Source: Alistipes sp.
GTDB taxonomy: Bacteria; Bacteroidota; Bacteroidia; Bacteroidales; Rikenellaceae
Assembly: GCA_017398045.1 (NCBI GenBank)
Contig: JAFQHI010000017.1
Coordinates: forward strand, 62,001-126,000
Direction of reading: 5' to 3'
Length of the DNA stretch: 64,000 nt
In this document: one piece after another, positions 1 to 64,000 of the stretch
Position numbering within the stretch: position 1 is the first letter of the stretch
Layout of the letters: the number at the start of each line of letters is the position of its first letter
Translations under genes and position numbers: made by a program
Notes under the pieces: model-generated
Told to the model about the DNA's origin: nothing
Databases searched by the model: none
Seen by the model: only the letters and a program-made list of their open reading frames with translations

Positions 1-101
1 TACGAGTTGATAACCGCCTATTTGCAGGGGGGGGATAATAATCTAATTGCTCGCGCAAGGCGCGAACTTCGGTTCACGGTGCTACCGCATTATTGAGCCG
101 C
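1..101. other. left-edge intergenic sequence with G8 tract and small hairpin
   Basis: No gene is supported here. The stretch contains a run of eight G at 27-34 and a short perfect hairpin at 51-65 (TCGCGC, loop AAG, GCGCGA). It lies just downstream of the leftward histidine kinase gene, so the hairpin could help end that transcript, but there is no clear U-tract. Confidence 0.4.
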
Positions 102-1409
102 TTATTCAACAATCACGGCAAATGTTACTCTGCCCTCGTCGTTATGTTTCAAGCGCAAGGAGCCACCGTGGAGGCGGATGATTTGGCGAGAGACGGCGAG
201 GCCGATGCCCGAGCCGTCGGTTTTGGTCGTGAAGAATGGCGTAAAGATATTTTCAGCGACCTCGGCAGGGATTGCCGAGCCATTGTTAGTTATCTCGATT
301 TGGATGCGCTCCTCCGAATCAATCGTTGAGCGGATGGATATCTTGCGGTCACAATCTTGCGCCAAGAGTGCCTCGGCGGCATTTTTTAGGAGATTAACCA
401 TCACCTGCGACATCAGCGCACGGTCGGCATAGAGCATCGTATCCGTAGGCTCGATACTCACCTCGACCGCGATACCCTCGTGCGGAATGAGCGACAGCGA
501 CTCCGCCACCAACTCCGAGAGGTAGAACGGTGCTTTCTGCGGTGCGGGGATGCGTGTAACGGCACGGAACGAATCGACAAAGCGGAGCAGACGATCCGAG
601 GTTGCGTGTATCGTCTCCAAGCCTTGGCGCATCGTCTTGGCATCGCCCGATGACGAGAGCAGCGTATGGCTGATAGAGGTTACAGGTGCAAGCGAGTTCA
701 TAATCTCATGCGTAAGGATGCGCGTGAGTTTCTCCCACGACTCCACCTCCTTGCGGTCCAGCTCCTCGTGGATATTGCCGATAGAGATTACCTTCAAACG
801 CTTGCCCCCGAACTCCATGGCCGAGCAGCTCAGCACCAGGTTCTGGTCGCCAATCTCGGTCGTGAAGCGGGCGGTAAGCTGTGCGCCCGGCTCGATGCGG
901 TGCATCGCCTCGCAAAGTTCCTCGCTTAAGATGCGCAGTTGGTCGATATGGTTCAGTCGAGCCATCCCAACAATGCGGAGTGCCTTCGAGTTGGTCTGCG
1001 CCACCGTGCCGTTCTCCATCACGGTAACAATACCGATATTGGCGCACTCCATAATCAGCTCAAAGTATTTTTCACGCTCACGAATCTGCATCTTGGCGTT
1101 GTCCATCACCTCCTTGATGCGGTTGAGCGATTGATTGACCAGTGCGTGGCGTGTGATATTTGGGTTCTCGGTAAAGCGGAATGAGTAGTCGTCGTTCTGC
1201 ACGGCGTTAAAGACAAACATCAGTCGCTCGACCAGTTCGTTGTAGATATGAAAGAGGCGAAAGAGGCAGAAGATGATAATCGGAATGGTGGCAATCAGGT
1301 GTGCGTGGCGGTTAGTAGCCCAGACATAGCCAGACAAGGCAGCCATCAGGATAATGACCGCCGCATAAGCACCGATTTTGCCATAAGGTATGTTCTGCTG
1401 TCGTTTCAC
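102..1409 (-). CDS. sensor histidine kinase, PAS-containing, NtrB-like
   Basis: 435-residue membrane histidine kinase that should phosphorylate the response regulator encoded just upstream. Two N-terminal hydrophobic segments (about residues 14-31 and 36-52) with almost no loop between them anchor it. A HAMP-like linker follows, then a PAS-like domain (about 110-215), the dimerisation/phosphoacceptor region with LTHEIMNS (His near residue 233), and an ATPase domain with N box NLLKNAAEAL and G box DGSGIGLAVSRQ. The lack of a large periplasmic domain suggests that it senses a membrane or cytoplasmic signal. The ATG overlaps the stop of the regulator gene by 4 nt, so the two are co-transcribed and translationally coupled. 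The family call is firm; the signal is unknown. Confidence 0.93.
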   Translation of the reverse strand: MKRQQNIPYGKIGAYAAVIILMAALSGYVWATNRHAHLIATIPIIIFCLFRLFHIYNELVERLMFVFNAVQNDDYSFRFTENPNITRHALVNQSLNRIKEVMDNAKMQIREREKYFELIMECANIGIVTVMENGTVAQTNSKALRIVGMARLNHIDQLRILSEELCEAMHRIEPGAQLTARFTTEIGDQNLVLSCSAMEFGGKRLKVISIGNIHEELDRKEVESWEKLTRILTHEIMNSLAPVTSISHTLLSSSGDAKTMRQGLETIHATSDRLLRFVDSFRAVTRIPAPQKAPFYLSELVAESLSLIPHEGIAVEVSIEPTDTMLYADRALMSQVMVNLLKNAAEALLAQDCDRKISIRSTIDSEERIQIEITNNGSAIPAEVAENIFTPFFTTKTDGSGIGLAVSRQIIRLHGGSLRLKHNDEGRVTFAVIVE

Positions 1410-2749
1410 AGGCCGTAGCGTTTAATCTTGTTGTAGAGGGTCTGGCGTGTAATGCCGAGCTGTTGCGCCACCTGCGAGAGGTTGCCACCACACTGCGCTA
1501 TGGCATTGGCGATGGTCTGTCGCTCCATCTCTTCGAGTGTATGGCTCTCGTTCAGTGGGCGTTGCGAGGTGTGGAGTTCGAGGTGGTCGGGCGAGATAAC
1601 GTCGCCATCGCACATAATCACAGCCTTCTCAATCGTATTCTGCAACTCGCGGATATTACCCTCCCACGAGTGATTTTTGAGTTTCTCCGCAGCATCACCC
1701 GAAAGCATCAAACCTGCCTTGCCATACTTCTGCCCGTAGCGGTCGATAAATCGCTCGGCCAGGGGTACGATATCCTCCTTGCGATTACGCAGGGGCGGGA
1801 TGTGGATATGGATGGTGTTGATGCGGAAGAGCAAATCTTGGCGGAACTCCCCCTTGGCTACCGCCTCGTGCAGGTCACGGTTCGTGGCCGAGATCAGGCG
1901 AATATCGACGGGCGTAGCCTCGTTGGCTCCGAGGCGCGTTACGGCACGATTTTGCAGCACGGCAAGCATCTTGGCTTGCAGGTGTAATGGCAGGTTGCCA
2001 ATCTCATCCATAAAGAGCGTAGAGCCGTTTGCGGTCTCGAACTTTCCCTCTCGGTCGGTGCGAGCATCGGTAAACGCCCCTTTAATATGACCAAACAGCT
2101 CGCTCTCAAAGAGTGTATCGGGAATGGCACCCATATCGAGCGATACCATTGTCTTGCGACAGCGAGCCGACTGGCGGTGAATTTCACGAGCCATCATCTC
2201 CTTACCCGTGCCATTCTCGCCCGTAATAAGGATATTGGCATCGGTTGTAGCAACGTGCTCCACAACCTTGCGGATGCGCTTCATCTCTGCGCTCTCGCCC
2301 CAATACATCTCCGCTTGTGGCTCGGCGGTCTGCTGCTTGGCGGTTGATTTTTTGCCCTTGCCTTTGGCGGCCTTGTAGGCATTTTGGAGCGTGGCAATCA
2401 GCTTGGCATTATCCCACGGCTTGACGACAAAATCGAAAGCCCCCTCCTTCATCGCACGCACCGCCAACTCGATATCGGCATAAGCGGTAAAGAGTACCAC
2501 TTTTGTTTCGGGGAATTTCGCCAGCACCTCTTTGAGCCAATAGAGTCCCTCGTTACCCGTATTGATGCCGGCGTGGAAATTCATATCGAGCAGCACCACC
2601 TCGGGATGCTCCTTTTGCAGCGTGGTAATCAGTGCGTTGGGCGATGGCAGGGTCAGTACCTCCGCGAAGATGCCGTCCATCAGCAACTTGACCGCCGAGA
2701 GTATCGAGCGGTTGTCGTCCACGATTAACAATTTACCTGCCTTTGCCAT
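1406..2749 (-). CDS. sigma-54-dependent response regulator, NtrC family
   Basis: 447-residue activator with three domains. The receiver domain has the phosphoacceptor Asp in LLDMNF (residue 55) and conserved K in FVVKPW. The AAA+ domain has Walker A GENGTGKE, the sigma-54 contact loop GAFTDA (canonical GAFTGA with one change) and Walker B TLFMDEIG. A C-terminal Fis-type helix-turn-helix has GNLSQVAQQLGITRQTLY. A GTG start is possible 9 nt upstream (2758); I prefer the ATG at 2749. It should drive RNA polymerase-sigma-54 open-complex formation at the divergent efflux promoter, where both a -24/-12 element and paired palindromes are visible. The partner is the histidine kinase immediately downstream. 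Confidence 0.93.
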   Translation of the reverse strand: MAKAGKLLIVDDNRSILSAVKLLMDGIFAEVLTLPSPNALITTLQKEHPEVVLLDMNFHAGINTGNEGLYWLKEVLAKFPETKVVLFTAYADIELAVRAMKEGAFDFVVKPWDNAKLIATLQNAYKAAKGKGKKSTAKQQTAEPQAEMYWGESAEMKRIRKVVEHVATTDANILITGENGTGKEMMAREIHRQSARCRKTMVSLDMGAIPDTLFESELFGHIKGAFTDARTDREGKFETANGSTLFMDEIGNLPLHLQAKMLAVLQNRAVTRLGANEATPVDIRLISATNRDLHEAVAKGEFRQDLLFRINTIHIHIPPLRNRKEDIVPLAERFIDRYGQKYGKAGLMLSGDAAEKLKNHSWEGNIRELQNTIEKAVIMCDGDVISPDHLELHTSQRPLNESHTLEEMERQTIANAIAQCGGNLSQVAQQLGITRQTLYNKIKRYGL

Positions 2750-2816
2750 TTTTTTCACGTTTTCTTATCACAAAGTTAATCGAAAAACAAGGGCTGTCCA
2801 AACCTTTTACACCGAT

Positions 2817-2833
2817 TGTCTAATTATTAGACA
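2817..2833. promoter_or_regulatory. upstream palindromic activator-type site
   Basis: TGTCTAATTATTAGACA is a perfect 8-bp inverted repeat around one central base. It is centred about 65 bp upstream of the -24 element of the divergent efflux promoter, a normal place for an NtrC-family enhancer. A second copy with two mismatches lies at 2960-2976. Binding by the adjacent regulator is inferred. Confidence 0.6.
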
Positions 2834-2888
2834 CTTTGCAAATCGGCCTAAAATCGCAAAGCACTGACTATCAGCGATTGGCATAGTT

Positions 2889-2904
2889 TGGCACACCTTT
2901 GGCA
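2889..2904 (+). promoter_or_regulatory. sigma-54 (-24/-12) promoter of the efflux operon
   Basis: TTGGCACACCTTTGGCA (2888-2904) has GG at 2890-2891 and GC at 2902-2903, the 12-bp register required by sigma-54. The -24 box TGGCAC matches the consensus fully; the -12 box has one mismatch (TGGCA for TTGCA). Predicted transcription start is near 2915, about 17 nt before the ATG at 2932. A divergent gene encodes an NtrC-type activator, which makes the call strong. Confidence 0.8.
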
Positions 2905-2931
2905 CGTTTAGGGGCAGAAACCGAAAAAAAC

Positions 2932-4254
2932 ATGAAACGATTGATTTTAACCCTATTAGTGTCTAATTTTTTGACACTCCTGTGCGTAGCACAGCCGCTT
3001 ACGATAGATGCGTGTATGCGCTACGCCGTCGAGAACTCCGTCAGCGTAGGCCAAAAGCAGTTGGCCCACGACGATAGCAAGGCAAATTACAGCGAATCGC
3101 TGGCCTCGCTGTTCCCGGCCGTGAGTGCCTCGGTGGGCGGTGCGACGAACTTCGGTCGTGGTATCGACCCGGCAACCAACGCCTACACCAGCGTGACCAC
3201 CTTTAATAACGCCTACGGCATCAGCGGTTCGATGCCCCTCTTTGCCGGCTTGCAGGGCATCAACACCGTGCGGGCAATGAAGGTGGCCCGCGAGCGGGGT
3301 GCTGTCGAGACGGAGATTGCCCGTGACGAGGTGGCCATGCAGACCCTCTCGGCCTATATGGATGTCGTCTACTACACCGAGGCGGTCGTGATTGCTCGTG
3401 AGCAGTTGGAGGCATCACGCCGCACCTTGGAGCTTGCACGCCGACAGGAGGAGCTCGGCACCAAGAGTGCAGCCGATGTGGCAGAGATTGAGTCGCAGGA
3501 GGCGAACTACGATTACCTCTTAACCACTGAGGAGAACAACCTCGCCCTTGCCTACATTAAGTTGCGCGAGGTGATGAACTACCCGCAGGGCGAGCAGTTG
3601 GAGATTGTGACCGACATCAAATTGGAGGCTCTTCCGAGTGCTACCTCGGAGCAGGCGTTGCTCGACTACGCCTTGGAGCATAACCCCAAGATTATCGCCA
3701 GCCGTCACGCCACCGAGCAGAGCCGGCTGAACCTTGCCCGCGCCAAGGGTGCTTATACCCCCTCGCTCTACCTCTCGGGCGGTTATAACACGAGTTACTA
3801 TATCGACTTCGACAACAAGTCGGCCTACGACCCCTTCGGCACGCAGTTCCGCAACAACCGAGGCGGATATATCCAACTCTCGTTGTCGATTCCGCTCTTC
3901 GACGGACTGAATCGCCGCTCCTCGAAGCGTAGAGCCGCCAATGCCTACCGCTCGGCACAGTTGGAGCAGGTGGCCATGGAGCGAGCCGTAGAGAGCGAGG
4001 TATCGCAGACCTGGCAGGAGATGCAGGGCTTCGGCAAGCAGTATGTGCAGGGGCAGAAGAAGGTCTCGGCGGCACAGCTCGCCTACGACGGTGCAGCGCG
4101 CAAATTCGAGCATGGGCTGATCTCGGCTCTCGACCTGCAGACCGCCGCCAACACCTTGTTGCAAGCCAAATCGGACAAGCTCCGCGCAAGACTGCAATAC
4201 ATCATCAAGACCCGCATGGTCGATTACTACAACGGCAAGCCGTTGGTAAGATGA
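2932..4254 (+). CDS. TolC-family outer membrane efflux protein
   Basis: 440-residue TolC-like channel protein, expected to form the trimeric outer-membrane duct of the exporter encoded downstream. A typical signal peptide is followed by a cleavage-like CVAQ near residue 21. Two repeats of the OEP domain follow, with long amphipathic helices. I choose the ATG at 2932 and not an upstream frame opening at 2899, because 2899 lies inside the -12 promoter element and only 2932 begins with a signal peptide. The gene is first in the presumed sigma-54-controlled operon and is followed by the adaptor gene after 150 nt. Confidence 0.92.
   Translation: MKRLILTLLVSNFLTLLCVAQPLTIDACMRYAVENSVSVGQKQLAHDDSKANYSESLASLFPAVSASVGGATNFGRGIDPATNAYTSVTTFNNAYGISGSMPLFAGLQGINTVRAMKVARERGAVETEIARDEVAMQTLSAYMDVVYYTEAVVIAREQLEASRRTLELARRQEELGTKSAADVAEIESQEANYDYLLTTEENNLALAYIKLREVMNYPQGEQLEIVTDIKLEALPSATSEQALLDYALEHNPKIIASRHATEQSRLNLARAKGAYTPSLYLSGGYNTSYYIDFDNKSAYDPFGTQFRNNRGGYIQLSLSIPLFDGLNRRSSKRRAANAYRSAQLEQVAMERAVESEVSQTWQEMQGFGKQYVQGQKKVSAAQLAYDGAARKFEHGLISALDLQTAANTLLQAKSDKLRARLQYIIKTRMVDYYNGKPLVR
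2960..2976. promoter_or_regulatory. second palindromic site inside the tolC-like signal-peptide codons
   Basis: TGTCTAATTTTTTGACA matches the upstream site at 2817-2833 in 15 of 17 positions and extends to an AGTGTC/GACACT inverted repeat. It sits about 45 bp downstream of the predicted start of transcription. Two similar sites flanking one promoter could support looping or repression. This is inferred from sequence only. Confidence 0.45.
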
Positions 4255-4404
4255 AAGAGCAAAGAGGAAAGAGCAAAGAGATAACTTTGCGATTAAGCCG
4301 AGAGCAGAGGCCGCTTGCGGACTATGCCGAGGCGGAGCAAAGTCAAGCTGCCGAAGGCAGGTTAAAGAGCAAAGAGCAAAGATAATAATTAAAACTCAAA
4401 CAAT
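4255..4404. repeat. intergenic repeat-like element between tolC-like and adaptor genes
   Basis: AAAGAGCAAAGAG-like direct repeats sit at both ends of this gap (about 4255-4281 and 4364-4382). Between them are inverted arms ACTTTGC (4284-4290) and GCAAAGT (4337-4343). The composition looks like a dispersed palindromic intergenic element and not like coding sequence. It could attenuate transcription or shape the mRNA within the operon. Confidence 0.4.
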
Positions 4405-5667
4405 ATGGATATCAAATTAGAGAAGAAAACGGGCTGGAAAGCAGTTTTTCAAAAGAAGAATCTGCCCTATGCAGCGGTTGTGGTGCTGATTGTGTTTATC
4501 GGCTGGCTCATTTTGCGTGATAACTCCTCGACTTTGCGTGTTGATGCAGGGTTGGTGAATATCGCCACCGTTGAGCAGGGCGAGTTTAACGACTATGTAC
4601 GCCTGACGGGTAGCGTTCAGCCGATGACCACCGTGCAGCTCTCGCCCCTCGAATCGGGCGTTGTGGAGCGTATCGTTGCCGAGGAGGGTACGAGCGTGAA
4701 GCGTGGCGATGTAATCCTCGAAATGTCGAACAACTCCCTCTCGATGCAGATTTTGCAGTCGGAGGCCGACCTTGCCGAGAAGCAGAACATCCTGCGTAAC
4801 ACGATGATACAGATGGAGCAGGAGCGTTTGGCCCTCCGTCAGGAGAAACTGCAACTCGACTTGGAGGTTAGCCGCCTGAAGCGCACCTATCAACAGAACG
4901 AAAACCTCTACAACGACAACCTCTTGGCGCGTGAGGAGTACCTGCGTGCAAAGGAGGATTACGAACTCGCGGTGCGTAAGCGTGATTTGGTCTTGGAGCG
5001 ACAAAAGCAGGACTCGCTCTACCGCACCTCGCAGGTCGATCAGATGGAGGAGAGCCTCCGCTCGATGCAACTCAATATGCAGCTTATCCGCCAGCGTGTC
5101 GATAACCTCAAGGTGAAGGCACCGATTGATGGCGAGGTGGGTATGTTGGATGCGGTGCTCGGTCAGTCGTTGCAGCAGGGCGCAAATATCGGTCAGGTGA
5201 ACGACCTTACGACCTACAAGGTGCAGGCGCAGGTCGATGAGCACTATATCGACCGCGTAACAACGGGTCTTGTGGCATCGTTTGAGCGTCAGGGTGCCGA
5301 GTACGAAATGCAGCTCCGCAAGGTGTATCCCGAGGTACGCAATGGTCAGTTCAAGGCGGACTTCCGTTTCAGCGGTGCTGCGCCCGAAAATATCCGTAGC
5401 GGTCAGACCTACTACCTCAACTTGCAGTTGGGCGAGGCTGCCGAGGCAATCCTGATACCTCGTGGCTCGTTCTATCAGGCAACGGGCGGTCGTTGGATAT
5501 ATGTTGTCGATGCTTCGGGCGAGAAGGCATACCGCCGTGAGATTCGCATCGGCCGCCAGAATCCGCAGTATTATGAGGTTATCGAGGGCCTTCAACCCGG
5601 CGAAAAAGTTATAACTTCGTCGTACGACAACTTTGGCGAAAACGAGGTGTTAATCCTCAACAAATAA
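4405..5667 (+). CDS. HlyD/MacA-family periplasmic adaptor
   Basis: 420-residue membrane-fusion protein. One N-terminal transmembrane segment (about residues 18-38) anchors it. Next come a lipoyl-like half, a long coiled-coil hairpin (about 100-215), the second lipoyl half, and beta-barrel and membrane-proximal domains. It should bridge the MacB/FtsX-type permeases in the inner membrane and the TolC-like channel encoded upstream. The start follows a leader AAAACTCAAACAATATG that is repeated almost exactly before the permease at 13814. The family call is firm; the exported substrate is unknown. Confidence 0.92.
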   Translation: MDIKLEKKTGWKAVFQKKNLPYAAVVVLIVFIGWLILRDNSSTLRVDAGLVNIATVEQGEFNDYVRLTGSVQPMTTVQLSPLESGVVERIVAEEGTSVKRGDVILEMSNNSLSMQILQSEADLAEKQNILRNTMIQMEQERLALRQEKLQLDLEVSRLKRTYQQNENLYNDNLLAREEYLRAKEDYELAVRKRDLVLERQKQDSLYRTSQVDQMEESLRSMQLNMQLIRQRVDNLKVKAPIDGEVGMLDAVLGQSLQQGANIGQVNDLTTYKVQAQVDEHYIDRVTTGLVASFERQGAEYEMQLRKVYPEVRNGQFKADFRFSGAAPENIRSGQTYYLNLQLGEAAEAILIPRGSFYQATGGRWIYVVDASGEKAYRREIRIGRQNPQYYEVIEGLQPGEKVITSSYDNFGENEVLILNK

Positions 5668-5824
5668 TAGTTTTCGATTTATATGCGGCATCTTTCGCAC
5701 CTCCTTGTTGGTCAAGCATATCACATACGCAAAGTATGCTCAATACTTGCCCAACGGCGGTCGGCGCAAAATCTGCTCGCCTAAAATCAAAAACGCACGC
5801 TAATGAATGTAAAAACAAAGACTT
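5668..5824. repeat. intergenic hairpin element, probable dispersed repeat
   Basis: No gene. The gap contains a large imperfect hairpin with outer arms TTGGTCAAG (5708-5716) and CTTGCCCAA (5746-5754) and inner AGCATA/TATGCT arms. GC-rich palindromic intergenic elements of this kind are common in Bacteroidales. I see no second full copy in this window. Confidence 0.35.
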
Positions 5825-8263
5825 ATGTATATTCGTAATTTTCTAACCCTGCTTCGCCGTTACACCACATCGTCGGTGCTGAACATCGTGGGTATGGCAG
5901 TAGCCTTTGCAGCGGTCTATCTTATTGCCGTGCAGGTAAAGTTTGACCTATCATACAACCGAGTTGTGAAAAACTCGGAGCGTATCTATCGTTTGGATCA
6001 CCCCTCGTGGTCGGATGATGGGCAGTGGGTCTTTTTCTGGAATCGACGCATTCCAACCGAGATGTGTGCCGTATGCCCCGAGGTGGAGGCTTCCGGCGCA
6101 ATTACGATGACAGGTAGCTATGGGAATCCGCAATACCAAAATGAATACTCCGTAAAGCGCAACTCAACGATTGAGAATTTTACCATCGGTGTTGGTGGTG
6201 CCGAGCTATCCGGATTGGCCGTCTTCCCCTTCGAGTTTATCGCGGGAGGTATCGACGAGGAGTTCAAGGCGAACCAGGGGATGATTATCTCGGAGGCCGT
6301 AGCCAAGCGTTGCAACCTTTCGGTTGGCGACCGCATCAACAATGGTCGTGGTGCTGTCAATCAGGCACAACGCATCATTTCGGGTATTTACAAGGATTTC
6401 CCGAAGCCCTCTACCATCGCTCATAGCGAAGCTTATGTGATTATGCCCGACGCAAAACCCGAAGACGAGCATAACTGGGGCCAATCCTACTATGTACTGC
6501 TTCGTGAGGGTGCTTCGCGTGAGGAGGCGGAGCAGCGGATGCTCCAATATGTTATAGATGACTGCGAGAAACGAGGATTTTCGGAGGAGGAGTACAAAGA
6601 GCAGCTTGCGCTTATCACTCCTCGACTGACCCCGATTGCAGATCTCTACTTCGCTGATGACACCGTGCCGGAGTGGATGCACGGCAGCCGCACAACGACC
6701 TATACGCTGATCGCCATTGCAGTGTTGATTCTCGTTATCTCGTTTATCAACTTTGTAAACTTCTTCTTTGCGTTGATTCCGAGCCGAATCCGTGCGGTCA
6801 ATAACTACAAGATTTTCGGTGCGCCTACTGTAAAGTTGCGACTAAATTTCCTCTTTGAAACGGTAGGTTTGATTCTCGTTTCGTTGTTTGGTGCGGCCGT
6901 TATTGTGGTGCTCTTTGCCGATACGCCACTTAAAGAGTATATCTCGACCTCGGTGGCTATCAACGAGAATTGGTCGTTGGCAGGTGCTATTGCTTTGGGT
7001 GTGCTTCTCATGGGTGTGGTGGTATCGCTCTATCCTGCGTGGTATATTACCAAGTTCTCACCGGCATTTGTTATCAAGGGCGATTTCTCGGCATCAAAGT
7101 CCGGCCGCATCTTGCGCTATACGCTTGTGGGCGTGCAATATACCATCTCCATTGCGCTGATTATCTGCTCCTTCTTTATCTATCGTCAGCATCAATATAT
7201 GCTTTCGCGCGATATGGGCTTCGATAAGGAGAATCTGTTGGTGGCCACATTGCCTTATGAGGCGGTAAATGGTCAATGGACGCAAGTATTGGATTACACA
7301 AGACGCGATGCGCTCATCGACCGCCTGAAGCAGAACCCGCAAATCAAGGAGGTTGCTATGAACCGTGGCCAGCTGACACAATCGGTCATGTCGTGGACAC
7401 GCCCTTTGCCCAATGGGGAAAACCAAGAATTTCAGGTGCAAGTCGTGTCGCATAACTTCTTGCAGGTAATGGGCATTGAGATTGTCGAGGGGCGCGACTT
7501 TATGCCTTCCGACGAGCTTACCGAGACCGGAGCGTTGATATTCAACGAAACGGCGGCAAAACAGTTTGAGATAACTGCCGAATCCGCAATCGACGGCCAT
7601 ATCAGCTGGGCAAAAACACCGGTTGTGGGCATCTGCGAGGATTTCAACTTCCAGTCGGCGCACTACGATGTCAAACCGTTTACTTTCCTTATCTACGGTA
7701 AGTATGGTTTCGATTTGCCGCGTGTAGCCTATATCCGCACGGTGGCGGGAGCCGATATTGCCGCGGTTAGAAAATTTATTACCGAAACGGTGTTGGAGAT
7801 TTCGCCGAACAGCGACCCCGAGAAGGTTGATGTAAAATTCTTCGACAATGAGTTGGAGCTGGTCTATCAGCGTGAGGATAAGCTCTCGACACTCGTTACC
7901 CTATTCTCGTTCCTTTCGATTGTAATTTCGATTATCGGCGTGTTTGGTTTGGTATTGTTCGAGACGCAGTATCGCCGCCGCGAGATTGGTATTCGCCGCG
8001 TACACGGTGCATCGGTTGGCGAGATACTCAGCCTCTTCAACCGCAAGTACCTCTACATTGTGGCAATCTGCTCGGCAGTGGCTATCCCCGTAAGCTACTA
8101 CATCATCGACCAATGGATGCAGCAGTATGTCTATCGTACACCGATGGCGTGGTGGGTATATGCCTTGGCGGTCGCCATTATCCTCGCTATCACGGTTGTT
8201 ACGGTAACCATGCGCTCGGTGAAGGCTGCCACGGAGAACCCAACCGAGTCGATTATGAGATAA
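5825..8263 (+). CDS. MacB/FtsX-type ABC transporter permease 1
   Basis: 812-residue permease with the double-length layout. TM1 (about residues 17-38) is followed by a large extracytoplasmic MacB-PCD-like domain, then three TM segments of the first FtsX domain (about 285-425). After that come another TM, a second extracytoplasmic domain, and a C-terminal FtsX domain ending in RSVKAATENPTESI. Permeases of this class do not transport through the membrane. They couple cytoplasmic ATP hydrolysis to periplasmic movements that push substrate into TolC. The ATPase is probably the one encoded at 10692. The TM core is almost identical, at DNA level too, to the permease at 16238, while the extracytoplasmic parts differ. 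Confidence 0.9.
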   Translation: MYIRNFLTLLRRYTTSSVLNIVGMAVAFAAVYLIAVQVKFDLSYNRVVKNSERIYRLDHPSWSDDGQWVFFWNRRIPTEMCAVCPEVEASGAITMTGSYGNPQYQNEYSVKRNSTIENFTIGVGGAELSGLAVFPFEFIAGGIDEEFKANQGMIISEAVAKRCNLSVGDRINNGRGAVNQAQRIISGIYKDFPKPSTIAHSEAYVIMPDAKPEDEHNWGQSYYVLLREGASREEAEQRMLQYVIDDCEKRGFSEEEYKEQLALITPRLTPIADLYFADDTVPEWMHGSRTTTYTLIAIAVLILVISFINFVNFFFALIPSRIRAVNNYKIFGAPTVKLRLNFLFETVGLILVSLFGAAVIVVLFADTPLKEYISTSVAINENWSLAGAIALGVLLMGVVVSLYPAWYITKFSPAFVIKGDFSASKSGRILRYTLVGVQYTISIALIICSFFIYRQHQYMLSRDMGFDKENLLVATLPYEAVNGQWTQVLDYTRRDALIDRLKQNPQIKEVAMNRGQLTQSVMSWTRPLPNGENQEFQVQVVSHNFLQVMGIEIVEGRDFMPSDELTETGALIFNETAAKQFEITAESAIDGHISWAKTPVVGICEDFNFQSAHYDVKPFTFLIYGKYGFDLPRVAYIRTVAGADIAAVRKFITETVLEISPNSDPEKVDVKFFDNELELVYQREDKLSTLVTLFSFLSIVISIIGVFGLVLFETQYRRREIGIRRVHGASVGEILSLFNRKYLYIVAICSAVAIPVSYYIIDQWMQQYVYRTPMAWWVYALAVAIILAITVVTVTMRSVKAATENPTESIMR

Positions 8264-8287
8264 ACGAACAATTCAAGATTCGATACC

Positions 8288-10645
8288 ATGTTCCGATTTT
8301 TTGATTTTCGCGCCTACTTTACCTTTTTAGGGCGCAACAAAGGCTACACGGCCATCAACTTTTTCGGCTTGTCATTGGCCTTGGCCATGATTCTGCTGAT
8401 TTCGACCTATACGATTCGGTCGCTCTCGACGGACCGCTACCACGAGAAGATTGACCGCATCCACCTTTTTACGAATGGCGAGCAGACCTATTCTGCCTAC
8501 TTCCTCTCGAAGCACCTCCGCGACCGCTTCCCCGAGGTGGAGGCGGGAACGATTCTCACCGCCGATGCGGGCAATGTGTGGATCGGCTCAAACCGTGACC
8601 AATTCAGCGTGCAGATGCTGATGGCCGACTCGTCGGTCTTCAACATCTTCTCGCTCGAAATGGTGGAGGGAAACGAAGAGGAGTTCGCCACCGGCCACTA
8701 CCGCAAAGTGATCGTTTCGGAGCGTTTTGCCCATCAGTTGGTGGGCGATAGCGGCCTTTCGGTCATCGGTCAGCCCCTGCTCTTTCAAGACCCCACAGCG
8801 GTTGCCGAGCAGGAGGTGTGGACCATCTGCGGCGTGATGCGCGATATCGAACACTCGACCATCCCTGCCTGCGATATCATGGTGCGTGCCGAGCTGTTGC
8901 CCTTGACAAACTCGGCACACAACGAACGCATGGACAATGCCGGTGCCGGTATGAGCTGCCTGCTGCTTGCTCCGAATGTCGATGTGGAGGCGTTGGAGGC
9001 GAAGATGCTCGAGGCGTGCAAAGAGTTCTATTGGGTCTATCGCGAGGGGCACTACGACAAGGTTAAGCTGCTGCCCTTTGCCGACCACTACTTTACGCAG
9101 ATGAAGGCCTCGCCCGAGTTCAACAAGGGCAACCGCGATTTTGTGTTGGTACTCTTTTCGGTGGCGTTCGTCCTGCTCCTCTTTGCGCTCATCAATTACA
9201 TCAACCTCACGATGGCGCAGACCGGACTGCGTGCCAAGGAGATGGCCACGCGCCGCCTGTTGGGTGCTTCGAAAAGCGAGGTGATGATGCGCATGATTGG
9301 CGAGGCGGTCATGTTCGCTCTCCTCTCGGCCTTTGTGGCGTTGTGCCTGGCCGAGTGGGCTACGCCGTTGGCGTGTCGCTTGTTGGCTTACGACTACACC
9401 ATCTGGAGCGAGATGAGCTTCGGTTATGTGGCCATCGCCTTGGGCTGCGTACTCGCTATCGGCGTCGTGTCGGGATTGCTGCCCGCCTGGTCGATCTCGA
9501 CCTACAAACCGATTGATGTGGTGAAAGGGGCTTTCCGCACCCGCTCGAAGATGCTCTACGGCCGCATCTTCATCGCCCTGCAACACACCATTACGGTCAT
9601 TATGCTCGTGGCGGCAGGTACGATCTACCTCCAAATCCGCCACCAGATCAATATGCCGCTTGGCTACAACACGGAGGATATCTTCGTGGTCAAGAATACC
9701 GATCTGTTCAGCAACCGCCAAGAGGTGAAACGCTTTGTCGAGGAGTTGAAGAAGCTGCCCTGCGTTGAGGCCGTCGGTGTCGGTAACGGAGTGCCGTTGG
9801 AGGGAACGAACAATATCACCTTCAAATCCATCTCCTTTCAGCAGATTCGGGGCGACTCGGCCTATTTCGACATCTTGGGACTGCGCATCAAGACCCCGAG
9901 CAACTCCGCCGAGGAGGCGTGGGGTGTGACGGAGTTGGCCTTCCGCACGCTGGGCGTGGACGAGAGCGTCAAGCGACTCGAATTTGACGGCAACAAGCTC
10001 CCCGTGGGCGACATCTATTACGATTTCCGCCTCTTCCACACCTACCGTGAGCAGACCCCTGCGCTGATCTATAATGCCGGTGAGTGGAACTTCGAGCGGA
10101 GTATGCCGTGGACGACCGTCATCCGCACGCACGGTGACCACGCCGAGGCGGTGAAGGCAATTCGTGAAATGCTTGCAACGACTCACCCCCATATCCTGTG
10201 GAGCGACGAGTACAGCTGCTATCTGACCGACCGCATCAGTGAGCTTTTCGAGGAGCAGGTGCGCCTGCAACGGATTGTCACGATTTTCACCCTCCTGGCG
10301 GCCATCATTTCTGCCTTGGGTCTGCTGGCCATCAGCACCTATTACATCGGTCAGCGTCGGCAGGAGATCGCCATCCGCAAGGTGATGGGTGCCACCTCCG
10401 CAGAGATTGTCAAGCAGCTTGTGGAGTCGTTCCTGCGCATGGTGGCTGTCGGAGCGGTCGTAGCATTGCCGTTGGCGTGGTGGCTGATGAGTCGCTGGCT
10501 GCAGGACTACTCCTACCGTATCGAAATGCCCATATGGGTCTTCGTGGCAGCCGTGGTAGCGGTGTTGGTGTTTGCTCTCCTTACCGTGCTGTGGCAGAGC
10601 CGAAAAGCCGCCAACGAAAATCCCGTTGATTCGATTAAAGGATAA
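8288..10645 (+). CDS. MacB/FtsX-type ABC transporter permease 2
   Basis: 785-residue permease with the same two-FtsX architecture (TM1 about residues 19-40, FtsX core about 285-410, C-terminal FtsX about 655-780) but only distant similarity to its neighbours. It starts 24 nt after permease 1 and is followed 46 nt later by the ATPase gene, so it is in the same operon. The C-terminal signature RQEIAIRKVMGATSAEIV is the FtsX coupling segment expected to contact the ATPase. Substrate cannot be deduced. Confidence 0.9.
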   Translation: MFRFFDFRAYFTFLGRNKGYTAINFFGLSLALAMILLISTYTIRSLSTDRYHEKIDRIHLFTNGEQTYSAYFLSKHLRDRFPEVEAGTILTADAGNVWIGSNRDQFSVQMLMADSSVFNIFSLEMVEGNEEEFATGHYRKVIVSERFAHQLVGDSGLSVIGQPLLFQDPTAVAEQEVWTICGVMRDIEHSTIPACDIMVRAELLPLTNSAHNERMDNAGAGMSCLLLAPNVDVEALEAKMLEACKEFYWVYREGHYDKVKLLPFADHYFTQMKASPEFNKGNRDFVLVLFSVAFVLLLFALINYINLTMAQTGLRAKEMATRRLLGASKSEVMMRMIGEAVMFALLSAFVALCLAEWATPLACRLLAYDYTIWSEMSFGYVAIALGCVLAIGVVSGLLPAWSISTYKPIDVVKGAFRTRSKMLYGRIFIALQHTITVIMLVAAGTIYLQIRHQINMPLGYNTEDIFVVKNTDLFSNRQEVKRFVEELKKLPCVEAVGVGNGVPLEGTNNITFKSISFQQIRGDSAYFDILGLRIKTPSNSAEEAWGVTELAFRTLGVDESVKRLEFDGNKLPVGDIYYDFRLFHTYREQTPALIYNAGEWNFERSMPWTTVIRTHGDHAEAVKAIREMLATTHPHILWSDEYSCYLTDRISELFEEQVRLQRIVTIFTLLAAIISALGLLAISTYYIGQRRQEIAIRKVMGATSAEIVKQLVESFLRMVAVGAVVALPLAWWLMSRWLQDYSYRIEMPIWVFVAAVVAVLVFALLTVLWQSRKAANENPVDSIKG

Positions 10646-10691
10646 TAAATAAGAAATTCAAAATTACAAACCACATAAAAAATTTACAGCT

Positions 10692-11372
10692 ATGTTAAAA
10701 GTAGAAAATTTACAGAAGAGTTTTTTCACCGAGGAGATTGAGACTGTTGCTCTGAACGGTGTATCGTTTGAGGTTAAAGAGGGCGAGTTTGTTGCCATTA
10801 TGGGACCTTCGGGTTGCGGTAAATCTACGCTGCTCAACATCTTGGGCCTCTTGGACAATCCTACGGGTGGCTCATATCAGCTGCTCGACCAGGAGGTGGG
10901 CGGTCTGAAAGAGAAGGAGCGCACCGCCTTCCGCAAGGGCAATATCGGCTTCGTCTTCCAGTCGTTCAACCTTATCGACGAGTTGTCGGTGGCCGAGAAT
11001 GTCGAGTTGCCGCTTATCTATATGGGCGTGAAGCCTTCGGAGCGCAAGGAGCGCGTAAAGAAGATGCTCGACCGTATGAACATCTCGCACCGTGCCGGCC
11101 ACTTCCCGCAGCAGCTCTCGGGTGGTCAGCAGCAGCGTGTGGCTATCGCCCGCGCCCTCGTGTCGAACCCCAAGCTGATCCTTGCCGATGAGCCTACGGG
11201 TAATCTCGACTCGAAGAACGGTCAGGAGGTGATGACATTGCTCAAAGAGCTCCATCAGGAGGGCACAACCATCATTATGGTTACCCACTCGCAGCACGAT
11301 GCCTCGTATGCAAGCCGTACTATCTGCCTCTTTGACGGTAAGATCGTGACCGATGTAAAGTCAAGACTATAA
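10692..11372 (+). CDS. LolD/MacB-type ABC transporter ATPase
   Basis: 226-residue nucleotide-binding subunit. Walker [10 protein letters not shown], signature [15 protein letters not shown], Walker [14 protein letters not shown], and the H-loop histidine in IMVTHSQHD are all intact. The LDS after Walker B and the overall length match the LolD/MacB/FtsE class that works with FtsX-like permeases. It is the only ATPase among five permease genes, so it probably serves several or all of them. Confidence 0.93.
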
Positions 11373-11406
11373 AACGCCTATTACCATAAGCAGAGAAGCG
11401 TTTCAG

Positions 11407-11434
11407 GCTTGGGTAGGTTTGATCGCCTCCCAAG
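11407..11434 (+). other. hairpin between ATPase and permease 3 genes
   Basis: CTTGGGTAGG and CCTCCCAAG can pair across a short loop, giving an imperfect stem in the gap between the two genes. There is no U-tract, so it is more likely an mRNA-processing or stability element than a terminator. Confidence 0.3.
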
Positions 11435-11454
11435 TCACTAAGACAAAAAATAAA

Positions 11455-13800
11455 ATGAAGGATATGAAAACCCTCAACTACTCGCTCCGTTATCTGCTGA
11501 AAAATCGTGGCAACTCCCTTACGCGCCTCGTGTCGCTTGCCTTGGGGTTGATTGTGGCCCTGCTGATTTGCTCCTATGTGGGCATCAACCTCTCGTATGG
11601 TCGTTTCTTCCCCGACCGTGAGCGGGTCTATCAGGTTTTCAGCTCCTCGCCCCAGCACGGCATCAGCCACATGATGGTGCGCCCGTTGGCACCCGAGATG
11701 GCCAACGATATTCCGCAAATCGAGGCGGCAACCCACTGCACCGACCAACTCCTGCAACTCAAAGTGGGAGGCGGCACGGTGGAGACGATTCTATTGCACG
11801 TCGGCAGCGATTTCTTTACCGTCTTGGACTTTGGCGTAGTGAGTGGCGACCCGAAACGTATCCTCTCGGCCGAGGGGCTTGCCAACAAGGAGGTGATGAT
11901 CTCCGAGCGGTTGGCCAAACAGCTCTACGGCGATGAAGAGCCGTTGGGACAAATCATTGAGCTTGCCGGCCGTGATACGCAGTATGTCGTGGCAGGCGTG
12001 TTCCGCACGCCGCCCGTCACCTCGCCGCTCAGCAACTTCGATATGGTTTGCTGGCTTCGTTATGAGCCGCGACCGGAGTTGTGGCTCGGTGGCGACAGCT
12101 TCCCCACCTATTTCAAACTGCGCGAAGGTGCCGATATCGCCGAGGTGGAGGCGCAACTCGATGCCTTTGCCGCGAAGCACGGCCTTACCGCCTCTTTGAA
12201 GGAGTGGCAGTTGTCGTTCTTCTTCGTGCCGATCGAAGATGCCTATTATGTGGATAACAACCACCGCGCCACGCAGACGATTTACGGAGTCCTGGCACTC
12301 GTTGCGTTGGTCGTGGCCTGCCTGAACTATGTACTTTTGACCCTCTCGTCGCTCTCGGAGCGCAGCCGCACGATTGCCATGTTGCGTTGTCACGGAGCTT
12401 CGCGGGACGATATCTTCCGGATGCTGCTCATCGAGACCTTGTTGATGGTGGCGGCCTCGTTGCTGTTGGCGGCCTTTATCCTTGCCTGCCTGCACCAAGA
12501 GATTTATCAGTTGCTCGGCTATCGCCTGTCCGACCTCTTTGCCTGGGAGCGCATCTGGATTCCGCTCCTGGTCTGCCTCATGAGCTTCTTGGTGGCGGGT
12601 ATCGTGCCGGCCGTACTCTTCTCGGCCGTGAGCCTGCAATATGCCTTCCGTCGCGGAGGGGATAACCGCACCTGGTGGAAACGCTCGTTGCTGTTTGTGC
12701 AGGTGGCCTGCACGACGGGCGTTGTCTGCTTCCTGCTTGTGACGGCACAACAGGCGGGCTATGTCATGGAGGCCGATTTGGGCTACCAATACGACCGCGT
12801 GGTCTCGATTAACCTCCACGCCACCGCATCGGAGCGCACGACCCTCATCGAGGAGGTGCGCAAGCTCCCCTTTGTTGAAGAGGCGGCCTTCTCTTACCAA
12901 TACCCTATTTGGGGCTATTGGGGCGATCCGATTCAGGATGAGCAGGGCAAACTCCTCTTCTCGTGCCGAGGCGAGTATTTCGACGAGAACTACATCCCCA
13001 CGATGCAGATGGAGATCATCGAGGGGCGCAACTTTACCGAGCAGGACAGCCCCTCCAAGCGGATTGTCAATGAGGAGTTTTGTCGCAAGCACGGTTGGAC
13101 GGTGGGCGAAGCCGTGGGTAAGACCTTCCACCAAGGCGTTCCGTGTGAGGTGGTTGGCGTAGTGCGCGATTTTCAGCAGGCAGGCGGTTTTGTCTTGCCC
13201 CTGGCGGTCAATCGTCTGCTGTGGCGACCCGTCGCAGGGCAGGCGAGTGAGCCGGACACCTTCCAACTCTCGATGCGTCTGCAAGCCCTCACGGCCGACA
13301 ACCTCAAAGCCTTGGACAAGGTGATCAAAACACACTATCCCTCCGATTGGGAATATACGATTGTCCCCTACGCCGACCGTGTCAAGGAGCGTTTTGCCTC
13401 CCGCGACAAGCTACGCAACAACGTGTTGCTCGTTACGTTGGTTGCGCTGCTCATTTCGCTCATCGGACTTGTGGGCTATGTCGGCAACGAAATGGCTCGT
13501 CGCCGCAAGGAGATTGCCATCCGCAAGGTGTGTGGGGCTACCACTTCGCAGGTGTTGCGCCTATTGAGCCTGAACCTTTCGTGGATTGTCTTGCCGGCCA
13601 TCGCGGCGGGTATAGCAGGAGCCGTATGGGGTGGCCGACACTACCTCTTGATGCTCGAAACGATGTGTGAGCCGATGTCGGGATGGCTGTTTGCGCTCGG
13701 TGCAACGGTCGTCTTTGCGATTGTCTATGTGATTCTCGTTGTCCGCACCTGGCGCACGGCCAATGCCAACCCGATTGATATGATTAAAGTGGAAAATTAA
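11455..13800 (+). CDS. MacB/FtsX-type ABC transporter permease 3
   Basis: 781-residue double-FtsX permease. TM1 is within about residues 19-42, the first extracytoplasmic domain follows, the FtsX core lies near 280-400, and the C-terminal FtsX carries RRKEIAIRKVCGATTSQVL. I start at the ATG at 11455 (MKDMKTLNYS); the ATG at 11464 is equally possible, and an upstream frame extension to 11419 overlaps the hairpin and adds nothing typical. The gene ends 13 nt before permease 4. It is divergent from the other four permeases, suggesting that the set is not a simple recent duplication. Confidence 0.88.
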   Translation: MKDMKTLNYSLRYLLKNRGNSLTRLVSLALGLIVALLICSYVGINLSYGRFFPDRERVYQVFSSSPQHGISHMMVRPLAPEMANDIPQIEAATHCTDQLLQLKVGGGTVETILLHVGSDFFTVLDFGVVSGDPKRILSAEGLANKEVMISERLAKQLYGDEEPLGQIIELAGRDTQYVVAGVFRTPPVTSPLSNFDMVCWLRYEPRPELWLGGDSFPTYFKLREGADIAEVEAQLDAFAAKHGLTASLKEWQLSFFFVPIEDAYYVDNNHRATQTIYGVLALVALVVACLNYVLLTLSSLSERSRTIAMLRCHGASRDDIFRMLLIETLLMVAASLLLAAFILACLHQEIYQLLGYRLSDLFAWERIWIPLLVCLMSFLVAGIVPAVLFSAVSLQYAFRRGGDNRTWWKRSLLFVQVACTTGVVCFLLVTAQQAGYVMEADLGYQYDRVVSINLHATASERTTLIEEVRKLPFVEEAAFSYQYPIWGYWGDPIQDEQGKLLFSCRGEYFDENYIPTMQMEIIEGRNFTEQDSPSKRIVNEEFCRKHGWTVGEAVGKTFHQGVPCEVVGVVRDFQQAGGFVLPLAVNRLLWRPVAGQASEPDTFQLSMRLQALTADNLKALDKVIKTHYPSDWEYTIVPYADRVKERFASRDKLRNNVLLVTLVALLISLIGLVGYVGNEMARRRKEIAIRKVCGATTSQVLRLLSLNLSWIVLPAIAAGIAGAVWGGRHYLLMLETMCEPMSGWLFALGATVVFAIVYVILVVRTWRTANANPIDMIKVEN

Positions 13801-13813
13801 AAACTCAAACAAT

Positions 13814-16231
13814 ATGAAAATCGCTTTCAAAAACTTTTTAATGACATTGCGTCGTTACAAGGTCGCATCGCTCCTGAATGTGTTGGGTCTTACCCTCGCA
13901 TTCGTGGCCTTCTACATCATCGCATCGCAGGTCTATTACTCGATCTCCTACAACCGACCGATTGAGGATTCGGATCGCATCTACCTCGTCTCGGCCGAGT
14001 GGGGTGCATCGAAGATGGGCGAAGAGGAGGAGTCGTGGTCGCTCAACTGCCCCCAGCCGGTGAGCTACGAGGCGATGGAGCTCTGCCCCGATGTGGAGGC
14101 AGGTGCCTCGATGCGCCCCTCGGCAGACATCGGCCGCGTGTGGATCAAGCGCAACAATTACAACTTCGAGAAGTTCGATATCGGGGTCTATTTGGGCAAT
14201 GCCCAGGTGGTCGAGCTGTTCCCCTTTAAGGCCGTGGCGGGCGATTTGAAGCAGGTGGCCGAACCCAATACGGTTATCATTGCCGAGTCGGTAGCCGAGA
14301 AGATGGGCGTAGGCGTGGGCGATGCGATTTGGTTCGAGGGTGGTCGCTGGCACAACGACGGCAAGCCCTCCGAGCCGCAGCAGGTGGTGGCCATCTACGA
14401 GGATTTCCCGAAAAATAGCTTCCTCCGCAGCCGCAAAATCTTCCAGAACGACAACCTCGCCCAAGGCCAAACGAACAACAATTGGAACTACTCCTGCTTC
14501 GTGCGCCTCAAAGAGGATGCCGACCCCGAATCGTTCTGCCGTATTTGGGGTGAGCAGTATGCCAAGTGGTTCTTGGGCATGGTGCAGGAGTTTTTGAACG
14601 AGCATCCCGACAAGGCCGATTTCTTCGAGGAGGGCGAGGAGCAGCAGCCCGTGCGACTGATTCCGCTCGATAGGATGTATTACGAGACGAACATGGAGAC
14701 CTTTGGCAATGCCGGCTACGATTTTGGCTCGAAGACGGCTACGGCTACCTTGGCGGCCATCGGGTTGGTGATTGTCATCATCGCCTTTATCAACTTCGTA
14801 AACTTCTTCTTTGCGCTCGTGCCGGTGCGTATGCGTGCCGTGAATATCTGCAAGGTCTTCGGTGCAAGCCAAGGCTCGCTGCGTTGGAACTTCTTGTTCG
14901 AGGCTATCGGCTTGGTGCTTATCTCGATGGCTTTGACTTTCTACCTGATGATTGCCATTCAGGAGAGCTTCATCACGAAGTTTGTCACCTCATCGTTGGC
15001 CCTCTCGGACAACATCCCCGTGATTGTTGCGATGGTGGGGCTGATGATGCTGCTGGCCGTTGTGGCGGCCTTGTATCCTGCCTTCTACATCACCCGCTTC
15101 AACGCCTCGCTGGGCGTGAAGGGCGGTTTTGCCCAGTCGGCCACGGGTCGCCGGTTGCGTTCGCTGATGGTGGGCATCCAATTTACGGTGGCAATGGTGC
15201 TTATCATTATCACGGGCATCTTCTTCCTCCAATACCGCTACATGATGAACTACGACATCGGCTTCGACCGCTCGAATATCGTCACCTTTGCCAATTACGA
15301 CCTTGCACCCAAGGCCGAGACCATCATCGAGCGGCTGCAACAGCACCCCGATGTGGTGGATGTGACCGCCTCGGGACAGAGCCTCTTCCAGTGTATGCAG
15401 TCGTGGGGACGTGAGTACGACGGCCATACCTTTATGCTCTATGCCAATAATGTGCGTTGGAACTTCCTCGATTTCTTCGGCTTTGAGTTGGTCGATGGCC
15501 AAGGCTTTACCCCCTCGTCGGCCGAGCGCAAAGAGATTGTCATCATGCGCCAGCTCCACCTCGACACGGGCTATCCGCTCGGCATGAATGACGGCAGCAA
15601 CTACAATACCGTCGGCATTATGAAGGATGTGCGCCTCAGCTCGGTAGCGCAACCGAACCAATACCACGCCTTCTACTGCGGGGATAATCCCGGGTTCTTC
15701 TATGTCCGCTTGATTGAGGGGGCTGATATAAAGGCATTCGCCAAGTTCGTGAAGGAGCTGACCAAGGAGTTCTCGCCCATTGGCGAGGAGGCCGACCTCT
15801 TCTACCTCAACCAGTGGCTCGAAATGCTCTACTCAAACACCAAACAACAGCTCGTTACGATTGGCCTCTTCGCCGTGTTGGCGGTTGTGATTGCCCTGAT
15901 GGGAGTCTTTGGTATTGTGCTGTTCGAGACGCAGCACCGCCGCTCGGAGATAGCCGTAAGAAAGGTTTATGGCGCAACGACACGCCAGATTGTCGAGATG
16001 CTGAATCTGCGCTATGTGTGGATTGTCGGAGGTTGCTTTGTGGTGGCAGCACCCGTGGCGTGGCAGATCACCTCGCGCTGGTTGGAGCAGTTTGCCAACC
16101 GCATCGCACAGCCTTGGTGGCTCTATATCGCGGCCCTCGTGATTGTCCTCGCCGTTACGGTCGGTCTTGTAACCCTCCGCTCGTGGAAAGCTGCCACCGA
16201 AAACCCCGCAGATGTTGTTAAATCGAACTAA
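13814..16231 (+). CDS. MacB/FtsX-type ABC transporter permease 4
   Basis: 805-residue double-FtsX permease. It shares the opening style (short cytoplasmic LRRY segment, then TM1) and the NFVNFFFALVPVRMRAVN core with permeases 1 and 5, but is clearly more diverged from them than they are from each other. The C-terminal coupling segment is RRSEIAVRKVYGATTRQIV. It lies 6 nt upstream of permease 5 and ends in ENPADVVKSN, identical to the end of permease 5. Confidence 0.9.
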   Translation: MKIAFKNFLMTLRRYKVASLLNVLGLTLAFVAFYIIASQVYYSISYNRPIEDSDRIYLVSAEWGASKMGEEEESWSLNCPQPVSYEAMELCPDVEAGASMRPSADIGRVWIKRNNYNFEKFDIGVYLGNAQVVELFPFKAVAGDLKQVAEPNTVIIAESVAEKMGVGVGDAIWFEGGRWHNDGKPSEPQQVVAIYEDFPKNSFLRSRKIFQNDNLAQGQTNNNWNYSCFVRLKEDADPESFCRIWGEQYAKWFLGMVQEFLNEHPDKADFFEEGEEQQPVRLIPLDRMYYETNMETFGNAGYDFGSKTATATLAAIGLVIVIIAFINFVNFFFALVPVRMRAVNICKVFGASQGSLRWNFLFEAIGLVLISMALTFYLMIAIQESFITKFVTSSLALSDNIPVIVAMVGLMMLLAVVAALYPAFYITRFNASLGVKGGFAQSATGRRLRSLMVGIQFTVAMVLIIITGIFFLQYRYMMNYDIGFDRSNIVTFANYDLAPKAETIIERLQQHPDVVDVTASGQSLFQCMQSWGREYDGHTFMLYANNVRWNFLDFFGFELVDGQGFTPSSAERKEIVIMRQLHLDTGYPLGMNDGSNYNTVGIMKDVRLSSVAQPNQYHAFYCGDNPGFFYVRLIEGADIKAFAKFVKELTKEFSPIGEEADLFYLNQWLEMLYSNTKQQLVTIGLFAVLAVVIALMGVFGIVLFETQHRRSEIAVRKVYGATTRQIVEMLNLRYVWIVGGCFVVAAPVAWQITSRWLEQFANRIAQPWWLYIAALVIVLAVTVGLVTLRSWKAATENPADVVKSN

Positions 16232-16237
16232 AAGCCT

Positions 16238-18691
16238 ATGTGCTGGAGAAACTTTATAACACTACTACGCCGATATACGGCATCATCGCTACTCAACATA
16301 GTGGGTATGGCGATAGCCTTTGCTGCGGCATATCTTATTGCCGTGCAGGTGAAGTTTGACCTATCATACAACCGCGTTATCAAAAACTCGGAGCGCATCT
16401 ATCGTCTTGAATATCCAAATGAGGCGGGCTCAGGTCGTTGGGAGCATACTTGGAATAGGCAATACCCCGACAACCTTGTTGCCTCTTGTCCCGAGATTGA
16501 GGCAGCTGGCTCACTCAACATTGATGTGTATGTTTCACAGCGAGAGTATTCGCATAAGCGAAATGCTACAATCGAGAACCTGACACTTGAGATTGCCGGT
16601 GCCGAGCGCGAGGGCTTGGAGGTATTCCCTTTTGAGTGGGTTGCAGGAGGTATCGAGGATTTTATCGATGTGGTAGACAACAGTAGTGCAAGTGTTCTTG
16701 TTATATCTGAATCAGCCGCCAAGCGTTATAACCTTGAGGTCGGAGATGGACTTCACATCGGTCGTGGCGCAACGTCTAATGGTATTCGCACCATTGTGGG
16801 TATCTACAAAGATTTCTCAAAGCCTTCGTCGCTTGCTCATTTAGATGGTTGGTATAATCTATCCCATCAAGCAACGACAAGCGAGAACAATTGGACAGAC
16901 CCCTATTATGTTCGCCTACAGGAGGGAGCATCGGTTGAAGCCGTTGAGAAACAAATGCTTGACTTTGTTATTGAGGATAACCGCAAGTCTGGACTATCGG
17001 AAGAGGATATAGCGAACATAATAGACAGAGCGCAACCTCGCCTTACACCTATTGCAGATCTCTACTTTATTGAGGATGCGCAGCCAGAATGGTATCACGG
17101 CAGTCGCACAACGACCTATACACTGATAGCTATTGCAGTGTTGATTCTCGTTATCTCGTTTATCAACTTTGTAAACTTCTTCTTTGCGTTGATCCCAAGC
17201 CGAATCCGTGCAGTGAACAACTACAAAATCTTTGGTGCACCTACTGCAAAATTGCGCCTGAATTTCCTCTTTGAAACGGTAGGTTTGATCCTCGTTTCGT
17301 TGTTTGGTGCGGCCGTTATTGTGGTACTCTTTGCCGATACGCCACTCAAAGAGTATATCTCGACTTCGGTGGCTATCAACGATAATTGGCCGTTGGCAGG
17401 TGCTATTGCTCTGAGCGTGATTATCTTTGGTGTGGTAGTATCGCTATATCCTGCGTGGTATATTACCAAGTTCTCACCGGCGTTTGTTATCAAGGGAGAT
17501 TTCTCGGCCTCAAAGTCTGGCCGCATCTTGCGCTATACGCTTGTAGGTATACAGTTTACCATCTCTATTACGCTTATTATCTGCTCACTATTCATCTATC
17601 GTCAGCATCAATATATGCTCTCGCGTGATATGGGATTCGATAAGGAGAATTTGCTTACAGTCGATGTACCCGATGAATCTATCTCCAAATTCTCTATGAG
17701 TGGTGTAGAGCAGACACGCCGCAACGCATTTATTTATAAGCTAAAGGAGAATCCACAAATCAAGGATGTGGCTTTTGGTAGTGGTGTAATGGTAAATGAT
17801 GCTAACCTTGATGGAAACTTCCAAACCGTATCAGATGATGGTTCACTTATTGAATTTACATCATACCCTGTATCGTATAACTTTTTGGAGGTTATGGGGA
17901 TAGATATAGTCGATGGTCGTAACTTCTCGCCATCGGATGAGGCATCTAAAACTGGCGCACTAATTTTCAATCAGAATGCAAGCCGTAATTTTGGACTTAC
18001 GACAGATATGAGTCTCTACGGACACCTACATCAGCAAAAAACCAATATAGTTGGTATCTGCGAGGATTTCGACTTCCTCTCTGCACAACACAGCGTTGCT
18101 CCCTTTGCCTTTGTTGTCTACGGTAAGCGTGTTTATACCTTCCCTTGCCACGCCTATATCCGTACCGTGGCAGGAGCTGACATTGCCGAGGTGCGAAAGT
18201 ATATCTTCGATATGATTATGGAGTTTGCTCCCAATGCCGACCCCGAGAAGGTTGAGGTAAAATTCTTCGACAACGAGTTGGAGCTGGTTTACCAGCGTGA
18301 GGATAAGCTCTCGACACTCGTTACCTTGTTCTCGTTCCTTTCGATTGTGATTTCGATTATCGGAGTCTTTGGCTTGGTACTCTTCGAGACGCATTATCGC
18401 CGAAGAGAGATTGCAATTCGAAGAGTTTATGGAGCATCGTTCAGTGATATATTGACTCTTTTTAACCTAAAATATGTCTGCATAGTGGCTATTTGCTCGG
18501 CGATAGCCATACCGCAAAGCTATTATGTAATTGATAATTGGATGCAACAATATGTTTATCGCACGCCAATGTCTTGGTGGGTATATGCTGTGGCAGTTGC
18601 AATAATCCTTGCTATTACGCTTATCACTGTTACCCTCCGCTCGTGGAAAACAGCAACCGAAAACCCAGCCGATGTAGTGAAGAGTAATTAA
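16238..18691 (+). CDS. MacB/FtsX-type ABC transporter permease 5, mosaic paralogue of permease 1
   Basis: 817-residue double-FtsX permease, last gene of the operon. The region around TM2-TM4 (17100-17640) is nearly identical in DNA to that of permease 1 (6690-7230), and so are blocks near TM1 and near 18240-18390. Between them the extracytoplasmic segments diverge strongly and are more AT-rich. This block pattern is what gene conversion between tandem paralogues produces. The tail matches permease 4 instead (ENPADVVKSN). It is followed by a strong bidirectional terminator. Confidence 0.9.
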   Translation: MCWRNFITLLRRYTASSLLNIVGMAIAFAAAYLIAVQVKFDLSYNRVIKNSERIYRLEYPNEAGSGRWEHTWNRQYPDNLVASCPEIEAAGSLNIDVYVSQREYSHKRNATIENLTLEIAGAEREGLEVFPFEWVAGGIEDFIDVVDNSSASVLVISESAAKRYNLEVGDGLHIGRGATSNGIRTIVGIYKDFSKPSSLAHLDGWYNLSHQATTSENNWTDPYYVRLQEGASVEAVEKQMLDFVIEDNRKSGLSEEDIANIIDRAQPRLTPIADLYFIEDAQPEWYHGSRTTTYTLIAIAVLILVISFINFVNFFFALIPSRIRAVNNYKIFGAPTAKLRLNFLFETVGLILVSLFGAAVIVVLFADTPLKEYISTSVAINDNWPLAGAIALSVIIFGVVVSLYPAWYITKFSPAFVIKGDFSASKSGRILRYTLVGIQFTISITLIICSLFIYRQHQYMLSRDMGFDKENLLTVDVPDESISKFSMSGVEQTRRNAFIYKLKENPQIKDVAFGSGVMVNDANLDGNFQTVSDDGSLIEFTSYPVSYNFLEVMGIDIVDGRNFSPSDEASKTGALIFNQNASRNFGLTTDMSLYGHLHQQKTNIVGICEDFDFLSAQHSVAPFAFVVYGKRVYTFPCHAYIRTVAGADIAEVRKYIFDMIMEFAPNADPEKVEVKFFDNELELVYQREDKLSTLVTLFSFLSIVISIIGVFGLVLFETHYRRREIAIRRVYGASFSDILTLFNLKYVCIVAICSAIAIPQSYYVIDNWMQQYVYRTPMSWWVYAVAVAIILAITLITVTLRSWKTATENPADVVKSN

Positions 18692-18695
18692 ACAA

Positions 18696-18727
18696 AAATG
18701 GAGCCTGGCAATTTGCAGGCTCCATTT
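18696..18727. terminator. bidirectional intrinsic terminator
   Basis: AAATGGAGCCTG and CAGGCTCCATTT form a perfect 12-bp stem around an 8-nt loop, with A-rich sequence on the left and T-rich on the right. It lies between the stop of permease 5 and the convergent stop of the catalase gene and can serve both. Confidence 0.85.
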
Positions 18728-18735
18728 CGTTTAGG

Positions 18736-20238
18736 CTATCTCCAATCCCACGCTGGGCGAGCGGGATCCTCGGCGGTGAGGGCTTCAGCAAGCGAAAGCC
18801 TCAAAGCCTTTGCCACCCCCTCGCCATACGATGGGTCGGCGCGGTGGCAGTTGCGGATATGGCGCTGCTTGATGAAAATCTCCGCATCACCCATAGCCCG
18901 TGCCGTATTTTCGCAGGTAGCCTTTTGATCCTCGGCCGACATCAGTCGCCACAACTTACCCGGTTGGGTAAAGTAGTCGCTATCGAGTTCGCGCTCGTCG
19001 TAGTTATAGACCTCGCCCGAAATCGACAAAGGGGGTTCTTTGAGGTGTGATTGGTCCTGCCACTCGCCATAGCTGTTCGGCTCGTAGGAGATCGTACGCC
19101 CTGCATTATCGTCCGTACGCATCTGCCCGTCGCGGTGGTAGGCGTGGTGGGGGCAACGAGGGCGGTTGATCGGGATCAGGTGATGATTTACGCCCAGGCG
19201 GTAGCGTTGTGCATCGCCATACGAAAACAGCCTGCCATGCAACATTTTATCGGGCGAGAAGCCTATGCCGTCGATGACATTCATCGGGTTGAAGGCCGCC
19301 TGCTCGGTCTCGGCAAAGAAGTTCTCGGGGTTGCGGTTAAGCTCCAAGATGCCCACATCGTGCAGCGGAAAATCGTCGTGATACCACACCTTTGTCAGGT
19401 CGAAGGGGTTAATGTGATACTCCTTTGCCTCCTCCTCAGTCATTAGCTGCACCTGCATCAGCCAACGCGGGTAGTCGCCACGCTCGATCGCCTCGAATAA
19501 GTCCCTTTGGTGCGACTCTCGATCTTTGGCAATCACCGCCGCGGCCTCAGCATCGGTCATATTCTTAATGCCCTGCAAGGTGCGTAGGTGGAATTTCACC
19601 CAAGTGCGACGATTGTCGGCGTTGATAAAGCTATATGTATGGCTACCAAAGCCGTGCATATGGCGATACGAGAGGGGGATGCCTCGTGGCGACATCGTAA
19701 TAGTGACCTGATGCAACGCCTCGGGCAGCAGTGTCCAGAAATCCCAATTGCTGTTTGCCGAGCGCATGCCGGTGCGCGGGTCGCGCTTGATGGCGTGGTT
19801 CAGATCGGGGAACTTCAGCGGGTCACGCAAGAAGAATACGGGAGTGTTGTTACCCACCAAATCCCAGTTACCCGTGTCGGTGTAGAATTTCATTGCAAAG
19901 CCTCGGATATCGCGCTCGGCATCGGCGGCACCACGCTCACCCGCCACGGTAGAGAAACGTACAAAGCAGTCGGTTTTCTTGCCTACTTCAGCGAAAATCG
20001 AGGCTCGGGTGTAGGGCGTGATGTCGTGAGTCACGGTAAATGTACCATACGCACCTGATCCTTTGGCGTGCATACGCCGTTCGGGAATTACCTCACGATC
20101 AAAGTGGGCGAGCTTCTCCACAAGCCACGGATCCTGCATCGTCACCGGTCCCCGCACTCCGGCGGTTTGTGTATTTTGATTATCGGCAATGGGGCGACCA
20201 TTCTCGGCCGTAAGATGTTTTTTATCGTTCTGTTTCAT
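18736..20238 (-). CDS. katA: monofunctional heme catalase, clade 3 small subunit
   Basis: 500-residue catalase that converts hydrogen peroxide to water and oxygen in the cytoplasm. The catalytic His is in [10 protein letters not shown] (near residue 57), the distal-pocket Asn in [12 protein letters not shown], and the proximal heme-ligand Tyr in [14 protein letters not shown]. Length and the absence of a C-terminal flavodoxin-like domain fit the small-subunit class. The gene is monocistronic, facing the efflux operon across the shared terminator. It helps an anaerobe survive oxygen exposure. No OxyR-type site could be recognised by eye in its upstream gap. Confidence 0.96.
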
Positions 20239-20405
20239 AGCGGGAATTTATAAGTATCTATCATTATATTCCCAAAATTGTGCCACATCATTCTATACAC
20301 AATGGCTGGGATGTTATGCCCAACCGGATTTGTAATCGATTATCACTTTAAGAGTAGAGGGTGTTTCGGGAAAAGGTTTGAAGAAGATAAACGAATTATT
20401 TTTTG
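20239..20405. other. intergenic region upstream of katA
   Basis: Divergent promoter region between katA and the HAD-PRTase gene. It is AT-rich, with no open frame worth calling. The katA promoter must lie here, but I do not see a convincing -33/-7 pair on the minus strand. Confidence 0.4.
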
Positions 20406-20423
20406 AACACTACATATAGTGTT
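20406..20423. promoter_or_regulatory. operator-like palindrome before the HAD-PRTase/DprA-like pair
   Basis: AACACTACATATAGTGTT consists of perfect 7-bp inverted arms around CATA. It lies 13 nt upstream of a -7 box and so covers the place where a -33 element would be read. This is the position of a repressor operator. The binding protein is unknown and none of the neighbours is an obvious small helix-turn-helix regulator. Confidence 0.55.
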
Positions 20424-20436
20424 GCAAAAAAATAGT

Positions 20437-20444
20437 TATCTTTG
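20437..20444 (+). promoter_or_regulatory. Bacteroidota -7 box (TATCTTTG)
   Basis: TATCTTTG matches the TAnnTTTG -7 consensus exactly, 23 nt before the ATG of the HAD-PRTase gene. No good TTTG-like -33 box is found at 18-21 nt upstream, because the palindrome occupies that place. Confidence 0.6.
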
Positions 20445-20467
20445 AGAGAAAATTTAGGATAGATGCT

Positions 20468-21733
20468 ATGGTTGTGCTTTTAGATTTGGATGGAACATTG
20501 ATTCACACAGCTAGTACTAAATATAAAGAGTACAAAGATGGTATAAGTCAAATATCCATAGAAGATGTTCCTGTATTTGCAGGTGCAAGAGAATTCGTTG
20601 CAACTCTAACTAACCAAGGTCATAAGGTATATATCATCTCAGATTCTTACCCTTCATATGTGAAAACTATATCTGAAAATATATTTCATTTAGAATATTT
20701 AGCATTATCGGATAAGCCTAATACTTCCAAAACTCTGAAATTTCTAAGCGACAAGGGTGTGAATGTAAATAACGACGATATAATTCTTGTTGGAGATAGT
20801 TCATTGGATATACATCTTGGAAGAAAACTTCGATGTAAGACTATTTATTTACAATTATATAATCAGAACAGCGAAGAGTTTGATGATAACGATGGCATAG
20901 ATGAACGAACCACCTTAAAATACGGTCCGACATATTTCGCTAAAAATTACAATACTGCTCTGGAAATTGTCAATTTCCCATCACGACATCTATTAGCTAT
21001 TGAAGGTGCTGCATTAGGATTGGACACATGTAATGCGATTCGTTTTTGGAATTATAAGGCACCTGATCATATCGTGGCCATTAGATGTTTAGCTCGACAG
21101 GAAAATGGTGCTTGTGACAAAATGTCTCAAGCTAAAATATATTATCAAATAGATAATCCAGAGCGTACTGCAGAAACACTAGATATATTGGCTAAAGGAG
21201 CGAGTAGCTATTTAGCTAGTTTATCGCGATACTCACAACACTACAAATGGGATATATTCACATATGTTCCAGATAAAACAACTACAACACCTCCAAATAA
21301 GATGAAAGAAATCTTTAATCTTATAGAAACGACCATTCCGAAGGGTGATATTTTTAGTTGGAGTGATAATATCAGAACTTCTTTGCGGCAAGAAAAGAAT
21401 TATCATGACAGATCGCAATATATAGATCAAAACTTAAAAATAAATTCTAGCAACCTTGTTTTAGGGAAGAATATTATTGTTATTGATGACCAATTAACAA
21501 CGGGTGCAACAGCCTTTGCAATACGTAAAAAATTAAAAGAGAATGGGGCTAATAATATTCTTTTTATAACCCTTTTCTATATGATTTTAGAGGTGAAAGA
21601 TGACAAAATATGTCCTAAATGTGGGAAACCGCTATCCATTAAAGTAAATAGGCGCAATGGTACTAAGTTTTACTCTTGCCAACCTGAAAGATATGGAGGA
21701 GATGGCTGTGGATATATTGAAAATATTGACTGA
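20468..21733 (+). CDS. HAD phosphatase - phosphoribosyltransferase - zinc ribbon fusion protein
   Basis: 421-residue three-domain protein. Residues 1-150 are a HAD-type phosphohydrolase: motif I DLDGT (Asp6, Asp8) and motif IV-like VGDSSLD (Asp110). The central region ends in a phosphoribosyltransferase PRPP loop, VIDDQLTTGAT at about 338-348, related to ComF/orotate PRTases. The C-terminus is a four-cysteine ribbon (Cys382, Cys385, Cys404, Cys414) like those at the ends of topoisomerase I. The gene is 2 nt from a DprA-like gene, so the two act together. Enzymes acting on phosphorylated nucleotides or PRPP next to a Rossmann nucleotide/DNA-binding protein suggest a nucleotide-centred defence or DNA-damage function. 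That is inference. Confidence 0.75.
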   Translation: MVVLLDLDGTLIHTASTKYKEYKDGISQISIEDVPVFAGAREFVATLTNQGHKVYIISDSYPSYVKTISENIFHLEYLALSDKPNTSKTLKFLSDKGVNVNNDDIILVGDSSLDIHLGRKLRCKTIYLQLYNQNSEEFDDNDGIDERTTLKYGPTYFAKNYNTALEIVNFPSRHLLAIEGAALGLDTCNAIRFWNYKAPDHIVAIRCLARQENGACDKMSQAKIYYQIDNPERTAETLDILAKGASSYLASLSRYSQHYKWDIFTYVPDKTTTTPPNKMKEIFNLIETTIPKGDIFSWSDNIRTSLRQEKNYHDRSQYIDQNLKINSSNLVLGKNIIVIDDQLTTGATAFAIRKKLKENGANNILFITLFYMILEVKDDKICPKCGKPLSIKVNRRNGTKFYSCQPERYGGDGCGYIENID

Positions 21734-21735
21734 TT

Positions 21736-22689
21736 ATGCTGCGAACAATACTAGCTCTATTGCAAATAAAAGGTATCGGTGATGCTTTTATCAAGAAGAA
21801 TTTGACTCATTTAAGTCAAAGCTCCCTGACGTACAATGAGTTATGCAATCTTGACAAGAGAATTACTCCTGATGAATTGAGCAAAAATTATTTGTATGCA
21901 GAGAAGATTATCCAAAGGTGCAAAGAATTAGGTATATCTATCTGTCACATTGGAGAATCAAATTACCCTAAAAAGCTGAAAGAAATAAATAGTGCGCCAT
22001 CTGTTCTTTATATGCGTGGTAACACATCCCTATTGTCATCGGACATAGTGTCCATAATAGGAACTAGACAAGCAACAGGTATGGGTGAAGCCATCGCACA
22101 TAAAATAGGTTCTTACATGTCTGCTCATTGCTCTATATGCAACGGTTTGGTAGAAGGTATAGACAAAGCCGCAATATCCGATAATAATGTCGTATTTAGC
22201 AATGTAATCGGCGTTATCTCTGGTGGTTTGGACTATGTCAACACCTCTGCAAAAATTACAAGCAGATTGGCTGACATAGTTTTGCAGAACAATGGATTAT
22301 TGGTGTCAGAATTTGAGCCTGACAAGAAAGAAGATGCTTTCTCGGGAAGTAAGGCAAGCCGAATTCAAGCTGGTATTGCAGATGCCCTAATTCTTGTTCA
22401 AAGCTCTATTGATGGAGGTTCCAAGTATACTTTAGAAACCTTCTCGCGATTGAATAGAGTATTGGGAGTTGTTAATTATCCAGAATCTAACGAGTTCTGT
22501 TCGCATGATAGTTTTTCGGCAAATAGACTAATCATTGAAAAAAAGGCTAGAGGTCTAGCTGACATGTGTAAAATCAAAGATGTTGGTAAGATAGTATTAA
22601 GAGAAATAGTTGAGATTAGAAACTCGGATGATTATATTAAAATTATCAATCAGTTTAGTCGTAATATTTTTTCAAATTTGTTTGAATAA
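21736..22689 (+). CDS. DprA-like SLOG-fold protein
   Basis: 317 residues. An N-terminal helix-hairpin-helix (LLQIKGIGDAF) is followed by a DprA-type Rossmann domain with altered versions of the family signatures: SIIGTRQATGMGE for the phosphate-binding loop, NGLVEGIDKAA, GVISGGLDYV, and LLVSEFEPD. It lacks an evident C-terminal winged helix of housekeeping DprA. Being a divergent copy linked to a PRTase-HAD fusion inside a defence island, it is probably not the transformation DprA. More likely it is an accessory that binds ssDNA or a nucleotide signal. The linkage is certain; the function is inferred. Confidence 0.75.
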   Translation: MLRTILALLQIKGIGDAFIKKNLTHLSQSSLTYNELCNLDKRITPDELSKNYLYAEKIIQRCKELGISICHIGESNYPKKLKEINSAPSVLYMRGNTSLLSSDIVSIIGTRQATGMGEAIAHKIGSYMSAHCSICNGLVEGIDKAAISDNNVVFSNVIGVISGGLDYVNTSAKITSRLADIVLQNNGLLVSEFEPDKKEDAFSGSKASRIQAGIADALILVQSSIDGGSKYTLETFSRLNRVLGVVNYPESNEFCSHDSFSANRLIIEKKARGLADMCKIKDVGKIVLREIVEIRNSDDYIKIINQFSRNIFSNLFE

Positions 22690-23158
22690 TAATCATTTGT
22701 TAGCAAGTTTTTGAATATTGTCAAAGAATTCTCACCTTCGAGAAAACAATCTAAAATCTCGCAAAATTAAAAAATAGGCAAATTTGACTCTAATATTAGC
22801 ATACTGCTTGTTATCCTGAACAGATTGCTTGTTCCGCAATATGTACAAATGTACAATTAGTATAATAACAAGTAACTAGACAGTAATACAGCACCTATTC
22901 TTTTCATAATGAAAATAATCAAAAGATATTTTGCTTAAGGAGACGGTTTCGCCGCTCAATGGATTTTTTTATTTTGATTTTCTGAGAGAAAGAGGGTTTA
23001 AGGGGAATATATATAGATGCCTACTTCCTCAGTATCAATTAAAAAAATAAAATTCTTTATATATACACTACCACATCGACACACAACCAACCGAATCCCA
23101 TTTCGCCGAACGCTCGCTACCTCTTCACGGTCTTGCGTCTATCCCCCAAAACACAGAA
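22690..23158. other. AT-rich intergenic region, no gene recognised
   Basis: Frames here are short and of non-coding character. A CGGTTTCGCCG-type short hairpin and a T-run occur near 22945-22975 and could end the DprA-like transcript, though the fit is poor. A small frame on the plus strand at 23017-23241 is rejected because it is antisense to a clear small gene and its terminator. Confidence 0.4.
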
Positions 23159-23188
23159 GAGTCCACCTCACATTTGCAAGGTGGACTC
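23159..23188 (-). terminator. intrinsic terminator of the 57-residue protein gene
   Basis: GAGTCCACCT and AGGTGGACTC form a perfect 10-bp stem with a 10-nt loop, 27 nt past the stop codon of the small minus-strand gene. On that strand it is followed by a T-containing tract. Confidence 0.75.
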
Positions 23189-23215
23189 ATTGCGTTTCAC
23201 TATGGCAAATAGGGT

Positions 23216-23389
23216 TTACTTCTCTTTTCTTACCCCTTTGAATGGTGTGCCATCCTTTTTGCCATCCATAAAGCGACCAGTTTCAGAATCTCTCTTTGTC
23301 CATACCCCAGTTTGAGGACTTAGCACTTGTGTACGATTCTTAACTGCGCCTATGCGACGCCCATCGCCATAAGGTTTATTTACAGCCAT
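23216..23389 (-). CDS. conserved small basic protein, 57 residues
   Basis: Translation of the minus strand from the ATG at 23389 gives a 57-residue, highly charged protein. It starts MAVNKPYGDGRRIGAVKNR and contains TKRDSETGRFMDGKK and a PFKGVRKEK end. I recognise the pattern as a widespread small uncharacterised protein family of roughly this length, with conserved NKPYGDG, KRD..TGRFMD and PFKGVR blocks. Its function is not known to me. It has its own terminator and stands alone, which argues for a real transcript. It is too short for ordinary gene-length cut-offs. Confidence 0.82.
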   Translation of the reverse strand: MAVNKPYGDGRRIGAVKNRTQVLSPQTGVWTKRDSETGRFMDGKKDGTPFKGVRKEK

Positions 23390-24347
23390 ATGTTCGAATG
23401 TTTTTACTCACCGAATTAAACAGCCGGCTTCACGCTGTCTATACTCTGTTTGAGTTAGCAAAACTCTCTACTACAAATAATTTGCCGTGCAAGGATAATG
23501 CTTTGAATTGGCAGTACTCAGAATAACTCAATGCCATTTTGGCAGATTTATGTGGCAATTTATTTGTAACTTTTACTCGATTTGCAGACTAGTTGTTATA
23601 TTAGGCTATAAAACGAACAAAAAAATACAAATTATTGGAGGTGCAATTTCTCTATACACTTTCTTCTGTCGATAAGTAAGATAATTGCGCCAAGTCTTAA
23701 TCCATAAGTGTCTGAATATGTGTAATTAATCAACCAATTGACAAGAGTGGGTATTTGAGTATATAGAGATCTTCTCTGTTCACTTTGGCAGAGAGGAATA
23801 GCATTCTCTTTATGCTCTGCTTATTATGGCAAAAGTCGACTGGTTTTATATGTAAAGATAAGAAAGGCTATTATCTGTGTATGTGGGTTATTATGTGATA
23901 GTTACACAGCTTGCCACAAATGAAAATAAGCTATGAGAATGAATAAATTCTACCGGCTTTCTTGTCCTCAAACCATACAAAAATTCTTCTCTCATTATCA
24001 AACTTGGAATTATATCAAATGCGTATTCTTACTACCTCATCTCGAGGCCAATGTGCAAAAATAACAAACACGGCTAATTCACTGTTTAACAACAATATGT
24101 AAGAACGATATCAGATTGTGGGCAAATTAAATCTATATTTTATTTTGTGCTGTATTGCACTATTTATTTGTTCATTTTGCCATTAAAGGTTATAAGCTTA
24201 ATAGGTAGCAAGTACCTTTTGAAACACAGATAAAAATCGAGCGGCCAAACGGCAACTCAATTTTGTGGCTTGTTAGTCGTATCTTATTACTATTGTAATA
24301 ATGTTATTAAGAAGTCCTATTTATATTTTCGCGGTCTTAAAGTCGCA
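23390..24347. other. AT-rich intergenic region, nothing recognised
   Basis: Nearly 1 kb of AT-rich sequence between the small-protein gene and the AbiE toxin gene. I checked both strands for short frames with protein-like character and found none convincing; a 27-codon frame at 24019 on the plus strand has no recognisable feature. Stable GC hairpins are absent. Confidence 0.4.
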
Positions 24348-25175
24348 TTATTCCATCTTTACCATCTCAGCCAACTGCACAAAGTAGTCATTCGACCAGA
24401 TGTCTAGCTCTTTTGGATTGCGGACAAACGGTAATACATCCTCTTTCACCTGCTTTATATCGGCAGTCGAAAGTCGCTCAATAAGTTTCTCTTTGAACGA
24501 TTCGGGCGTAATATCCTCGCCGTTAAACTGCTTGCAACGCTCCGCCAAATGAGCAAAATCAAGGGCGACGCCATTTCGTACATACCACTCAAAGTCATAC
24601 CAATCACGCCCCTTAACTCTATTCTTCCACGCACGATATACCAAGGCGTGCATCTTGCCGGCAAACAAGTCGGGCAGGGTGAAGCAGCGAGTCATAAACG
24701 AGTGTGGCTGAAGCAGCAACTTCTGCTCGGTTGTAAAGTTAAGCGGAGGACAAGTATCCACCTCAATCTTAATTTTTATCGACTTCTCCGTCTGGAAAGT
24801 CACATCGTAAACATCGGTGTTATCTTTCAAAAATGCCGATTCTACCTTGCCAAAACTCTTCTTATCCTTTTTCGTAATCTCTACCTCTCGACCGACCAAC
24901 GCAAACGCATCTACGATAGGCTGAAAGTATTTTGAGAAATCGAAGTTCTCATCAGGTGCCAGCAACGAAAAATCCATATCCTCGCTGAAACGCTGCAATC
25001 CGTGGAAGATTCTCAAACACGTACCGCCATAGAATGCCGCAGACTCAAAGAAACCGCCTGCATAGAGTCCGGCAAGTATTATCTGCTGATTTACCTCAAA
25101 AATGGCGTTTCGTTTCTGTTGTTCAGTTGCCAACTCATAGCGTGACAACATATTGTCAAATATCTCGTTTTTCAT
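24348..25175 (-). CDS. AbiEii/AbiGii-family nucleotidyltransferase toxin
   Basis: 275-residue protein of the AbiEii nucleotidyltransferase family, the toxin half of type IV AbiE systems, which in studied cases adds nucleotides to tRNA or other RNA acceptors and arrests growth. The polymerase-beta-type signature is present: Gly50-Gly51-Thr followed by R55, and metal ligands Asp66 and Asp68 in SEDMDFS. The family motif KGRDWYDFEWY is also there. Its ATG overlaps the stop of the upstream antitoxin gene by 4 nt. It is intact and likely functional. Confidence 0.92.
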   Translation of the reverse strand: MKNEIFDNMLSRYELATEQQKRNAIFEVNQQIILAGLYAGGFFESAAFYGGTCLRIFHGLQRFSEDMDFSLLAPDENFDFSKYFQPIVDAFALVGREVEITKKDKKSFGKVESAFLKDNTDVYDVTFQTEKSIKIKIEVDTCPPLNFTTEQKLLLQPHSFMTRCFTLPDLFAGKMHALVYRAWKNRVKGRDWYDFEWYVRNGVALDFAHLAERCKQFNGEDITPESFKEKLIERLSTADIKQVKEDVLPFVRNPKELDIWSNDYFVQLAEMVKME

Positions 25176-25798
25176 CGCTTCAAATACTTTAATAGTGTAA
25201 CAATGGAGTCTGCCTTTTTGCCGACCCTGACATAATCCTCAAACACGGTTGCATCGAGTTTGTAGAACTCATCCATATCCATACGAATATCCTGCTCTAA
25301 ATAGTGCTCTACATCTGTCAGGTAGCGGAGATTGACCTTTGATGAGTTGGCAATCAAATCACACAGAGACTTTTCGGGCGAGGCAATCAAGAATGCGTAA
25401 TCGCCCTTATGCAGACTTCTAACACCAACCGAAAACGCCTCTCGTGAGATATACTTATAGTCGTAGTTGCCCAACGGAGTCTCGAAACTACGGGAGTGCT
25501 TTACGGTCATAGACTGATTGACATAGACCGCCTCTGGAATTAACCCATAATATCTCAATGCTGTTGACATTGAGATATACGATGGTGCGTAGAGATGGTT
25601 GGCAATCAACTCCGTTGAAAGGGTTTTACCCGAATGATCAGGATTAACCACATAAAGCCCTCGCTTCAATCGTATGATGTAGCCCTGCTTTTCTAGCAAA
25701 GCCACCTTCTTGTTTGGCGACTTGAGTTCTGGATACAACGACTCAATTATTGATGTCGTTACTGGAGTCGCACCTATTTCCTTTAATAGCTTATTCAT
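25172..25798 (-). CDS. AbiEi-family antitoxin / transcriptional regulator
   Basis: 208 residues. The N-terminal winged helix (about 1-60, with LEKQGYIIRLKRGLYVV) and the C-terminal domain with YISMSTALRYYGLIPE and ASPEKSLCDLI are typical of AbiEi antitoxins. Known members repress their own operon by binding inverted repeats and neutralise the toxin without a tight protein complex. The gene is the first of the pair, with the toxin coupled by a 4-nt overlap. The first codons of an upstream AT-rich promoter region follow at 25799. Confidence 0.9.
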   Translation of the reverse strand: MNKLLKEIGATPVTTSIIESLYPELKSPNKKVALLEKQGYIIRLKRGLYVVNPDHSGKTLSTELIANHLYAPSYISMSTALRYYGLIPEAVYVNQSMTVKHSRSFETPLGNYDYKYISREAFSVGVRSLHKGDYAFLIASPEKSLCDLIANSSKVNLRYLTDVEHYLEQDIRMDMDEFYKLDATVFEDYVRVGKKADSIVTLLKYLKR

Positions 25799-26014
25799 AT
25801 TGCAAATATAGTAATATTTTGAATAATAAAAGAATTATGTCATCTTTTTCTGTTCAAAATATATCTAGACTAATAGATGCACACAAATCGTATGGGCAAA
25901 TTGAAACCTCATATTTGCTCATACTGTCGTATTTGTCATCAGCTATCATCGTTTACCACTGTTTATCAAATAATTGGGCCGTATTTGAGCCAAAACCTCG
26001 CAAGATCCTTATTA
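25799..26014. other. AT-rich gap upstream of abiE pair
   Basis: Contains the promoter of the AbiE pair on the minus strand. Open frames on the plus strand here have no protein-like pattern. Nothing else recognised. Confidence 0.35.
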
Positions 26015-26236
26015 TCAACAACTTCTACTTTCTGCATCGGAAAGCCTATCTATAACCTTGTGAAGCTTGGTAAAATCGGAGCGAGTAGCGTCGTCATTAT
26101 GCATAGTCAAGATGGCAGATGCTTTGCTTGGGTTGTAGTTAATAGATTCTTTGACCTCAAATTGTCGCCACCAACACCCTTGCACCATTAAATATAAGTA
26201 CCTTGCACGGTCTTCTAAATTTACTCCCTCTCATTT
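26015..26236 (-). pseudogene. gene remnant, function unknown
   Basis: Minus-strand frame open from 26236 to the TGA at 26015-26017, with an internal ATG at 26188 that would give 57 residues. The translation is protein-like (ARYLYLMVQGCWWRQFE, then SKASAILTMHNDDATRS) and continues upstream of the ATG to a stop at 26237-26239 without another start. This looks like the tail or middle of a lost gene. No family recognised. Confidence 0.35.
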
Positions 26237-26311
26237 GCGTTGCAGTTTATAGTCAGACTATTAACAGGGTAGGAGTGTTTTCGACTTTTAGTTGGAATAA
26301 TTGTGTTGTAA

Positions 26312-26536
26312 TGTGCCGTCATATCACAAATACAAATCTTTTCAATAAACACAAATGCTCCATCTACGGGCGAGCACGAGGTGCATACTTCAAGTTGCGC
26401 CCATGGACCATCAATCGAGAATCGAGTCAATTTGGGTTTCTTCCACAACAGCTCGGAAGCAATCAGAGAGGCAAAGAAGTACTACAACAATGTAGATGGA
26501 TGCTTCTATTGCTGCCCCGAGAATCATAGGAGATGA
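26312..26536 (+). pseudogene. remnant of a small Cys/His-rich protein
   Basis: The frame opens after a stop at 26309-26311 and runs to the TGA at 26534-26536 without any ATG. Its last 50 residues look real: HEVHTSSCAHGP, then NRVNLGFFHNSSEAIREA, then DGCFYCCPENH. The spacing of Cys and His and the AIREAKKYY helix resemble a small zinc-binding family seen near phage and defence genes. That is pattern memory, not proof. With no start codon, and overlapping other broken frames, it is best read as a decayed gene. Confidence 0.4.
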
Positions 26537-26699
26537 TATCCAGAAGATCGTTTGTATTCATTAATCTTTGTCAAGATGGCTCCGGCCGTCTTTTTGGGGT
26601 TAGTATATTATGATTACAGCAAAATTTTTCATATCTTTATGACAAGATATTGCGAATAAAAGAAGTATTAAAAACTTCGAATCCCAAATTTTGAGTAGG

Positions 26700-27584
26700 A
26701 TGTGTAAGGATAAAACTAATAAAGCAGAAACAAAATCCCGATTGTGGATTTGGATTGTTGTGGCAATTATTGGCGTTCTTGCCGCATGGGGACTATCGTG
26801 GTGGCTAATTAATAAGAACATTGATTGCTCAACAGAACGAGGCACATTCGGCGATATGTTTGGAGCTGTAAATGCATTATTCTCAGGACTGGCATTTGCT
26901 GGATTGATTGTAACTTTGCTCTATCAAAAAGAGGAACTCAAATTACAGCGAGAAGAATTGGCACAAACCCGAGAAGAGCTAAAAGGGCAGCGCGAGGAGT
27001 TTGAAGAGCAGAACAAAACAATGAAACGCCAGCGCTTTGAGAATACGTTCTTCAATATGTTGTCATTGCAGCAAGAAATTACACATAACTTATCGTATGA
27101 GAATCCTATTCAAGAAGAATTAGAGTTTATGAGGCATGATATAAAACAACGAACATACAAAAATAGAGCGGTTTTTGAGGGGCTATATACAAATGCTATT
27201 ATAAATTATGACGGTTCTCGGTGCTACGGAGGTATTATAAACAAACTTGCCATTCATGGTTGCGCGGCTTATTCACTAGTACGAGGATTATCATTTTTGG
27301 ATCATTATTTCAGACATTTATATCGAATTTTCAAATATGTAGACACTAGCAATTCTATTTCCGAAGATGAGAGATATGAGTATGCTTGCATTGTTCGTAG
27401 TCAGTTATCCGACTATGAATTAGTAATGCTATTTTACAATTGTTTGACTGCCAACGGACGAGCGAAATTCAAGCCCCTGATTGAGAAGTATTCAATTTTC
27501 AATAATTTGCGAGAGGAACTTTTGGCGAAGAGGGAGCACAAGAAAGAATACAGCGAGAAGGCCTATGAACGATATGCAGAATAA
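26700..27584 (+). CDS. putative phage abortive infection membrane protein (putAbiC-like)
   Basis: 294 residues. Two transmembrane helices (about residues 14-36 and 50-72) are followed by a charged coiled coil (about 73-112, rich in KEEL/REEL) and a cytoplasmic domain starting RQRFENTFFNMLSLQ. That last motif is typical of the putAbiC family annotated as phage abortive infection proteins. I use the ATG at 26700; an in-frame TTG lies 9 nt upstream. It is 24 nt from the TIR gene and presumably forms a two-component effector/sensor with it. The mechanism is unknown. Confidence 0.75.
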   Translation: MCKDKTNKAETKSRLWIWIVVAIIGVLAAWGLSWWLINKNIDCSTERGTFGDMFGAVNALFSGLAFAGLIVTLLYQKEELKLQREELAQTREELKGQREEFEEQNKTMKRQRFENTFFNMLSLQQEITHNLSYENPIQEELEFMRHDIKQRTYKNRAVFEGLYTNAIINYDGSRCYGGIINKLAIHGCAAYSLVRGLSFLDHYFRHLYRIFKYVDTSNSISEDERYEYACIVRSQLSDYELVMLFYNCLTANGRAKFKPLIEKYSIFNNLREELLAKREHKKEYSEKAYERYAE

Positions 27585-27608
27585 ATCTATAACATAGAAC
27601 TCGTTAAT

Positions 27609-29030
27609 ATGATTGACAGACAAGTTATAGCAAAAGAGATTGCGAAAATAAAGCAATTAAGGGAGATCTATGATGACTTGGCGAGTGACCCGAATCTTCA
27701 TGAAACAATAGAGGCATACCATAAGTGGCACGAAGTATCCTGCGTTGTATTTAGTCATTATTTTGATGAAAGTTGCAAAGAATATGAAAATTTCACCAAT
27801 GTAAATAACGATGCAAATGGTTGGGGACTAAATGCCAATTATCAGAAAATTCGCAGGGATTTCTGTGTACTAGTAGATAAATTGGAAAGAGGTGACTGGG
27901 GCGTAGAGAAGCAAACAATAGTTGCATCAACACACCTATCGGAATCTTCATCAAAAAAGCGAATTTTTATCAGCCACGCATCAAAAGACAAAGAATTGAT
28001 AGGTAAATTTGTAGATTCCCTATTCATCTTAGGGATGGGCATGGACTCTGAGATTATTGCCTATACTTCTCGCGAAGATACCGGTATCCCGGCAGGAGAA
28101 AGTATCCCGCAATTTATCCAAGACAACATTGCGTGTGCAGATATTGTTCTGTTGATGATTTCTGGTAGCTACAAGAATAGTGAAGTCTGTCTAAACGAGA
28201 TGGGGGCAGCGTGGGCACTGAATAAGCATATTATCCAGATTTTACTACCTAATACACCATTTGATAAATTAGGTTGGCTATGTTCATTGGATAAAGCCTT
28301 AAAAATAGATGATGCAGACTCGCTGGATGGTCTTTGCGAAGTATTCGCAGACAAACTGGATATAGGCATTAAGCCAACAGCATGGAATAGGAACAAGGAG
28401 GCATTTCTTTCTTACTGTTCAACACTCTCTCCATCGCTACTACCCACCATTATTGAGCCAGAAGTTGTAGAGGTTTTGGAAGACGATGTAGAAGAATTAG
28501 GTTTCTTGGATTATAGAGAGCGTTTAGATGAGGAAACTGTTAATGTAACCAACATATGTTCTACATTAACAGATGCCATGTTGGAGCATAATGAAATGCT
28601 TAATTCTAATACTCGAAAGCTACAAAGTCTAAATCCTTCATGTCCCAATATATCTCAAGCAAAGGGAATTATGATGGCAACAGCCAAAGGAATGGATAAT
28701 CTTTCTGTGATATTTGAGGATAATACTCCCCAATTACGATTATCGTTCTTTAATATGATAGACAGCGCCACAAAGATGAAGGCTCTTACAGCATTTGGGA
28801 ATGGAGAAACTATGGCAGAGGAGTGTACTGCAATAAGCGAGCTTCTTGTGGCAATTTCAGGAGTCAAAGCAAATATCGCCAGTTTTAAAGAATCCGTTGA
28901 CACATTGCCAAAAGCAGAACAAACTATCAATAAGGCAAAAAAGCGGCTCTCTAATAATTTGGCCAATATCATTGACGTATTGGATGAGTGCATCTCAAAA
29001 GGCCAAGATCTGCTAAGGAGTATATTATAA
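27609..29030 (+). CDS. TIR-domain protein, probable NAD-cleaving defence effector
   Basis: 473 residues. The TIR domain spans about 117-260: RIFISHASKDKE at the start, and the expected catalytic Glu197 in EVCLNEMGAAW. Residues 1-110 are a helical N-terminal domain with no recognised family. Residues 290-473 are helical and may oligomerise or sense. Bacterial TIR domains of this type usually hydrolyse NAD+ when triggered by phage. The gene follows the putAbiC-like gene closely and is followed by a stump of an ATPase gene, so the original operon may have had three genes. Confidence 0.85.
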   Translation: MIDRQVIAKEIAKIKQLREIYDDLASDPNLHETIEAYHKWHEVSCVVFSHYFDESCKEYENFTNVNNDANGWGLNANYQKIRRDFCVLVDKLERGDWGVEKQTIVASTHLSESSSKKRIFISHASKDKELIGKFVDSLFILGMGMDSEIIAYTSREDTGIPAGESIPQFIQDNIACADIVLLMISGSYKNSEVCLNEMGAAWALNKHIIQILLPNTPFDKLGWLCSLDKALKIDDADSLDGLCEVFADKLDIGIKPTAWNRNKEAFLSYCSTLSPSLLPTIIEPEVVEVLEDDVEELGFLDYRERLDEETVNVTNICSTLTDAMLEHNEMLNSNTRKLQSLNPSCPNISQAKGIMMATAKGMDNLSVIFEDNTPQLRLSFFNMIDSATKMKALTAFGNGETMAEECTAISELLVAISGVKANIASFKESVDTLPKAEQTINKAKKRLSNNLANIIDVLDECISKGQDLLRSIL

Positions 29031-29049
29031 CGCTAAGACACTGCTAAAC

Positions 29050-29127
29050 ATGAAACTACAACGACTACATGTTATAGGTTTTCGTAATATAGACGATTTG
29101 GACTTGGATTTATTAAGTAATAGTTGA
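29050..29127 (+). pseudogene. 5' stump of a RecF/SMC-like ATPase gene
   Basis: A 25-codon frame from ATG 29050 to TGA 29125-29127, 19 nt after the TIR gene. It encodes MKLQRLHVIGFRNIDDLDL and a few more residues. This is the standard N-terminus of RecF/OLD/SMC-type AAA ATPases (first beta strands, with the FRN motif before the Walker A region). Everything after is missing, replaced by the Fic gene 19 nt downstream. I read it as a deletion remnant of a third operon gene. Confidence 0.6.
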
Positions 29128-29145
29128 CAAGTAACGATTAGGATT

Positions 29146-30021
29146 ATGACCAAAATATCCATTCGATTTTATAATGACCGTGAGGTGCGAGCTGTTTGGG
29201 ATGAGGAAAAATCCAAATGGTGGTTCTCGGTACTTGATATTGTCGGGGTGCTGAACGACCAAGACGACTATCAGAAAAACCGCAACTACTGGAAATATCT
29301 CAAAACAAAGCTCAAAGGTGAGAATAGCGAACTGGTTAGTGGCACTAACCAGTTGAAATTACTTGCGCCTGATGGCAAGCGACGACTTGCTGATGTCCTC
29401 GACTACGATGGCGTTCTGCTCCTCGCAAAGAGTTTTCCAAACGCCCGTGCAATGCGTTTTGTCGAGTGGTTTACCAATAGCGACGAGACGATTGACGGCA
29501 AGAGCAAGTCGAAGGCCTATGCCCTCTTCGAGAGTAGTCTAATCGACAACATCGAGGTCGGCACGGTCAAAGGCTTGCAACAGATTCACGCCTACCTGTT
29601 TGGTGGTTTGTACGATTTTGCCGGTCAGATTCGTATGGTGAATATCGCCAAGGGTGGTTTTCAGTTTGCGATGGCGCAATTCCTTCCGCAGACACTCGCA
29701 ACAATCGAGCAGATGCCCGAAACGACTTTCGAGGAGATTGCCGGCAAATATGTCGAGATGAACATCGCCCACCCGTTCCGTGAGGGTAATGGGCGTGCAG
29801 CTCGTATTTGGCTCGATTTGATGCTCAAAAAACAGTTGCGGAAATGCGTTGATTGGAGCAAGATTGACAAAAAAGACTACTTGAATGCCATGCAAAAGAG
29901 TGTTGCCGACTCGTCGGATATTAAGCGACTTTTGCAATCAGCTTTGACCGACAAAATCAACGACCGCGAAACCTTTATGAAGGGTATTGACTACTCGTAC
30001 TACTACGAGCAGGAGGAGTAA
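29146..30021 (+). CDS. Fic-family AMPylase with N-terminal Bro-N-like domain
   Basis: 291 residues. Residues 1-110 resemble the Bro-N/phage antirepressor-type DNA-binding domain ([15 protein letters not shown], then [11 protein letters not shown]). Residues 125-275 are a Fic domain with the complete active-site motif [12 protein letters not shown] (His209). Fic enzymes transfer AMP or similar groups to target hydroxyls. No class I antitoxin gene is adjacent. A C-terminal SYYYEQ loosely resembles the inhibitory S/TxxxE motif of class III Fic proteins, so autoinhibition is possible. DNA-binding plus AMPylation suggests a self-regulated toxin or stress effector. Confidence 0.85.
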
Positions 30022-30189
30022 CAAAATAGCTGAAATCACCTCGAGACCCGCCCGAAATTACCCTCTAAACTTCGGTGGGGAAACGGTTAGAAATAGGAGC
30101 TTTCAGATTGTGATTCTTTTTCACAAACCGACTGCAAATAGTTGAAGAATAGAGAATTATATCGAGTTCAAGCAAAGTGGTACCACACA

Positions 30190-30219
30190 AGCGACCTGCT
30201 TTCGCAGGTCGCTTTTTTT
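30190..30219 (+). terminator. intrinsic terminator
   Basis: AGCGACCTGC, loop TTTC, GCAGGTCGCT, then a run of seven T. A textbook rho-independent terminator about 170 nt after the Fic gene. Confidence 0.9.
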
Positions 30220-30615
30220 GTGTTTATTTATCCGCCAGCCACCAATATTACGAGGGATATCGGTTCGTCATAACAGGACCGACGAGCAACCTCTTTCCAA
30301 TCGACCATCATTCAGCTAACAAGCCGGGGGCGCGTAGGCTTGTCAGCCACCGGGGAACCATGTCTCGGCGAATGCCTCGATCAAGCCATCGTGCGCCTGT
30401 TTGCATCGATACAACACGAGCGAAAAACCGACAAAACCGCCCCATAGCAAGCTGCTCTTTCGAGCCACACGCCCTTTTTTCGGCTTTCTAACACCATCTA
30501 TCGGTCCCCTACCCTCCAAAGTCGGGAGGATTTTGCGACTTCATTCATTAGATATCAGCTTATGCAAAAATAAAAAAGTATTGGGACCATATATGTTAAA
30601 TAACAAATAAATAAT

Positions 30616-30623
30616 TACCTTTA
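30616..30623 (+). promoter_or_regulatory. probable -7 box of the hsd operon (TACCTTTA)
   Basis: One mismatch to TAnnTTTG, 20 nt before the hsdM start. The sequence TACCTTTG occurs in the same relation to hsdR. No good -33 element is visible. Confidence 0.45.
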
Positions 30624-30642
30624 CTACAAAATTTCAACTACT

Positions 30643-32154
30643 ATGGCTAAACTCAATACAGCAGATATCGGTTTTGAAGATCAGATTTGGAAGGCGGCGG
30701 ATAAGATGCGCGGCAATCTCGACGCGTCGGAGTATAAATCCGTGGTGCTTGGTCTTATCTTTTTGAAGTATATTTCGGATAAGTTCGAGGCTCGCTACCA
30801 GGCACTTATCGATGAGGGCGAAGGCTTCGAGGAGGACAAGGACGAGTACACCGCCGAGAACATCTTCTATGTCCCTACGGAGGCGCGTTGGTCGGTTATC
30901 GCTGCGGCGGCTCATACGCCCGAGATTGGCACTACCATCGACAACGCTATGCGTGCCATTGAGAAGGAGAACCGCCGCCTGAAAGATATTCTCCCCAAGA
31001 ACTTCGCACGCCCCGAGTTGGACAAGCGTCGCTTGGGCGATGTGGTCGATCTGTTCACCAATATCAAGATGCACGAGCACGGCGACTCGAAGGATATCCT
31101 CGGTCGTGCCTACGAATACTGCCTCTCGAAATTTGCCGAGGCGGAGGGCAAGCTGGCGGGCGAATTTTACACCCCTGCCTGCATCGTCAAGACACTTGTC
31201 CATGTTTTGGAACCCTACCGAGGGCGTGTCTATGACCCTTGCTGCGGCTCGGGCGGTATGTTTGTGCAGTCGGCAAAGTTTATCGAGAGCCACGCCGGCA
31301 ATATCAACCAAATCTCGGTCTATGGTCAGGACTCCAACCCCACCACCTGGAAGATGGCGCAGATGAACTTGGCTATTCGTGGCATCGAGGCAGACCTCGG
31401 ACAGTATAATGCCGACACCTTCTTCAATGACTGCCATCCGACCTTGAAGGCGGACTTTGTCTTGGCAAACCCACCTTTCAATTTGAGCGATTGGGGCGCA
31501 GACAAACTCGCTGACGATGTGCGCTGGAAGTTCGGCACACCACCGAATGGCAACGCCAACTTCGCGTGGATTCAGCACATCATCCACCACCTTGCACCTG
31601 CGGGCCGTGCGGGCGTTGTGCTTGCCAATGGCTCACTGTCGAGCCAGAGCGGTGGCGAGGGCGAAATCCGCAAACGATTGGTCGAGGCAGGCCTGGTCGA
31701 TTGCATTGTCGCTATGCCGTCGCAGTTGTTCTATACGACACAGATACCCGTCTCGATTTGGTTTTTCAATAAGGCGAAGAAGCAGAAGGGCAAAACGCTG
31801 TTTATCGATGCCCGCAACCTCGGCACGATGGTTACGCGCAAACTGCGTGAGCTGACCGATGGCGCGGAGGGCGATATTATGCGTATTGCCAATACCTACA
31901 AGGCATTTACCGAGGGTACGCTTGCCGATGAAAAGGGCTACTGCGCGGTAGTGGATATCGCCAAGATTCAGGAGCAGGATTTTATCCTCACCCCGGGCCG
32001 CTATGTAGGCATTGCCGAGCAGGAGCAGGACAGCGAACCCTTCGAGGAGAAGATGTCGCGCCTTACGGGCGAACTCGCCACCCTCTTTGAGCAGTCGCAC
32101 ACCCTCGAAACCGAAATCAAAAAACAACTCGAAAGTATTGGGTATAAATTATAA
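30643..32154 (+). CDS. hsdM: type I restriction-modification DNA methyltransferase subunit
   Basis: 503-residue N6-adenine methyltransferase subunit of a type I system. An N-terminal helical domain (about 1-140) is followed by the AdoMet domain with motif I DPCCGSGGMF (near residue 197) and catalytic motif IV NPPF (Asn276). A C-terminal helical part should bind the specificity subunit. All catalytic motifs are intact. The specificity gene and the nuclease gene lie downstream, separated by two accessory genes. Because hsdR is broken, the methylase may now act alone if the odd specificity subunit works. Confidence 0.95.
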   Translation: MAKLNTADIGFEDQIWKAADKMRGNLDASEYKSVVLGLIFLKYISDKFEARYQALIDEGEGFEEDKDEYTAENIFYVPTEARWSVIAAAAHTPEIGTTIDNAMRAIEKENRRLKDILPKNFARPELDKRRLGDVVDLFTNIKMHEHGDSKDILGRAYEYCLSKFAEAEGKLAGEFYTPACIVKTLVHVLEPYRGRVYDPCCGSGGMFVQSAKFIESHAGNINQISVYGQDSNPTTWKMAQMNLAIRGIEADLGQYNADTFFNDCHPTLKADFVLANPPFNLSDWGADKLADDVRWKFGTPPNGNANFAWIQHIIHHLAPAGRAGVVLANGSLSSQSGGEGEIRKRLVEAGLVDCIVAMPSQLFYTTQIPVSIWFFNKAKKQKGKTLFIDARNLGTMVTRKLRELTDGAEGDIMRIANTYKAFTEGTLADEKGYCAVVDIAKIQEQDFILTPGRYVGIAEQEQDSEPFEEKMSRLTGELATLFEQSHTLETEIKKQLESIGYKL

Positions 32155-32159
32155 AAGAT

Positions 32160-33011
32160 ATGGCACTATTCTCTGAAAGATATGGTTATGTTAAGGTCTC
32201 GGATGTGATTATTCGCGAAGAAATTACCCCCGATATCAGAAACGGCATATGTAATTGTTTTGATCTATTAGAGAGAGTATATAGAAAGTGTGGATATAAC
32301 ATTCTAGACAATCCGATTATCTCTATTCACAAGGAGGTTTGGGCTTACTATTTCAATAAACGCTCATCTGAATTTAGATTTGGGCGAGATATTATTATCG
32401 AATACATCCAGAACCCTGCTGTAAAGTGGTATGAAGTATTAGATATTGTAGAGTTCGTTATTAAGTATATGCATATGCACGAACGCGATGCTAAAGTTGC
32501 ATACAAGCATTCTCCGGTAGATTTATTTGCAGCGTTACTCAATCAAGAATTCGAACGATTGCATTTTGCTTATCGAATCGTGAATTATGAGATTGTAGAG
32601 ATAACATCCAAGCAAGAGATAAAAGCCATAGAAAGTGCTATTGCAAACTCTCAACACAATGTAAAAATGCACCTTAATAGTGCATTAGAAAAATATGCGC
32701 TACGTCCCAATGGCGACTATCGCAACTCGATTAAGGAATCGATATCTGCCGTCGAAGCATTTTGTAGAGAAAAGACTGGAGAAAGCACTCTTGGCAAGGC
32801 GTTAAGCAAATTAGAGAAGAAGAATATCATTCTTCCGCCCTCACTCAAAGCTGCCTTTAGCAAACTATACGAATATACCAACCACGCAGATACAGGAATC
32901 AGGCACGCCTTAATGGATGATGATGGCAAATATACTCCTACCGCAGACGAAGCCTTGTTTATGTTGGTGTCTTGTTCTGCATTTATTAACTATTTAGAGA
33001 GTAAATCGTAA
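32160..33011 (+). CDS. AbiJ-N-terminal-domain protein with HEPN-like C-terminus
   Basis: 283 residues, 5 nt after hsdM. It opens with MALFSERYGY and continues as an AbiJ_NTD4-like domain (to about residue 150). The C-terminal part (about 170-283) has the repeat-apolipoprotein-like HEPN pattern: SIKESISAVEAFCRE, ALSKLEKK, AFSKLYEYTNHAD, then GIRHALMD. Arg-His in the last motif may belong to an R-x4-H-type RNase site, but the spacing is not canonical. Proteins of this kind occur inside type I R-M operons as added abortive-infection effectors. RNase activity is inferred, not shown. Confidence 0.7.
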   Translation: MALFSERYGYVKVSDVIIREEITPDIRNGICNCFDLLERVYRKCGYNILDNPIISIHKEVWAYYFNKRSSEFRFGRDIIIEYIQNPAVKWYEVLDIVEFVIKYMHMHERDAKVAYKHSPVDLFAALLNQEFERLHFAYRIVNYEIVEITSKQEIKAIESAIANSQHNVKMHLNSALEKYALRPNGDYRNSIKESISAVEAFCREKTGESTLGKALSKLEKKNIILPPSLKAAFSKLYEYTNHADTGIRHALMDDDGKYTPTADEALFMLVSCSAFINYLESKS

Positions 33012-33706
33012 TGTGTACATGGGGACTTTCTGAATGGGGCGATGTTGCCAATATCATAATAGCTGTTGCATCGGTAGCGACGGCTATTGTGACGGCCATT
33101 GTGCTTTGCAAACAGCATAGATTGCAGAAAGAGCAGCTTATCGCTCAACAGCAAGAGCATCAGCCCAAATTCTATTTCAAACGCTATGATGACCGATTAG
33201 AGATTTGCAATAAAGGCACCGCATTGACAGAGCCTATTTACTTTGAAATCTGCTCGATACTCTATATCAGAACCACCATCCTCGAAAACCATTTATTGCA
33301 GGATTACATCCATTGCTGCCCAATTCGCACCTATGGAGAGTGTAAGTGCCAAGAAGAATTAGAGGGCATTGTGGCAATTTGTCCTTGCGACAAGGATGTA
33401 AGAACCGCCTTTCACGCTTTAACCAAGCGAGTTTATGATAGCCTATATAATGAAGTGGCACCCAAAACACCTCGAATGACCCAAATTCATGTGATTGAAT
33501 CCGATTTAATAAAGATCAAATACACCGACATATATAGCAAACAACATACACTCTATTATCACGATTCGATGCAGATAGACGAGGATACTTACGCCTATTA
33601 TCAACAAATTCGCTTGCATTCCAACTACAAACCAAGTAGCATAAAAGAGTGCGATGTTTCTATGATTATTGATGATGTATTGTTGTTTCGCTTCACAAAG
33701 ATGTAA
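33011..33706 (+). CDS. uncharacterised membrane-anchored protein in hsd operon
   Basis: 231 residues, not recognised. A single N-terminal transmembrane helix (about residues 13-35, rich in Val/Ala/Ile) is followed by a short coiled coil (KQHRLQKEQLIAQQQEH). The rest is a probably cytoplasmic beta-rich domain with many Cys (for example CCPIRTYGECKCQEEL and ICPCDKD) that could bind metal. Its start codon shares one base with the stop of the AbiJ-like gene, and its end is 2 nt from the specificity gene, so it is fully embedded in the operon. The membrane-plus-cytoplasmic-sensor plan is like other defence accessory proteins. Confidence 0.6.
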   Translation: MCTWGLSEWGDVANIIIAVASVATAIVTAIVLCKQHRLQKEQLIAQQQEHQPKFYFKRYDDRLEICNKGTALTEPIYFEICSILYIRTTILENHLLQDYIHCCPIRTYGECKCQEELEGIVAICPCDKDVRTAFHALTKRVYDSLYNEVAPKTPRMTQIHVIESDLIKIKYTDIYSKQHTLYYHDSMQIDEDTYAYYQQIRLHSNYKPSSIKECDVSMIIDDVLLFRFTKM

Positions 33707-33708
33707 TT

Positions 33709-34641
33709 ATGACCGAGTGGAAAACATATAAGTTGGGGGACATAGCCAAATTTCAAACGGGTAAACTCAACTCCAATGCAGCGATAGAAAATGGCAAATA
33801 TCCATTTTTTACATGCTCTCCGAATACATTAGCGATAGACAACTATGCATATGACAAAGAGGCTATATTGCTTGCGGGTAACAACGCAGAAGGCAACTTT
33901 TCAATAAAATACTACAAAGGTAAGTTTAATGCATATCAACGAACATATATTATTGAAACATTTAATGATGTATGTGATATTAAGTTCTTGTTTTATGCAC
34001 TAAAAATATGTTTGCAACGATTTAAGTTGATGTCGCAAGGTACATCTACAAAGTTTTTGACCGCAGTCATCTTGAATTACCTTTTACAGAATCGAGTCTT
34101 GGAAATGATTTCAAAGCCTTATATGGATAGAGAGAATTTCGCAAATCATAATTCATCTACATCAGAAAATGGTAAGGTTTGTATGATTTATAGTAATGAT
34201 ACGATATACCATCATTTTGATCTGAAATTACCTAAAAAGTCTTCAATGTATAAGAAAGATGGAATATTGTATATTAAAAATCCAAACTATACTTTGAGAT
34301 TCTCACATAACTTTAGTGGGTTTAATTCCGTTACACCTATTGGATTTGAGAATTTGTATTTAAACATGAATGTCTTTGATGCTTGTGTTTACGAGTTTAG
34401 CCCTACCATTGAAATAAAACTTAATCCGTTATATTTTCTTATAGGCAAAAACTGGAAATATATGAATTGGATAGATCTTATAGGCGAAAAGTTTGGAAGC
34501 CATTTTTCATTTAAACACTTTTTAAAAGAGATTGGCTACGAAATAGCACTAACTAATTATATGCTACTTTCCAATAAACAGCCCAAACAATTGGCGAAAC
34601 AACAAGTGATAGCAACAATAAGGGAAACAGAGATTTCATGA
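33709..34641 (+). CDS. hsdS: half-size, chimeric type I specificity subunit
   Basis: 310 residues. Residues 1-115 are a normal HsdS target-recognition domain (WKTYKLGDIAKFQTGK, then FLFYALKICLQRFK and STKFLTAVILN). The usual continuation, a Pro-rich LPPLxEQ motif and the coiled-coil spacer before a second recognition domain, is missing. Instead residues 120-310 form an unrelated segment (IYHHFDLKLPKKSSM, YMNWIDLIGEKFGSHFSF) that I cannot assign. It may be a fusion formed by a deletion joining hsdS to another gene. Canonical HsdS proteins are about 380-480 residues with two recognition domains. DNA specificity may be lost or altered. Confidence 0.6.
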   Translation: MTEWKTYKLGDIAKFQTGKLNSNAAIENGKYPFFTCSPNTLAIDNYAYDKEAILLAGNNAEGNFSIKYYKGKFNAYQRTYIIETFNDVCDIKFLFYALKICLQRFKLMSQGTSTKFLTAVILNYLLQNRVLEMISKPYMDRENFANHNSSTSENGKVCMIYSNDTIYHHFDLKLPKKSSMYKKDGILYIKNPNYTLRFSHNFSGFNSVTPIGFENLYLNMNVFDACVYEFSPTIEIKLNPLYFLIGKNWKYMNWIDLIGEKFGSHFSFKHFLKEIGYEIALTNYMLLSNKQPKQLAKQQVIATIRETEIS

Positions 34642-34664
34642 AATCAGAATAATCATTACCTTTG
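34634..34664 (+). promoter_or_regulatory. promoter of hsdR (TTTC-N19-TACCTTTG)
   Basis: -7 box TACCTTTG at 34657-34664 is a perfect TAnnTTTG match. A near-consensus -33 box TTTC at 34634-34637 lies 19 nt upstream. The ATG of hsdR is 22 nt downstream. The nuclease gene therefore has its own promoter. Confidence 0.6.
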
Positions 34665-34686
34665 TAACAACTAACCGTCAGAAGAT

Positions 34687-37600
34687 ATGCACTTTACCGA
34701 GGCACATTTTGAGCATGCGATATTGGAGTTGATGCGTGATACGCTGGGCTACGAATACGTCTATGGCCCAAGCGTGGAGCGCGAATACACCGAGCCGTTG
34801 CACATCGACCTGGTGCAGCAGTCGCTCTATGCCATCAACCCTACCCTGCCCCACGAGGCGATGGAGGAGGCAATCTCGAAGATTCGCACCATCGAGAGTG
34901 GCTCGCTTGTGCAGCGCAACGAGGTGTTCCACGACTATCTGCAAAATGGGGTCGAGGTTAACTATTTTGACGGTAAAGAGCAGTGCGCAACGCGCGTAAA
35001 GCTCATAGACTACGACACGCCCCTGCGCAACAACTTCACGGTGGCCAACCAATGAACCGTAGAGGAGCATTCGGTACGCCGTGCCGACATCGTGGTATTT
35101 GTAAATGGTTTGCCGTTAGTGGTTGTGGAGCTGAAATCGCCCTCGCGCGAGAATACCGATGTCTCGGAGGCCTACGCCCAGTTGCGCAACTATATGATTG
35201 AGATACCGTCGCTCTTTGTCTATAACGCATTCTGCGTGATGAGCGATATGGCGACCTCGAAAGCAGGCACGATAACCGCCGGCGAGGACCGCTTTATGGA
35301 GTGGAAAACCATTGACGGCACGAGCGAAATACACCGCTACGCAGCCTTCGATGTGTTGTTCTCGGGCATGTTCGACAAGGTGCGTCTGATCGAGATTTTG
35401 CGCGGGTTCATCTGCTTCTCGAAAGAGGAAAAGCAACCTGCAAAAATCCTGGCGGGGTATCATCAGTTCTTCGCGGTGCGTAAGGCGGTAAACTCGGTAG
35501 CCGAGGCGACACAGACCGATGGCAAGGGCGGTGTATTTTGGCATACGCAAGGCTCGGGAAAGTCGCTCTCGATGGTCTTCTTCGCCAAGCGGTTGCAGGA
35601 GGCGGTATCGTCGCCCACAATCGTCATCCTCACCGACCGAAACGACCTCGACGGGCAGCTATACCGTCAGTTTGCCAAGTGTGCCGACTTCCTGCGCCAA
35701 ACCCCGATTCAGGCCGAGAGCCGCAAGCACCTCGGCGACCTGCTGCGAGAGAGAGAGGCAAACGGCATATTCTTTACCACGATGCAGAAGTTCGAGGAGA
35801 GCGAAGAGCCCCTCTCGACACGCCGAAACATCGTAGTAATTGCTGACGAGGCGCACCGCAGCCAGTACGGACTGACCGAGAAAATCGACAGCGAAGGTCG
35901 TGTGAAGGTAGGAGCAGCACGCCGCGTGCGCAACTCGCTGCCAAATGCCACCTACATAGGTTTTACGGGTACGCCGATTTCGCAGAAAGACCGCTCGACA
36001 CGCGAGGTGTTCGGCGACTACATCGATGTTTACGATATGACGCAGGCGGTGGCCGATGGTGCTACACGCCCCGTCTTCTACGAAAGTCGCGTGATAAACC
36101 TGCACCTCGACGAGGCAACGCTCCGCCGCATAGACGACGAGTACGAGGCGATGGCCGATGAGGCGGAGGAGTACGCAATCGAGAAGAGCAAGCGCGAGTT
36201 GGGGCGTCTTGATTCGATACTCGGAGCAGACGAGACGATAGATTCGCTCGTTGGCGATATCCTCGACCACTACGAGAACTACCGCCAATATGAGCAGACG
36301 GGTAAGGCAATGATTGTTGCCTACTCCCGCCCGATAGCGATGAAAATTTACCGTCGCATCTTGGAGTTGCGCCCTGCATGGACCGAAAAGTTGGCGGTGG
36401 TGATGACTTCGGGCAACAAAGACCCCGAGGAGTGGCGTGCGGTAATCGGCAACGATGCCCACAAAAAGGAGCTTGAAAAGCGATTTAAGGATAACGACAG
36501 CCCGCTGAAAGTGGTGATTGTGGTGGATATGTGGCTCACGGGATTTGATGTGCCGTCGCTCTCGACAATGTACGTCTATAAGCCGATGACGGGACACAAC
36601 CTGATGCAGGCCATTGCGCGTGTAAACCGTGTGTTTGGCGACAAGCAGGGCGGCTTGGTGGTCGATTATGTGGGCATTGCCTCGGCACTCAAACAGGCGA
36701 TGAACGACTACACCATTCGTGACCGCAAAAACTACGGCGATACCGATATTTCGAAGACCGCCTATCCCGAATTTCAGAAAAAGTTGGAGGTGTGTCGCGA
36801 CCTGTTGCACGGCTTCGACTACTCGGCATTCTATGGCGAGTCGGATATGGCGCGAGCTGTGGCGATTGCGGGTGGTGTCGATTTCCTGCAAGCCCCGGAG
36901 CGCGCGGAAACGAAGCAATTATACATCAAAGAGGCGTTGTTGCTCCGTCAGTCGTTGTCGCTGTGTCAGAGCCTTTTGCAGCGCGAGGAGCGACTGGAGG
37001 CTGCCTACTTCGAGGCGGTGCGCACCCTGCTGACGCGCGTGGAGGGCAAGGGTAAGATTTCGTTCCGCGAGATTAACGAGCGCATCAACGAACTGCTCAA
37101 ACAGAGCATCAAGAGCGAAGGTGTGATAAACCTCTTCTCGGACATCAAGGAGGAGTTCTCAATTTTCGACCCGAAATTCTTGGAGGAGATAGCGCAGATG
37201 AAGCAGAAAAACTTTGCTGTGGAGTTGTTGCGTAAGTTGATAGCCGAGCAGATACGAGTTTATCAGCGCACCAACACCGTGCGCGCCGAGAAGTTCTCCG
37301 AGATTTTGGCAAATGCGATGAGTAACTACCTCAAAGGTTTGCTTACCAATGAGGAGGTTATTGAGGAACTGTTGAAGACCGCACGAGCGATCGTCAGTGG
37401 TGAGGAAGAGAGCAAGAAACTCAACCTCACGACCGAGGAGTTGGCCTTCTACGATGCTATCACCAAGCCCGAGGCGGTGCAGGATTTCTATACAAATGAG
37501 CAACTTATCGCCATCACGCGCGAATTGACTGATGCACTACGCACAAATAAGACCATAGACTGGACAATGAAGGAGAGTGCCCGTGCCGGTATGCGCCGCA

Positions 37601-37707
37601 TCGTGAAACGACTGCTCAAAAAGTACAAATATCCGCCCGAGGGTCAGGAGGCCGCCCTCGAAACCATTATGACGCAATGCGAAATGTGGAGCGAGAATAA
37701 TTGTTAG
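34687..37707 (+). pseudogene. hsdR: type I restriction endonuclease subunit, broken by an in-frame TGA
   Basis: Two parts in the same reading frame: codons 1-122 (34687-35052), a TGA at 35053-35055, then an open frame to 37707 (about 1,006 codons in all). Across the stop the protein reads TVANQ-stop-TVEEHSVRRADIVVF, where relatives have a Trp or Phe, so one TGG to TGA change explains it. The downstream part has the nuclease ELK of the PD-(D/E)xK site, Walker A TQGSGKS, DEAH box IADEAH, GFTGTP and QAIARVNRVFG helicase motifs. A restart GTG at 35092 would lose the nuclease Asp in RRADIVV. Translocation might survive in a fragment, but cleavage probably does not, unless the stop is a sequencing error or is read through. 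Confidence 0.88.
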
Positions 37708-38150
37708 GATACGGCAGGAACAAACGGATATTTAGCACATTCAGGGTCTGCAACGGATTCGTGGCTACGGCCCATATGGTCACGATAATCAAACACTTCC
37801 TCGCCTTGGTCGGGGAGATAGACAACAACGGTATCCCACTCTCGAAAAGGTCGGAAAAACGGTCGCAACATCCGCATCACCGGCGAAAACAAGCCGGGCA
37901 GTTTTCCTTCTATTTGCCTCGCGCCAATATACAATATTTAATATTATTACTGCAATTTATATTGCTTTAATATGCTATCTACTCAAATTTATTATTGCCA
38001 TCACAAAACGAGAAAAATCGGCATTACAAAACCTTCTTCGGCAACCACACCCGACCGAAGTCGCGCACCGCTGAATCCGTTCAGGCAATCAGCCGCGCCT
38101 TTCCAAAGGAAAGCGATTGAAAAAGAGGCTTGAAAAACAGACCGAAATGT
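37708..38150. other. intergenic region between hsdR and polysaccharide locus
   Basis: No certain gene. A minus-strand frame at 37704-37934 (76 codons) overlaps the hsdR stop; its C-terminal half (EVFDYRDHMGRSHESVADP) looks protein-like and could be the end of a truncated gene, but no family is recognised. The AT-rich part at 37925-37995 marks the border of the defence island. A short TTTCC/GGAAA palindrome lies at 38101-38113. Confidence 0.35.
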
Positions 38151-38180
38151 TTCAAAATTGGATATTTTTGCTTACATTTG
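38151..38180 (+). promoter_or_regulatory. promoter of polysaccharide locus A (TTTC-N18-TACATTTG)
   Basis: -7 box TACATTTG at 38173-38180 matches TAnnTTTG exactly, with TTTC at 38151-38154 as the -33 box. The start of transcription should be near 38187, giving a leader of about 190 nt before the first gene. The leader contains the conserved hairpin listed next. Confidence 0.65.
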
Positions 38181-38186
38181 CGATAC

Positions 38187-38380
38187 TTTTGAGAACCTCC
38201 ACGCGCATCGTTTTTCGTCGAAGCCACGCCCGCGGAGGCTAGAACTGATTGAGAATCAGCACATCCGCACATTCTCAAAGCCCTCGAGGTATGCCTATGA
38301 GTGAGCTGCGAGGGGCAAAACAAATCATTTTTTTGCTTTGCAAAACGCAAAGCGTCACATCCCAATGCACCAAAAACGAG
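38187..38380 (+). ncRNA. structured leader RNA A of the polysaccharide locus
   Basis: About 190-nt untranslated leader. It has an outer stem CCTCC/GGAGG (from 38198 to about 38238), then a stem TTGAGAAT (38249-38256) with ATTCTCAA (38271-38278), followed at once by AGCCCTCGAGGTATGC (38279-38294). A start-proximal hairpin GCTTTGC/GCAAAGC (38335-38353) follows a T7 run. The second stem, the sequence TGATTGAGAATCAGC and the 16-nt tail recur in leader B at 52297-52342 with a G-C to A-T covariation in the stem. It is likely a cis-acting antitermination or attenuation element; the protein partner is not in this window. Confidence 0.6.
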
Positions 38381-38815
38381 ATGACCATAGCAGTTGATTT
38401 CGACGGCACGATTGTCGAACACAAATACCCCTCGATCGGCAAGGAGATTCCCTTCGCCACCGCGACGCTAAAGATGCTCCAACGCGACGGACACCGCCTG
38501 ATTCTCTGGACGGTACGCGAGGGACATCTGCTCGATGAGGCGATTGAGTTTTGCCGCGAGCGGGGCGTGGAGTTTTTCTCCGTGAACAGCAACTACCCCG
38601 ACGAGGAGGTGGACCGCACGGCCATCCGCAGCCGCAAGCTCAAAGCGGACCTCTTCATCGACGATTGCCAGGTAGGCGGTCTTCCGGACTGGGGCGTGAT
38701 TTACGAGCTGATTTCGACGCGCACCAGTTACGCCGACTACCTCCGCCAATCGCTCCACCTCCCCGCCCCCAAACCCCAAAACCGCTCCCTCTGGAGCAAA
38801 CTTTTCGGCAAGTAA
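38381..38815 (+). CDS. small HAD-superfamily phosphatase
   Basis: 144 residues, one HAD domain with a very small cap. Motif I is DFDGTI (Asp8, Asp10 of MTIAVDFDGT minus numbering differences), motif II is LWTVRE, and the motif IV-like acidic pair is in DLFIDDCQ. Proteins like this open many Bacteroides polysaccharide loci and are thought to dephosphorylate a sugar or nucleotide intermediate. I start at the ATG at 38381; an in-frame extension to 38249 would run through the conserved leader hairpin and is not protein-like. Next gene follows after 17 nt. Confidence 0.8.
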   Translation: MTIAVDFDGTIVEHKYPSIGKEIPFATATLKMLQRDGHRLILWTVREGHLLDEAIEFCRERGVEFFSVNSNYPDEEVDRTAIRSRKLKADLFIDDCQVGGLPDWGVIYELISTRTSYADYLRQSLHLPAPKPQNRSLWSKLFGK

Positions 38816-38832
38816 GCTACGACCGACAATTC

Positions 38833-40392
38833 ATGAGCCAACAGCCGCAAATATCCCACGCAGAGGACAACAAGCGCATTGCCAAGAACACGCTGATGCT
38901 CTATGGGCGTATGCTCTTCAGCATGGCCGTATCGCTCTACACATCGCGCTTGGTACTCAACACGTTGGGAGTGGAAGATTACGGCATTCAGAATGTGGTG
39001 GGAGGTTTCGTAGCGATGTTTTCGCTGATTTCTGGCTCATTATCTGCTGCTGTAAGCCGATTCATCACCTTCGAATTGGGGCGAGGTGACACAACAAGGC
39101 TCAAACAGGTTTTTGCGACCTCGCTACTCATACACATCGCATTAGCGATTGCCGTACTGCTATTAAGTGAGACTATTGGCATTTGGTTCGTAAATCACAA
39201 AATGACTATTCCCGTTGAGCGTTTGACCGCAGCTAACTGGGTTTTCCAAAGCTCGATTTTATCGTTTATACTGGGTTTGTTGAGCATCCCATACAATGCC
39301 GTAATTGTCGCCCATGAACGCATGGGGGCATTTGCCTATATCGGCATTTTAGAAGTGATGTTACGTTTAGGAATCATCCTGTTCATCGCCTTTAGTCCGT
39401 GGAGGTTCGATCGGCTCATCGTATATTCGATCCTTTTAGCTGCCTTAAGCGCATTGATGCGCACCATCTACACCGTCTATTGCCGTCGCAACTTTCTGGA
39501 GTGCCGGACCGCTCTGCGCTTTGACAAAGCCTGCTGGAGAGAAATGAGCTCATTTGCGGGATGGAATTTTATCGGCAGTTCTTCGGCAGTGCTGAAAGAT
39601 CAGGGTGTTAATATCCTTATCAACCTTTTCTTCGGTCCGGTCTTAAATGCAGCTCGCGGAATTGCGACTACCGTAAATGGTGCTATCTGCGGATTTGTGA
39701 ACAACTTTATGGTTGCACTCAACCCACAAATCACAAAATCATACGCCTCGGGGGACTATCCGTTTCTCTTTTCGCTCATTGAACGCGGAGCGAGATTCTC
39801 ATTTTACATCATTTTATTTCTTGCGTTACCCATTCTCTTTGAGACCGATTTTGTATTAGCACTATGGCTCAAACAATATCCGGAGCACACGGTAAATTTT
39901 GTGAGGCTCATCATCTTGCTCTCCATGTGTGAGATGGTATCCAATCCGCTCGTCACACTTCAATTGGCAACCGGGAAAATCCGCAATTACCAAATAGCTG
40001 TCGGCGGGATGCAAATGATGAATTTTCCCCTATCGTATCTTTGCTTAGCCGCGGGGTTACCCGTCGAGTCAACGCTAATGGTCGCCATTGCCGTATCGCT
40101 CTGCTGCCTAATGTTGCGGCTGATATTTTTGCGAAAAATGGTTTCCGGATTCTCTGCTCGCAGATATATGCTACAAGTATGCACCAAAGTGCTCCTTGTC
40201 GCAATATGCGCCACACTCCTACCCTACCTTGTTCATCATCAATTAAATTACGGTTGGGGGCGACTGTTTGCCGTTGGTCTCACTTGTGTATTTAGCTGCA
40301 GTGTGGTTATTTACCACATCGGATGCACCGCAACGGAGCGGCACTACTTATTAGGCAAGCTCCAAGCACTCAAACAAAAGCTGGTTATATGA
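38833..40392 (+). CDS. polysaccharide repeat-unit flippase (Wzx/MATE-like)
   Basis: 519-residue integral membrane protein with about 12-14 hydrophobic segments, of the oligosaccharidyl-lipid flippase (MVF/polysaccharide biosynthesis) group. It should move undecaprenyl-linked repeat units across the inner membrane. The start region RIAKNTLMLYGRMLFSMAVSLYTSR is typical of Bacteroidota flippases. I use the ATG at 38833, because the upstream frame overlaps the HAD gene in another register. The stop overlaps the start of the next gene by 4 nt (ATGA). Confidence 0.88.
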   Translation: MSQQPQISHAEDNKRIAKNTLMLYGRMLFSMAVSLYTSRLVLNTLGVEDYGIQNVVGGFVAMFSLISGSLSAAVSRFITFELGRGDTTRLKQVFATSLLIHIALAIAVLLLSETIGIWFVNHKMTIPVERLTAANWVFQSSILSFILGLLSIPYNAVIVAHERMGAFAYIGILEVMLRLGIILFIAFSPWRFDRLIVYSILLAALSALMRTIYTVYCRRNFLECRTALRFDKACWREMSSFAGWNFIGSSSAVLKDQGVNILINLFFGPVLNAARGIATTVNGAICGFVNNFMVALNPQITKSYASGDYPFLFSLIERGARFSFYIILFLALPILFETDFVLALWLKQYPEHTVNFVRLIILLSMCEMVSNPLVTLQLATGKIRNYQIAVGGMQMMNFPLSYLCLAAGLPVESTLMVAIAVSLCCLMLRLIFLRKMVSGFSARRYMLQVCTKVLLVAICATLLPYLVHHQLNYGWGRLFAVGLTCVFSCSVVIYHIGCTATERHYLLGKLQALKQKLVI

Positions 40393-41564
40393 TTCAAATC
40401 ACGGATAAAAAAACATGTTGCGGATGCACAGCGTGTAAAGCCATATGCCCCACTCAAGCCATTGAGATGGTTCCGGACGCTTTGGGTTTTTTGTACCCGA
40501 AAGTTGATACCAACAAATGCATTGATTGCGGTTTGTGTGAAAAAGTTTGCTCATTCCATGCCGGATATGCAACAGCCGAGAACCTGCCAGAACCTCAAGT
40601 TTTTGCAGCGCGACACCGCTCCATGGAAGAAATTGCAAAAAGTCGTTCCGGAGCTGTGTTTGCCACACTTTCGGATTGGGTATTAAGGCAAGGCGGAGTC
40701 ATCTATGGGGCCGGCTACATCGATCACTTCCGAGTCGCGCATAAGCGGGCAACAACACCGGAAGAGAGGAATGAATTCCGTGGCAGCAAATATGTGCAAA
40801 GCGACTTAAACTCAACCTTTAAGCAAGTACAATCCGATTTAAAAAAAGGAAGCATGGTACTCTTTTCAGGCACCCCCTGCCAAACCTCGGGACTTAAATC
40901 GTTTTTAACTTGGACGAGAACAGACACAAGCAACCTATTTGTAGCAGACATAGTTTGCCATGGAGTACCGGCACCCCACATTTGGCGCGATTACCTCGCC
41001 TATATTGAAAAGCTAGAGGGACAAAAGGCTGTTGCCGTAGATTTTAGAGACAAAAGCCAATTGGGATGGGCTGCACATAAGGAATCTTTCACCTTTGCCG
41101 ATGGGCATAAACGAGTGGAGCAAACATATACATATACCTTTTATGAGCATATTATGTTTCGCCACTCCTGTAGCAATTGCCACTTTTGTAACTTCACACG
41201 CCCGTCAGATATCACCCTCGCCGATTTTTGGGGATGGCAGAAGGTGAATCCTCAACTAAATGCCGATGATAAGGGCATCTCATTGGTGTTAGTCAATACA
41301 GCAAAGGGGCAGGCGTGGTTTGACCACATTAAAGATGGCCTCACCTACATTCCCACCGACAAAGCGACCTGTTTACAACCTAATCTCAGCCGTCCAAGCG
41401 CGCAACATCCACTCAGAGAACAATTTGAAAAAGACTACATAAACAAAGGTTTTCAATATATTCTACGTCGCTATGCGGATAAAGGATGGCGATACAAGTT
41501 GCTACGTTTGAAACAAAAATCCAAAACAGCTATTCGTTTAGCTAAACGCATATTCATAAAATGA
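40389..41564 (+). CDS. ferredoxin-domain / F420-dehydrogenase beta-subunit-like protein
   Basis: 391 residues. Two 4Fe-4S clusters at the N-terminus (CCGCTACKAICP and CIDCGLCEKVC), then a FrhB-like domain with GTPCQTSGL and a second Cys group (SCSNCHFCNFTRPSD). Such proteins sit beside pyruvyl transferase genes in many capsule and O-antigen loci and are thought to reduce a flavin or act in sugar pyruvylation; their reaction is not established. Here the next gene is a polysaccharide pyruvyl transferase overlapping by 4 nt. Confidence 0.85.
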   Translation: MIQITDKKTCCGCTACKAICPTQAIEMVPDALGFLYPKVDTNKCIDCGLCEKVCSFHAGYATAENLPEPQVFAARHRSMEEIAKSRSGAVFATLSDWVLRQGGVIYGAGYIDHFRVAHKRATTPEERNEFRGSKYVQSDLNSTFKQVQSDLKKGSMVLFSGTPCQTSGLKSFLTWTRTDTSNLFVADIVCHGVPAPHIWRDYLAYIEKLEGQKAVAVDFRDKSQLGWAAHKESFTFADGHKRVEQTYTYTFYEHIMFRHSCSNCHFCNFTRPSDITLADFWGWQKVNPQLNADDKGISLVLVNTAKGQAWFDHIKDGLTYIPTDKATCLQPNLSRPSAQHPLREQFEKDYINKGFQYILRRYADKGWRYKLLRLKQKSKTAIRLAKRIFIK

Positions 41565-42640
41565 AGATTGGAATTCTGACATTTCATTGCGCCGCAAATT
41601 ACGGAGCCGTATTTCAAACTTACGGTTTGCAAGAAGCGTTGAAGGGGCTTGGTCACGAAGTGTTCATCGTGGATTATAGACCCGAATACCTACTGAAGCC
41701 TTACCGTCCTTTTAAGTTTAGCTATAAAACGAGTGATTCGGCAGTCACCAATCTCAAGCACTTTGTCCGTCGTTATCTGCTTGTCAATCCGACTCGGAGG
41801 AAACGCCTGAAACTCTTTGAGCAATTTGAGCAAAAGCAATTGCACATTTGTCCCATGACATCCATCCCAGAGCTAGATATTCTCGTTTTTGGCAGCGACC
41901 AGATATGGAATATCGGGATTACGGATGGGGATTTTGACGATATGTACCTTGGGGAAGGCCGAATCTTCAAAGGGAAAAAACTGGTAGCATACGCCGCCAG
42001 CGCCGGGCATGTAGATGTTCTAAAAAATGACCAAAAGCTCATTGATGCTCTTGGCGGTTTTGCGGCAGTAGCAGTACGCGAAAAATCATTATCGAGCCAT
42101 TTGGAACAGCGATTAAATAAATCAATTCCGGTCGTACTGGACCCCGTACTTCTTGCCGGGAAGGAGCATTTTTTACCATTGATTGGCACGAGGCCTAAAC
42201 GTGCGCCCTACTTACTCACCTTTCAATTAGGTGGAGATTTTCGCGTTTCCCAAATTGGCCGTCAAATGGCCAAAGAGAAAGGGCTGCAATATGTTGAGAT
42301 TCGCTCATCGGCAGAATCCCTAAACCGCGATATTCTTACCTCCCTATCACCTTCGGAAGTCTTAACCTATTTTAAGTACGCCGACTATATCGTCACCTCG
42401 TCCTTTCATGGGACAGCATTATCTATCCTCTTCGAAAAGTCGTTCAATGTAGTGTCTATTGATGTGCGCACCGATGAACGAGCCGATATGTTGTTAAAAG
42501 CCACCGGATTATTCTCTCGCAAAATAATCGGTGATGTAGCCGAAAAGTGTGACGACATTGATTATTCCGAAGTAAACCGGCTCCTCGCAGAAAAACAAGC
42601 ATCATCCAGAGACTACCTGATTAAAGCCCTGCAAGAATAG
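41561..42640 (+). CDS. polysaccharide pyruvyl transferase family protein
   Basis: 359 residues, WcaK/CsaB-like fold. N-terminal GILTFHCAANYGAVFQTYGL and the glycosyltransferase-B-like second half with VTSSFHGTALSILFEKSF are the family signatures. It should add pyruvate ketals from phosphoenolpyruvate to a sugar of the repeat unit. It overlaps the F420-dehydrogenase-like gene by 4 nt and is followed 1 nt later by a glycosyltransferase. Confidence 0.88.
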   Translation: MKIGILTFHCAANYGAVFQTYGLQEALKGLGHEVFIVDYRPEYLLKPYRPFKFSYKTSDSAVTNLKHFVRRYLLVNPTRRKRLKLFEQFEQKQLHICPMTSIPELDILVFGSDQIWNIGITDGDFDDMYLGEGRIFKGKKLVAYAASAGHVDVLKNDQKLIDALGGFAAVAVREKSLSSHLEQRLNKSIPVVLDPVLLAGKEHFLPLIGTRPKRAPYLLTFQLGGDFRVSQIGRQMAKEKGLQYVEIRSSAESLNRDILTSLSPSEVLTYFKYADYIVTSSFHGTALSILFEKSFNVVSIDVRTDERADMLLKATGLFSRKIIGDVAEKCDDIDYSEVNRLLAEKQASSRDYLIKALQE

Positions 42641-42641
42641 C

Positions 42642-43631
42642 ATGAATTCTCCGCTTATCTCCATCATCGTTCCGGTATATAACACCGAGAAATATCTCGA
42701 TCGGTGCATCCAAAGTGTATTGGCACAGACTTATACCAATTGGGAGCTACTGCTGATTGACGATGGTAGTACTGATTCTTCGGGGACCATATGCGACAAA
42801 TACGCGGCAGAGGATAAACGCATTCGAGTATTCCATAAAGAGAACGGAGGCGTTAGTTCAGCTCGCAACCTAGGCCTTGATAACGCAAAAGGAGAATGGA
42901 TTACGTTTGTAGATAGTGATGATTGGGTTAAACCATGCTGGCTCAGCAATTACGACATATGCAGCAACTTTTGCTATGATTTAATTTCACAAGGATTTGA
43001 AACAGATATACCTGTTTTTAACACACTCGAACCTCGCCAAAAGAGCTATACATACGCATTGGATAACGAAGGATCAATAGCCGAGGTTATGGAAGAAATC
43101 GAAAAGTCAAAGACTATCGGATTTCTATGGATTAAATTATTTAAAGCAAATTTAATTCGCGCTAGACACATAACATTTAATGAACAATTAGCACATGGGG
43201 AAGATTATATTTTCATCTACCACTATTTAAGCGAGGCTAAAACTATTAAAGCCGTTCGACAAATAGGATACCATTATAATGTCCCCCAATGGGCCAAAAA
43301 GTATACACAAGATTTTTCTTGGAATGTTCTGGTCAAAGAGGCTCTATACAAATATACATTAAGGATAATGACAAATTCGCCTCGTCATAATCTTGTGCGC
43401 CAGCGTCGAGAAGATTTAACCTCCATCTATATCGAAGAGTTTAGAGAGAATACTAATCATAGGTTTTTCTGTTTAAAACGACTACGAGCAATTTTACAAA
43501 AACAATTCATAGATTCTCAATTATTTTTTTTAACAAAACTTATTATTTTGATTGACCCTACATATTTTATATCTTCCTTAATTCTAAGATTACATATAAG
43601 CATAAAAAACAAAGCACAACAATGGATATAA
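42642..43631 (+). CDS. family 2 glycosyltransferase
   Basis: 329 residues. GT-A fold with SIIVPVYNTEKYLDRCIQS at the N-terminus, LLIDDGSTDSS, and the metal-binding DSDD in WITFVDSDDWV. It transfers a nucleotide-activated sugar to the growing repeat unit on the cytoplasmic face. The C-terminal third is Lys/Leu-rich and unlike standard family members. The gene turns AT-rich from about 43000, and its end overlaps the flavoprotein gene by 10 nt. Confidence 0.9.
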   Translation: MNSPLISIIVPVYNTEKYLDRCIQSVLAQTYTNWELLLIDDGSTDSSGTICDKYAAEDKRIRVFHKENGGVSSARNLGLDNAKGEWITFVDSDDWVKPCWLSNYDICSNFCYDLISQGFETDIPVFNTLEPRQKSYTYALDNEGSIAEVMEEIEKSKTIGFLWIKLFKANLIRARHITFNEQLAHGEDYIFIYHYLSEAKTIKAVRQIGYHYNVPQWAKKYTQDFSWNVLVKEALYKYTLRIMTNSPRHNLVRQRREDLTSIYIEEFRENTNHRFFCLKRLRAILQKQFIDSQLFFLTKLIILIDPTYFISSLILRLHISIKNKAQQWI

Positions 43632-44869
43632 TTATTGGTGGAGGCATTTCCGGTTTATCATATGCCCTTTTTAAGCATTCAGATGACTACTTGGTACTTG
43701 AGAAGGAGGCCGAGTTAGGAGGGTACTGCCGTACAACTAAACGAAATAACTTTGTATGGGACTACTCTGGTCATTTTTTTCATTTCCAAGATGCAGACAT
43801 TAAGCATTTAATAATGGAATCACTTTGTCGTCAAGGTGAAGTAGTTGATGTGCAAAAATGCACTAGTATCAAATACGGTGAACTTTTGGTCGATTTCCCA
43901 TTTCAAAAGAACATTCATCAATTGCCAAAAGATGAGTTTATCGATTGCTTAGTGGATTTATTCGCTGCAAAGCCAACGGATTACAACTCATTTAAAGAAA
44001 TGTTGTATTGTAAATTCGGCAAATCAATCGCAGAAAAGTTCTTAATTCCGTATAATGAAAAATTATACGCTTGCGATTTAAACAAATTGGATAAAGATGC
44101 AATGGGCCGATTTTTCCCGTATGCGGAAAAAGAGCAGATTGTTCTAAATTTTCGAGAAGCCGACAACACGTCTTACAACGGTTCTTTTTCTTATCCCAAA
44201 GGCGGTGCTATCCAATATGTAAATGAAATTGTCCATCAGTTAAAAGCCGGAAACATTCGAACGAACTGCCAAGTTGTCTCCATCAATTTAAAAGAGAAAC
44301 AGGTCGTTATGCAATCTGGAGAGGTATTGTCATATAACCATTTAATATCAACCATACCTTTTCCGCAGTTACTGAAAATGGCTGGAGTAGCATATGACGA
44401 GCAATGTTATAGTTGGAATCAAGTGCTTGTTTTTAATTTGGGTTTTGATAGACCTGGGCCTAACAACTCATCTCATTGGTTATATTTTCCCGACAAACAA
44501 TATAGTTTTTATAGAGTAGGATTCTACAATAATATTTTAGGAAATCGTAATAGCTCATTATATGTCGAACTAGGATTTAACAAGGATGCAGATATCAATC
44601 CAAGCGAATACCTCGGAACCGTTTTACACGATTTAGTTCGTTCCGGATGTATATCCTCCAGTCAAGTTCTACAAGATTATCAGGCAATTGTAATGAATCC
44701 TGCATATGTTCACATCACAGAAGATTCAATAAAGGATGTAGCCGATAAAAAGGCTATGCTAGAGCAATTTGGAGTCTATTCGATAGGTCGCTACGGAAGC
44801 TGGACATATTGCTCAATAGAAGACAATGTAAAAGAAGCTAGAGCGTTAGCTCAACAATTAAATAAATAG
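43622..44869 (+). CDS. FAD-dependent oxidoreductase, UDP-galactopyranose-mutase-like
   Basis: 415 residues. Rossmann dinucleotide-binding motif IIIGGGISGLSYAL at the N-terminus and the FAD-binding ELGGYCRT follow the protoporphyrinogen-oxidase/UDP-galactopyranose-mutase pattern. A DYSGHFFHF segment is typical of mutase-like proteins in polysaccharide loci. Either it makes a furanose nucleotide sugar or it oxidises a sugar nucleotide. It overlaps the upstream glycosyltransferase gene by 10 nt and leaves 3 nt before the next one. Confidence 0.82.
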   Translation: MDIIIGGGISGLSYALFKHSDDYLVLEKEAELGGYCRTTKRNNFVWDYSGHFFHFQDADIKHLIMESLCRQGEVVDVQKCTSIKYGELLVDFPFQKNIHQLPKDEFIDCLVDLFAAKPTDYNSFKEMLYCKFGKSIAEKFLIPYNEKLYACDLNKLDKDAMGRFFPYAEKEQIVLNFREADNTSYNGSFSYPKGGAIQYVNEIVHQLKAGNIRTNCQVVSINLKEKQVVMQSGEVLSYNHLISTIPFPQLLKMAGVAYDEQCYSWNQVLVFNLGFDRPGPNNSSHWLYFPDKQYSFYRVGFYNNILGNRNSSLYVELGFNKDADINPSEYLGTVLHDLVRSGCISSSQVLQDYQAIVMNPAYVHITEDSIKDVADKKAMLEQFGVYSIGRYGSWTYCSIEDNVKEARALAQQLNK

Positions 44870-44872
44870 AAA

Positions 44873-45931
44873 ATGGCGAAGGTTTTAAGTATCGTCGTTC
44901 CGACATACAACATGGAGAAATATCTCCAACATGGATTAGATTCATTGTTAATATCTCAAGGGATTGAGCGGATTGAAGTACTTGTCATTAACGATGGTAG
45001 TACAGATCAGTCATCCACAATCGCCCATTCGTATGCTCAAAAGTATCCTGGCGTATTTATTGTTGTTGATAAGCCTAATGGCAACTATGGCTCATGTATT
45101 AACGCCGCGATTAAAATCGCTAAAGGTAAATACATCAAGATCATGGATGCTGACGATAGTTTTATAACCGATGGATTTGAAAAGTTAGTAGATACTCTTT
45201 CAAAGATTGACGCGGATTTGGTTTATTCCGATTATGTTAAAACATATTCTTCGGGAAAAATCATTGAATATAAATTTGACCTACCTGCAAACCAGTCTCT
45301 TTCCTTTAATGATATAGCCACGACAAAGGCAATATATGATATATTATTACCTGCTATCACATATCGCACAGATATTTTACGAAAAATCGGCTATAAACAA
45401 ACAGAAGGAATTTCTTATACAGATGTAGAATGGTGCTTTTCGCCCGTCACACGGGTACAGACCGTATACTATTTAGACGAAATAGTATATAAATATTTAA
45501 TGGGAAGAGAAGGGCAAACTATGGACCCTAAAGTATACGCGCGATCAATCCCTCAACGAATACAGTGCTTTTCCGCCCTCCTTCATAGCATTAAAGGTCT
45601 TACACTTTCTGAAAGCATGAGCTACTTCACGACGAGTCAACTTGTCAAGCATGCATACTATATTTACCGATACTACTTGATTGACAACCCTAAAGAGGAT
45701 CGCAGATTACTCATAGCTTTCGACGAGGAGCTTAAAGCACTTAATCCACTCACATACAATCAATGCGGTGATTTTCAATATCGTCTCCACATACCATATC
45801 GCTACGTTACTAAATGGAGAGAATGTAAGACTGAAATTCCATTAATCATAAAATTATATGGATACTTCTTGGATATTTGCGGAAAGATTCATATCCAGTT
45901 TATGCGACATAATCCCAATGCAGAGCGATAG
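44873..45931 (+). CDS. family 2 glycosyltransferase
   Basis: 352 residues. LSIVVPTYNMEKYLQHGLDS at the start, VINDGSTDQS, and DADD in YIKIMDADDSF are GT2 signatures. The C-terminal half carries a long helical region (about 200-350) unlike the neighbour at 42642. It is AT-rich like its neighbours. The end is followed by a 270-nt gap, the longest in this locus. Confidence 0.9.
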   Translation: MAKVLSIVVPTYNMEKYLQHGLDSLLISQGIERIEVLVINDGSTDQSSTIAHSYAQKYPGVFIVVDKPNGNYGSCINAAIKIAKGKYIKIMDADDSFITDGFEKLVDTLSKIDADLVYSDYVKTYSSGKIIEYKFDLPANQSLSFNDIATTKAIYDILLPAITYRTDILRKIGYKQTEGISYTDVEWCFSPVTRVQTVYYLDEIVYKYLMGREGQTMDPKVYARSIPQRIQCFSALLHSIKGLTLSESMSYFTTSQLVKHAYYIYRYYLIDNPKEDRRLLIAFDEELKALNPLTYNQCGDFQYRLHIPYRYVTKWRECKTEIPLIIKLYGYFLDICGKIHIQFMRHNPNAER

Positions 45932-46071
45932 AAGATTTTCAAGTTATACTCTCCTTCCCAGCTATTGCACACCTGCTACGATATATAAATTAAGATTATA
46001 CACTCTCCGATTCTAGCTACTATCGTAACTCTACTCATACGCACGCTACGTAAATTTTCGACAATATCGAG
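45932..46071. other. gap within polysaccharide locus
   Basis: AT-rich, no gene recognised. Together with the frame at 46072 it probably marks where genes were lost or swapped. Confidence 0.35.
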
Positions 46072-46212
46072 ATGGGAGGCGTCTGGTTGAAAAGTATTCC
46101 AAACCCTCTCCAAAAACAACACACTTTGATGGAATTCTACGCTGATGTATGTGTCCCAACATCTAGCGATAGAGTTCTTGAATTTCCAATTTCACATTCA
46201 TATGAAAATTAG
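46072..46212 (+). pseudogene. possible 3' remnant of a polysaccharide gene
   Basis: A 46-codon frame (MGGVWLKSIPNPL to ISHSYEN) that overlaps the start of the next glycosyltransferase in another frame. It has protein-like composition but no recognised family. It may be the tail of a deleted gene; chance is also possible. Confidence 0.3.
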
Positions 46213-47179
46213 TGTCATCATCCCCATCTACGGAGTAGAGCACTTTATTGAGAGATGTGCGAGGTCGCTCATGGAGCAGACGCTTGGCGAGGTGGAGTTT
46301 ATCTTCGTCGATGATGCTTCTCCTGACCGAAGCATCGAGATTTTGCGTCGCACACTCACCGACTACCCTAATCGCCAACAGCAGGTGCGCATCCTGACGC
46401 ACGAGGTCAACAAAGGACTGCCGGCAGCTCGCAACACAGGATTGGCCGTAGCCACAGGCGAATATATTTTCCACTGCGACAGCGACGACTATGTGGAGCG
46501 CGAGATGTTGGCAGAGATGTACGAGGCGGCCAAGAAGGCCGATGCAGATATTGTTTGGAGCGACTATTATGATTCATACGAACATAATGAGCGTTACTTA
46601 AAACAACCCGTATATCACACAGCACATGATGCATTATGTGGCATGTTATGCGGACGAATGAAATACAATGTTTGGAATAAATTAGTCCGTAAATCGCTCT
46701 ATCACGACTACCACATCACGTATCCCGCAGGACATAGTATGGGAGAAGATATGACGATGATTAAATTGTTTAGTCGCGCTTCAAAAGTACTATACCATCC
46801 TCATGCATATTACCACTATGTTAAATGGAATGTTGGTTCCATGACAGCCAAATATACGCAAAAGCACCTGGACGCCTTGGAATACAACGTACGTGATATA
46901 ATCTTTTATTTAAAGAATAACTATCAACATCCTATTGATATTGAGTTAGCTTGTTTTCAGCTCGAAGCAAAATGGGTGTTCCTCATAAGTAACCAGTGGG
47001 AAGATTATAGACGATGGTCTGCCTGGTTTCCGGAGAGCCACCCATTTATATGGAAAAACAAGTACGTTTCCTTCCGAGTTCGGCTGATAGAGTGGCTTGC
47101 ATACCGCAAACAATATTGGCTCGTTTGGGTTCATTATCATATTGTTATTAAATTTTTATATAGTATTATCTATAAATAA
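46202..47179 (+). CDS. family 2 glycosyltransferase
   Basis: 325 residues. KISVIIPIYGVEHFIERCARS, FIFVDDASPDRS and DSDD in YIFHCDSDDYV are GT2 signatures. I start at the ATG at 46202, because the upstream extension to 46145 adds a segment with no family pattern and a GT2 fold begins at MKISVI. The first 360 nt are more GC-rich than the rest, which suggests a recombinant gene. The polymerase gene follows after 5 nt. Confidence 0.9.
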   Translation: MKISVIIPIYGVEHFIERCARSLMEQTLGEVEFIFVDDASPDRSIEILRRTLTDYPNRQQQVRILTHEVNKGLPAARNTGLAVATGEYIFHCDSDDYVEREMLAEMYEAAKKADADIVWSDYYDSYEHNERYLKQPVYHTAHDALCGMLCGRMKYNVWNKLVRKSLYHDYHITYPAGHSMGEDMTMIKLFSRASKVLYHPHAYYHYVKWNVGSMTAKYTQKHLDALEYNVRDIIFYLKNNYQHPIDIELACFQLEAKWVFLISNQWEDYRRWSAWFPESHPFIWKNKYVSFRVRLIEWLAYRKQYWLVWVHYHIVIKFLYSIIYK

Positions 47180-47184
47180 TACAG

Positions 47185-48486
47185 ATGAAAAAAACATTGC
47201 CAATCTTAGGGGGAATAATTATAACTAGTTTCTATTTTTTCCCCTTTGAATTTTCTTTTTTACCGGGCATCAATACCAAGATGGCACTAGCCGGTATTGG
47301 ACTGGTATTACTTGGGCTAAATCTAGGACGTTCTCGAGAATCGTTATTTCGAAAAGATATCACAATAGCTTCGCTTCTAGCTGGTGCGGTGTCACTCATT
47401 GGATTTATAGCAACTATATACAACAACACAACCGACTATAGTTACGCTAGCTATCTAATATCCATGTGGGTTTGGCTAAGTGGGGCATATGTTGTTATTC
47501 TATTCTTAAAATGGATTCATGGTTGTATAACTCCTCAATTAGTCTGCAATTATTTGATTGCTGTCTGCACAATACAATGTATTATTGCCATTTCCATGGA
47601 ATTCAACGACTCTTTAAAATTTTTCGTTGACGGATTTCTTGGCGGAGAAGGATTCATGGGAAAAAATGAGGGTCGTCTTTACGGTATTGGTGCAGCCTTG
47701 GATGTAGCCGGCTCCCGTTTTGCGACTATGCTCATTGCGATTGCATTTTTTTGTTCTCGCCCCGATTTATACATACAATCAAATAGACAAATCTTATTAT
47801 ATCTTATTGCCTTTTTCATTATACTCTTAATCGGGAATATGATGGCTCGCACGACCATTATTGGCGGTGTTATTGCGATTGCATACTATATATGTAATGC
47901 GATATTTAGACGAAAGCGGGGCTTGCACAATTATAAAATCGGATGGTGGTTAATCGGATGCTCCTTTCTCACTATCATAGTAGTTAGTTATTTATACCTA
48001 ACAAATCCGGTGATTGAAAAACACGTAAGATTTGCGTTTGAGGGTTTCTTCTCATTAGCCGAAACTGGTCAATGGGAAGTCCAATCAAACAACCAACTCT
48101 TACACCATTGGGACGCCATTCCTCAAGAGTTTCGCACATGGATGATTGGCGATGGCTATTTTCAGGCTCATAAAACTGATCCCTATTATCTTGGCCCAGT
48201 GTGGGGCGATTTCTACCATTCTACAGATGTTGGCTATTGGCGTTTTATTTACTACTTTGGCTTAATAGGTCTTTTAGCCTTTTCCGCTTTTTTATGTTAT
48301 GTCACCTATGCTTGTAGCAAAAATCATCCAACATTCAAACTTCTATGCTGGCTTATTTTAATAACTAATTTCATTATTTGGGCAAAAGTATCGACAGATC
48401 TTTTCTTAGTATTCGCTTTACTTTTAGTAATCCCAAAAGAGCCAAACGACACCATTGTTCCTCAACAAATACCTGTCTCCGATTAA
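47185..48486 (+). CDS. Wzy-like polysaccharide polymerase, O-antigen ligase family
   Basis: 433-residue integral membrane protein with about 11-12 hydrophobic segments and one larger periplasmic loop (about residues 280-360), the layout of Wzy polymerases. It should join flipped repeat units at the periplasmic face. Sequence identity in this family is low, so the call rests on topology and position between glycosyltransferases, flippase and acyltransferase. Confidence 0.75.
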   Translation: MKKTLPILGGIIITSFYFFPFEFSFLPGINTKMALAGIGLVLLGLNLGRSRESLFRKDITIASLLAGAVSLIGFIATIYNNTTDYSYASYLISMWVWLSGAYVVILFLKWIHGCITPQLVCNYLIAVCTIQCIIAISMEFNDSLKFFVDGFLGGEGFMGKNEGRLYGIGAALDVAGSRFATMLIAIAFFCSRPDLYIQSNRQILLYLIAFFIILLIGNMMARTTIIGGVIAIAYYICNAIFRRKRGLHNYKIGWWLIGCSFLTIIVVSYLYLTNPVIEKHVRFAFEGFFSLAETGQWEVQSNNQLLHHWDAIPQEFRTWMIGDGYFQAHKTDPYYLGPVWGDFYHSTDVGYWRFIYYFGLIGLLAFSAFLCYVTYACSKNHPTFKLLCWLILITNFIIWAKVSTDLFLVFALLLVIPKEPNDTIVPQQIPVSD

Positions 48487-48503
48487 TATACGACTATACA
48501 AGC

Positions 48504-49619
48504 ATGAAACAAAGAATAGAATACATAGATGCGCTTCGAGGTTTTACGATGATATTGGTAGTGTTTGCTCACCTTGAAGGTTTCTGCTTATTAAAAGAAG
48601 GTTTTGGCTCACTCACGCCTCTCAATTCCCTCTTTCAATCTTTCAGGATGCCTCTATTCTTTTTCGTCAGCGGATTCATTGCATTTAAAACAACATCACA
48701 CGGTAGGGGGGGGGAACGATTTTTTCGAGCGAGTATAAAAAAAGCTAAAGTTATTATTCCGACCTTATTTTTCGGATTAATATACACCTACTTATATATA
48801 GACAAAGACTTAATTTTTTTTATCACTGATGCAGCCAAAGGAGGTTATTGGTTTACTCTTGTCTTGCTAGAAATCTTTATAATTTATTACATCGTTAACC
48901 TATTATTACCACTCCAGGGGAATGTAGAAAAATCGCGACTTGTTGACAAATGGACTATTGCACTAATATGCCTTAGTATATTTTTATACTTAATTAAATT
49001 ACCCCTAAAGCTAAATCCAACTCTTCAATTATTCGGAGATATAACAAGTTTACACTATACATGTGAGTATTTTCAATTCTTTTCATTTGGTTTATTATCT
49101 GCAAGATACAGCAAATTCACCACAAACATACTAGGCAATTCCAAATTGTGTGCAATAACCATTATATCATTCTTCACCCTTTGGTATATCAAGACTTATT
49201 ACATAGTTCCTCATGAAACATTTAGCATAGATTATTGGAAAATTACAGCAACCGTCTTTGATTCTCTGACTGGTTATTTAGGAATACTCACAATATTTGG
49301 CTGTTTTAGAAAGTATCAAAATTACTTGTCTACAGCAACAAAAGTAGGACGGTTGTTATCATTTATTGGCCGCAGAACACTTGATATATATCTATTACAT
49401 TACTTCTTTTTATCGCCCATGCCAAGCATTGGTGCATGGTTGGAAAAGAATCCCAACATAGTTGTCGAGCTATCAACAGGTTTAATATTATCTTTACTCA
49501 TTATTGGCTGTTGCCTCCTTATCAGTCAATTATTAAGGACAAGCAATTTCTTGGCGCAATGGTTGTTTGGCGCAAAAAAGACAATCGTGCCTGATACCCA
49601 TAAACATATCACTACGTGA
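48504..49619 (+). CDS. acyltransferase family 3 membrane protein with G9 tract
   Basis: 371 residues, about ten TM segments. RIEYIDALRGFTMILVVFAHLEG is the classical N-terminal motif of OafA/NodX-type O-acyltransferases. It acetylates or otherwise acylates a sugar of the polysaccharide. The start at 48504 fits the motif; the longer frame back to 48378 overlaps the polymerase gene. Codons near residue 70 contain nine consecutive G (48706-48714); loss or gain of one G would put the gene out of frame, so it may be phase-variable. The stop overlaps the next gene by 4 nt. Confidence 0.9.
   Translation: MKQRIEYIDALRGFTMILVVFAHLEGFCLLKEGFGSLTPLNSLFQSFRMPLFFFVSGFIAFKTTSHGRGGERFFRASIKKAKVIIPTLFFGLIYTYLYIDKDLIFFITDAAKGGYWFTLVLLEIFIIYYIVNLLLPLQGNVEKSRLVDKWTIALICLSIFLYLIKLPLKLNPTLQLFGDITSLHYTCEYFQFFSFGLLSARYSKFTTNILGNSKLCAITIISFFTLWYIKTYYIVPHETFSIDYWKITATVFDSLTGYLGILTIFGCFRKYQNYLSTATKVGRLLSFIGRRTLDIYLLHYFFLSPMPSIGAWLEKNPNIVVELSTGLILSLLIIGCCLLISQLLRTSNFLAQWLFGAKKTIVPDTHKHITT
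48706..48714 (+). repeat. homopolymeric G9 tract inside acyltransferase gene
   Basis: Nine G in a row, in frame within an otherwise AT-rich gene. Such tracts mutate often by slippage. It is the longest homopolymeric G run seen in the window. Confidence 0.85.
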
Positions 49620-50755
49620 AACTCATCTACTGCATACACTCGGTTTATAATCCGGGGGGGATGGAGCGGGTACTCCTGAACAAGGTCTCCTTTTTGGTGG
49701 AGAAGTTAGGATGGGAGATTCTGATTGTCACCACCGACCAGCACAATCGGCCACCCTTCTACCCCTTCCCGAGTCAGGTTCGGATGGTCGATTTAGGAAT
49801 CAACTACTCCGAGGATAACAAGTTGGGTACCATAGCCAAAGTGCGAGGCTACTTGCGTCGGCGCAAGATGCACAAAAAGGCTCTCACCGAACTCCTAATG
49901 CGCGAAAAGGCCGACATCGTCATTTCGCTCTACCCGTCGGAATCCTCCTTTCTCTGCGATATCCGCGATGGCAGCAAGAAGGTATTGGAGTTGCATTTCT
50001 GCAAATTCTTCCGTCTGCAATATGGGCGTAAGGGGTTGATGGGACTCATTGACCGCTATCGCACCTGGCTCGACGAGCGCATTGTACGCCGCTTCGACCG
50101 TTTTGTCGTACTCACCGAGGAGGACAAAGGCTACTGGGGAAATCTGCCCAATTTGGAGGTTATTCCCAATGCTGCCCTCTTCATTGCACCTCGTCTCTCC
50201 ACCCAAACCGAAAAGCGGGTTATTGCCGTCGGACGACTCGATTACCAGAAAGGGTTTGACCGCCTGATTCAAGCGTGGAGACTCGTACAACAAAATCCGG
50301 GATGCCAAGATTGGCGATTGGACATTTTCGGTCAAGGCGAGTGGCAAGAGATGCTCGAAGCGATGATTCATGAATATGGATTGACACACTCGGCTCACAT
50401 CAATACCCCCTCCAAGCGGATTGGTGAAGAGTACGCCGCCAGCTCGTTACTGGTTATGAGTTCTCACTATGAAGGGTTCCCGATGGTGATGATAGAAGCG
50501 ATGGCGTGCGGCCTTCCGGTCGTCGCTTTTGATTTCAAATGCGGGCCGAAGGATATCATTCTGGAGGGGCAAAACGGAATCATTGTACCCGAAGGCGATA
50601 TTCCACAATTAGCCCAGGCCATCACACAGCTTATTGAGCAAGAATCCCTGCGCAAAGCCATGTCTAAAGAGGCTCGGGAAGTCACCAATCGTTACTCCGA
50701 GGAGCGCATCATGCAACAATGGATTGACCTCTTCACTTCGCTTGTTTCTCGATGA
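49616..50755 (+). CDS. family 4 glycosyltransferase
   Basis: 379 residues, GT-B fold. The N-terminal domain starts MKLIYCIHSVYNPGGMERVL; the C-terminal domain has AVGRLDYQKGFDRLI and the EGFPMVMIEAMACGLPVV block with the catalytic E. The GTG start overlaps the acyltransferase stop (GTGA). A G7 run (49654-49660) encodes the PGGM motif. From here on the sequence is GC-rich again. The next gene overlaps by 4 nt. Confidence 0.9.
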   Translation: MKLIYCIHSVYNPGGMERVLLNKVSFLVEKLGWEILIVTTDQHNRPPFYPFPSQVRMVDLGINYSEDNKLGTIAKVRGYLRRRKMHKKALTELLMREKADIVISLYPSESSFLCDIRDGSKKVLELHFCKFFRLQYGRKGLMGLIDRYRTWLDERIVRRFDRFVVLTEEDKGYWGNLPNLEVIPNAALFIAPRLSTQTEKRVIAVGRLDYQKGFDRLIQAWRLVQQNPGCQDWRLDIFGQGEWQEMLEAMIHEYGLTHSAHINTPSKRIGEEYAASSLLVMSSHYEGFPMVMIEAMACGLPVVAFDFKCGPKDIILEGQNGIIVPEGDIPQLAQAITQLIEQESLRKAMSKEAREVTNRYSEERIMQQWIDLFTSLVSR

Positions 50756-51987
50756 AAAAGTTATTACAAATCAATCCGGTCGTCCGCATTTCCACCTCTA
50801 CGGGACGCATCATGCAGGAGATTGGCGAACTTGCCATCGAACGCGGCTGGGAGAGTTATATTGCCTACAGCAAAGGGCGAGACGGCATCAAACCCTGCAA
50901 ATCAAAGCTCGTCCCCGTAGGCAATAAATGGAGTGTGCGTTGGCACGGCATCATGACACGCCTTTTCGATCGTCACGGGTTGGCCTCGACGCGTGCCACG
51001 AAGGCTTTTATCCGACAAATCGAGCGGATTCAACCCGACATCATCCACATCCACAACATCCACGGCTACTTCCTGAACTACAAGGTATTATTCGATTTTT
51101 TAGCTCGATACGGGAAACCTGTTATTTGGACCGTACATGATTGCTGGCTCTATACAGGACATTGCTATTATTATAGTTATCAAAGATGCTCGAAGTGGGA
51201 GCAACATTGCCAGCAATGCCCTCAAAAACGTAAATTCCCGAGTAGCTACTTATTCGACCGTTCCTCTCGAAATTTCGATGATAAACGTCTCGCTTTTAAT
51301 GCCTTGCTACCGAACGGTATGCATATCGTTCCCGTCTCCGACTGGATGCGGGGAGAGATGAGTCGTTCTTTCCTCAAAGATTACCCCTATCAGGTCATCC
51401 ACAACGGCATCGACACCGCACTCTTCGCACCATGTGATCCCGTGGAGATTCGAACCCGATACCACATCCCTGCCGACAAAAAAATCTATCTGGGCGTCGC
51501 CAGCATCTGGAGTGACGAAAAGGGCTTGGCTGAATTCAAGCGCATGGCTACACAACTCTCAGAGGATGAAGTAATCGTCATGGTCGGTGTAAGTGAGGTC
51601 ATCAAAAAGCAGTTGCCCGACAACATCATCTCTATCGCTCGCACCGAGAATATCAAGCAATTGGCAGCACTCTACTCGGCAGCTACCGCCTTTATCAACC
51701 CCACATGGCAGGATAACTACCCGACCGTGAATCTGGAGGCTATCTCTTGTGGAACGCCTGTCGTGACCTATCGTACCGGTGGCAGCATCGAGTCCATCAC
51801 CCCCGACACGGGAAGCATTGTCGAACAAGGAGACGTAGAGGGGCTATTACGCGCAGCACGCGACATCAAACAACGAGGGAAGAGCTATTTCACGGAGCGT
51901 TGTCGCGACTATGCCTTGGCCTATTTCAAAAAAGAAGACCGCTACCAAGAATACCTCGAACTCTACGAAAAGCTGCTCAACGAATAG
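50752..51987 (+). CDS. family 4 glycosyltransferase
   Basis: 411 residues, GT-B fold. It begins MKKLLQINPVVRISTSTGRI; the acceptor domain has IIHIHNIHGYFLNYK and WTVHDCWLYTGHCYYY, a pattern of WcaC/fucosyl- or colanic-type transferases. The donor domain has LGVASIWSDEKGL, then NPTWQDNYPTVNLEAISCGTPVV. Last gene of locus A; a strong terminator follows. Confidence 0.9.
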   Translation: MKKLLQINPVVRISTSTGRIMQEIGELAIERGWESYIAYSKGRDGIKPCKSKLVPVGNKWSVRWHGIMTRLFDRHGLASTRATKAFIRQIERIQPDIIHIHNIHGYFLNYKVLFDFLARYGKPVIWTVHDCWLYTGHCYYYSYQRCSKWEQHCQQCPQKRKFPSSYLFDRSSRNFDDKRLAFNALLPNGMHIVPVSDWMRGEMSRSFLKDYPYQVIHNGIDTALFAPCDPVEIRTRYHIPADKKIYLGVASIWSDEKGLAEFKRMATQLSEDEVIVMVGVSEVIKKQLPDNIISIARTENIKQLAALYSAATAFINPTWQDNYPTVNLEAISCGTPVVTYRTGGSIESITPDTGSIVEQGDVEGLLRAARDIKQRGKSYFTERCRDYALAYFKKEDRYQEYLELYEKLLNE

Positions 51988-52010
51988 CCGAATTTACAAC
52001 TCGATGAAAG

Positions 52011-52034
52011 CCGACCTCAAAGGTCGGTTTTTTT
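52011..52034 (+). terminator. intrinsic terminator of polysaccharide locus A
   Basis: CCGACCT, loop CAA, AGGTCGG, then seven T, 24 nt past the stop of the last glycosyltransferase gene. Confidence 0.9.
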
Positions 52035-52194
52035 GTTCTCACTTTTCAGGTTGTTTCGATAGAAAGGTTGTCTAAAGGGATGGAGAGCGGGGAGGGTGGG
52101 AGGAGCGGGAAGAGAGGCGGGCAAAAAATTGGGTGTAAGGGGTTGAGAGAGATGTCGTAAAAACGAAAAAAAGTTGTAAAAAAAGCCTTGAAAA

Positions 52195-52226
52195 TTTCAT
52201 TATTAGCATAGAGATATGTATATTTG
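52195..52226 (+). promoter_or_regulatory. promoter of polysaccharide locus B (TTTC-N20-TATATTTG)
   Basis: -7 box TATATTTG (52219-52226) is an exact TAnnTTTG match, with TTTC at 52195-52198 as -33 box. The layout is the same as at 38151-38180. Start of transcription near 52233. Between the terminator and this promoter (52035-52194) nothing else is recognised. Confidence 0.65.
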
Positions 52227-52232
52227 CACGGA

Positions 52233-52436
52233 ATATCCACTCCTCTCTGCGCCGGTTTTCCGGACGGTGATGGAGCGAAATACAAGGCTTAAGTGATTAA
52301 GAATCAGCGTATTTTATGATTCTTAAAGCCCTCGAGGTATGCTCAAACGGCAACAAAACAACTTATAACAAGTTCCCAAAAGAGCCAAATTTGAGTTTTT
52401 TAGCAGCTCAAAATTCACAAAAAAAACGGGTAAAAG
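52233..52436 (+). ncRNA. structured leader RNA B of the polysaccharide locus
   Basis: About 200-nt leader. A first hairpin is centred on CCGGTTTTCCGG (52252-52263), enclosed by CTCC/GGAG. A second stem TTAAGAATCA (52297-52306) pairs with TGATTCTTAA (52317-52326), followed directly by AGCCCTCGAGGTATGC (52327-52342), identical to leader A. A third hairpin TTTGAG/CTCAAA (52390-52412) precedes the ATG. Relative to leader A the second stem shows a compensatory G-C to A-T change, which supports a selected RNA structure. Confidence 0.6.
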
Positions 52437-53567
52437 ATGACATCACTCAAGGTATTGCAACTTGGAAAATTCTATCCCATCCGCGGTGGGGTGGAGAAGG
52501 TGATGTACGACCTGATGACAGGCTTGTCGGAGCAGGGCGTTCGGTGCGATATGCTTTGTGCCGTAGAGGGTAAAAGCGAGACGATTCGTCTGAACGACCA
52601 CGCCAACCTGATTTGCTGTCATGCCGTGAAGAAGGTGGCCGCGACGATGATTTCGCCCTCGATGGTGTGGACCTTGCGCAAGATTTGCCGCGAGTACGAC
52701 ATCATCCACATCCACCATCCCGACCCGATGGCCTGCCTCGCGCTCTTCCTTTCGGGCTACAAGGGGCGTGTCATCTTGCATTGGCACAGCGACATTCTCA
52801 AGCAGAAGAACCTGCTGAAGCTCTACCGACCGTTGCAGCGTTGGCTCATCAACCGTGCCGAGCGCATTGTCGGCACCACACCGCTCTACCTGCAGGAGTC
52901 GCCCTTTTTGACCGATGTGCAGGAGAAGACCGTCTGTGTCCCCATCGGCATCGTACCTCCTGCGGATGATAGTGGCAACACGGCCGGGGAGGAGATTCGT
53001 CAGCAGTTCCCCGACAAGACAATCATCTTCTCGTTGGGACGTCTGGTCGAGTACAAGGGGTTCGAACACCTGATTGAGGCGGCCCGCTACCTCAACGACC
53101 GATTTGTCATCCTCATTGGTGGCAGCGGCCCTCTGAAAGAGCAGCTGCAGGCTAAAATCGACCATTTTGGTCTTGGCGAAAAGGTGAAATTGTTAGGTTT
53201 TTTGAGCGAGAAGGAGCTGCCGGCCTACTACAAGGCTTGCGACCTCTTCTGCCTTTCGTCGGTGTACAAGACCGAGGCTTTCGGCATCGTGCAGATTGAG
53301 GCCATGAGCTACGCAAAACCCGTTGTCGCCACCACCATCGAGGGTTCCGGCGTCCATTGGGTCAATGCCGAAGGTGAGTCGGGTCTCAATGCCAAGAAGG
53401 GCGATGCCCGCGCTTTGGCCAAGGCGATGCGTGCCATCACCTCCCATCCGATGATTTATGCCCGCTATTCGGAGGGTGCAAAGCAACGCTTCAAGGCCAT
53501 GTTTACCCTCGAAAAGATGGTCAATAATATGCTGGCCGTCTACACCAAAAAAGAAGAAACACGTTAA
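52437..53567 (+). CDS. family 4 glycosyltransferase
   Basis: 376 residues, GT-B fold. It starts MTSLKVLQLGKFYPIRGGVEK. Donor-domain motifs are FSLGRLVEYKGFEHLIEA and SVYKTEAFGIVQIEAMSYAKPVV. First gene of locus B, directly after the structured leader. The sugar transferase gene follows after 24 nt. DNA here is GC-rich like the core genome, unlike locus A. Confidence 0.92.
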   Translation: MTSLKVLQLGKFYPIRGGVEKVMYDLMTGLSEQGVRCDMLCAVEGKSETIRLNDHANLICCHAVKKVAATMISPSMVWTLRKICREYDIIHIHHPDPMACLALFLSGYKGRVILHWHSDILKQKNLLKLYRPLQRWLINRAERIVGTTPLYLQESPFLTDVQEKTVCVPIGIVPPADDSGNTAGEEIRQQFPDKTIIFSLGRLVEYKGFEHLIEAARYLNDRFVILIGGSGPLKEQLQAKIDHFGLGEKVKLLGFLSEKELPAYYKACDLFCLSSVYKTEAFGIVQIEAMSYAKPVVATTIEGSGVHWVNAEGESGLNAKKGDARALAKAMRAITSHPMIYARYSEGAKQRFKAMFTLEKMVNNMLAVYTKKEETR

Positions 53568-53591
53568 CTGATAATAGCTTATTGAACCAAC

Positions 53592-54251
53592 ATGAATCGT
53601 CTGTCACAACCTATTGAAGAGAGAGGATGTAGTAGAGAGAGTACCATTACAGTGAAACAACCATCTATTGTTGCACGCTTCTTCAAGCGCACATTCGACA
53701 TCGTATGTGCCGTGATTGGACTGATTACCTTTTCGTGGCTGATGCTCATTATCTGGGTGGCCATCAAATTAGAGGACCATGGACCGGCCATCTTCCACCA
53801 GGAGCGTATCGGATTGGGCGGCAAGCCCTTCACGTTGCACAAATTCCGTTCGATGATTGTCGAAGCCGAGGCGGATGGTGCGCAACTCTATCACGATGGC
53901 GATGATAGACTGACGAAGGTGGGCCGTTTCATCCGCGACCACCATATCGACGAGTTGCCGCAGCTCTGGAACGTGCTGAAGGGCGATATGTCGTTCGTGG
54001 GATATCGTCCCGAGCGTCAGGTCTTTATCGACCAAATCATGGAGCATGATCCGCGCTACGAGTTGCTCTATGTGATGCGTCCGGGTCTCTTCTCGATGGC
54101 CACGCTCTACAACGGCTACACGGACACGATGGAGAAGATGCTGGAGCGTCTGCGCATGGACCTGGAGTATATGACCAACTGCTCGTTCTGGCTCGACATG
54201 AAGATTATCACGCTGACGGCCGTGTCGATTCTCACGGGCAAGAAATTTTAA
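53592..54251 (+). CDS. undecaprenyl-phosphate sugar phosphotransferase (initiating transferase)
   Basis: 219 residues. One N-terminal hydrophobic segment (about 34-57) leads into a bacterial sugar transferase domain: KRTFDIVCAVIGLI, HKFRSM, LPQLWNVLKGDMSFVGYRPER, and a C-terminal LDMKIITLT. It transfers a sugar 1-phosphate to undecaprenyl phosphate and so starts repeat-unit synthesis. It is the short (PglC-like plus one helix) type. It is likely to serve both polysaccharide regions, because locus A has no initiating enzyme of its own. Confidence 0.92.
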   Translation: MNRLSQPIEERGCSRESTITVKQPSIVARFFKRTFDIVCAVIGLITFSWLMLIIWVAIKLEDHGPAIFHQERIGLGGKPFTLHKFRSMIVEAEADGAQLYHDGDDRLTKVGRFIRDHHIDELPQLWNVLKGDMSFVGYRPERQVFIDQIMEHDPRYELLYVMRPGLFSMATLYNGYTDTMEKMLERLRMDLEYMTNCSFWLDMKIITLTAVSILTGKKF

Positions 54252-54268
54252 CCTCAAAGAAGCTATCG

Positions 54269-54541
54269 ATGCGACGCAACCCGAGACTCAAACTGCGGAA
54301 AATCGGCAAGATGTACATGATTGTCGATTCGCAAAGCGGGGCAGCCAATCTGACCAACGTCTATCAGCTGAACGAGACGGCGGCCACCCTTTGGCAACGC
54401 GTCGGTGAGGAGCATTTTACCACCGAGCAGGCCGCTCAAATCCTTGTCGAGGAGTATGACGTAGAGCTGGCCGAAGCGCAACGCGACGTAGAGCAACTCT
54501 TGGAGCGTTGGCGCGAATTCGGGCTTATTATCAGCGAATAA
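54269..54541 (+). CDS. PqqD-family protein
   Basis: 90 residues. The fold is PqqD-like: KMYMIVDSQSGAANLTNVYQLNETAATLW, split by the typical turn, then helices ending ERWREFGLI. PqqD-like domains bind leader peptides in RiPP pathways, but this type also occurs in Bacteroidota polysaccharide loci without any precursor. No precursor peptide gene is visible nearby. It is 17 nt after the sugar transferase gene and 4 nt before a nucleotidyltransferase. Confidence 0.82.
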   Translation: MRRNPRLKLRKIGKMYMIVDSQSGAANLTNVYQLNETAATLWQRVGEEHFTTEQAAQILVEEYDVELAEAQRDVEQLLERWREFGLIISE

Positions 54542-54545
54542 AACG

Positions 54546-55640
54546 ATGCAATATACGGGAAAAACATATCGAGCCTTGCTGACGCTGCTGCAAGCCGGCC
54601 TTTGGGAGCGCAGACCACAAGATATCTCGATGTTTCCCCTCTCGGAGGCCGAGTGGCAATCGGTCTTCATTTTGGCACAACAACAGACCGTGTTGGGCAT
54701 CACCTACCGCGGATTGGACTACCTGCCCGAGCATCTTTTTCCGTCGGGCGACCTGATTTTCCGCTGGGTAGCCGAAATCGGTCTGATTGAGGAGCGTAAC
54801 CTGGAGAGCAACCAATCGCTCATCGAGTTACTGGAGCTGTTCGGCCAGGTGGGGCTGCGTCCCATCCTGCAAAAGGGGCAGGGTGTGGCCACCATGTACG
54901 ACCGGCCGTTGCTCCGTTCGTGTGGCGATATCGACCTCTGGTTTCCGAGCCACAAGGAGGCCGAGAAGGCCTTGGAAATCGTGCGAGGAAAGGGTTGCAC
55001 GCCCGAAAAGGCACCCGATGGCAGTTTCCACTACCATTGGCGCGGCATCGAGGTGGAACACCATCCCGACCTGATTGACCTTCAGGCCATTGGCGTAAAG
55101 CGTTGGGCGCGCAAGCAGGTCAAAGCCATGCAGCCCGCCACGGTTACCCTTCCCGAGCATCCCGAGCGAGCCATCCAGACCCCCTCGGCAACCATAAACC
55201 TGTTGCTCATCAATGCCCATATCTGCAAACACGCCATCGGTTTGGGCGTGGGATTGAGGCAGATGTGCGATATGGCCCGCGCCTATCATGCACTGCATCG
55301 TGAGGTCGATGGCGAACAGATTCGTTCCCTCTACCGACGTGCAGGCCTTGAGCGATGGAGCAACCTGTTGCACCGCTTTTTGGTCGATTACATCGGCCTG
55401 GAGGAGCATCTGCTCCCCTACCGCAGCAAATTGGAGGAGAGTGCGCGTCCGCTGCTGAAGGTGGTCCTGCGCGGAGGAAATTTCGGCCGTTACGCCGCCG
55501 ACCGCGAAGTGGTGATGGGCAACCTTTGGCAACGCAAATGGCACACGGCACTGAGCTTCGTGCGCAACTGCCGATTCTCGTTCCGCTATGCCCCTGCCGA
55601 GGCGATATGGACCGTATGGCAACTCGCTAAAGGGCAGTAA
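54546..55640 (+). CDS. uncharacterised nucleotidyltransferase family protein (NTP_transf_5-like)
   Basis: 364 residues. The nucleotidyltransferase core is RPILQKGQGVATMYDRPLLR followed by SCGDIDLWF with the expected Asp pair, at about residues 104-130. The rest is helical. Proteins of this type pair with PqqD-like and HPr-kinase-like proteins here and in lasso-peptide loci. The substrate is unknown. Spacing: 4 nt after the PqqD-like gene, 2 nt before the kinase-like gene. Confidence 0.8.
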   Translation: MQYTGKTYRALLTLLQAGLWERRPQDISMFPLSEAEWQSVFILAQQQTVLGITYRGLDYLPEHLFPSGDLIFRWVAEIGLIEERNLESNQSLIELLELFGQVGLRPILQKGQGVATMYDRPLLRSCGDIDLWFPSHKEAEKALEIVRGKGCTPEKAPDGSFHYHWRGIEVEHHPDLIDLQAIGVKRWARKQVKAMQPATVTLPEHPERAIQTPSATINLLLINAHICKHAIGLGVGLRQMCDMARAYHALHREVDGEQIRSLYRRAGLERWSNLLHRFLVDYIGLEEHLLPYRSKLEESARPLLKVVLRGGNFGRYAADREVVMGNLWQRKWHTALSFVRNCRFSFRYAPAEAIWTVWQLAKGQ

Positions 55641-55642
55641 GG

Positions 55643-56545
55643 ATGAGCCGCACGACCCGCTATCGCATTGCCGAATTGGAGGTGGAGGTGGAGCTGCCTG
55701 CCGGTGTGGATGCCTCGCTCGTACTACCTACGGCCGAACCGTTCCGCATCGCAACGACCGACCAGGAACCGGCACTCCGTTTCACCACGATGGGATTTAC
55801 GGAGGCGGTTGCATCGCTCACCGAAGAGCCGCGGTTTCGTAGCGAGGAGCAGAACGACATGGGGCGGGTAAGGCTCTACACGTGGGGTGACAAGCACCTT
55901 ATCGAGGTGAGCTACCGCGAAGCCTTCTGCCACCGCATGGTTATCGATTGTACGCTACGCCACGCAACGGCCGAGATGCAATGGGAGGACCCGACCTGCA
56001 AAGAGTCGCTCGGTTCGCTGCTGCGCATCGCCTACTCGATGGCTATCCTGCCCCACGCAGGGGTCTCGATACACGCCTCTGCAATCCACTACAACGGAGA
56101 GGCTATCCTCTTCCTGGGTAAGAGTGGCACGGGCAAGAGTACGCACGCACGCCTTTGGTTGCGACACGCAGCAGGGGCTACCCTACTGAACGACGACAAT
56201 CCGATGTTGCGCGTGCAGGGGGCGAAGTTGATGGCCTATGGCTCGCCTTGGAGTGGCAAAGGGGCCTGCTACCGCAACGAGGGCTACCCCGTGAGGGGCA
56301 TTGTGCGATTGAGCCAGGCAACCGAGAACCGCTTCCGCGAACTACACGACGAGGAGGCCTTCATCGCCCTGTTGCCGAGTTGCTCGGTGGTTCGCCACGA
56401 CGAAGGGATGGAGGATATGAGCCTCGACCTGCTGGGCGAGATACTCGAACGAGTGGTGGTTGCACACCTCGCCTGCCGTCCCGACAAAGAGGCCTACATT
56501 GCCTGCCACGAGGGGCTTTACCCCACGGTGAAGGATGAACTATAA
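55643..56545 (+). CDS. HPr kinase/phosphorylase-like protein
   Basis: 300 residues. A C-terminal HprK-like P-loop domain starts with ILFLGKSGTGKSTHARLWL (about residues 155-173) and DDNP after it. The N-terminal 130 residues are not the usual HPr kinase domain. The protein is likely a serine- or sugar-kinase-like enzyme acting with the PqqD-like and nucleotidyltransferase proteins. It is not true HPr kinase: the HPr-interacting C-terminal signature is not visible and the context is polysaccharide synthesis. Confidence 0.82.
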   Translation: MSRTTRYRIAELEVEVELPAGVDASLVLPTAEPFRIATTDQEPALRFTTMGFTEAVASLTEEPRFRSEEQNDMGRVRLYTWGDKHLIEVSYREAFCHRMVIDCTLRHATAEMQWEDPTCKESLGSLLRIAYSMAILPHAGVSIHASAIHYNGEAILFLGKSGTGKSTHARLWLRHAAGATLLNDDNPMLRVQGAKLMAYGSPWSGKGACYRNEGYPVRGIVRLSQATENRFRELHDEEAFIALLPSCSVVRHDEGMEDMSLDLLGEILERVVVAHLACRPDKEAYIACHEGLYPTVKDEL

Positions 56546-56582
56546 AGGAAGATTAAGAGTAACAATAAACACATAAAACATC

Positions 56583-57371
56583 ATGCGAAACAAAATTCTG
56601 CTTATGGGCCTGATGCTCGTTCTCTTCAGTTCCTGCGCATCGTCGAAGAAATTCGTCTATTTGCAGGACCTCAAGGCGGGTCAAAAGGAGGCCTTTGACA
56701 TCAAGCACGAGGCCATCGTACATCGCGACGACCGCTTGCGTATCACGGTAAGTTGCAAAAGTCCGGAGTTGGCTCTGCCGTTCAACAACCAGAACGGTGT
56801 CGTATCGGTCTCGGCCGATGGCAATGTAGAGTCGGTTCGTGGCGTAGCGAAGGAGACGGGCTATCGCGTCGATATCGATGGTAACATCATCTTCCCGATT
56901 TTGGGCAAACTTCAGGTCGAGGGGTTGACCGTCAGCCAGGTGTCGGAACTCATTCGCAACAAAATCATCGAGGGCAACTACATCAACGACCCGCAGGTCT
57001 CGATTGAGTTCCTGAACTTCAAATATTCGGTCCTGGGCGCATCGGGTGCCGGCGTCTATTCGGTGGATGGCGACCGCATCACCCTTCTTGAGGCCTTGGC
57101 ACAGGCCGGAGACCTGGCTACGAATGCCCGTGTGGACCAGGTGCTGGTCATCCGCGAGAAGGGCAACGAGCGTGAGGTCTTCGCCCACGATTTGCGCTCG
57201 AAGGAGATTTTCAACTCGCCGGCCTTCTACCTCCAGCAGAACGATGTGATTTATGTCGTACCGAAGTACCGCAAGCAGGATACCGAGTCGAAGGTGCTGC
57301 AATACCTGACCCTTGTCCTCTCGATGGCAACGGCCGCCTCGTCGATTCTCTGGTACATCGACCGCAAATAA
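56583..57371 (+). CDS. Wza-like polysaccharide export lipoprotein
   Basis: 262 residues. Signal peptide with lipobox LFSSC (Cys18) shows a lipoprotein. It contains a polysaccharide biosynthesis/export (SLBB-type) domain: DDRLRITVSC and a soluble ligand-binding beta-grasp region (SVLGASGAGVYSVDGDRITLLEAL). A C-terminal hydrophobic segment (LTLVLSMATAASSILWYI) is the outer-membrane helix of the channel. It forms the outer-membrane portal for the exported polymer and pairs with the Wzc-like kinase downstream. Confidence 0.92.
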   Translation: MRNKILLMGLMLVLFSSCASSKKFVYLQDLKAGQKEAFDIKHEAIVHRDDRLRITVSCKSPELALPFNNQNGVVSVSADGNVESVRGVAKETGYRVDIDGNIIFPILGKLQVEGLTVSQVSELIRNKIIEGNYINDPQVSIEFLNFKYSVLGASGAGVYSVDGDRITLLEALAQAGDLATNARVDQVLVIREKGNEREVFAHDLRSKEIFNSPAFYLQQNDVIYVVPKYRKQDTESKVLQYLTLVLSMATAASSILWYIDRK

Positions 57372-57415
57372 CCGCGTTTCATATTACCCAAGCAACGAGC
57401 TAACACTTTCGCTTT

Positions 57416-59815
57416 ATGCAAACCAAAACAAAACAGAACAAAACAGACGAAATCAATATTGCCGAACTGTTTATGTTCCTCTTCTCGAAGTGGCCCTGGT
57501 TCCTGCTCTCGATTGCCCTCTGCGTCGGGTTGGCCTGGTACTACTACGCCTCTTCGCCCTTTGTCTATTTCCGCACGGCTACGGTCTTCATCAAAGACCC
57601 CGCCCAGAAGACCGCTTCGGCTGGTCTGGACCGCTACGACAACTACATCAACAAGGTCAATGTAGCGAGTGAGATTTATCGCTTCCGCACGAAAAACCTC
57701 ATGCGCGAAGTGGTCAAACGCGCCCATGCCGACGTGAGCTACACGATTGAGGATGGGTTGCGCGACAAGGAGCTGTACACCTCCTCGCCGGTGCAGGTGA
57801 CCTTCCCCGAGGAGGCGCAGAACCATCGTATCGCCTTCACGCTCAAGCTGAAGGATACGAAAACGGTCGAATTGAGCGACTTCGAGGCGATGGAGGATGC
57901 CAAGCCCGTCACCGCGATGCTTGGTGACACGGTGGCGATTTACGCCGGCAAGCTTGTCATCACCCCGACCAACTTCTGCAACGAGCAGTGGACGGGTCGT
58001 GAGATTCGCGTAACGAAAAGCCCCATCAACCAGATGGTTGGCTACTTCCTCTCGAACTTCGGTGTGCGTCAGGAGTCGGAAGAGGCCTCGATTTTGGCCC
58101 TCTCGATGAAGGACAACTCCCCGATTCGTGCCGAGGATATGCTCAACACGCTTATTGCCGTCTATAACGAGGAGTCGATTCGCGACAAGAACCAGGTGGC
58201 TATCAACACGGCCAACTTCATCAACGAGCGACTGATTATCATCGAGCGCGAGCTGGGTTCTGTGGAGCAGGACCTCGAGAGCTACAAGGTGAGCAACGAC
58301 ATGATTAACCTCGAGACCACGGCCGGTCAGGCTGTGAGCGAGACGACACAACACGGTGCCAACCTCATCGAGCTGGAGACCCAGCTCCAATATGCCTCCT
58401 ACATCCGCGACTACCTCACCGACCCCACGAAGGAGATTGAGCTGATTCCGGCCAATACGGGGTTGAGCAACATTAACATCGAGACGCAAATCAACCAATA
58501 CAACACGATGAAGTTGCGTCGCGATAAGTTCATCGTCGATGGTAACGATTCGAACCCCGTGATTCAGGAGTTGAACAGTTCGTTGCGTGCCATGAAGCAG
58601 ACGATTATCCGCGCCGTGGACAACCTTATTGCCAACCTGGAGGCCAAGATTAAGGACACCTCGAGCCGCGAGAATCGCGCCAAGGCCCGTGTGCGTTCGA
58701 TTCCCCGCAAGGAGCGCGATATGCTCTCGATTGAGCGTCAGCAGAAGATTAAGGAGTCGCTGTATCTCTTCCTGCTGAACCGTCGCGAGGAGAACGCCCT
58801 GACGCAAGCCATGGCCGACAACAACGCCCAGATTATCGACAACGCCAGCGGTTCGTCGCGTCCGATTGCACCGTCGCGTAACCGTATTCTGCTCCTGGGT
58901 CTGATTATGGGTCTGGCCATTCCGGGTGTCTATTTCCTGCTTCGGATGTTCCTCGACACGCGCGTACACAGCAAGCGCGATATTAAGGAGGCTGTCAGCG
59001 TTCCCATCCTGGGCGATATTCCGCTCGACAAGGAGTTGTGGAAACAGCCGCACAAGACCACGTTGGCACTCGTCGAGAAAAAGGAGGGTGCCATTGCCGA
59101 GTCGTTCCGCATCCTGCGCACCAATCTGCGATTCAAACTGCATGGCGGCATTAAATCGGCCGGTGCCGAGCATACGAGCCATGTCATCACCCTCACCTCG
59201 TTCAACGAGAGTGCCGGTAAGACCTTCATTGCAGGCAACCTGGCCATGAGTCTTGTCAATGCCGGTAAGCGTGTCATCGTGGTCGATATGGATATTCGCA
59301 AGGGTACCCTTTCGGCTCCCTATGGCGACCGCCACAAGGGTCTGACAAACTTCCTGGCCGACGAAAGCTACCCGATGGCCGACCTCATTCGCAAGGATGC
59401 CATGGCTCCGGGTCTTGACCTGATTGCTGCCGGTACGATTGCCCCCAACCCTGCCGAGTTGCTGATGTCGGAGCGTCTGGATGAACTCTTTGCCTTCCTG
59501 CGTCAAACGTACGACTACATCGTGGCCGACAACGTGCCGATTGGTATCATTGCCGACGGTACCATCTCGAACCGCATTGCCGACCTGACGATTTTCGTCG
59601 TGCGTGCCGGCAAGCTCGACAAACGTCAGCTGCCCGAGCTGGAGGAGCTGTATCAGGAGAAGAAACTCCAAAACATGGCTCTTGTGGTCAATGGCACGGA
59701 GATTCATCGCCGCGGTTATGGCTACGGTTACGGATATGGCTATGGTTACGGCTACGGGTATGGTTACGGCTATGGCTACGGCGCATCCTCGGAGAAGAAA
59801 TCGAAGAAAAAATAA
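57416..59815 (+). CDS. Wzc-like tyrosine autokinase / chain-length regulator with Gly-Tyr tail
   Basis: 799 residues. TM1 (about 22-45) is followed by a Wzz periplasmic domain with long coiled coil (about 50-470), TM2 (about 483-508), then a BY-kinase domain. The kinase has Walker A ESAGKT (Lys602), Walker A' VVDMDIRKG, and a Walker B that reads IVADNVPIG instead of the usual VIIDTPP. The tail has eleven consecutive Gly-Tyr pairs (59714-59779) followed by a Lys-rich end, expected to be the autophosphorylation cluster that cycles during polymer export. Partner: the Wza-like lipoprotein gene 44 nt upstream. Confidence 0.93.
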   Translation: MQTKTKQNKTDEINIAELFMFLFSKWPWFLLSIALCVGLAWYYYASSPFVYFRTATVFIKDPAQKTASAGLDRYDNYINKVNVASEIYRFRTKNLMREVVKRAHADVSYTIEDGLRDKELYTSSPVQVTFPEEAQNHRIAFTLKLKDTKTVELSDFEAMEDAKPVTAMLGDTVAIYAGKLVITPTNFCNEQWTGREIRVTKSPINQMVGYFLSNFGVRQESEEASILALSMKDNSPIRAEDMLNTLIAVYNEESIRDKNQVAINTANFINERLIIIERELGSVEQDLESYKVSNDMINLETTAGQAVSETTQHGANLIELETQLQYASYIRDYLTDPTKEIELIPANTGLSNINIETQINQYNTMKLRRDKFIVDGNDSNPVIQELNSSLRAMKQTIIRAVDNLIANLEAKIKDTSSRENRAKARVRSIPRKERDMLSIERQQKIKESLYLFLLNRREENALTQAMADNNAQIIDNASGSSRPIAPSRNRILLLGLIMGLAIPGVYFLLRMFLDTRVHSKRDIKEAVSVPILGDIPLDKELWKQPHKTTLALVEKKEGAIAESFRILRTNLRFKLHGGIKSAGAEHTSHVITLTSFNESAGKTFIAGNLAMSLVNAGKRVIVVDMDIRKGTLSAPYGDRHKGLTNFLADESYPMADLIRKDAMAPGLDLIAAGTIAPNPAELLMSERLDELFAFLRQTYDYIVADNVPIGIIADGTISNRIADLTIFVVRAGKLDKRQLPELEELYQEKKLQNMALVVNGTEIHRRGYGYGYGYGYGYGYGYGYGYGYGASSEKKSKKK
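59714..59779 (+). repeat. 11 tandem Gly-Tyr codon pairs
   Basis: Sixty-six bases, period 6, encoding (Gly-Tyr)11 at the C-terminus of the Wzc-like kinase. Synonymous codons vary (ggt/ggc/gga/ggg and tat/tac), so purity is imperfect, but the period could still slip by six and change the number of phospho-acceptors without changing the frame. Confidence 0.9.
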
Positions 59816-59856
59816 CAAACAAATAACTTAATATTCACTTCTAAACATTTTCACGT

Positions 59857-61068
59857 ATGAAAAAACTTTTAACCCTTCTTGCATTTGCCCTGATGGCAGG
59901 TGCGACCTTCGCACAGACGGCCGACGTCGAGGAGGAGGTCATCTACGAGAAGAACAAGCACAAGGTGATTACGAACACCTTCTGGGACAACTGGTGGGTC
60001 CAGATTGGCGGTGGTGCGCAGGTGTACTACGGTGACCACAACAAGCAGATGGACTTCGTGGACCGTCTTTCGCTTGCTCTTGATGCCGGTTTCGGTAAGT
60101 GGTTCAGCCCGCAGATTGGTGTACGCGCCATGATTAGCGGTTTGACGATTAACGGTGCTACGCAGACCTATGGCGGAACCGGTATCCACGACACGGGTAA
60201 GCCCGTTGATGGCAAATATACGCACGAGTATGGTTTCCTCAACGAGCAGCAGTTCGACTACTACAACCTGCACGCTGATGTGCTGTTCAATATGTCGAAC
60301 ATTCTGTGCGGCTACAAGGAGAAGCGCACCTGGAACTGCTCGCCCTACCTGGGTCTGGGTTGGATGGTAACGTGGGAGAGCCCCCGCGCCCGTGAGTTGA
60401 GCCTCAACTTCGGTATCTTCAACGCCATTCGCTTGAGCGAGAAGTTCGATTTCAACATCGACCTGCGCACGACGATGGTTAAGGACTCGTTCGACGGCGA
60501 CGAGGGTGGCCGTAAGGAGGAGGGTCTTTGGACCGCAACCTTCGGCTTCTCGTACAAGTTCAAGAAGCGTGGCTGGGACCGTTCGAAGACCATCATCCGC
60601 AACAACCGCGCCGAGGCCAATGCCCTTCAGAAGCAGCTCGATGCCCTGCGTGAGCAGAACGAGGCTCTGAAGAACGATTTGAAGGATGCCGAGGCACAGA
60701 TTAAAGAGGTAAAGGTTATCGAGAAGGAGCAGATGGTAGCTCCGGTATATGTAGTCTTCGAGATTGGCAAGTCGGAGCTTTCGAAGGAGGCTCGCGTAAC
60801 GCTGGGTCTGCTGGCCAAGGCTATCAAGGAGGCTCCGGAGGGTGCGATTTACAACATCTCGGGCTATGCTGACGAGGGTACGGGTTCGAAGCGTATCAAC
60901 GAGAAGCTTTCGGCTGACCGCGCCCAGGCCGTTTACAACTGCCTCACGGAGGAGTACGGTGTGGATGAGAGCCAGCTGCGCGTAGTATCGAAGGGTGGTG
61001 TGGACAATATGTTCTACGACGACCCGACGTTGAGCCGTGCCGTAATTGCTGGTGAGATTCACGAGTAG
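59857..61068 (+). CDS. OmpA-family outer membrane protein
   Basis: 403 residues. Signal peptide (about 1-20, MKKLLTLLAFALMAGATFAQ) and an N-terminal beta-barrel of about 210 residues are followed by a short coiled coil (LDALREQNEALKNDLKDAEA) and a C-terminal OmpA peptidoglycan-binding domain (VYVVFEIGKSELSKEARV). It ties the outer membrane to peptidoglycan and could support the export channel. Common at the end of Bacteroidota polysaccharide export loci. A terminator follows. Confidence 0.92.
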   Translation: MKKLLTLLAFALMAGATFAQTADVEEEVIYEKNKHKVITNTFWDNWWVQIGGGAQVYYGDHNKQMDFVDRLSLALDAGFGKWFSPQIGVRAMISGLTINGATQTYGGTGIHDTGKPVDGKYTHEYGFLNEQQFDYYNLHADVLFNMSNILCGYKEKRTWNCSPYLGLGWMVTWESPRARELSLNFGIFNAIRLSEKFDFNIDLRTTMVKDSFDGDEGGRKEEGLWTATFGFSYKFKKRGWDRSKTIIRNNRAEANALQKQLDALREQNEALKNDLKDAEAQIKEVKVIEKEQMVAPVYVVFEIGKSELSKEARVTLGLLAKAIKEAPEGAIYNISGYADEGTGSKRINEKLSADRAQAVYNCLTEEYGVDESQLRVVSKGGVDNMFYDDPTLSRAVIAGEIHE

Positions 61069-61090
61069 ACTTTTCTCGAGCAATTAACCC

Positions 61091-61122
61091 AAGAGGGGGC
61101 GACTTTTCAGTCGCTCCCTCTT
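61091..61122. terminator. strong intrinsic terminator
   Basis: AAGAGGGGGCGACT pairs with AGTCGCTCCCTCTT (one G-U) around a TTTC loop, followed by TTCGTTTTT. It ends the OmpA-family transcript and isolates the ABC-F gene. Confidence 0.9.
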
Positions 61123-61143
61123 TCGTTTTTAGCCGCTACGTGC

Positions 61144-61151
61144 TATCTTTG
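61144..61151 (+). promoter_or_regulatory. -7 box TATCTTTG of the ABC-F gene
   Basis: Exact match to TAnnTTTG, 18 nt before the ATG at 61170. It lies inside a longer open frame that begins at 61140, so it decides the start codon in favour of 61170. The -33 element is not clear, but T-rich sequence precedes it. Confidence 0.6.
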
Positions 61152-61169
61152 TCGCAAAGATTGAAGCCT

Positions 61170-63050
61170 ATGGCAAGCGTACTGCAAATCGAACAACTCA
61201 AGAAATCGTTTGGCGAGCGACTTCTCTTTGAGGGGCTGACCCTCAACCTCGATGAGGGGGAGAAGGTGGCCGTTGTGGCGGTGAACGGAGCAGGCAAGAG
61301 TACCCTGCTGAACATCATTGCCGGCGTAGAGGATTATCAGGCGGGGCAAATCACCTTCCGCCGCGACCTCCGCGTCGGATACCTCTGGCAAAACCCCACC
61401 TTCAAGGAGGGGCAGAGCGTGTTGGAGGCCTGCCTCGATGCCGATACCAAGGCCAAAGAGGCCATCACACGTTACGAGCGTGCCATCGCGACGGGCGAGG
61501 GGCTGGAGGAGGCGATGGCCGCCATGGATGCCGCCTCGGCCTGGGAGTATGAGCAGCAAGCCAAGGAGCTATTGACCCGCCTGGCCATCACCGACCTCAC
61601 ACAACGTGTCGAGACCCTCTCGGGAGGACAAATCAAGCGTCTTGCGCTGGCCCAGGTGCTGGCTTCGCGTCCCGAACTGCTGATCCTCGACGAGCCGACC
61701 AACCACCTCGATTTGAAGATGACCGAGTGGCTGGAGGAGTATCTCTCGGCCTCACACATGACCCTTTTGATGGTGACCCACGACCGTTACTTCCTCGACC
61801 GTGTCACCACGCGCATCGTCGAAATTGACGACCATCGGCTCTACGCCTACCGTGGCAACTACACCTACTACCTCGAAAAACGTCAGGAGCGCATCGATTT
61901 GCTGAACCAAGCGGCCGAAAAGACCCGCAACCTCTACCGACGCGAGTTGGAGTGGATTCGTCGCACCCCCTCTGCCCGCACGGGAAAGGCGAAATATCGC
62001 ATCGACGCCTTCGAGCAACTCAGCGAGGAGCGTCGCACTCCGCTCAAGGAGAAGCAGGTCGAAATCGGCATCGACTCATCGCGCATCGGTACCAAGATTT
62101 TCGAGATGAAACACCTCTCGAAACGCTTCGACGAAAAGTGCATCCTGCACGACTTCAGCTACCTGTTCAACAAGGGCGAAAAGCTCGGCATCGTGGGTGA
62201 AAACGGAGTGGGCAAATCGACCTTCGTCAAGATGCTCCTGGGGGAGGTAACGCCCGATAGTGGCACCATCGAGGTGGGACAAACCGTGCGTTTCGGCTAC
62301 TACTCGCAGCAGGGTATTCGTTTCAACGATGCGGACCGCGTGATTGATGTGGTACAGCGCATTGCAGAGGAGATTACCCTCTCGGACGGCAACCGCATCT
62401 CCGCCTCGCAGCTTTTGAATCGCTTTCTCTTCTCGCCCGCGGCTCAATACGACTATGTTGCCAAGCTCAGCGGTGGGGAGCGTCGCCGTCTCTACCTCTG
62501 CACGGTGCTGATTTCGAACCCCAACTTCCTGATTCTCGACGAGCCGACCAACGACCTCGATATTCAGACCCTCAACATCTTGGAGGAGTATCTGCGTGCA
62601 TTCAAGGGGTGTGTGATTGTCATCTCACACGACCGCTACTTCATGGATAAGATTGCCGACCACCTCTTCGTTATGGAGGGCGCAGGTCGCATCAAGGATT
62701 TCCCTGGCAACTATACCCAATATCGCCAATGGCGACGCGAGGAGGAATTACGCCAGGCCGAGGAACGCGCCGAGGAGGAGCGTCGCCAACGACGACAGGC
62801 CACCCCGCAACCGCAGAAGGCGACCCGCAACTACACGGACCGCCTGTCGTTCAAGGAGCGACGCGAACTGGAGGAGCTGGAGCGTGAGTTGCCCCTGCTC
62901 GAAGCGCGCAAAGCAACACTCGAGGGGCAAATCAGCAGTGGCACCATGACCGTAGAGGAGCTGACAAAGGCTTCGACCGAATTGACCGCCCTCATCGACG
63001 AAATTGACCTCAAGACCCTGCGGTGGATGGAGTTGAGCGAAAAAAACTAA
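61170..63050 (+). CDS. ABC-F family ATPase (Uup/EttA type)
   Basis: 626 residues with two ABC domains in one chain and no membrane segment. First domain: Walker A VNGAGKST, signature LSGGQIKRLALAQ, Walker B LLILDEPTNHLD. Second: GENGVGKST, LSGGERRRLYL, LILDEPTNDLD. A linker between them has the charged P-site tRNA-interaction helix, and a C-terminal coiled coil (about 540-626) is as in Uup. ABC-F proteins act on ribosomes. It starts at 61170 (MASVLQIEQLKKSFG); a frame extension to 61140 contains the -7 box. Housekeeping gene. Confidence 0.94.
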   Translation: MASVLQIEQLKKSFGERLLFEGLTLNLDEGEKVAVVAVNGAGKSTLLNIIAGVEDYQAGQITFRRDLRVGYLWQNPTFKEGQSVLEACLDADTKAKEAITRYERAIATGEGLEEAMAAMDAASAWEYEQQAKELLTRLAITDLTQRVETLSGGQIKRLALAQVLASRPELLILDEPTNHLDLKMTEWLEEYLSASHMTLLMVTHDRYFLDRVTTRIVEIDDHRLYAYRGNYTYYLEKRQERIDLLNQAAEKTRNLYRRELEWIRRTPSARTGKAKYRIDAFEQLSEERRTPLKEKQVEIGIDSSRIGTKIFEMKHLSKRFDEKCILHDFSYLFNKGEKLGIVGENGVGKSTFVKMLLGEVTPDSGTIEVGQTVRFGYYSQQGIRFNDADRVIDVVQRIAEEITLSDGNRISASQLLNRFLFSPAAQYDYVAKLSGGERRRLYLCTVLISNPNFLILDEPTNDLDIQTLNILEEYLRAFKGCVIVISHDRYFMDKIADHLFVMEGAGRIKDFPGNYTQYRQWRREEELRQAEERAEEERRQRRQATPQPQKATRNYTDRLSFKERRELEELERELPLLEARKATLEGQISSGTMTVEELTKASTELTALIDEIDLKTLRWMELSEKN

Positions 63051-63068
63051 CCCACAAAACGAGCCATC

Positions 63069-64000
63069 ATGCAACCCCTTGTGCAGCGACTGCGACACAT
63101 TGTCGCCACCGCCACCCCGCAAGCCTTTCGAACCATCGGCTGGATTATCCGGCTGACGGTCCTCGTATCGTTTATCGTCTTTTTGATGCAATACACCGGC
63201 CTTATTCAGTGGATTTCGGCCTGGGTAAGCCCCGTTTTTCACCTCTTCGGCCTGCGCGGTGATGCCGCCATGGCCTTCGTGAGCGGCTATTTCATCAACA
63301 TCTACTCCTCGATAGCGGTCATTTCGACCCTCGATTTGACGGTGCGCGAGATTACGATTCTGGCCACCATGTCAACGGCCGCCCACGCCATCATCGTCGA
63401 GGGTGCCGTCCTGCATAAAACCGGTACGCCGACCCTCTATACCATCACGTTGCGCACACTCGCCTCCTTGGCATTGGGTCTTGTGCTGAATTGGGTACTT
63501 CCCGACCGCCCCGACTTTGTAGCCGCAAGCGCAGCGGCCCCCTCCACGGTACCGCTGTTCCAACTGCAAGGCGACTTCCTGCCCCTCTTCGGGGAGTGGC
63601 TGCTGGGGGCGGTACGGCTGTCGGTGATGATGTGTGTGCTGATTTATCTGTTGAACATTCTGCAACGTATGTTGTATGAATTCGGCATCATGGAGCGCAT
63701 CTCACGGCTGTTAAGCCCCTTGTTGGCGGTATTCGGTCTGCCGAAAAAGACCTCTTTCCTCTGGATTGTAGCCAATGTCATCGGCCTTTCGTACGGTTCG
63801 GCCGCCATGCTGGATGAGGTGGCGCACGGCAATATCTCGCGTCGCGAAATCAACCTGCTGAACACCCACATCGGCATCTCGCACAGCAACCTGGAGGACC
63901 TGTTGCTCTACGCCTCGATTGGCGGCATCTGGTGGGTCATTTTACTCTCGCGCTGGGCAATGACGACACTGCTCGTCTGGACCTTGCGCGGTTACTATCG
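63069..64000 (+). CDS. nucleoside-recognition (Gate) domain membrane protein, cut by right edge
   Basis: From ATG 63069 the frame stays open to the end of the window (310 codons so far). It has several hydrophobic segments. The first Gate block includes LIQWISAWVSPVF with a FVSGYFINIYSSIAV region; the second has MERISRLLSPLLAVFGLPKKTSF and GLSYGSAAMLDE. These are signatures of the SpmA/SpmB/YjiH-like nucleoside recognition family, whose transported ligand is not certain. The start is 18 nt after the ABC-F gene. The C-terminus lies beyond the window. Confidence 0.8.
   Translation, partial: MQPLVQRLRHIVATATPQAFRTIGWIIRLTVLVSFIVFLMQYTGLIQWISAWVSPVFHLFGLRGDAAMAFVSGYFINIYSSIAVISTLDLTVREITILATMSTAAHAIIVEGAVLHKTGTPTLYTITLRTLASLALGLVLNWVLPDRPDFVAASAAAPSTVPLFQLQGDFLPLFGEWLLGAVRLSVMMCVLIYLLNILQRMLYEFGIMERISRLLSPLLAVFGLPKKTSFLWIVANVIGLSYGSAAMLDEVAHGNISRREINLLNTHIGISHSNLEDLLLYASIGGIWWVILLSRWAMTTLLVWTLRGYY

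Follow-up and report, generated by a model that had tools for sequence, protein, structure and literature searches.

Two polysaccharide operons in the window, meaning the whole 64,000-nucleotide stretch of Alistipes sp. DNA analyzed here, begin with leaders that share a hairpin followed by an identical tail. This raises the question of which factor reads the shared element and to what effect. An earlier note had interpreted it as a leader signal of the type expected for an UpxY-like NusG paralogue. Here, we describe the element in the window and in related bacteria, and conclude that it is very probably a loading site for a NusG paralogue of the UpxY family, combining a hairpin pause with an ops-like tag and acting in trans in this genome, as is the case with RfaH.

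Leaders of the two polysaccharide operons

Both leaders have the same order of parts, namely, a TAnnTTTG promoter box, a structured 5' segment, a hairpin and, directly behind it, the tail AGCCCTCGAGGTATGC. The features are as follows, with the promoter-like pairs read from the sequence.

38150..38180, plus strand: leader 1 promoter-like pair, TTTC at 38150-38153, 19-nt spacer, TACATTTG at 38173-38180
38196..38238, plus strand: leader 1 structured 5' segment, a GC-rich imperfect stem by fold, unconserved in sequence
38237..38305, plus strand: element copy 1, covariance model R2, 57.9 bits (this copy belonged to the R2 training set)
38249..38278, plus strand: copy 1 hairpin, 38249-38256 pairing with 38271-38278, from fold and covariation in relatives
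38279..38294, plus strand: copy 1 conserved tail AGCCCTCGAGGTATGC, candidate ops-like tag and pause, frequencies over 56 rows
38381..38815, plus strand: first gene of operon 1, BT0820-family HAD-type phosphatase (NF046079, 203.6 bits, cut-off 165)
52006..52032, plus strand: intrinsic-terminator-like site between the two polysaccharide operons (scan, 1 found against 0.6 expected from shuffles)
52195..52226, plus strand: leader 2 promoter-like pair, TTTC at 52195-52198, 20-nt spacer, TATATTTG at 52219-52226
52238..52277, plus strand: leader 2 structured 5' segment, from fold (z -1.50)
52285..52353, plus strand: element copy 2, covariance model R2, 70.8 bits (this copy belonged to the R2 training set)
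52297..52326, plus strand: copy 2 hairpin of 10 bp, 52297-52306 pairing with 52317-52326, from fold and covariation
52327..52342, plus strand: copy 2 conserved tail AGCCCTCGAGGTATGC, from motif matches and tail frequencies over relatives
52437..53567, plus strand: first gene of operon 2, family-4 glycosyltransferase (Pfam PF00534), followed by a sugar transferase at 53592 (PF02397)

By Pfam, the genes behind the leaders encode glycosyltransferases, a pyruvyl transferase, a sugar transferase and export functions, as in a long polysaccharide operon. The promoter pair and the identical tail described in the earlier note were both recovered, the tail forming the end of a 52-nt repeat that is 79% identical between 38243-38294 and 52291-52342. 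Of 67 elements, 64 have TAnnTTTG at 30-110 nt upstream, where shuffled sequences would give 4.4. The outer GC stem that had been proposed stands as a fold of the 5' segment, though with no sequence common to the two leaders and with z values of -0.28 in leader 1 and -1.50 in leader 2; taken together, the 5' segments give better folds than their shuffled versions (mean z -1.43 for 45 of the 67 leaders, near-copies and some others being left out). The start-proximal hairpin of the earlier note was not apparent as a conserved feature. A scan of the coding strand found no terminator between element and gene in either leader, and inverted repeats of at least 12 nt, a sign of the invertible promoters that are common, though not universal, in UpxY leader systems, were absent within 37950-38250 and 52030-52290.

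With up to two mismatches, the 16-mer AGCCCTCGAGGTATGC has exactly two matches in the 2.36-Mb assembly, as does a reversed control pattern; the 18-mer that includes the two preceding A's is exact at both leaders, and its reversed control has no match in this genome. A third copy of the element lies outside the window (G000:C4:25397-25465, minus strand) and precedes another polysaccharide gene. Genomes G008 and G027 carry elements at the same two positions as the window's genome, one of them before a glycosyltransferase gene closely similar to the first gene of operon 2, and the BT0820-family phosphatase is likewise the first gene after the element in G008, G027, and G502. Searches with the bare tail were less specific. 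Across the order, eight of ten matches lay outside the window's own genome; these showed no such hairpin by eye, were mostly coding-like and were rejected, and an inspected subset of matches in relatives and the family comprised 11 real elements and a remainder that was mostly coding.

Association of the element with upxY in related bacteria

When 65 loci were retrieved with the UpxY protein as the sole criterion, 47 proved to have the element before upxY (12 of these 47 elements were also in the training set of R2, a model built from 32 rows, one of which was entered twice, with rough E-values). All 47 lie upstream on the coding strand, and 28-254 nt separate them from the first UpxY residue of the alignment; the remainder of the 510 kb in these 65 loci gave no match to E 1. 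In the remaining 18 named UpxY loci the element is missing, and several of these show, by eye, a different hairpin before a similar tail. Within the family, 24 of the 30 best-scoring upxY loci have the element just upstream. The other six, without an element match, have upxY close behind a transglycosylase gene, as judged from Pfam SLT for the copy in the window's genome and from likeness of the flanking DNA for the other five.

The element and UpxY also co-occur across genomes. Where R1 detected a clear element (E <= 1e-5), all 30 genomes had UpxY at E <= 1e-40, versus 64/268 overall; leaving out the 13 genomes from which the UpxY profile was seeded gave 17/17 versus 51/255. Weak R1 matches, with E from 1e-5 to 0.01, occur in further genomes. 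In 18 genomes UpxY is separate from the element, always on a different contig, and all 22 elements of these genomes lead polysaccharide genes or operons; three separate-UpxY genomes of the same groups have no element. The covariance-model search recommended in the earlier note returned matches that precede polysaccharide or upxY genes in the loci examined. The element does recur before other polysaccharide loci, and it bears no sign of a mobile element or a coding remnant.

The element is not a general feature of UpxY. It was absent from all 29 of the UpxY loci from the order that scored best by the NCBIfam model, and of 295 genomes from the order just three, among them the window's own, matched R2. 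The signal is common to Alistipes-like Rikenellaceae, Muribaculaceae, and Bacteroidales of the ruminant gut. Rfam gave no match to E 1 in the window and in nine related loci, and the suggestion of a new RNA class holds in the sense of absence from Rfam only. No title or opening of an abstract in our literature search described the element; it may nevertheless have been published before, above all by Saba et al. 2024. Bacteroides capsule leaders are already known from the literature to be controlled by UpxY, and the signal described here is a variant absent from Rfam.

UpxY in the window's genome

A single UpxY gene was found in this genome (G000:C43:7876-8376, minus strand; NCBIfam NF033644 antiterm_UpxY, 161.3 bits, cut-off 100). 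It is on a contig other than the window's, in agreement with the earlier statement that the window has no UpxY-like gene. The gene is located 17 nt behind an SLT transglycosylase gene (Pfam SLT) and is not the first gene behind the leader of a polysaccharide operon. Its product scores far below the cut-offs of the RfaH model TIGR01955 (32 bits, cut-off 144.5) and the LoaP model NF033641 (21.7, cut-off 125). The other NusG copy, on contig C16, is core NusG, with 176.6 bits for TIGR00922 and only 51.7 for the UpxY model. The UpxZ model PF06603 matched none of 30 genomes, and control genomes were also without a match. No UpxY was confirmed in viral contigs.

Since the element stands before upxY in related bacteria, it is most likely the loading site of UpxY, and the position of the genes in draft assemblies suggests that UpxY acts in trans in the window's genome. 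We propose that, after polymerase leaves the promoter, a hairpin of 8-10 bp, whose transcription begins some 70 nt past the TAnnTTTG box, would form as polymerase comes to lie over the tail, G(C/T)CCCN..GGTATGYNC; the non-template strand of the tail would then be exposed. Polymerase may be held there by hairpin and tail acting jointly. UpxY, supplied by a gene elsewhere in the genome, would recognize the paused complex and travel with polymerase through the long polysaccharide operon, preventing early termination. The consensus rule for pausing is G-10 Y-1 G+1; the tail fits it inexactly, and we claim no pause position.

Hairpin, tail, and alternative explanations

The hairpin pairs TTGAGAAT with ATTCTCAA in leader 1 and TTAAGAATCA with TGATTCTTAA in leader 2. 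Over 56 sequences, a count that omits nine elements with a different 5' strand and two with indels, 97.1% of cells are paired and double changes occur at six of eight pairs, whereas slid controls reach 31-56%; within the different-5'-strand group, pairing was counted on six of the nine. The foot of the hairpin is nearly fixed (U-A, U-A or U-G, G-C). Such a strongly covarying hairpin with a nearly fixed foot would also be expected if UpxY bound the RNA hairpin itself, in the manner of LoaP, with the tail as a spacer or pause only and with RNA rather than non-template DNA being recognized. We consider this unlikely. Saba et al. are said to assign recognition by Bacteroides UpxY to DNA. Most of the conserved sequence belongs to the unpaired tail and to the TAAnT(G/A)A preceding the stem, and the middle of the stem varies. 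LoaP, another NusG paralogue, does need and bind a leader RNA hairpin, which is, however, of the UNCG type, according to the relevant part of PMC12691694; the loops in the window measure 14 nt (copy 1) and 10 nt (copy 2).

An attenuator or riboswitch, in which a metabolite, an RNA or a ribosome would switch the leader between a TGATT/AATCA stem and the longer hairpin, is very improbable. The two pairings do overlap and are mutually exclusive in the window copies. However, the TGATT/AATCA stem, proposed in the earlier note, pairs no better than shuffles (66.9% of cells versus a shuffled mean of 66.6%, over 58 rows that retain the two indel elements), and the covarying pair assigned to it, although a true A-U to G-C change between the window copies, belongs to the longer hairpin. 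The terminator scan, which found none between element and gene in either leader, the lack of an Rfam match and the link to a NusG paralogue rather than to one pathway further argue against a switch. Finally, two copies 14 kb apart and 79% identical over 52 nt could suggest that a repeat or a relic of a mobile element was copied into both sites. This is scarcely conceivable given that compensatory changes and a steady promoter-box distance are seen across more than one family, that G008 and G027 have elements at the same two positions, and that elements lead polysaccharide or upxY genes throughout the loci examined.

Returning to UpxY loading, the first position of the tail is A in 20/20 aligned elements of separate-UpxY genomes and T or C in the 47 aligned upxY-adjacent elements; a weakly scoring upxY-adjacent element in L234 (26.0 bits), outside the alignment, has G. 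As a specificity letter this position is confounded by descent, because the two UpxY groups are largely separate clades. On balance, we favor the view that in the window's genus, Alistipes-like Rikenellaceae, UpxY left its operon and came to regulate, in trans and like RfaH, one to three scattered polysaccharide operons, each marked by the covarying hairpin and an ops-like tail whose first position separates the two life styles. If so, hairpin and tail would represent an ancient code for UpxY recruitment in part of the Bacteroidales, since the signal is shared with Muribaculaceae and ruminant-gut Bacteroidales.

Hairpin and tail provide a searchable signal that may predict UpxY-controlled polysaccharide operons, even far from upxY, and a natural series of cis and trans pairs for working out the UpxY recognition code. 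Wang et al. 2020 (PMC7593976) suggest that those UpxYs that lack an UpxZ may work in the same way as RfaH, and the separate-UpxY genomes lend genome support to this suggestion.

Comparison with known systems

UpxY-dependent leaders of Bacteroides capsule operons were reportedly described by Chatzidaki-Livanis 2009. UpxY is said (Saba et al. 2024, Nat Commun 15:10862) to recognize the paused polymerase by way of the non-template DNA and the duplex upstream, with nascent RNA hairpins assisting; in the element described here a hairpin likewise directly precedes the tail, with a putative effect on polymerase. In layout, both systems combine a NusG paralogue of the UpxY family, long polysaccharide operons and a leader between promoter and first gene, and in relatives of the window's genome the element stands directly before upxY. 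In contrast to the Bacteroides arrangement, upxY lies outside the target operons here.

The tail presumably differs from the ops sequence. The proposed arrangement resembles RfaH and ops, where a short tag in the leader lets a stand-alone NusG paralogue serve a few dispersed surface-polysaccharide operons in trans, but the protein here belongs to the UpxY family, and a covarying RNA hairpin precedes the tag. In B. fragilis, UpxY keeps transcription from ending prematurely within the 5' leader, as stated in passages of PMC7315117 and PMC7819879, and a passage of PMC12691694 cites Saba et al. 2024 for contact with the upstream DNA duplex. LoaP resembles the present case in that a leader RNA hairpin goes together with a NusG paralogue; it differs in paralogue family and in its UNCG-type hairpin, as a passage of PMC12691694 describes it, whereas the loops here have 10-14 nt and conservation lies mainly outside the stem.

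Two leaders with a shared element

Both leaders that the earlier note had described before the two polysaccharide operons were recovered, each with a Bacteroidota-type promoter pair, a structured 5' segment and a shared repeat. The repeat spans 52 nt, is 79% identical between the leaders and ends at its 3' side in the identical AGCCCTCGAGGTATGC, which together with the two A's in front of it matches exactly at both leaders. Here, the hairpin and conserved tail within each leader are termed the element.

35092-37707: type I restriction enzyme R subunit (Pfam), ending shortly 5' of the first leader
38237-38305, + strand: element of leader 1; supported hairpin within 38249-38278, TTGAGAAT pairing with ATTCTCAA
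52006-52032: intrinsic-terminator-like site (terminator scan) between the two operons
52285-52353, + strand: element of leader 2; supported hairpin within 52297-52326, TTAAGAATCA pairing with TGATTCTTAA

Given the terminator-like site between the operons, a new transcription unit most likely begins with the second leader. From the tail to the start codon (86 nt in leader 1, 94 nt in leader 2), a scan of the coding strand found no terminator in either leader. Elsewhere in the window, ORFs from about 26.7 kb, upstream of the R subunit gene, may be the remainder of a type I restriction system, and positions 5825-18691 hold a series of long paralogous genes whose copies share repeated stretches (65-92% identity); the two tested are MacB/FtsX-like permeases. 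The draft assembly comprises 56 contigs (2.36 Mb) and is 91.5% complete. We call the genus Alistipes-like Rikenellaceae, because a congeneric genome, G466, encodes a UpxY identical to the one in L151, a record named as Alistipes sp.

A covarying hairpin in front of a conserved tail

Across 56 aligned elements, fitted to a model containing seven of the eight stem pairs, the eight-pair stem shows standard pairs in 97.1% of cells versus 78.8% in shuffles, and control stems slid by 1-3 columns pair in only 31-56%. Double-sided changes occur in six of the eight pairs (77 cells); the rows are related, and these counts are therefore no probabilities. In a structure-independent MAFFT alignment (58 rows), pairing was still 92.2%, with 68 double-change cells; most of the loss falls on the final two stem pairs, in a set of near-copies whose gap is shifted. 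The TGATT/AATCA stem proposed earlier from two sequences was rejected, its pairing being level with shuffles (66.9% versus 66.6%).

Nine elements have a variant form, in which the 5' strand lies further upstream and an inner hairpin is inserted; in the six counted, the outer stem pairs in 97.6% and the inner in 87.0%. The distance from the AATCA-like motif to the tail is a constant 21 nt in the 11 elements collected first (five of one form, six of the other), so the element is anchored on its 3' side.

The tail consensus over 56 rows is (T/A)G(T/C)CCCC(G/A)(A/G)GNTAT(G/A)(C/T)NC; position 2 is an invariant G. A TAnnTTTG box lies 30-110 nt upstream in 64 of 67 elements, many of them close relatives, versus 4.4 expected from shuffled sequence, and mostly 53-80 nt from the element start. 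The segments between promoter and element have no common sequence but fold better than shuffles as a group (45 leaders, mean z -1.43, 30 below -1); those of the window score -0.28 (leader 1) and -1.50 (leader 2).

Association of the element with upxY

In 268 genomes of the family, a first model, built from sequence alone, found 32 copies in 30 genomes at E <= 1e-5 and matches in 61 genomes at E <= 0.01. A NusG paralogue directly follows the element in 14 of the 34 loci with listed downstream genes, two of the 14 being from another family. The five tested are UpxY by NCBIfam (NF033644, 128-161 bits, cut-off 100), a model on which the core NusG of the window's genome scores 51.7 bits, below cut-off.

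The association also held in reverse. When 65 loci were fetched with a UpxY profile alone and searched with a second, covariance model, 47 matched at E <= 1 (weakest E 0.03), all on the coding strand and 28-254 nt before the first aligned UpxY residue; the rest of the 510 kb gave no match. Twelve of these elements were in the training set of the second model and 35 were outside it; the 47 include two from Muribaculaceae, a weak one from Parabacteroides and a set from ruminant guts. UpxY (E <= 1e-40) occurs in 30/30 genomes with a clear element versus 64/268 overall, and in 17/17 versus 51/255 once the 13 genomes that seeded the profile are removed (Fisher values of 3e-22 and 1e-13, overstated since the genomes are related). 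The element immediately precedes upxY in 24 of the 30 best-scoring upxY loci of the family (weakest E 0.006); the six without it all lie close behind a transglycosylase gene.

The element is not a mark of every UpxY. In searches across the order, just 3 of 295 genomes matched the second model, and the 29 loci ranked first by the NCBIfam UpxY model in 149 genomes, the window's own included, gave no match; UpxYs close to our profile are rare there (10/198 genomes at E <= 1e-30). Eighteen of the 65 named upxY loci also gave no match. By eye, several of these, and L145 from another family, have a similar tail preceded by a hairpin whose sequence differs, and the second model may therefore miss divergent forms.

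L145, about 1399-1458: divergent hairpin
L167, L168, L169, L171 and L195, upstream of upxY: divergent hairpins
Tails in these loci: such as TGTCCCCGAGGAATGTTC or GGTGTCCC

Separately, weak matches of the sequence-only model in L188, L193, L194, L199, L201 and L203 (about 2080-2280) mark a conserved stretch like AACTGGTTGGGAATCAGTG, about 1.8 kb before upxY and without the tail, which may be coding.

Separate UpxY proteins and their candidate targets

The sole UpxY gene found in the window's genome (G000:C43:7876-8376) is one of the six behind a transglycosylase gene, which in this genome is Pfam SLT. All three elements of this genome are on contig 4, their first genes encoding a BT0820-type phosphatase, a GT4 glycosyltransferase and a polysaccharide-biosynthesis epimerase. 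A search covered 21 genomes in which UpxY is separate. The 18 picked for having the element contain between one and three each, 22 in total, and the three picked for having such a UpxY without it contain none. Elements and UpxY are on different contigs in 18/18, which in drafts is no measure of distance. The first gene is itself polysaccharide-related (WecA-like, sugar transferase, GT4, RmlA or epimerase) behind 18 of the 22 elements and a phosphatase behind four (window, G008, G027, G502), followed there by glycosyltransferases, a flippase or a pyruvyl transferase. Family models were run on nine of the first genes, and several of these nine scored below the cut-off of the model concerned; the remaining 13 are named for the resemblance of their N-termini to those nine. 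G008 and G027 keep both window positions, element-phosphatase and, 10-14 kb on, element-GT4. The BT0820-family HAD phosphatase (window 38381-38815) opens the operon here as in G008, G027 and G502.

The separate UpxYs include a second group, whose genes mostly lie behind a sodium/hydrogen-exchanger-like gene (Pfam for one). Loci L216-L230 and L232 show both recurring settings, behind this gene or the transglycosylase gene, some with an rmlA-like gene next.

Tail position 1 is A in 20/20 aligned elements of genomes with a separate UpxY and T or C in the 47 aligned upxY-adjacent elements; a G stands there in L234, where a weakly scoring element next to upxY was not part of the alignment. The two UpxY groups form largely separate clades, so this difference may reflect descent rather than a recognition letter.

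A putative UpxY loading site

Bacteroides UpxY reportedly recognises the paused polymerase via the exposed non-template strand and the upstream duplex, and nascent RNA hairpins are said to assist. The element most likely is a UpxY loading site, because its anatomy fits the needs of such a mechanism: the hairpin is conserved in pairing and variable in sequence, and a conserved, unpaired tail follows immediately. The hairpin in the nascent RNA would pause the polymerase, the tail would sit in the transcription bubble and be read by UpxY, and a separate UpxY would serve the element-led polysaccharide operons. Contact of UpxY with the upstream duplex is mentioned in PMC12691694, with Saba et al. 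2024 as its source, and PMC7315117 and PMC7819879 describe B. fragilis UpxY proteins as stopping premature termination in the 5' leader.

Our literature search found no description of a covarying hairpin-plus-tail signal in Rikenellaceae or of its use by a separate UpxY. A search for UpxZ gave no match, and control genomes gave none as well. The kind of system is already known, and the present instance is a variant of it. Wang et al. 2020 (PMC7593976) proposed that two B. fragilis UpxYs without UpxZ may act like RfaH, and the genomes studied here supply a concrete target set for this idea.
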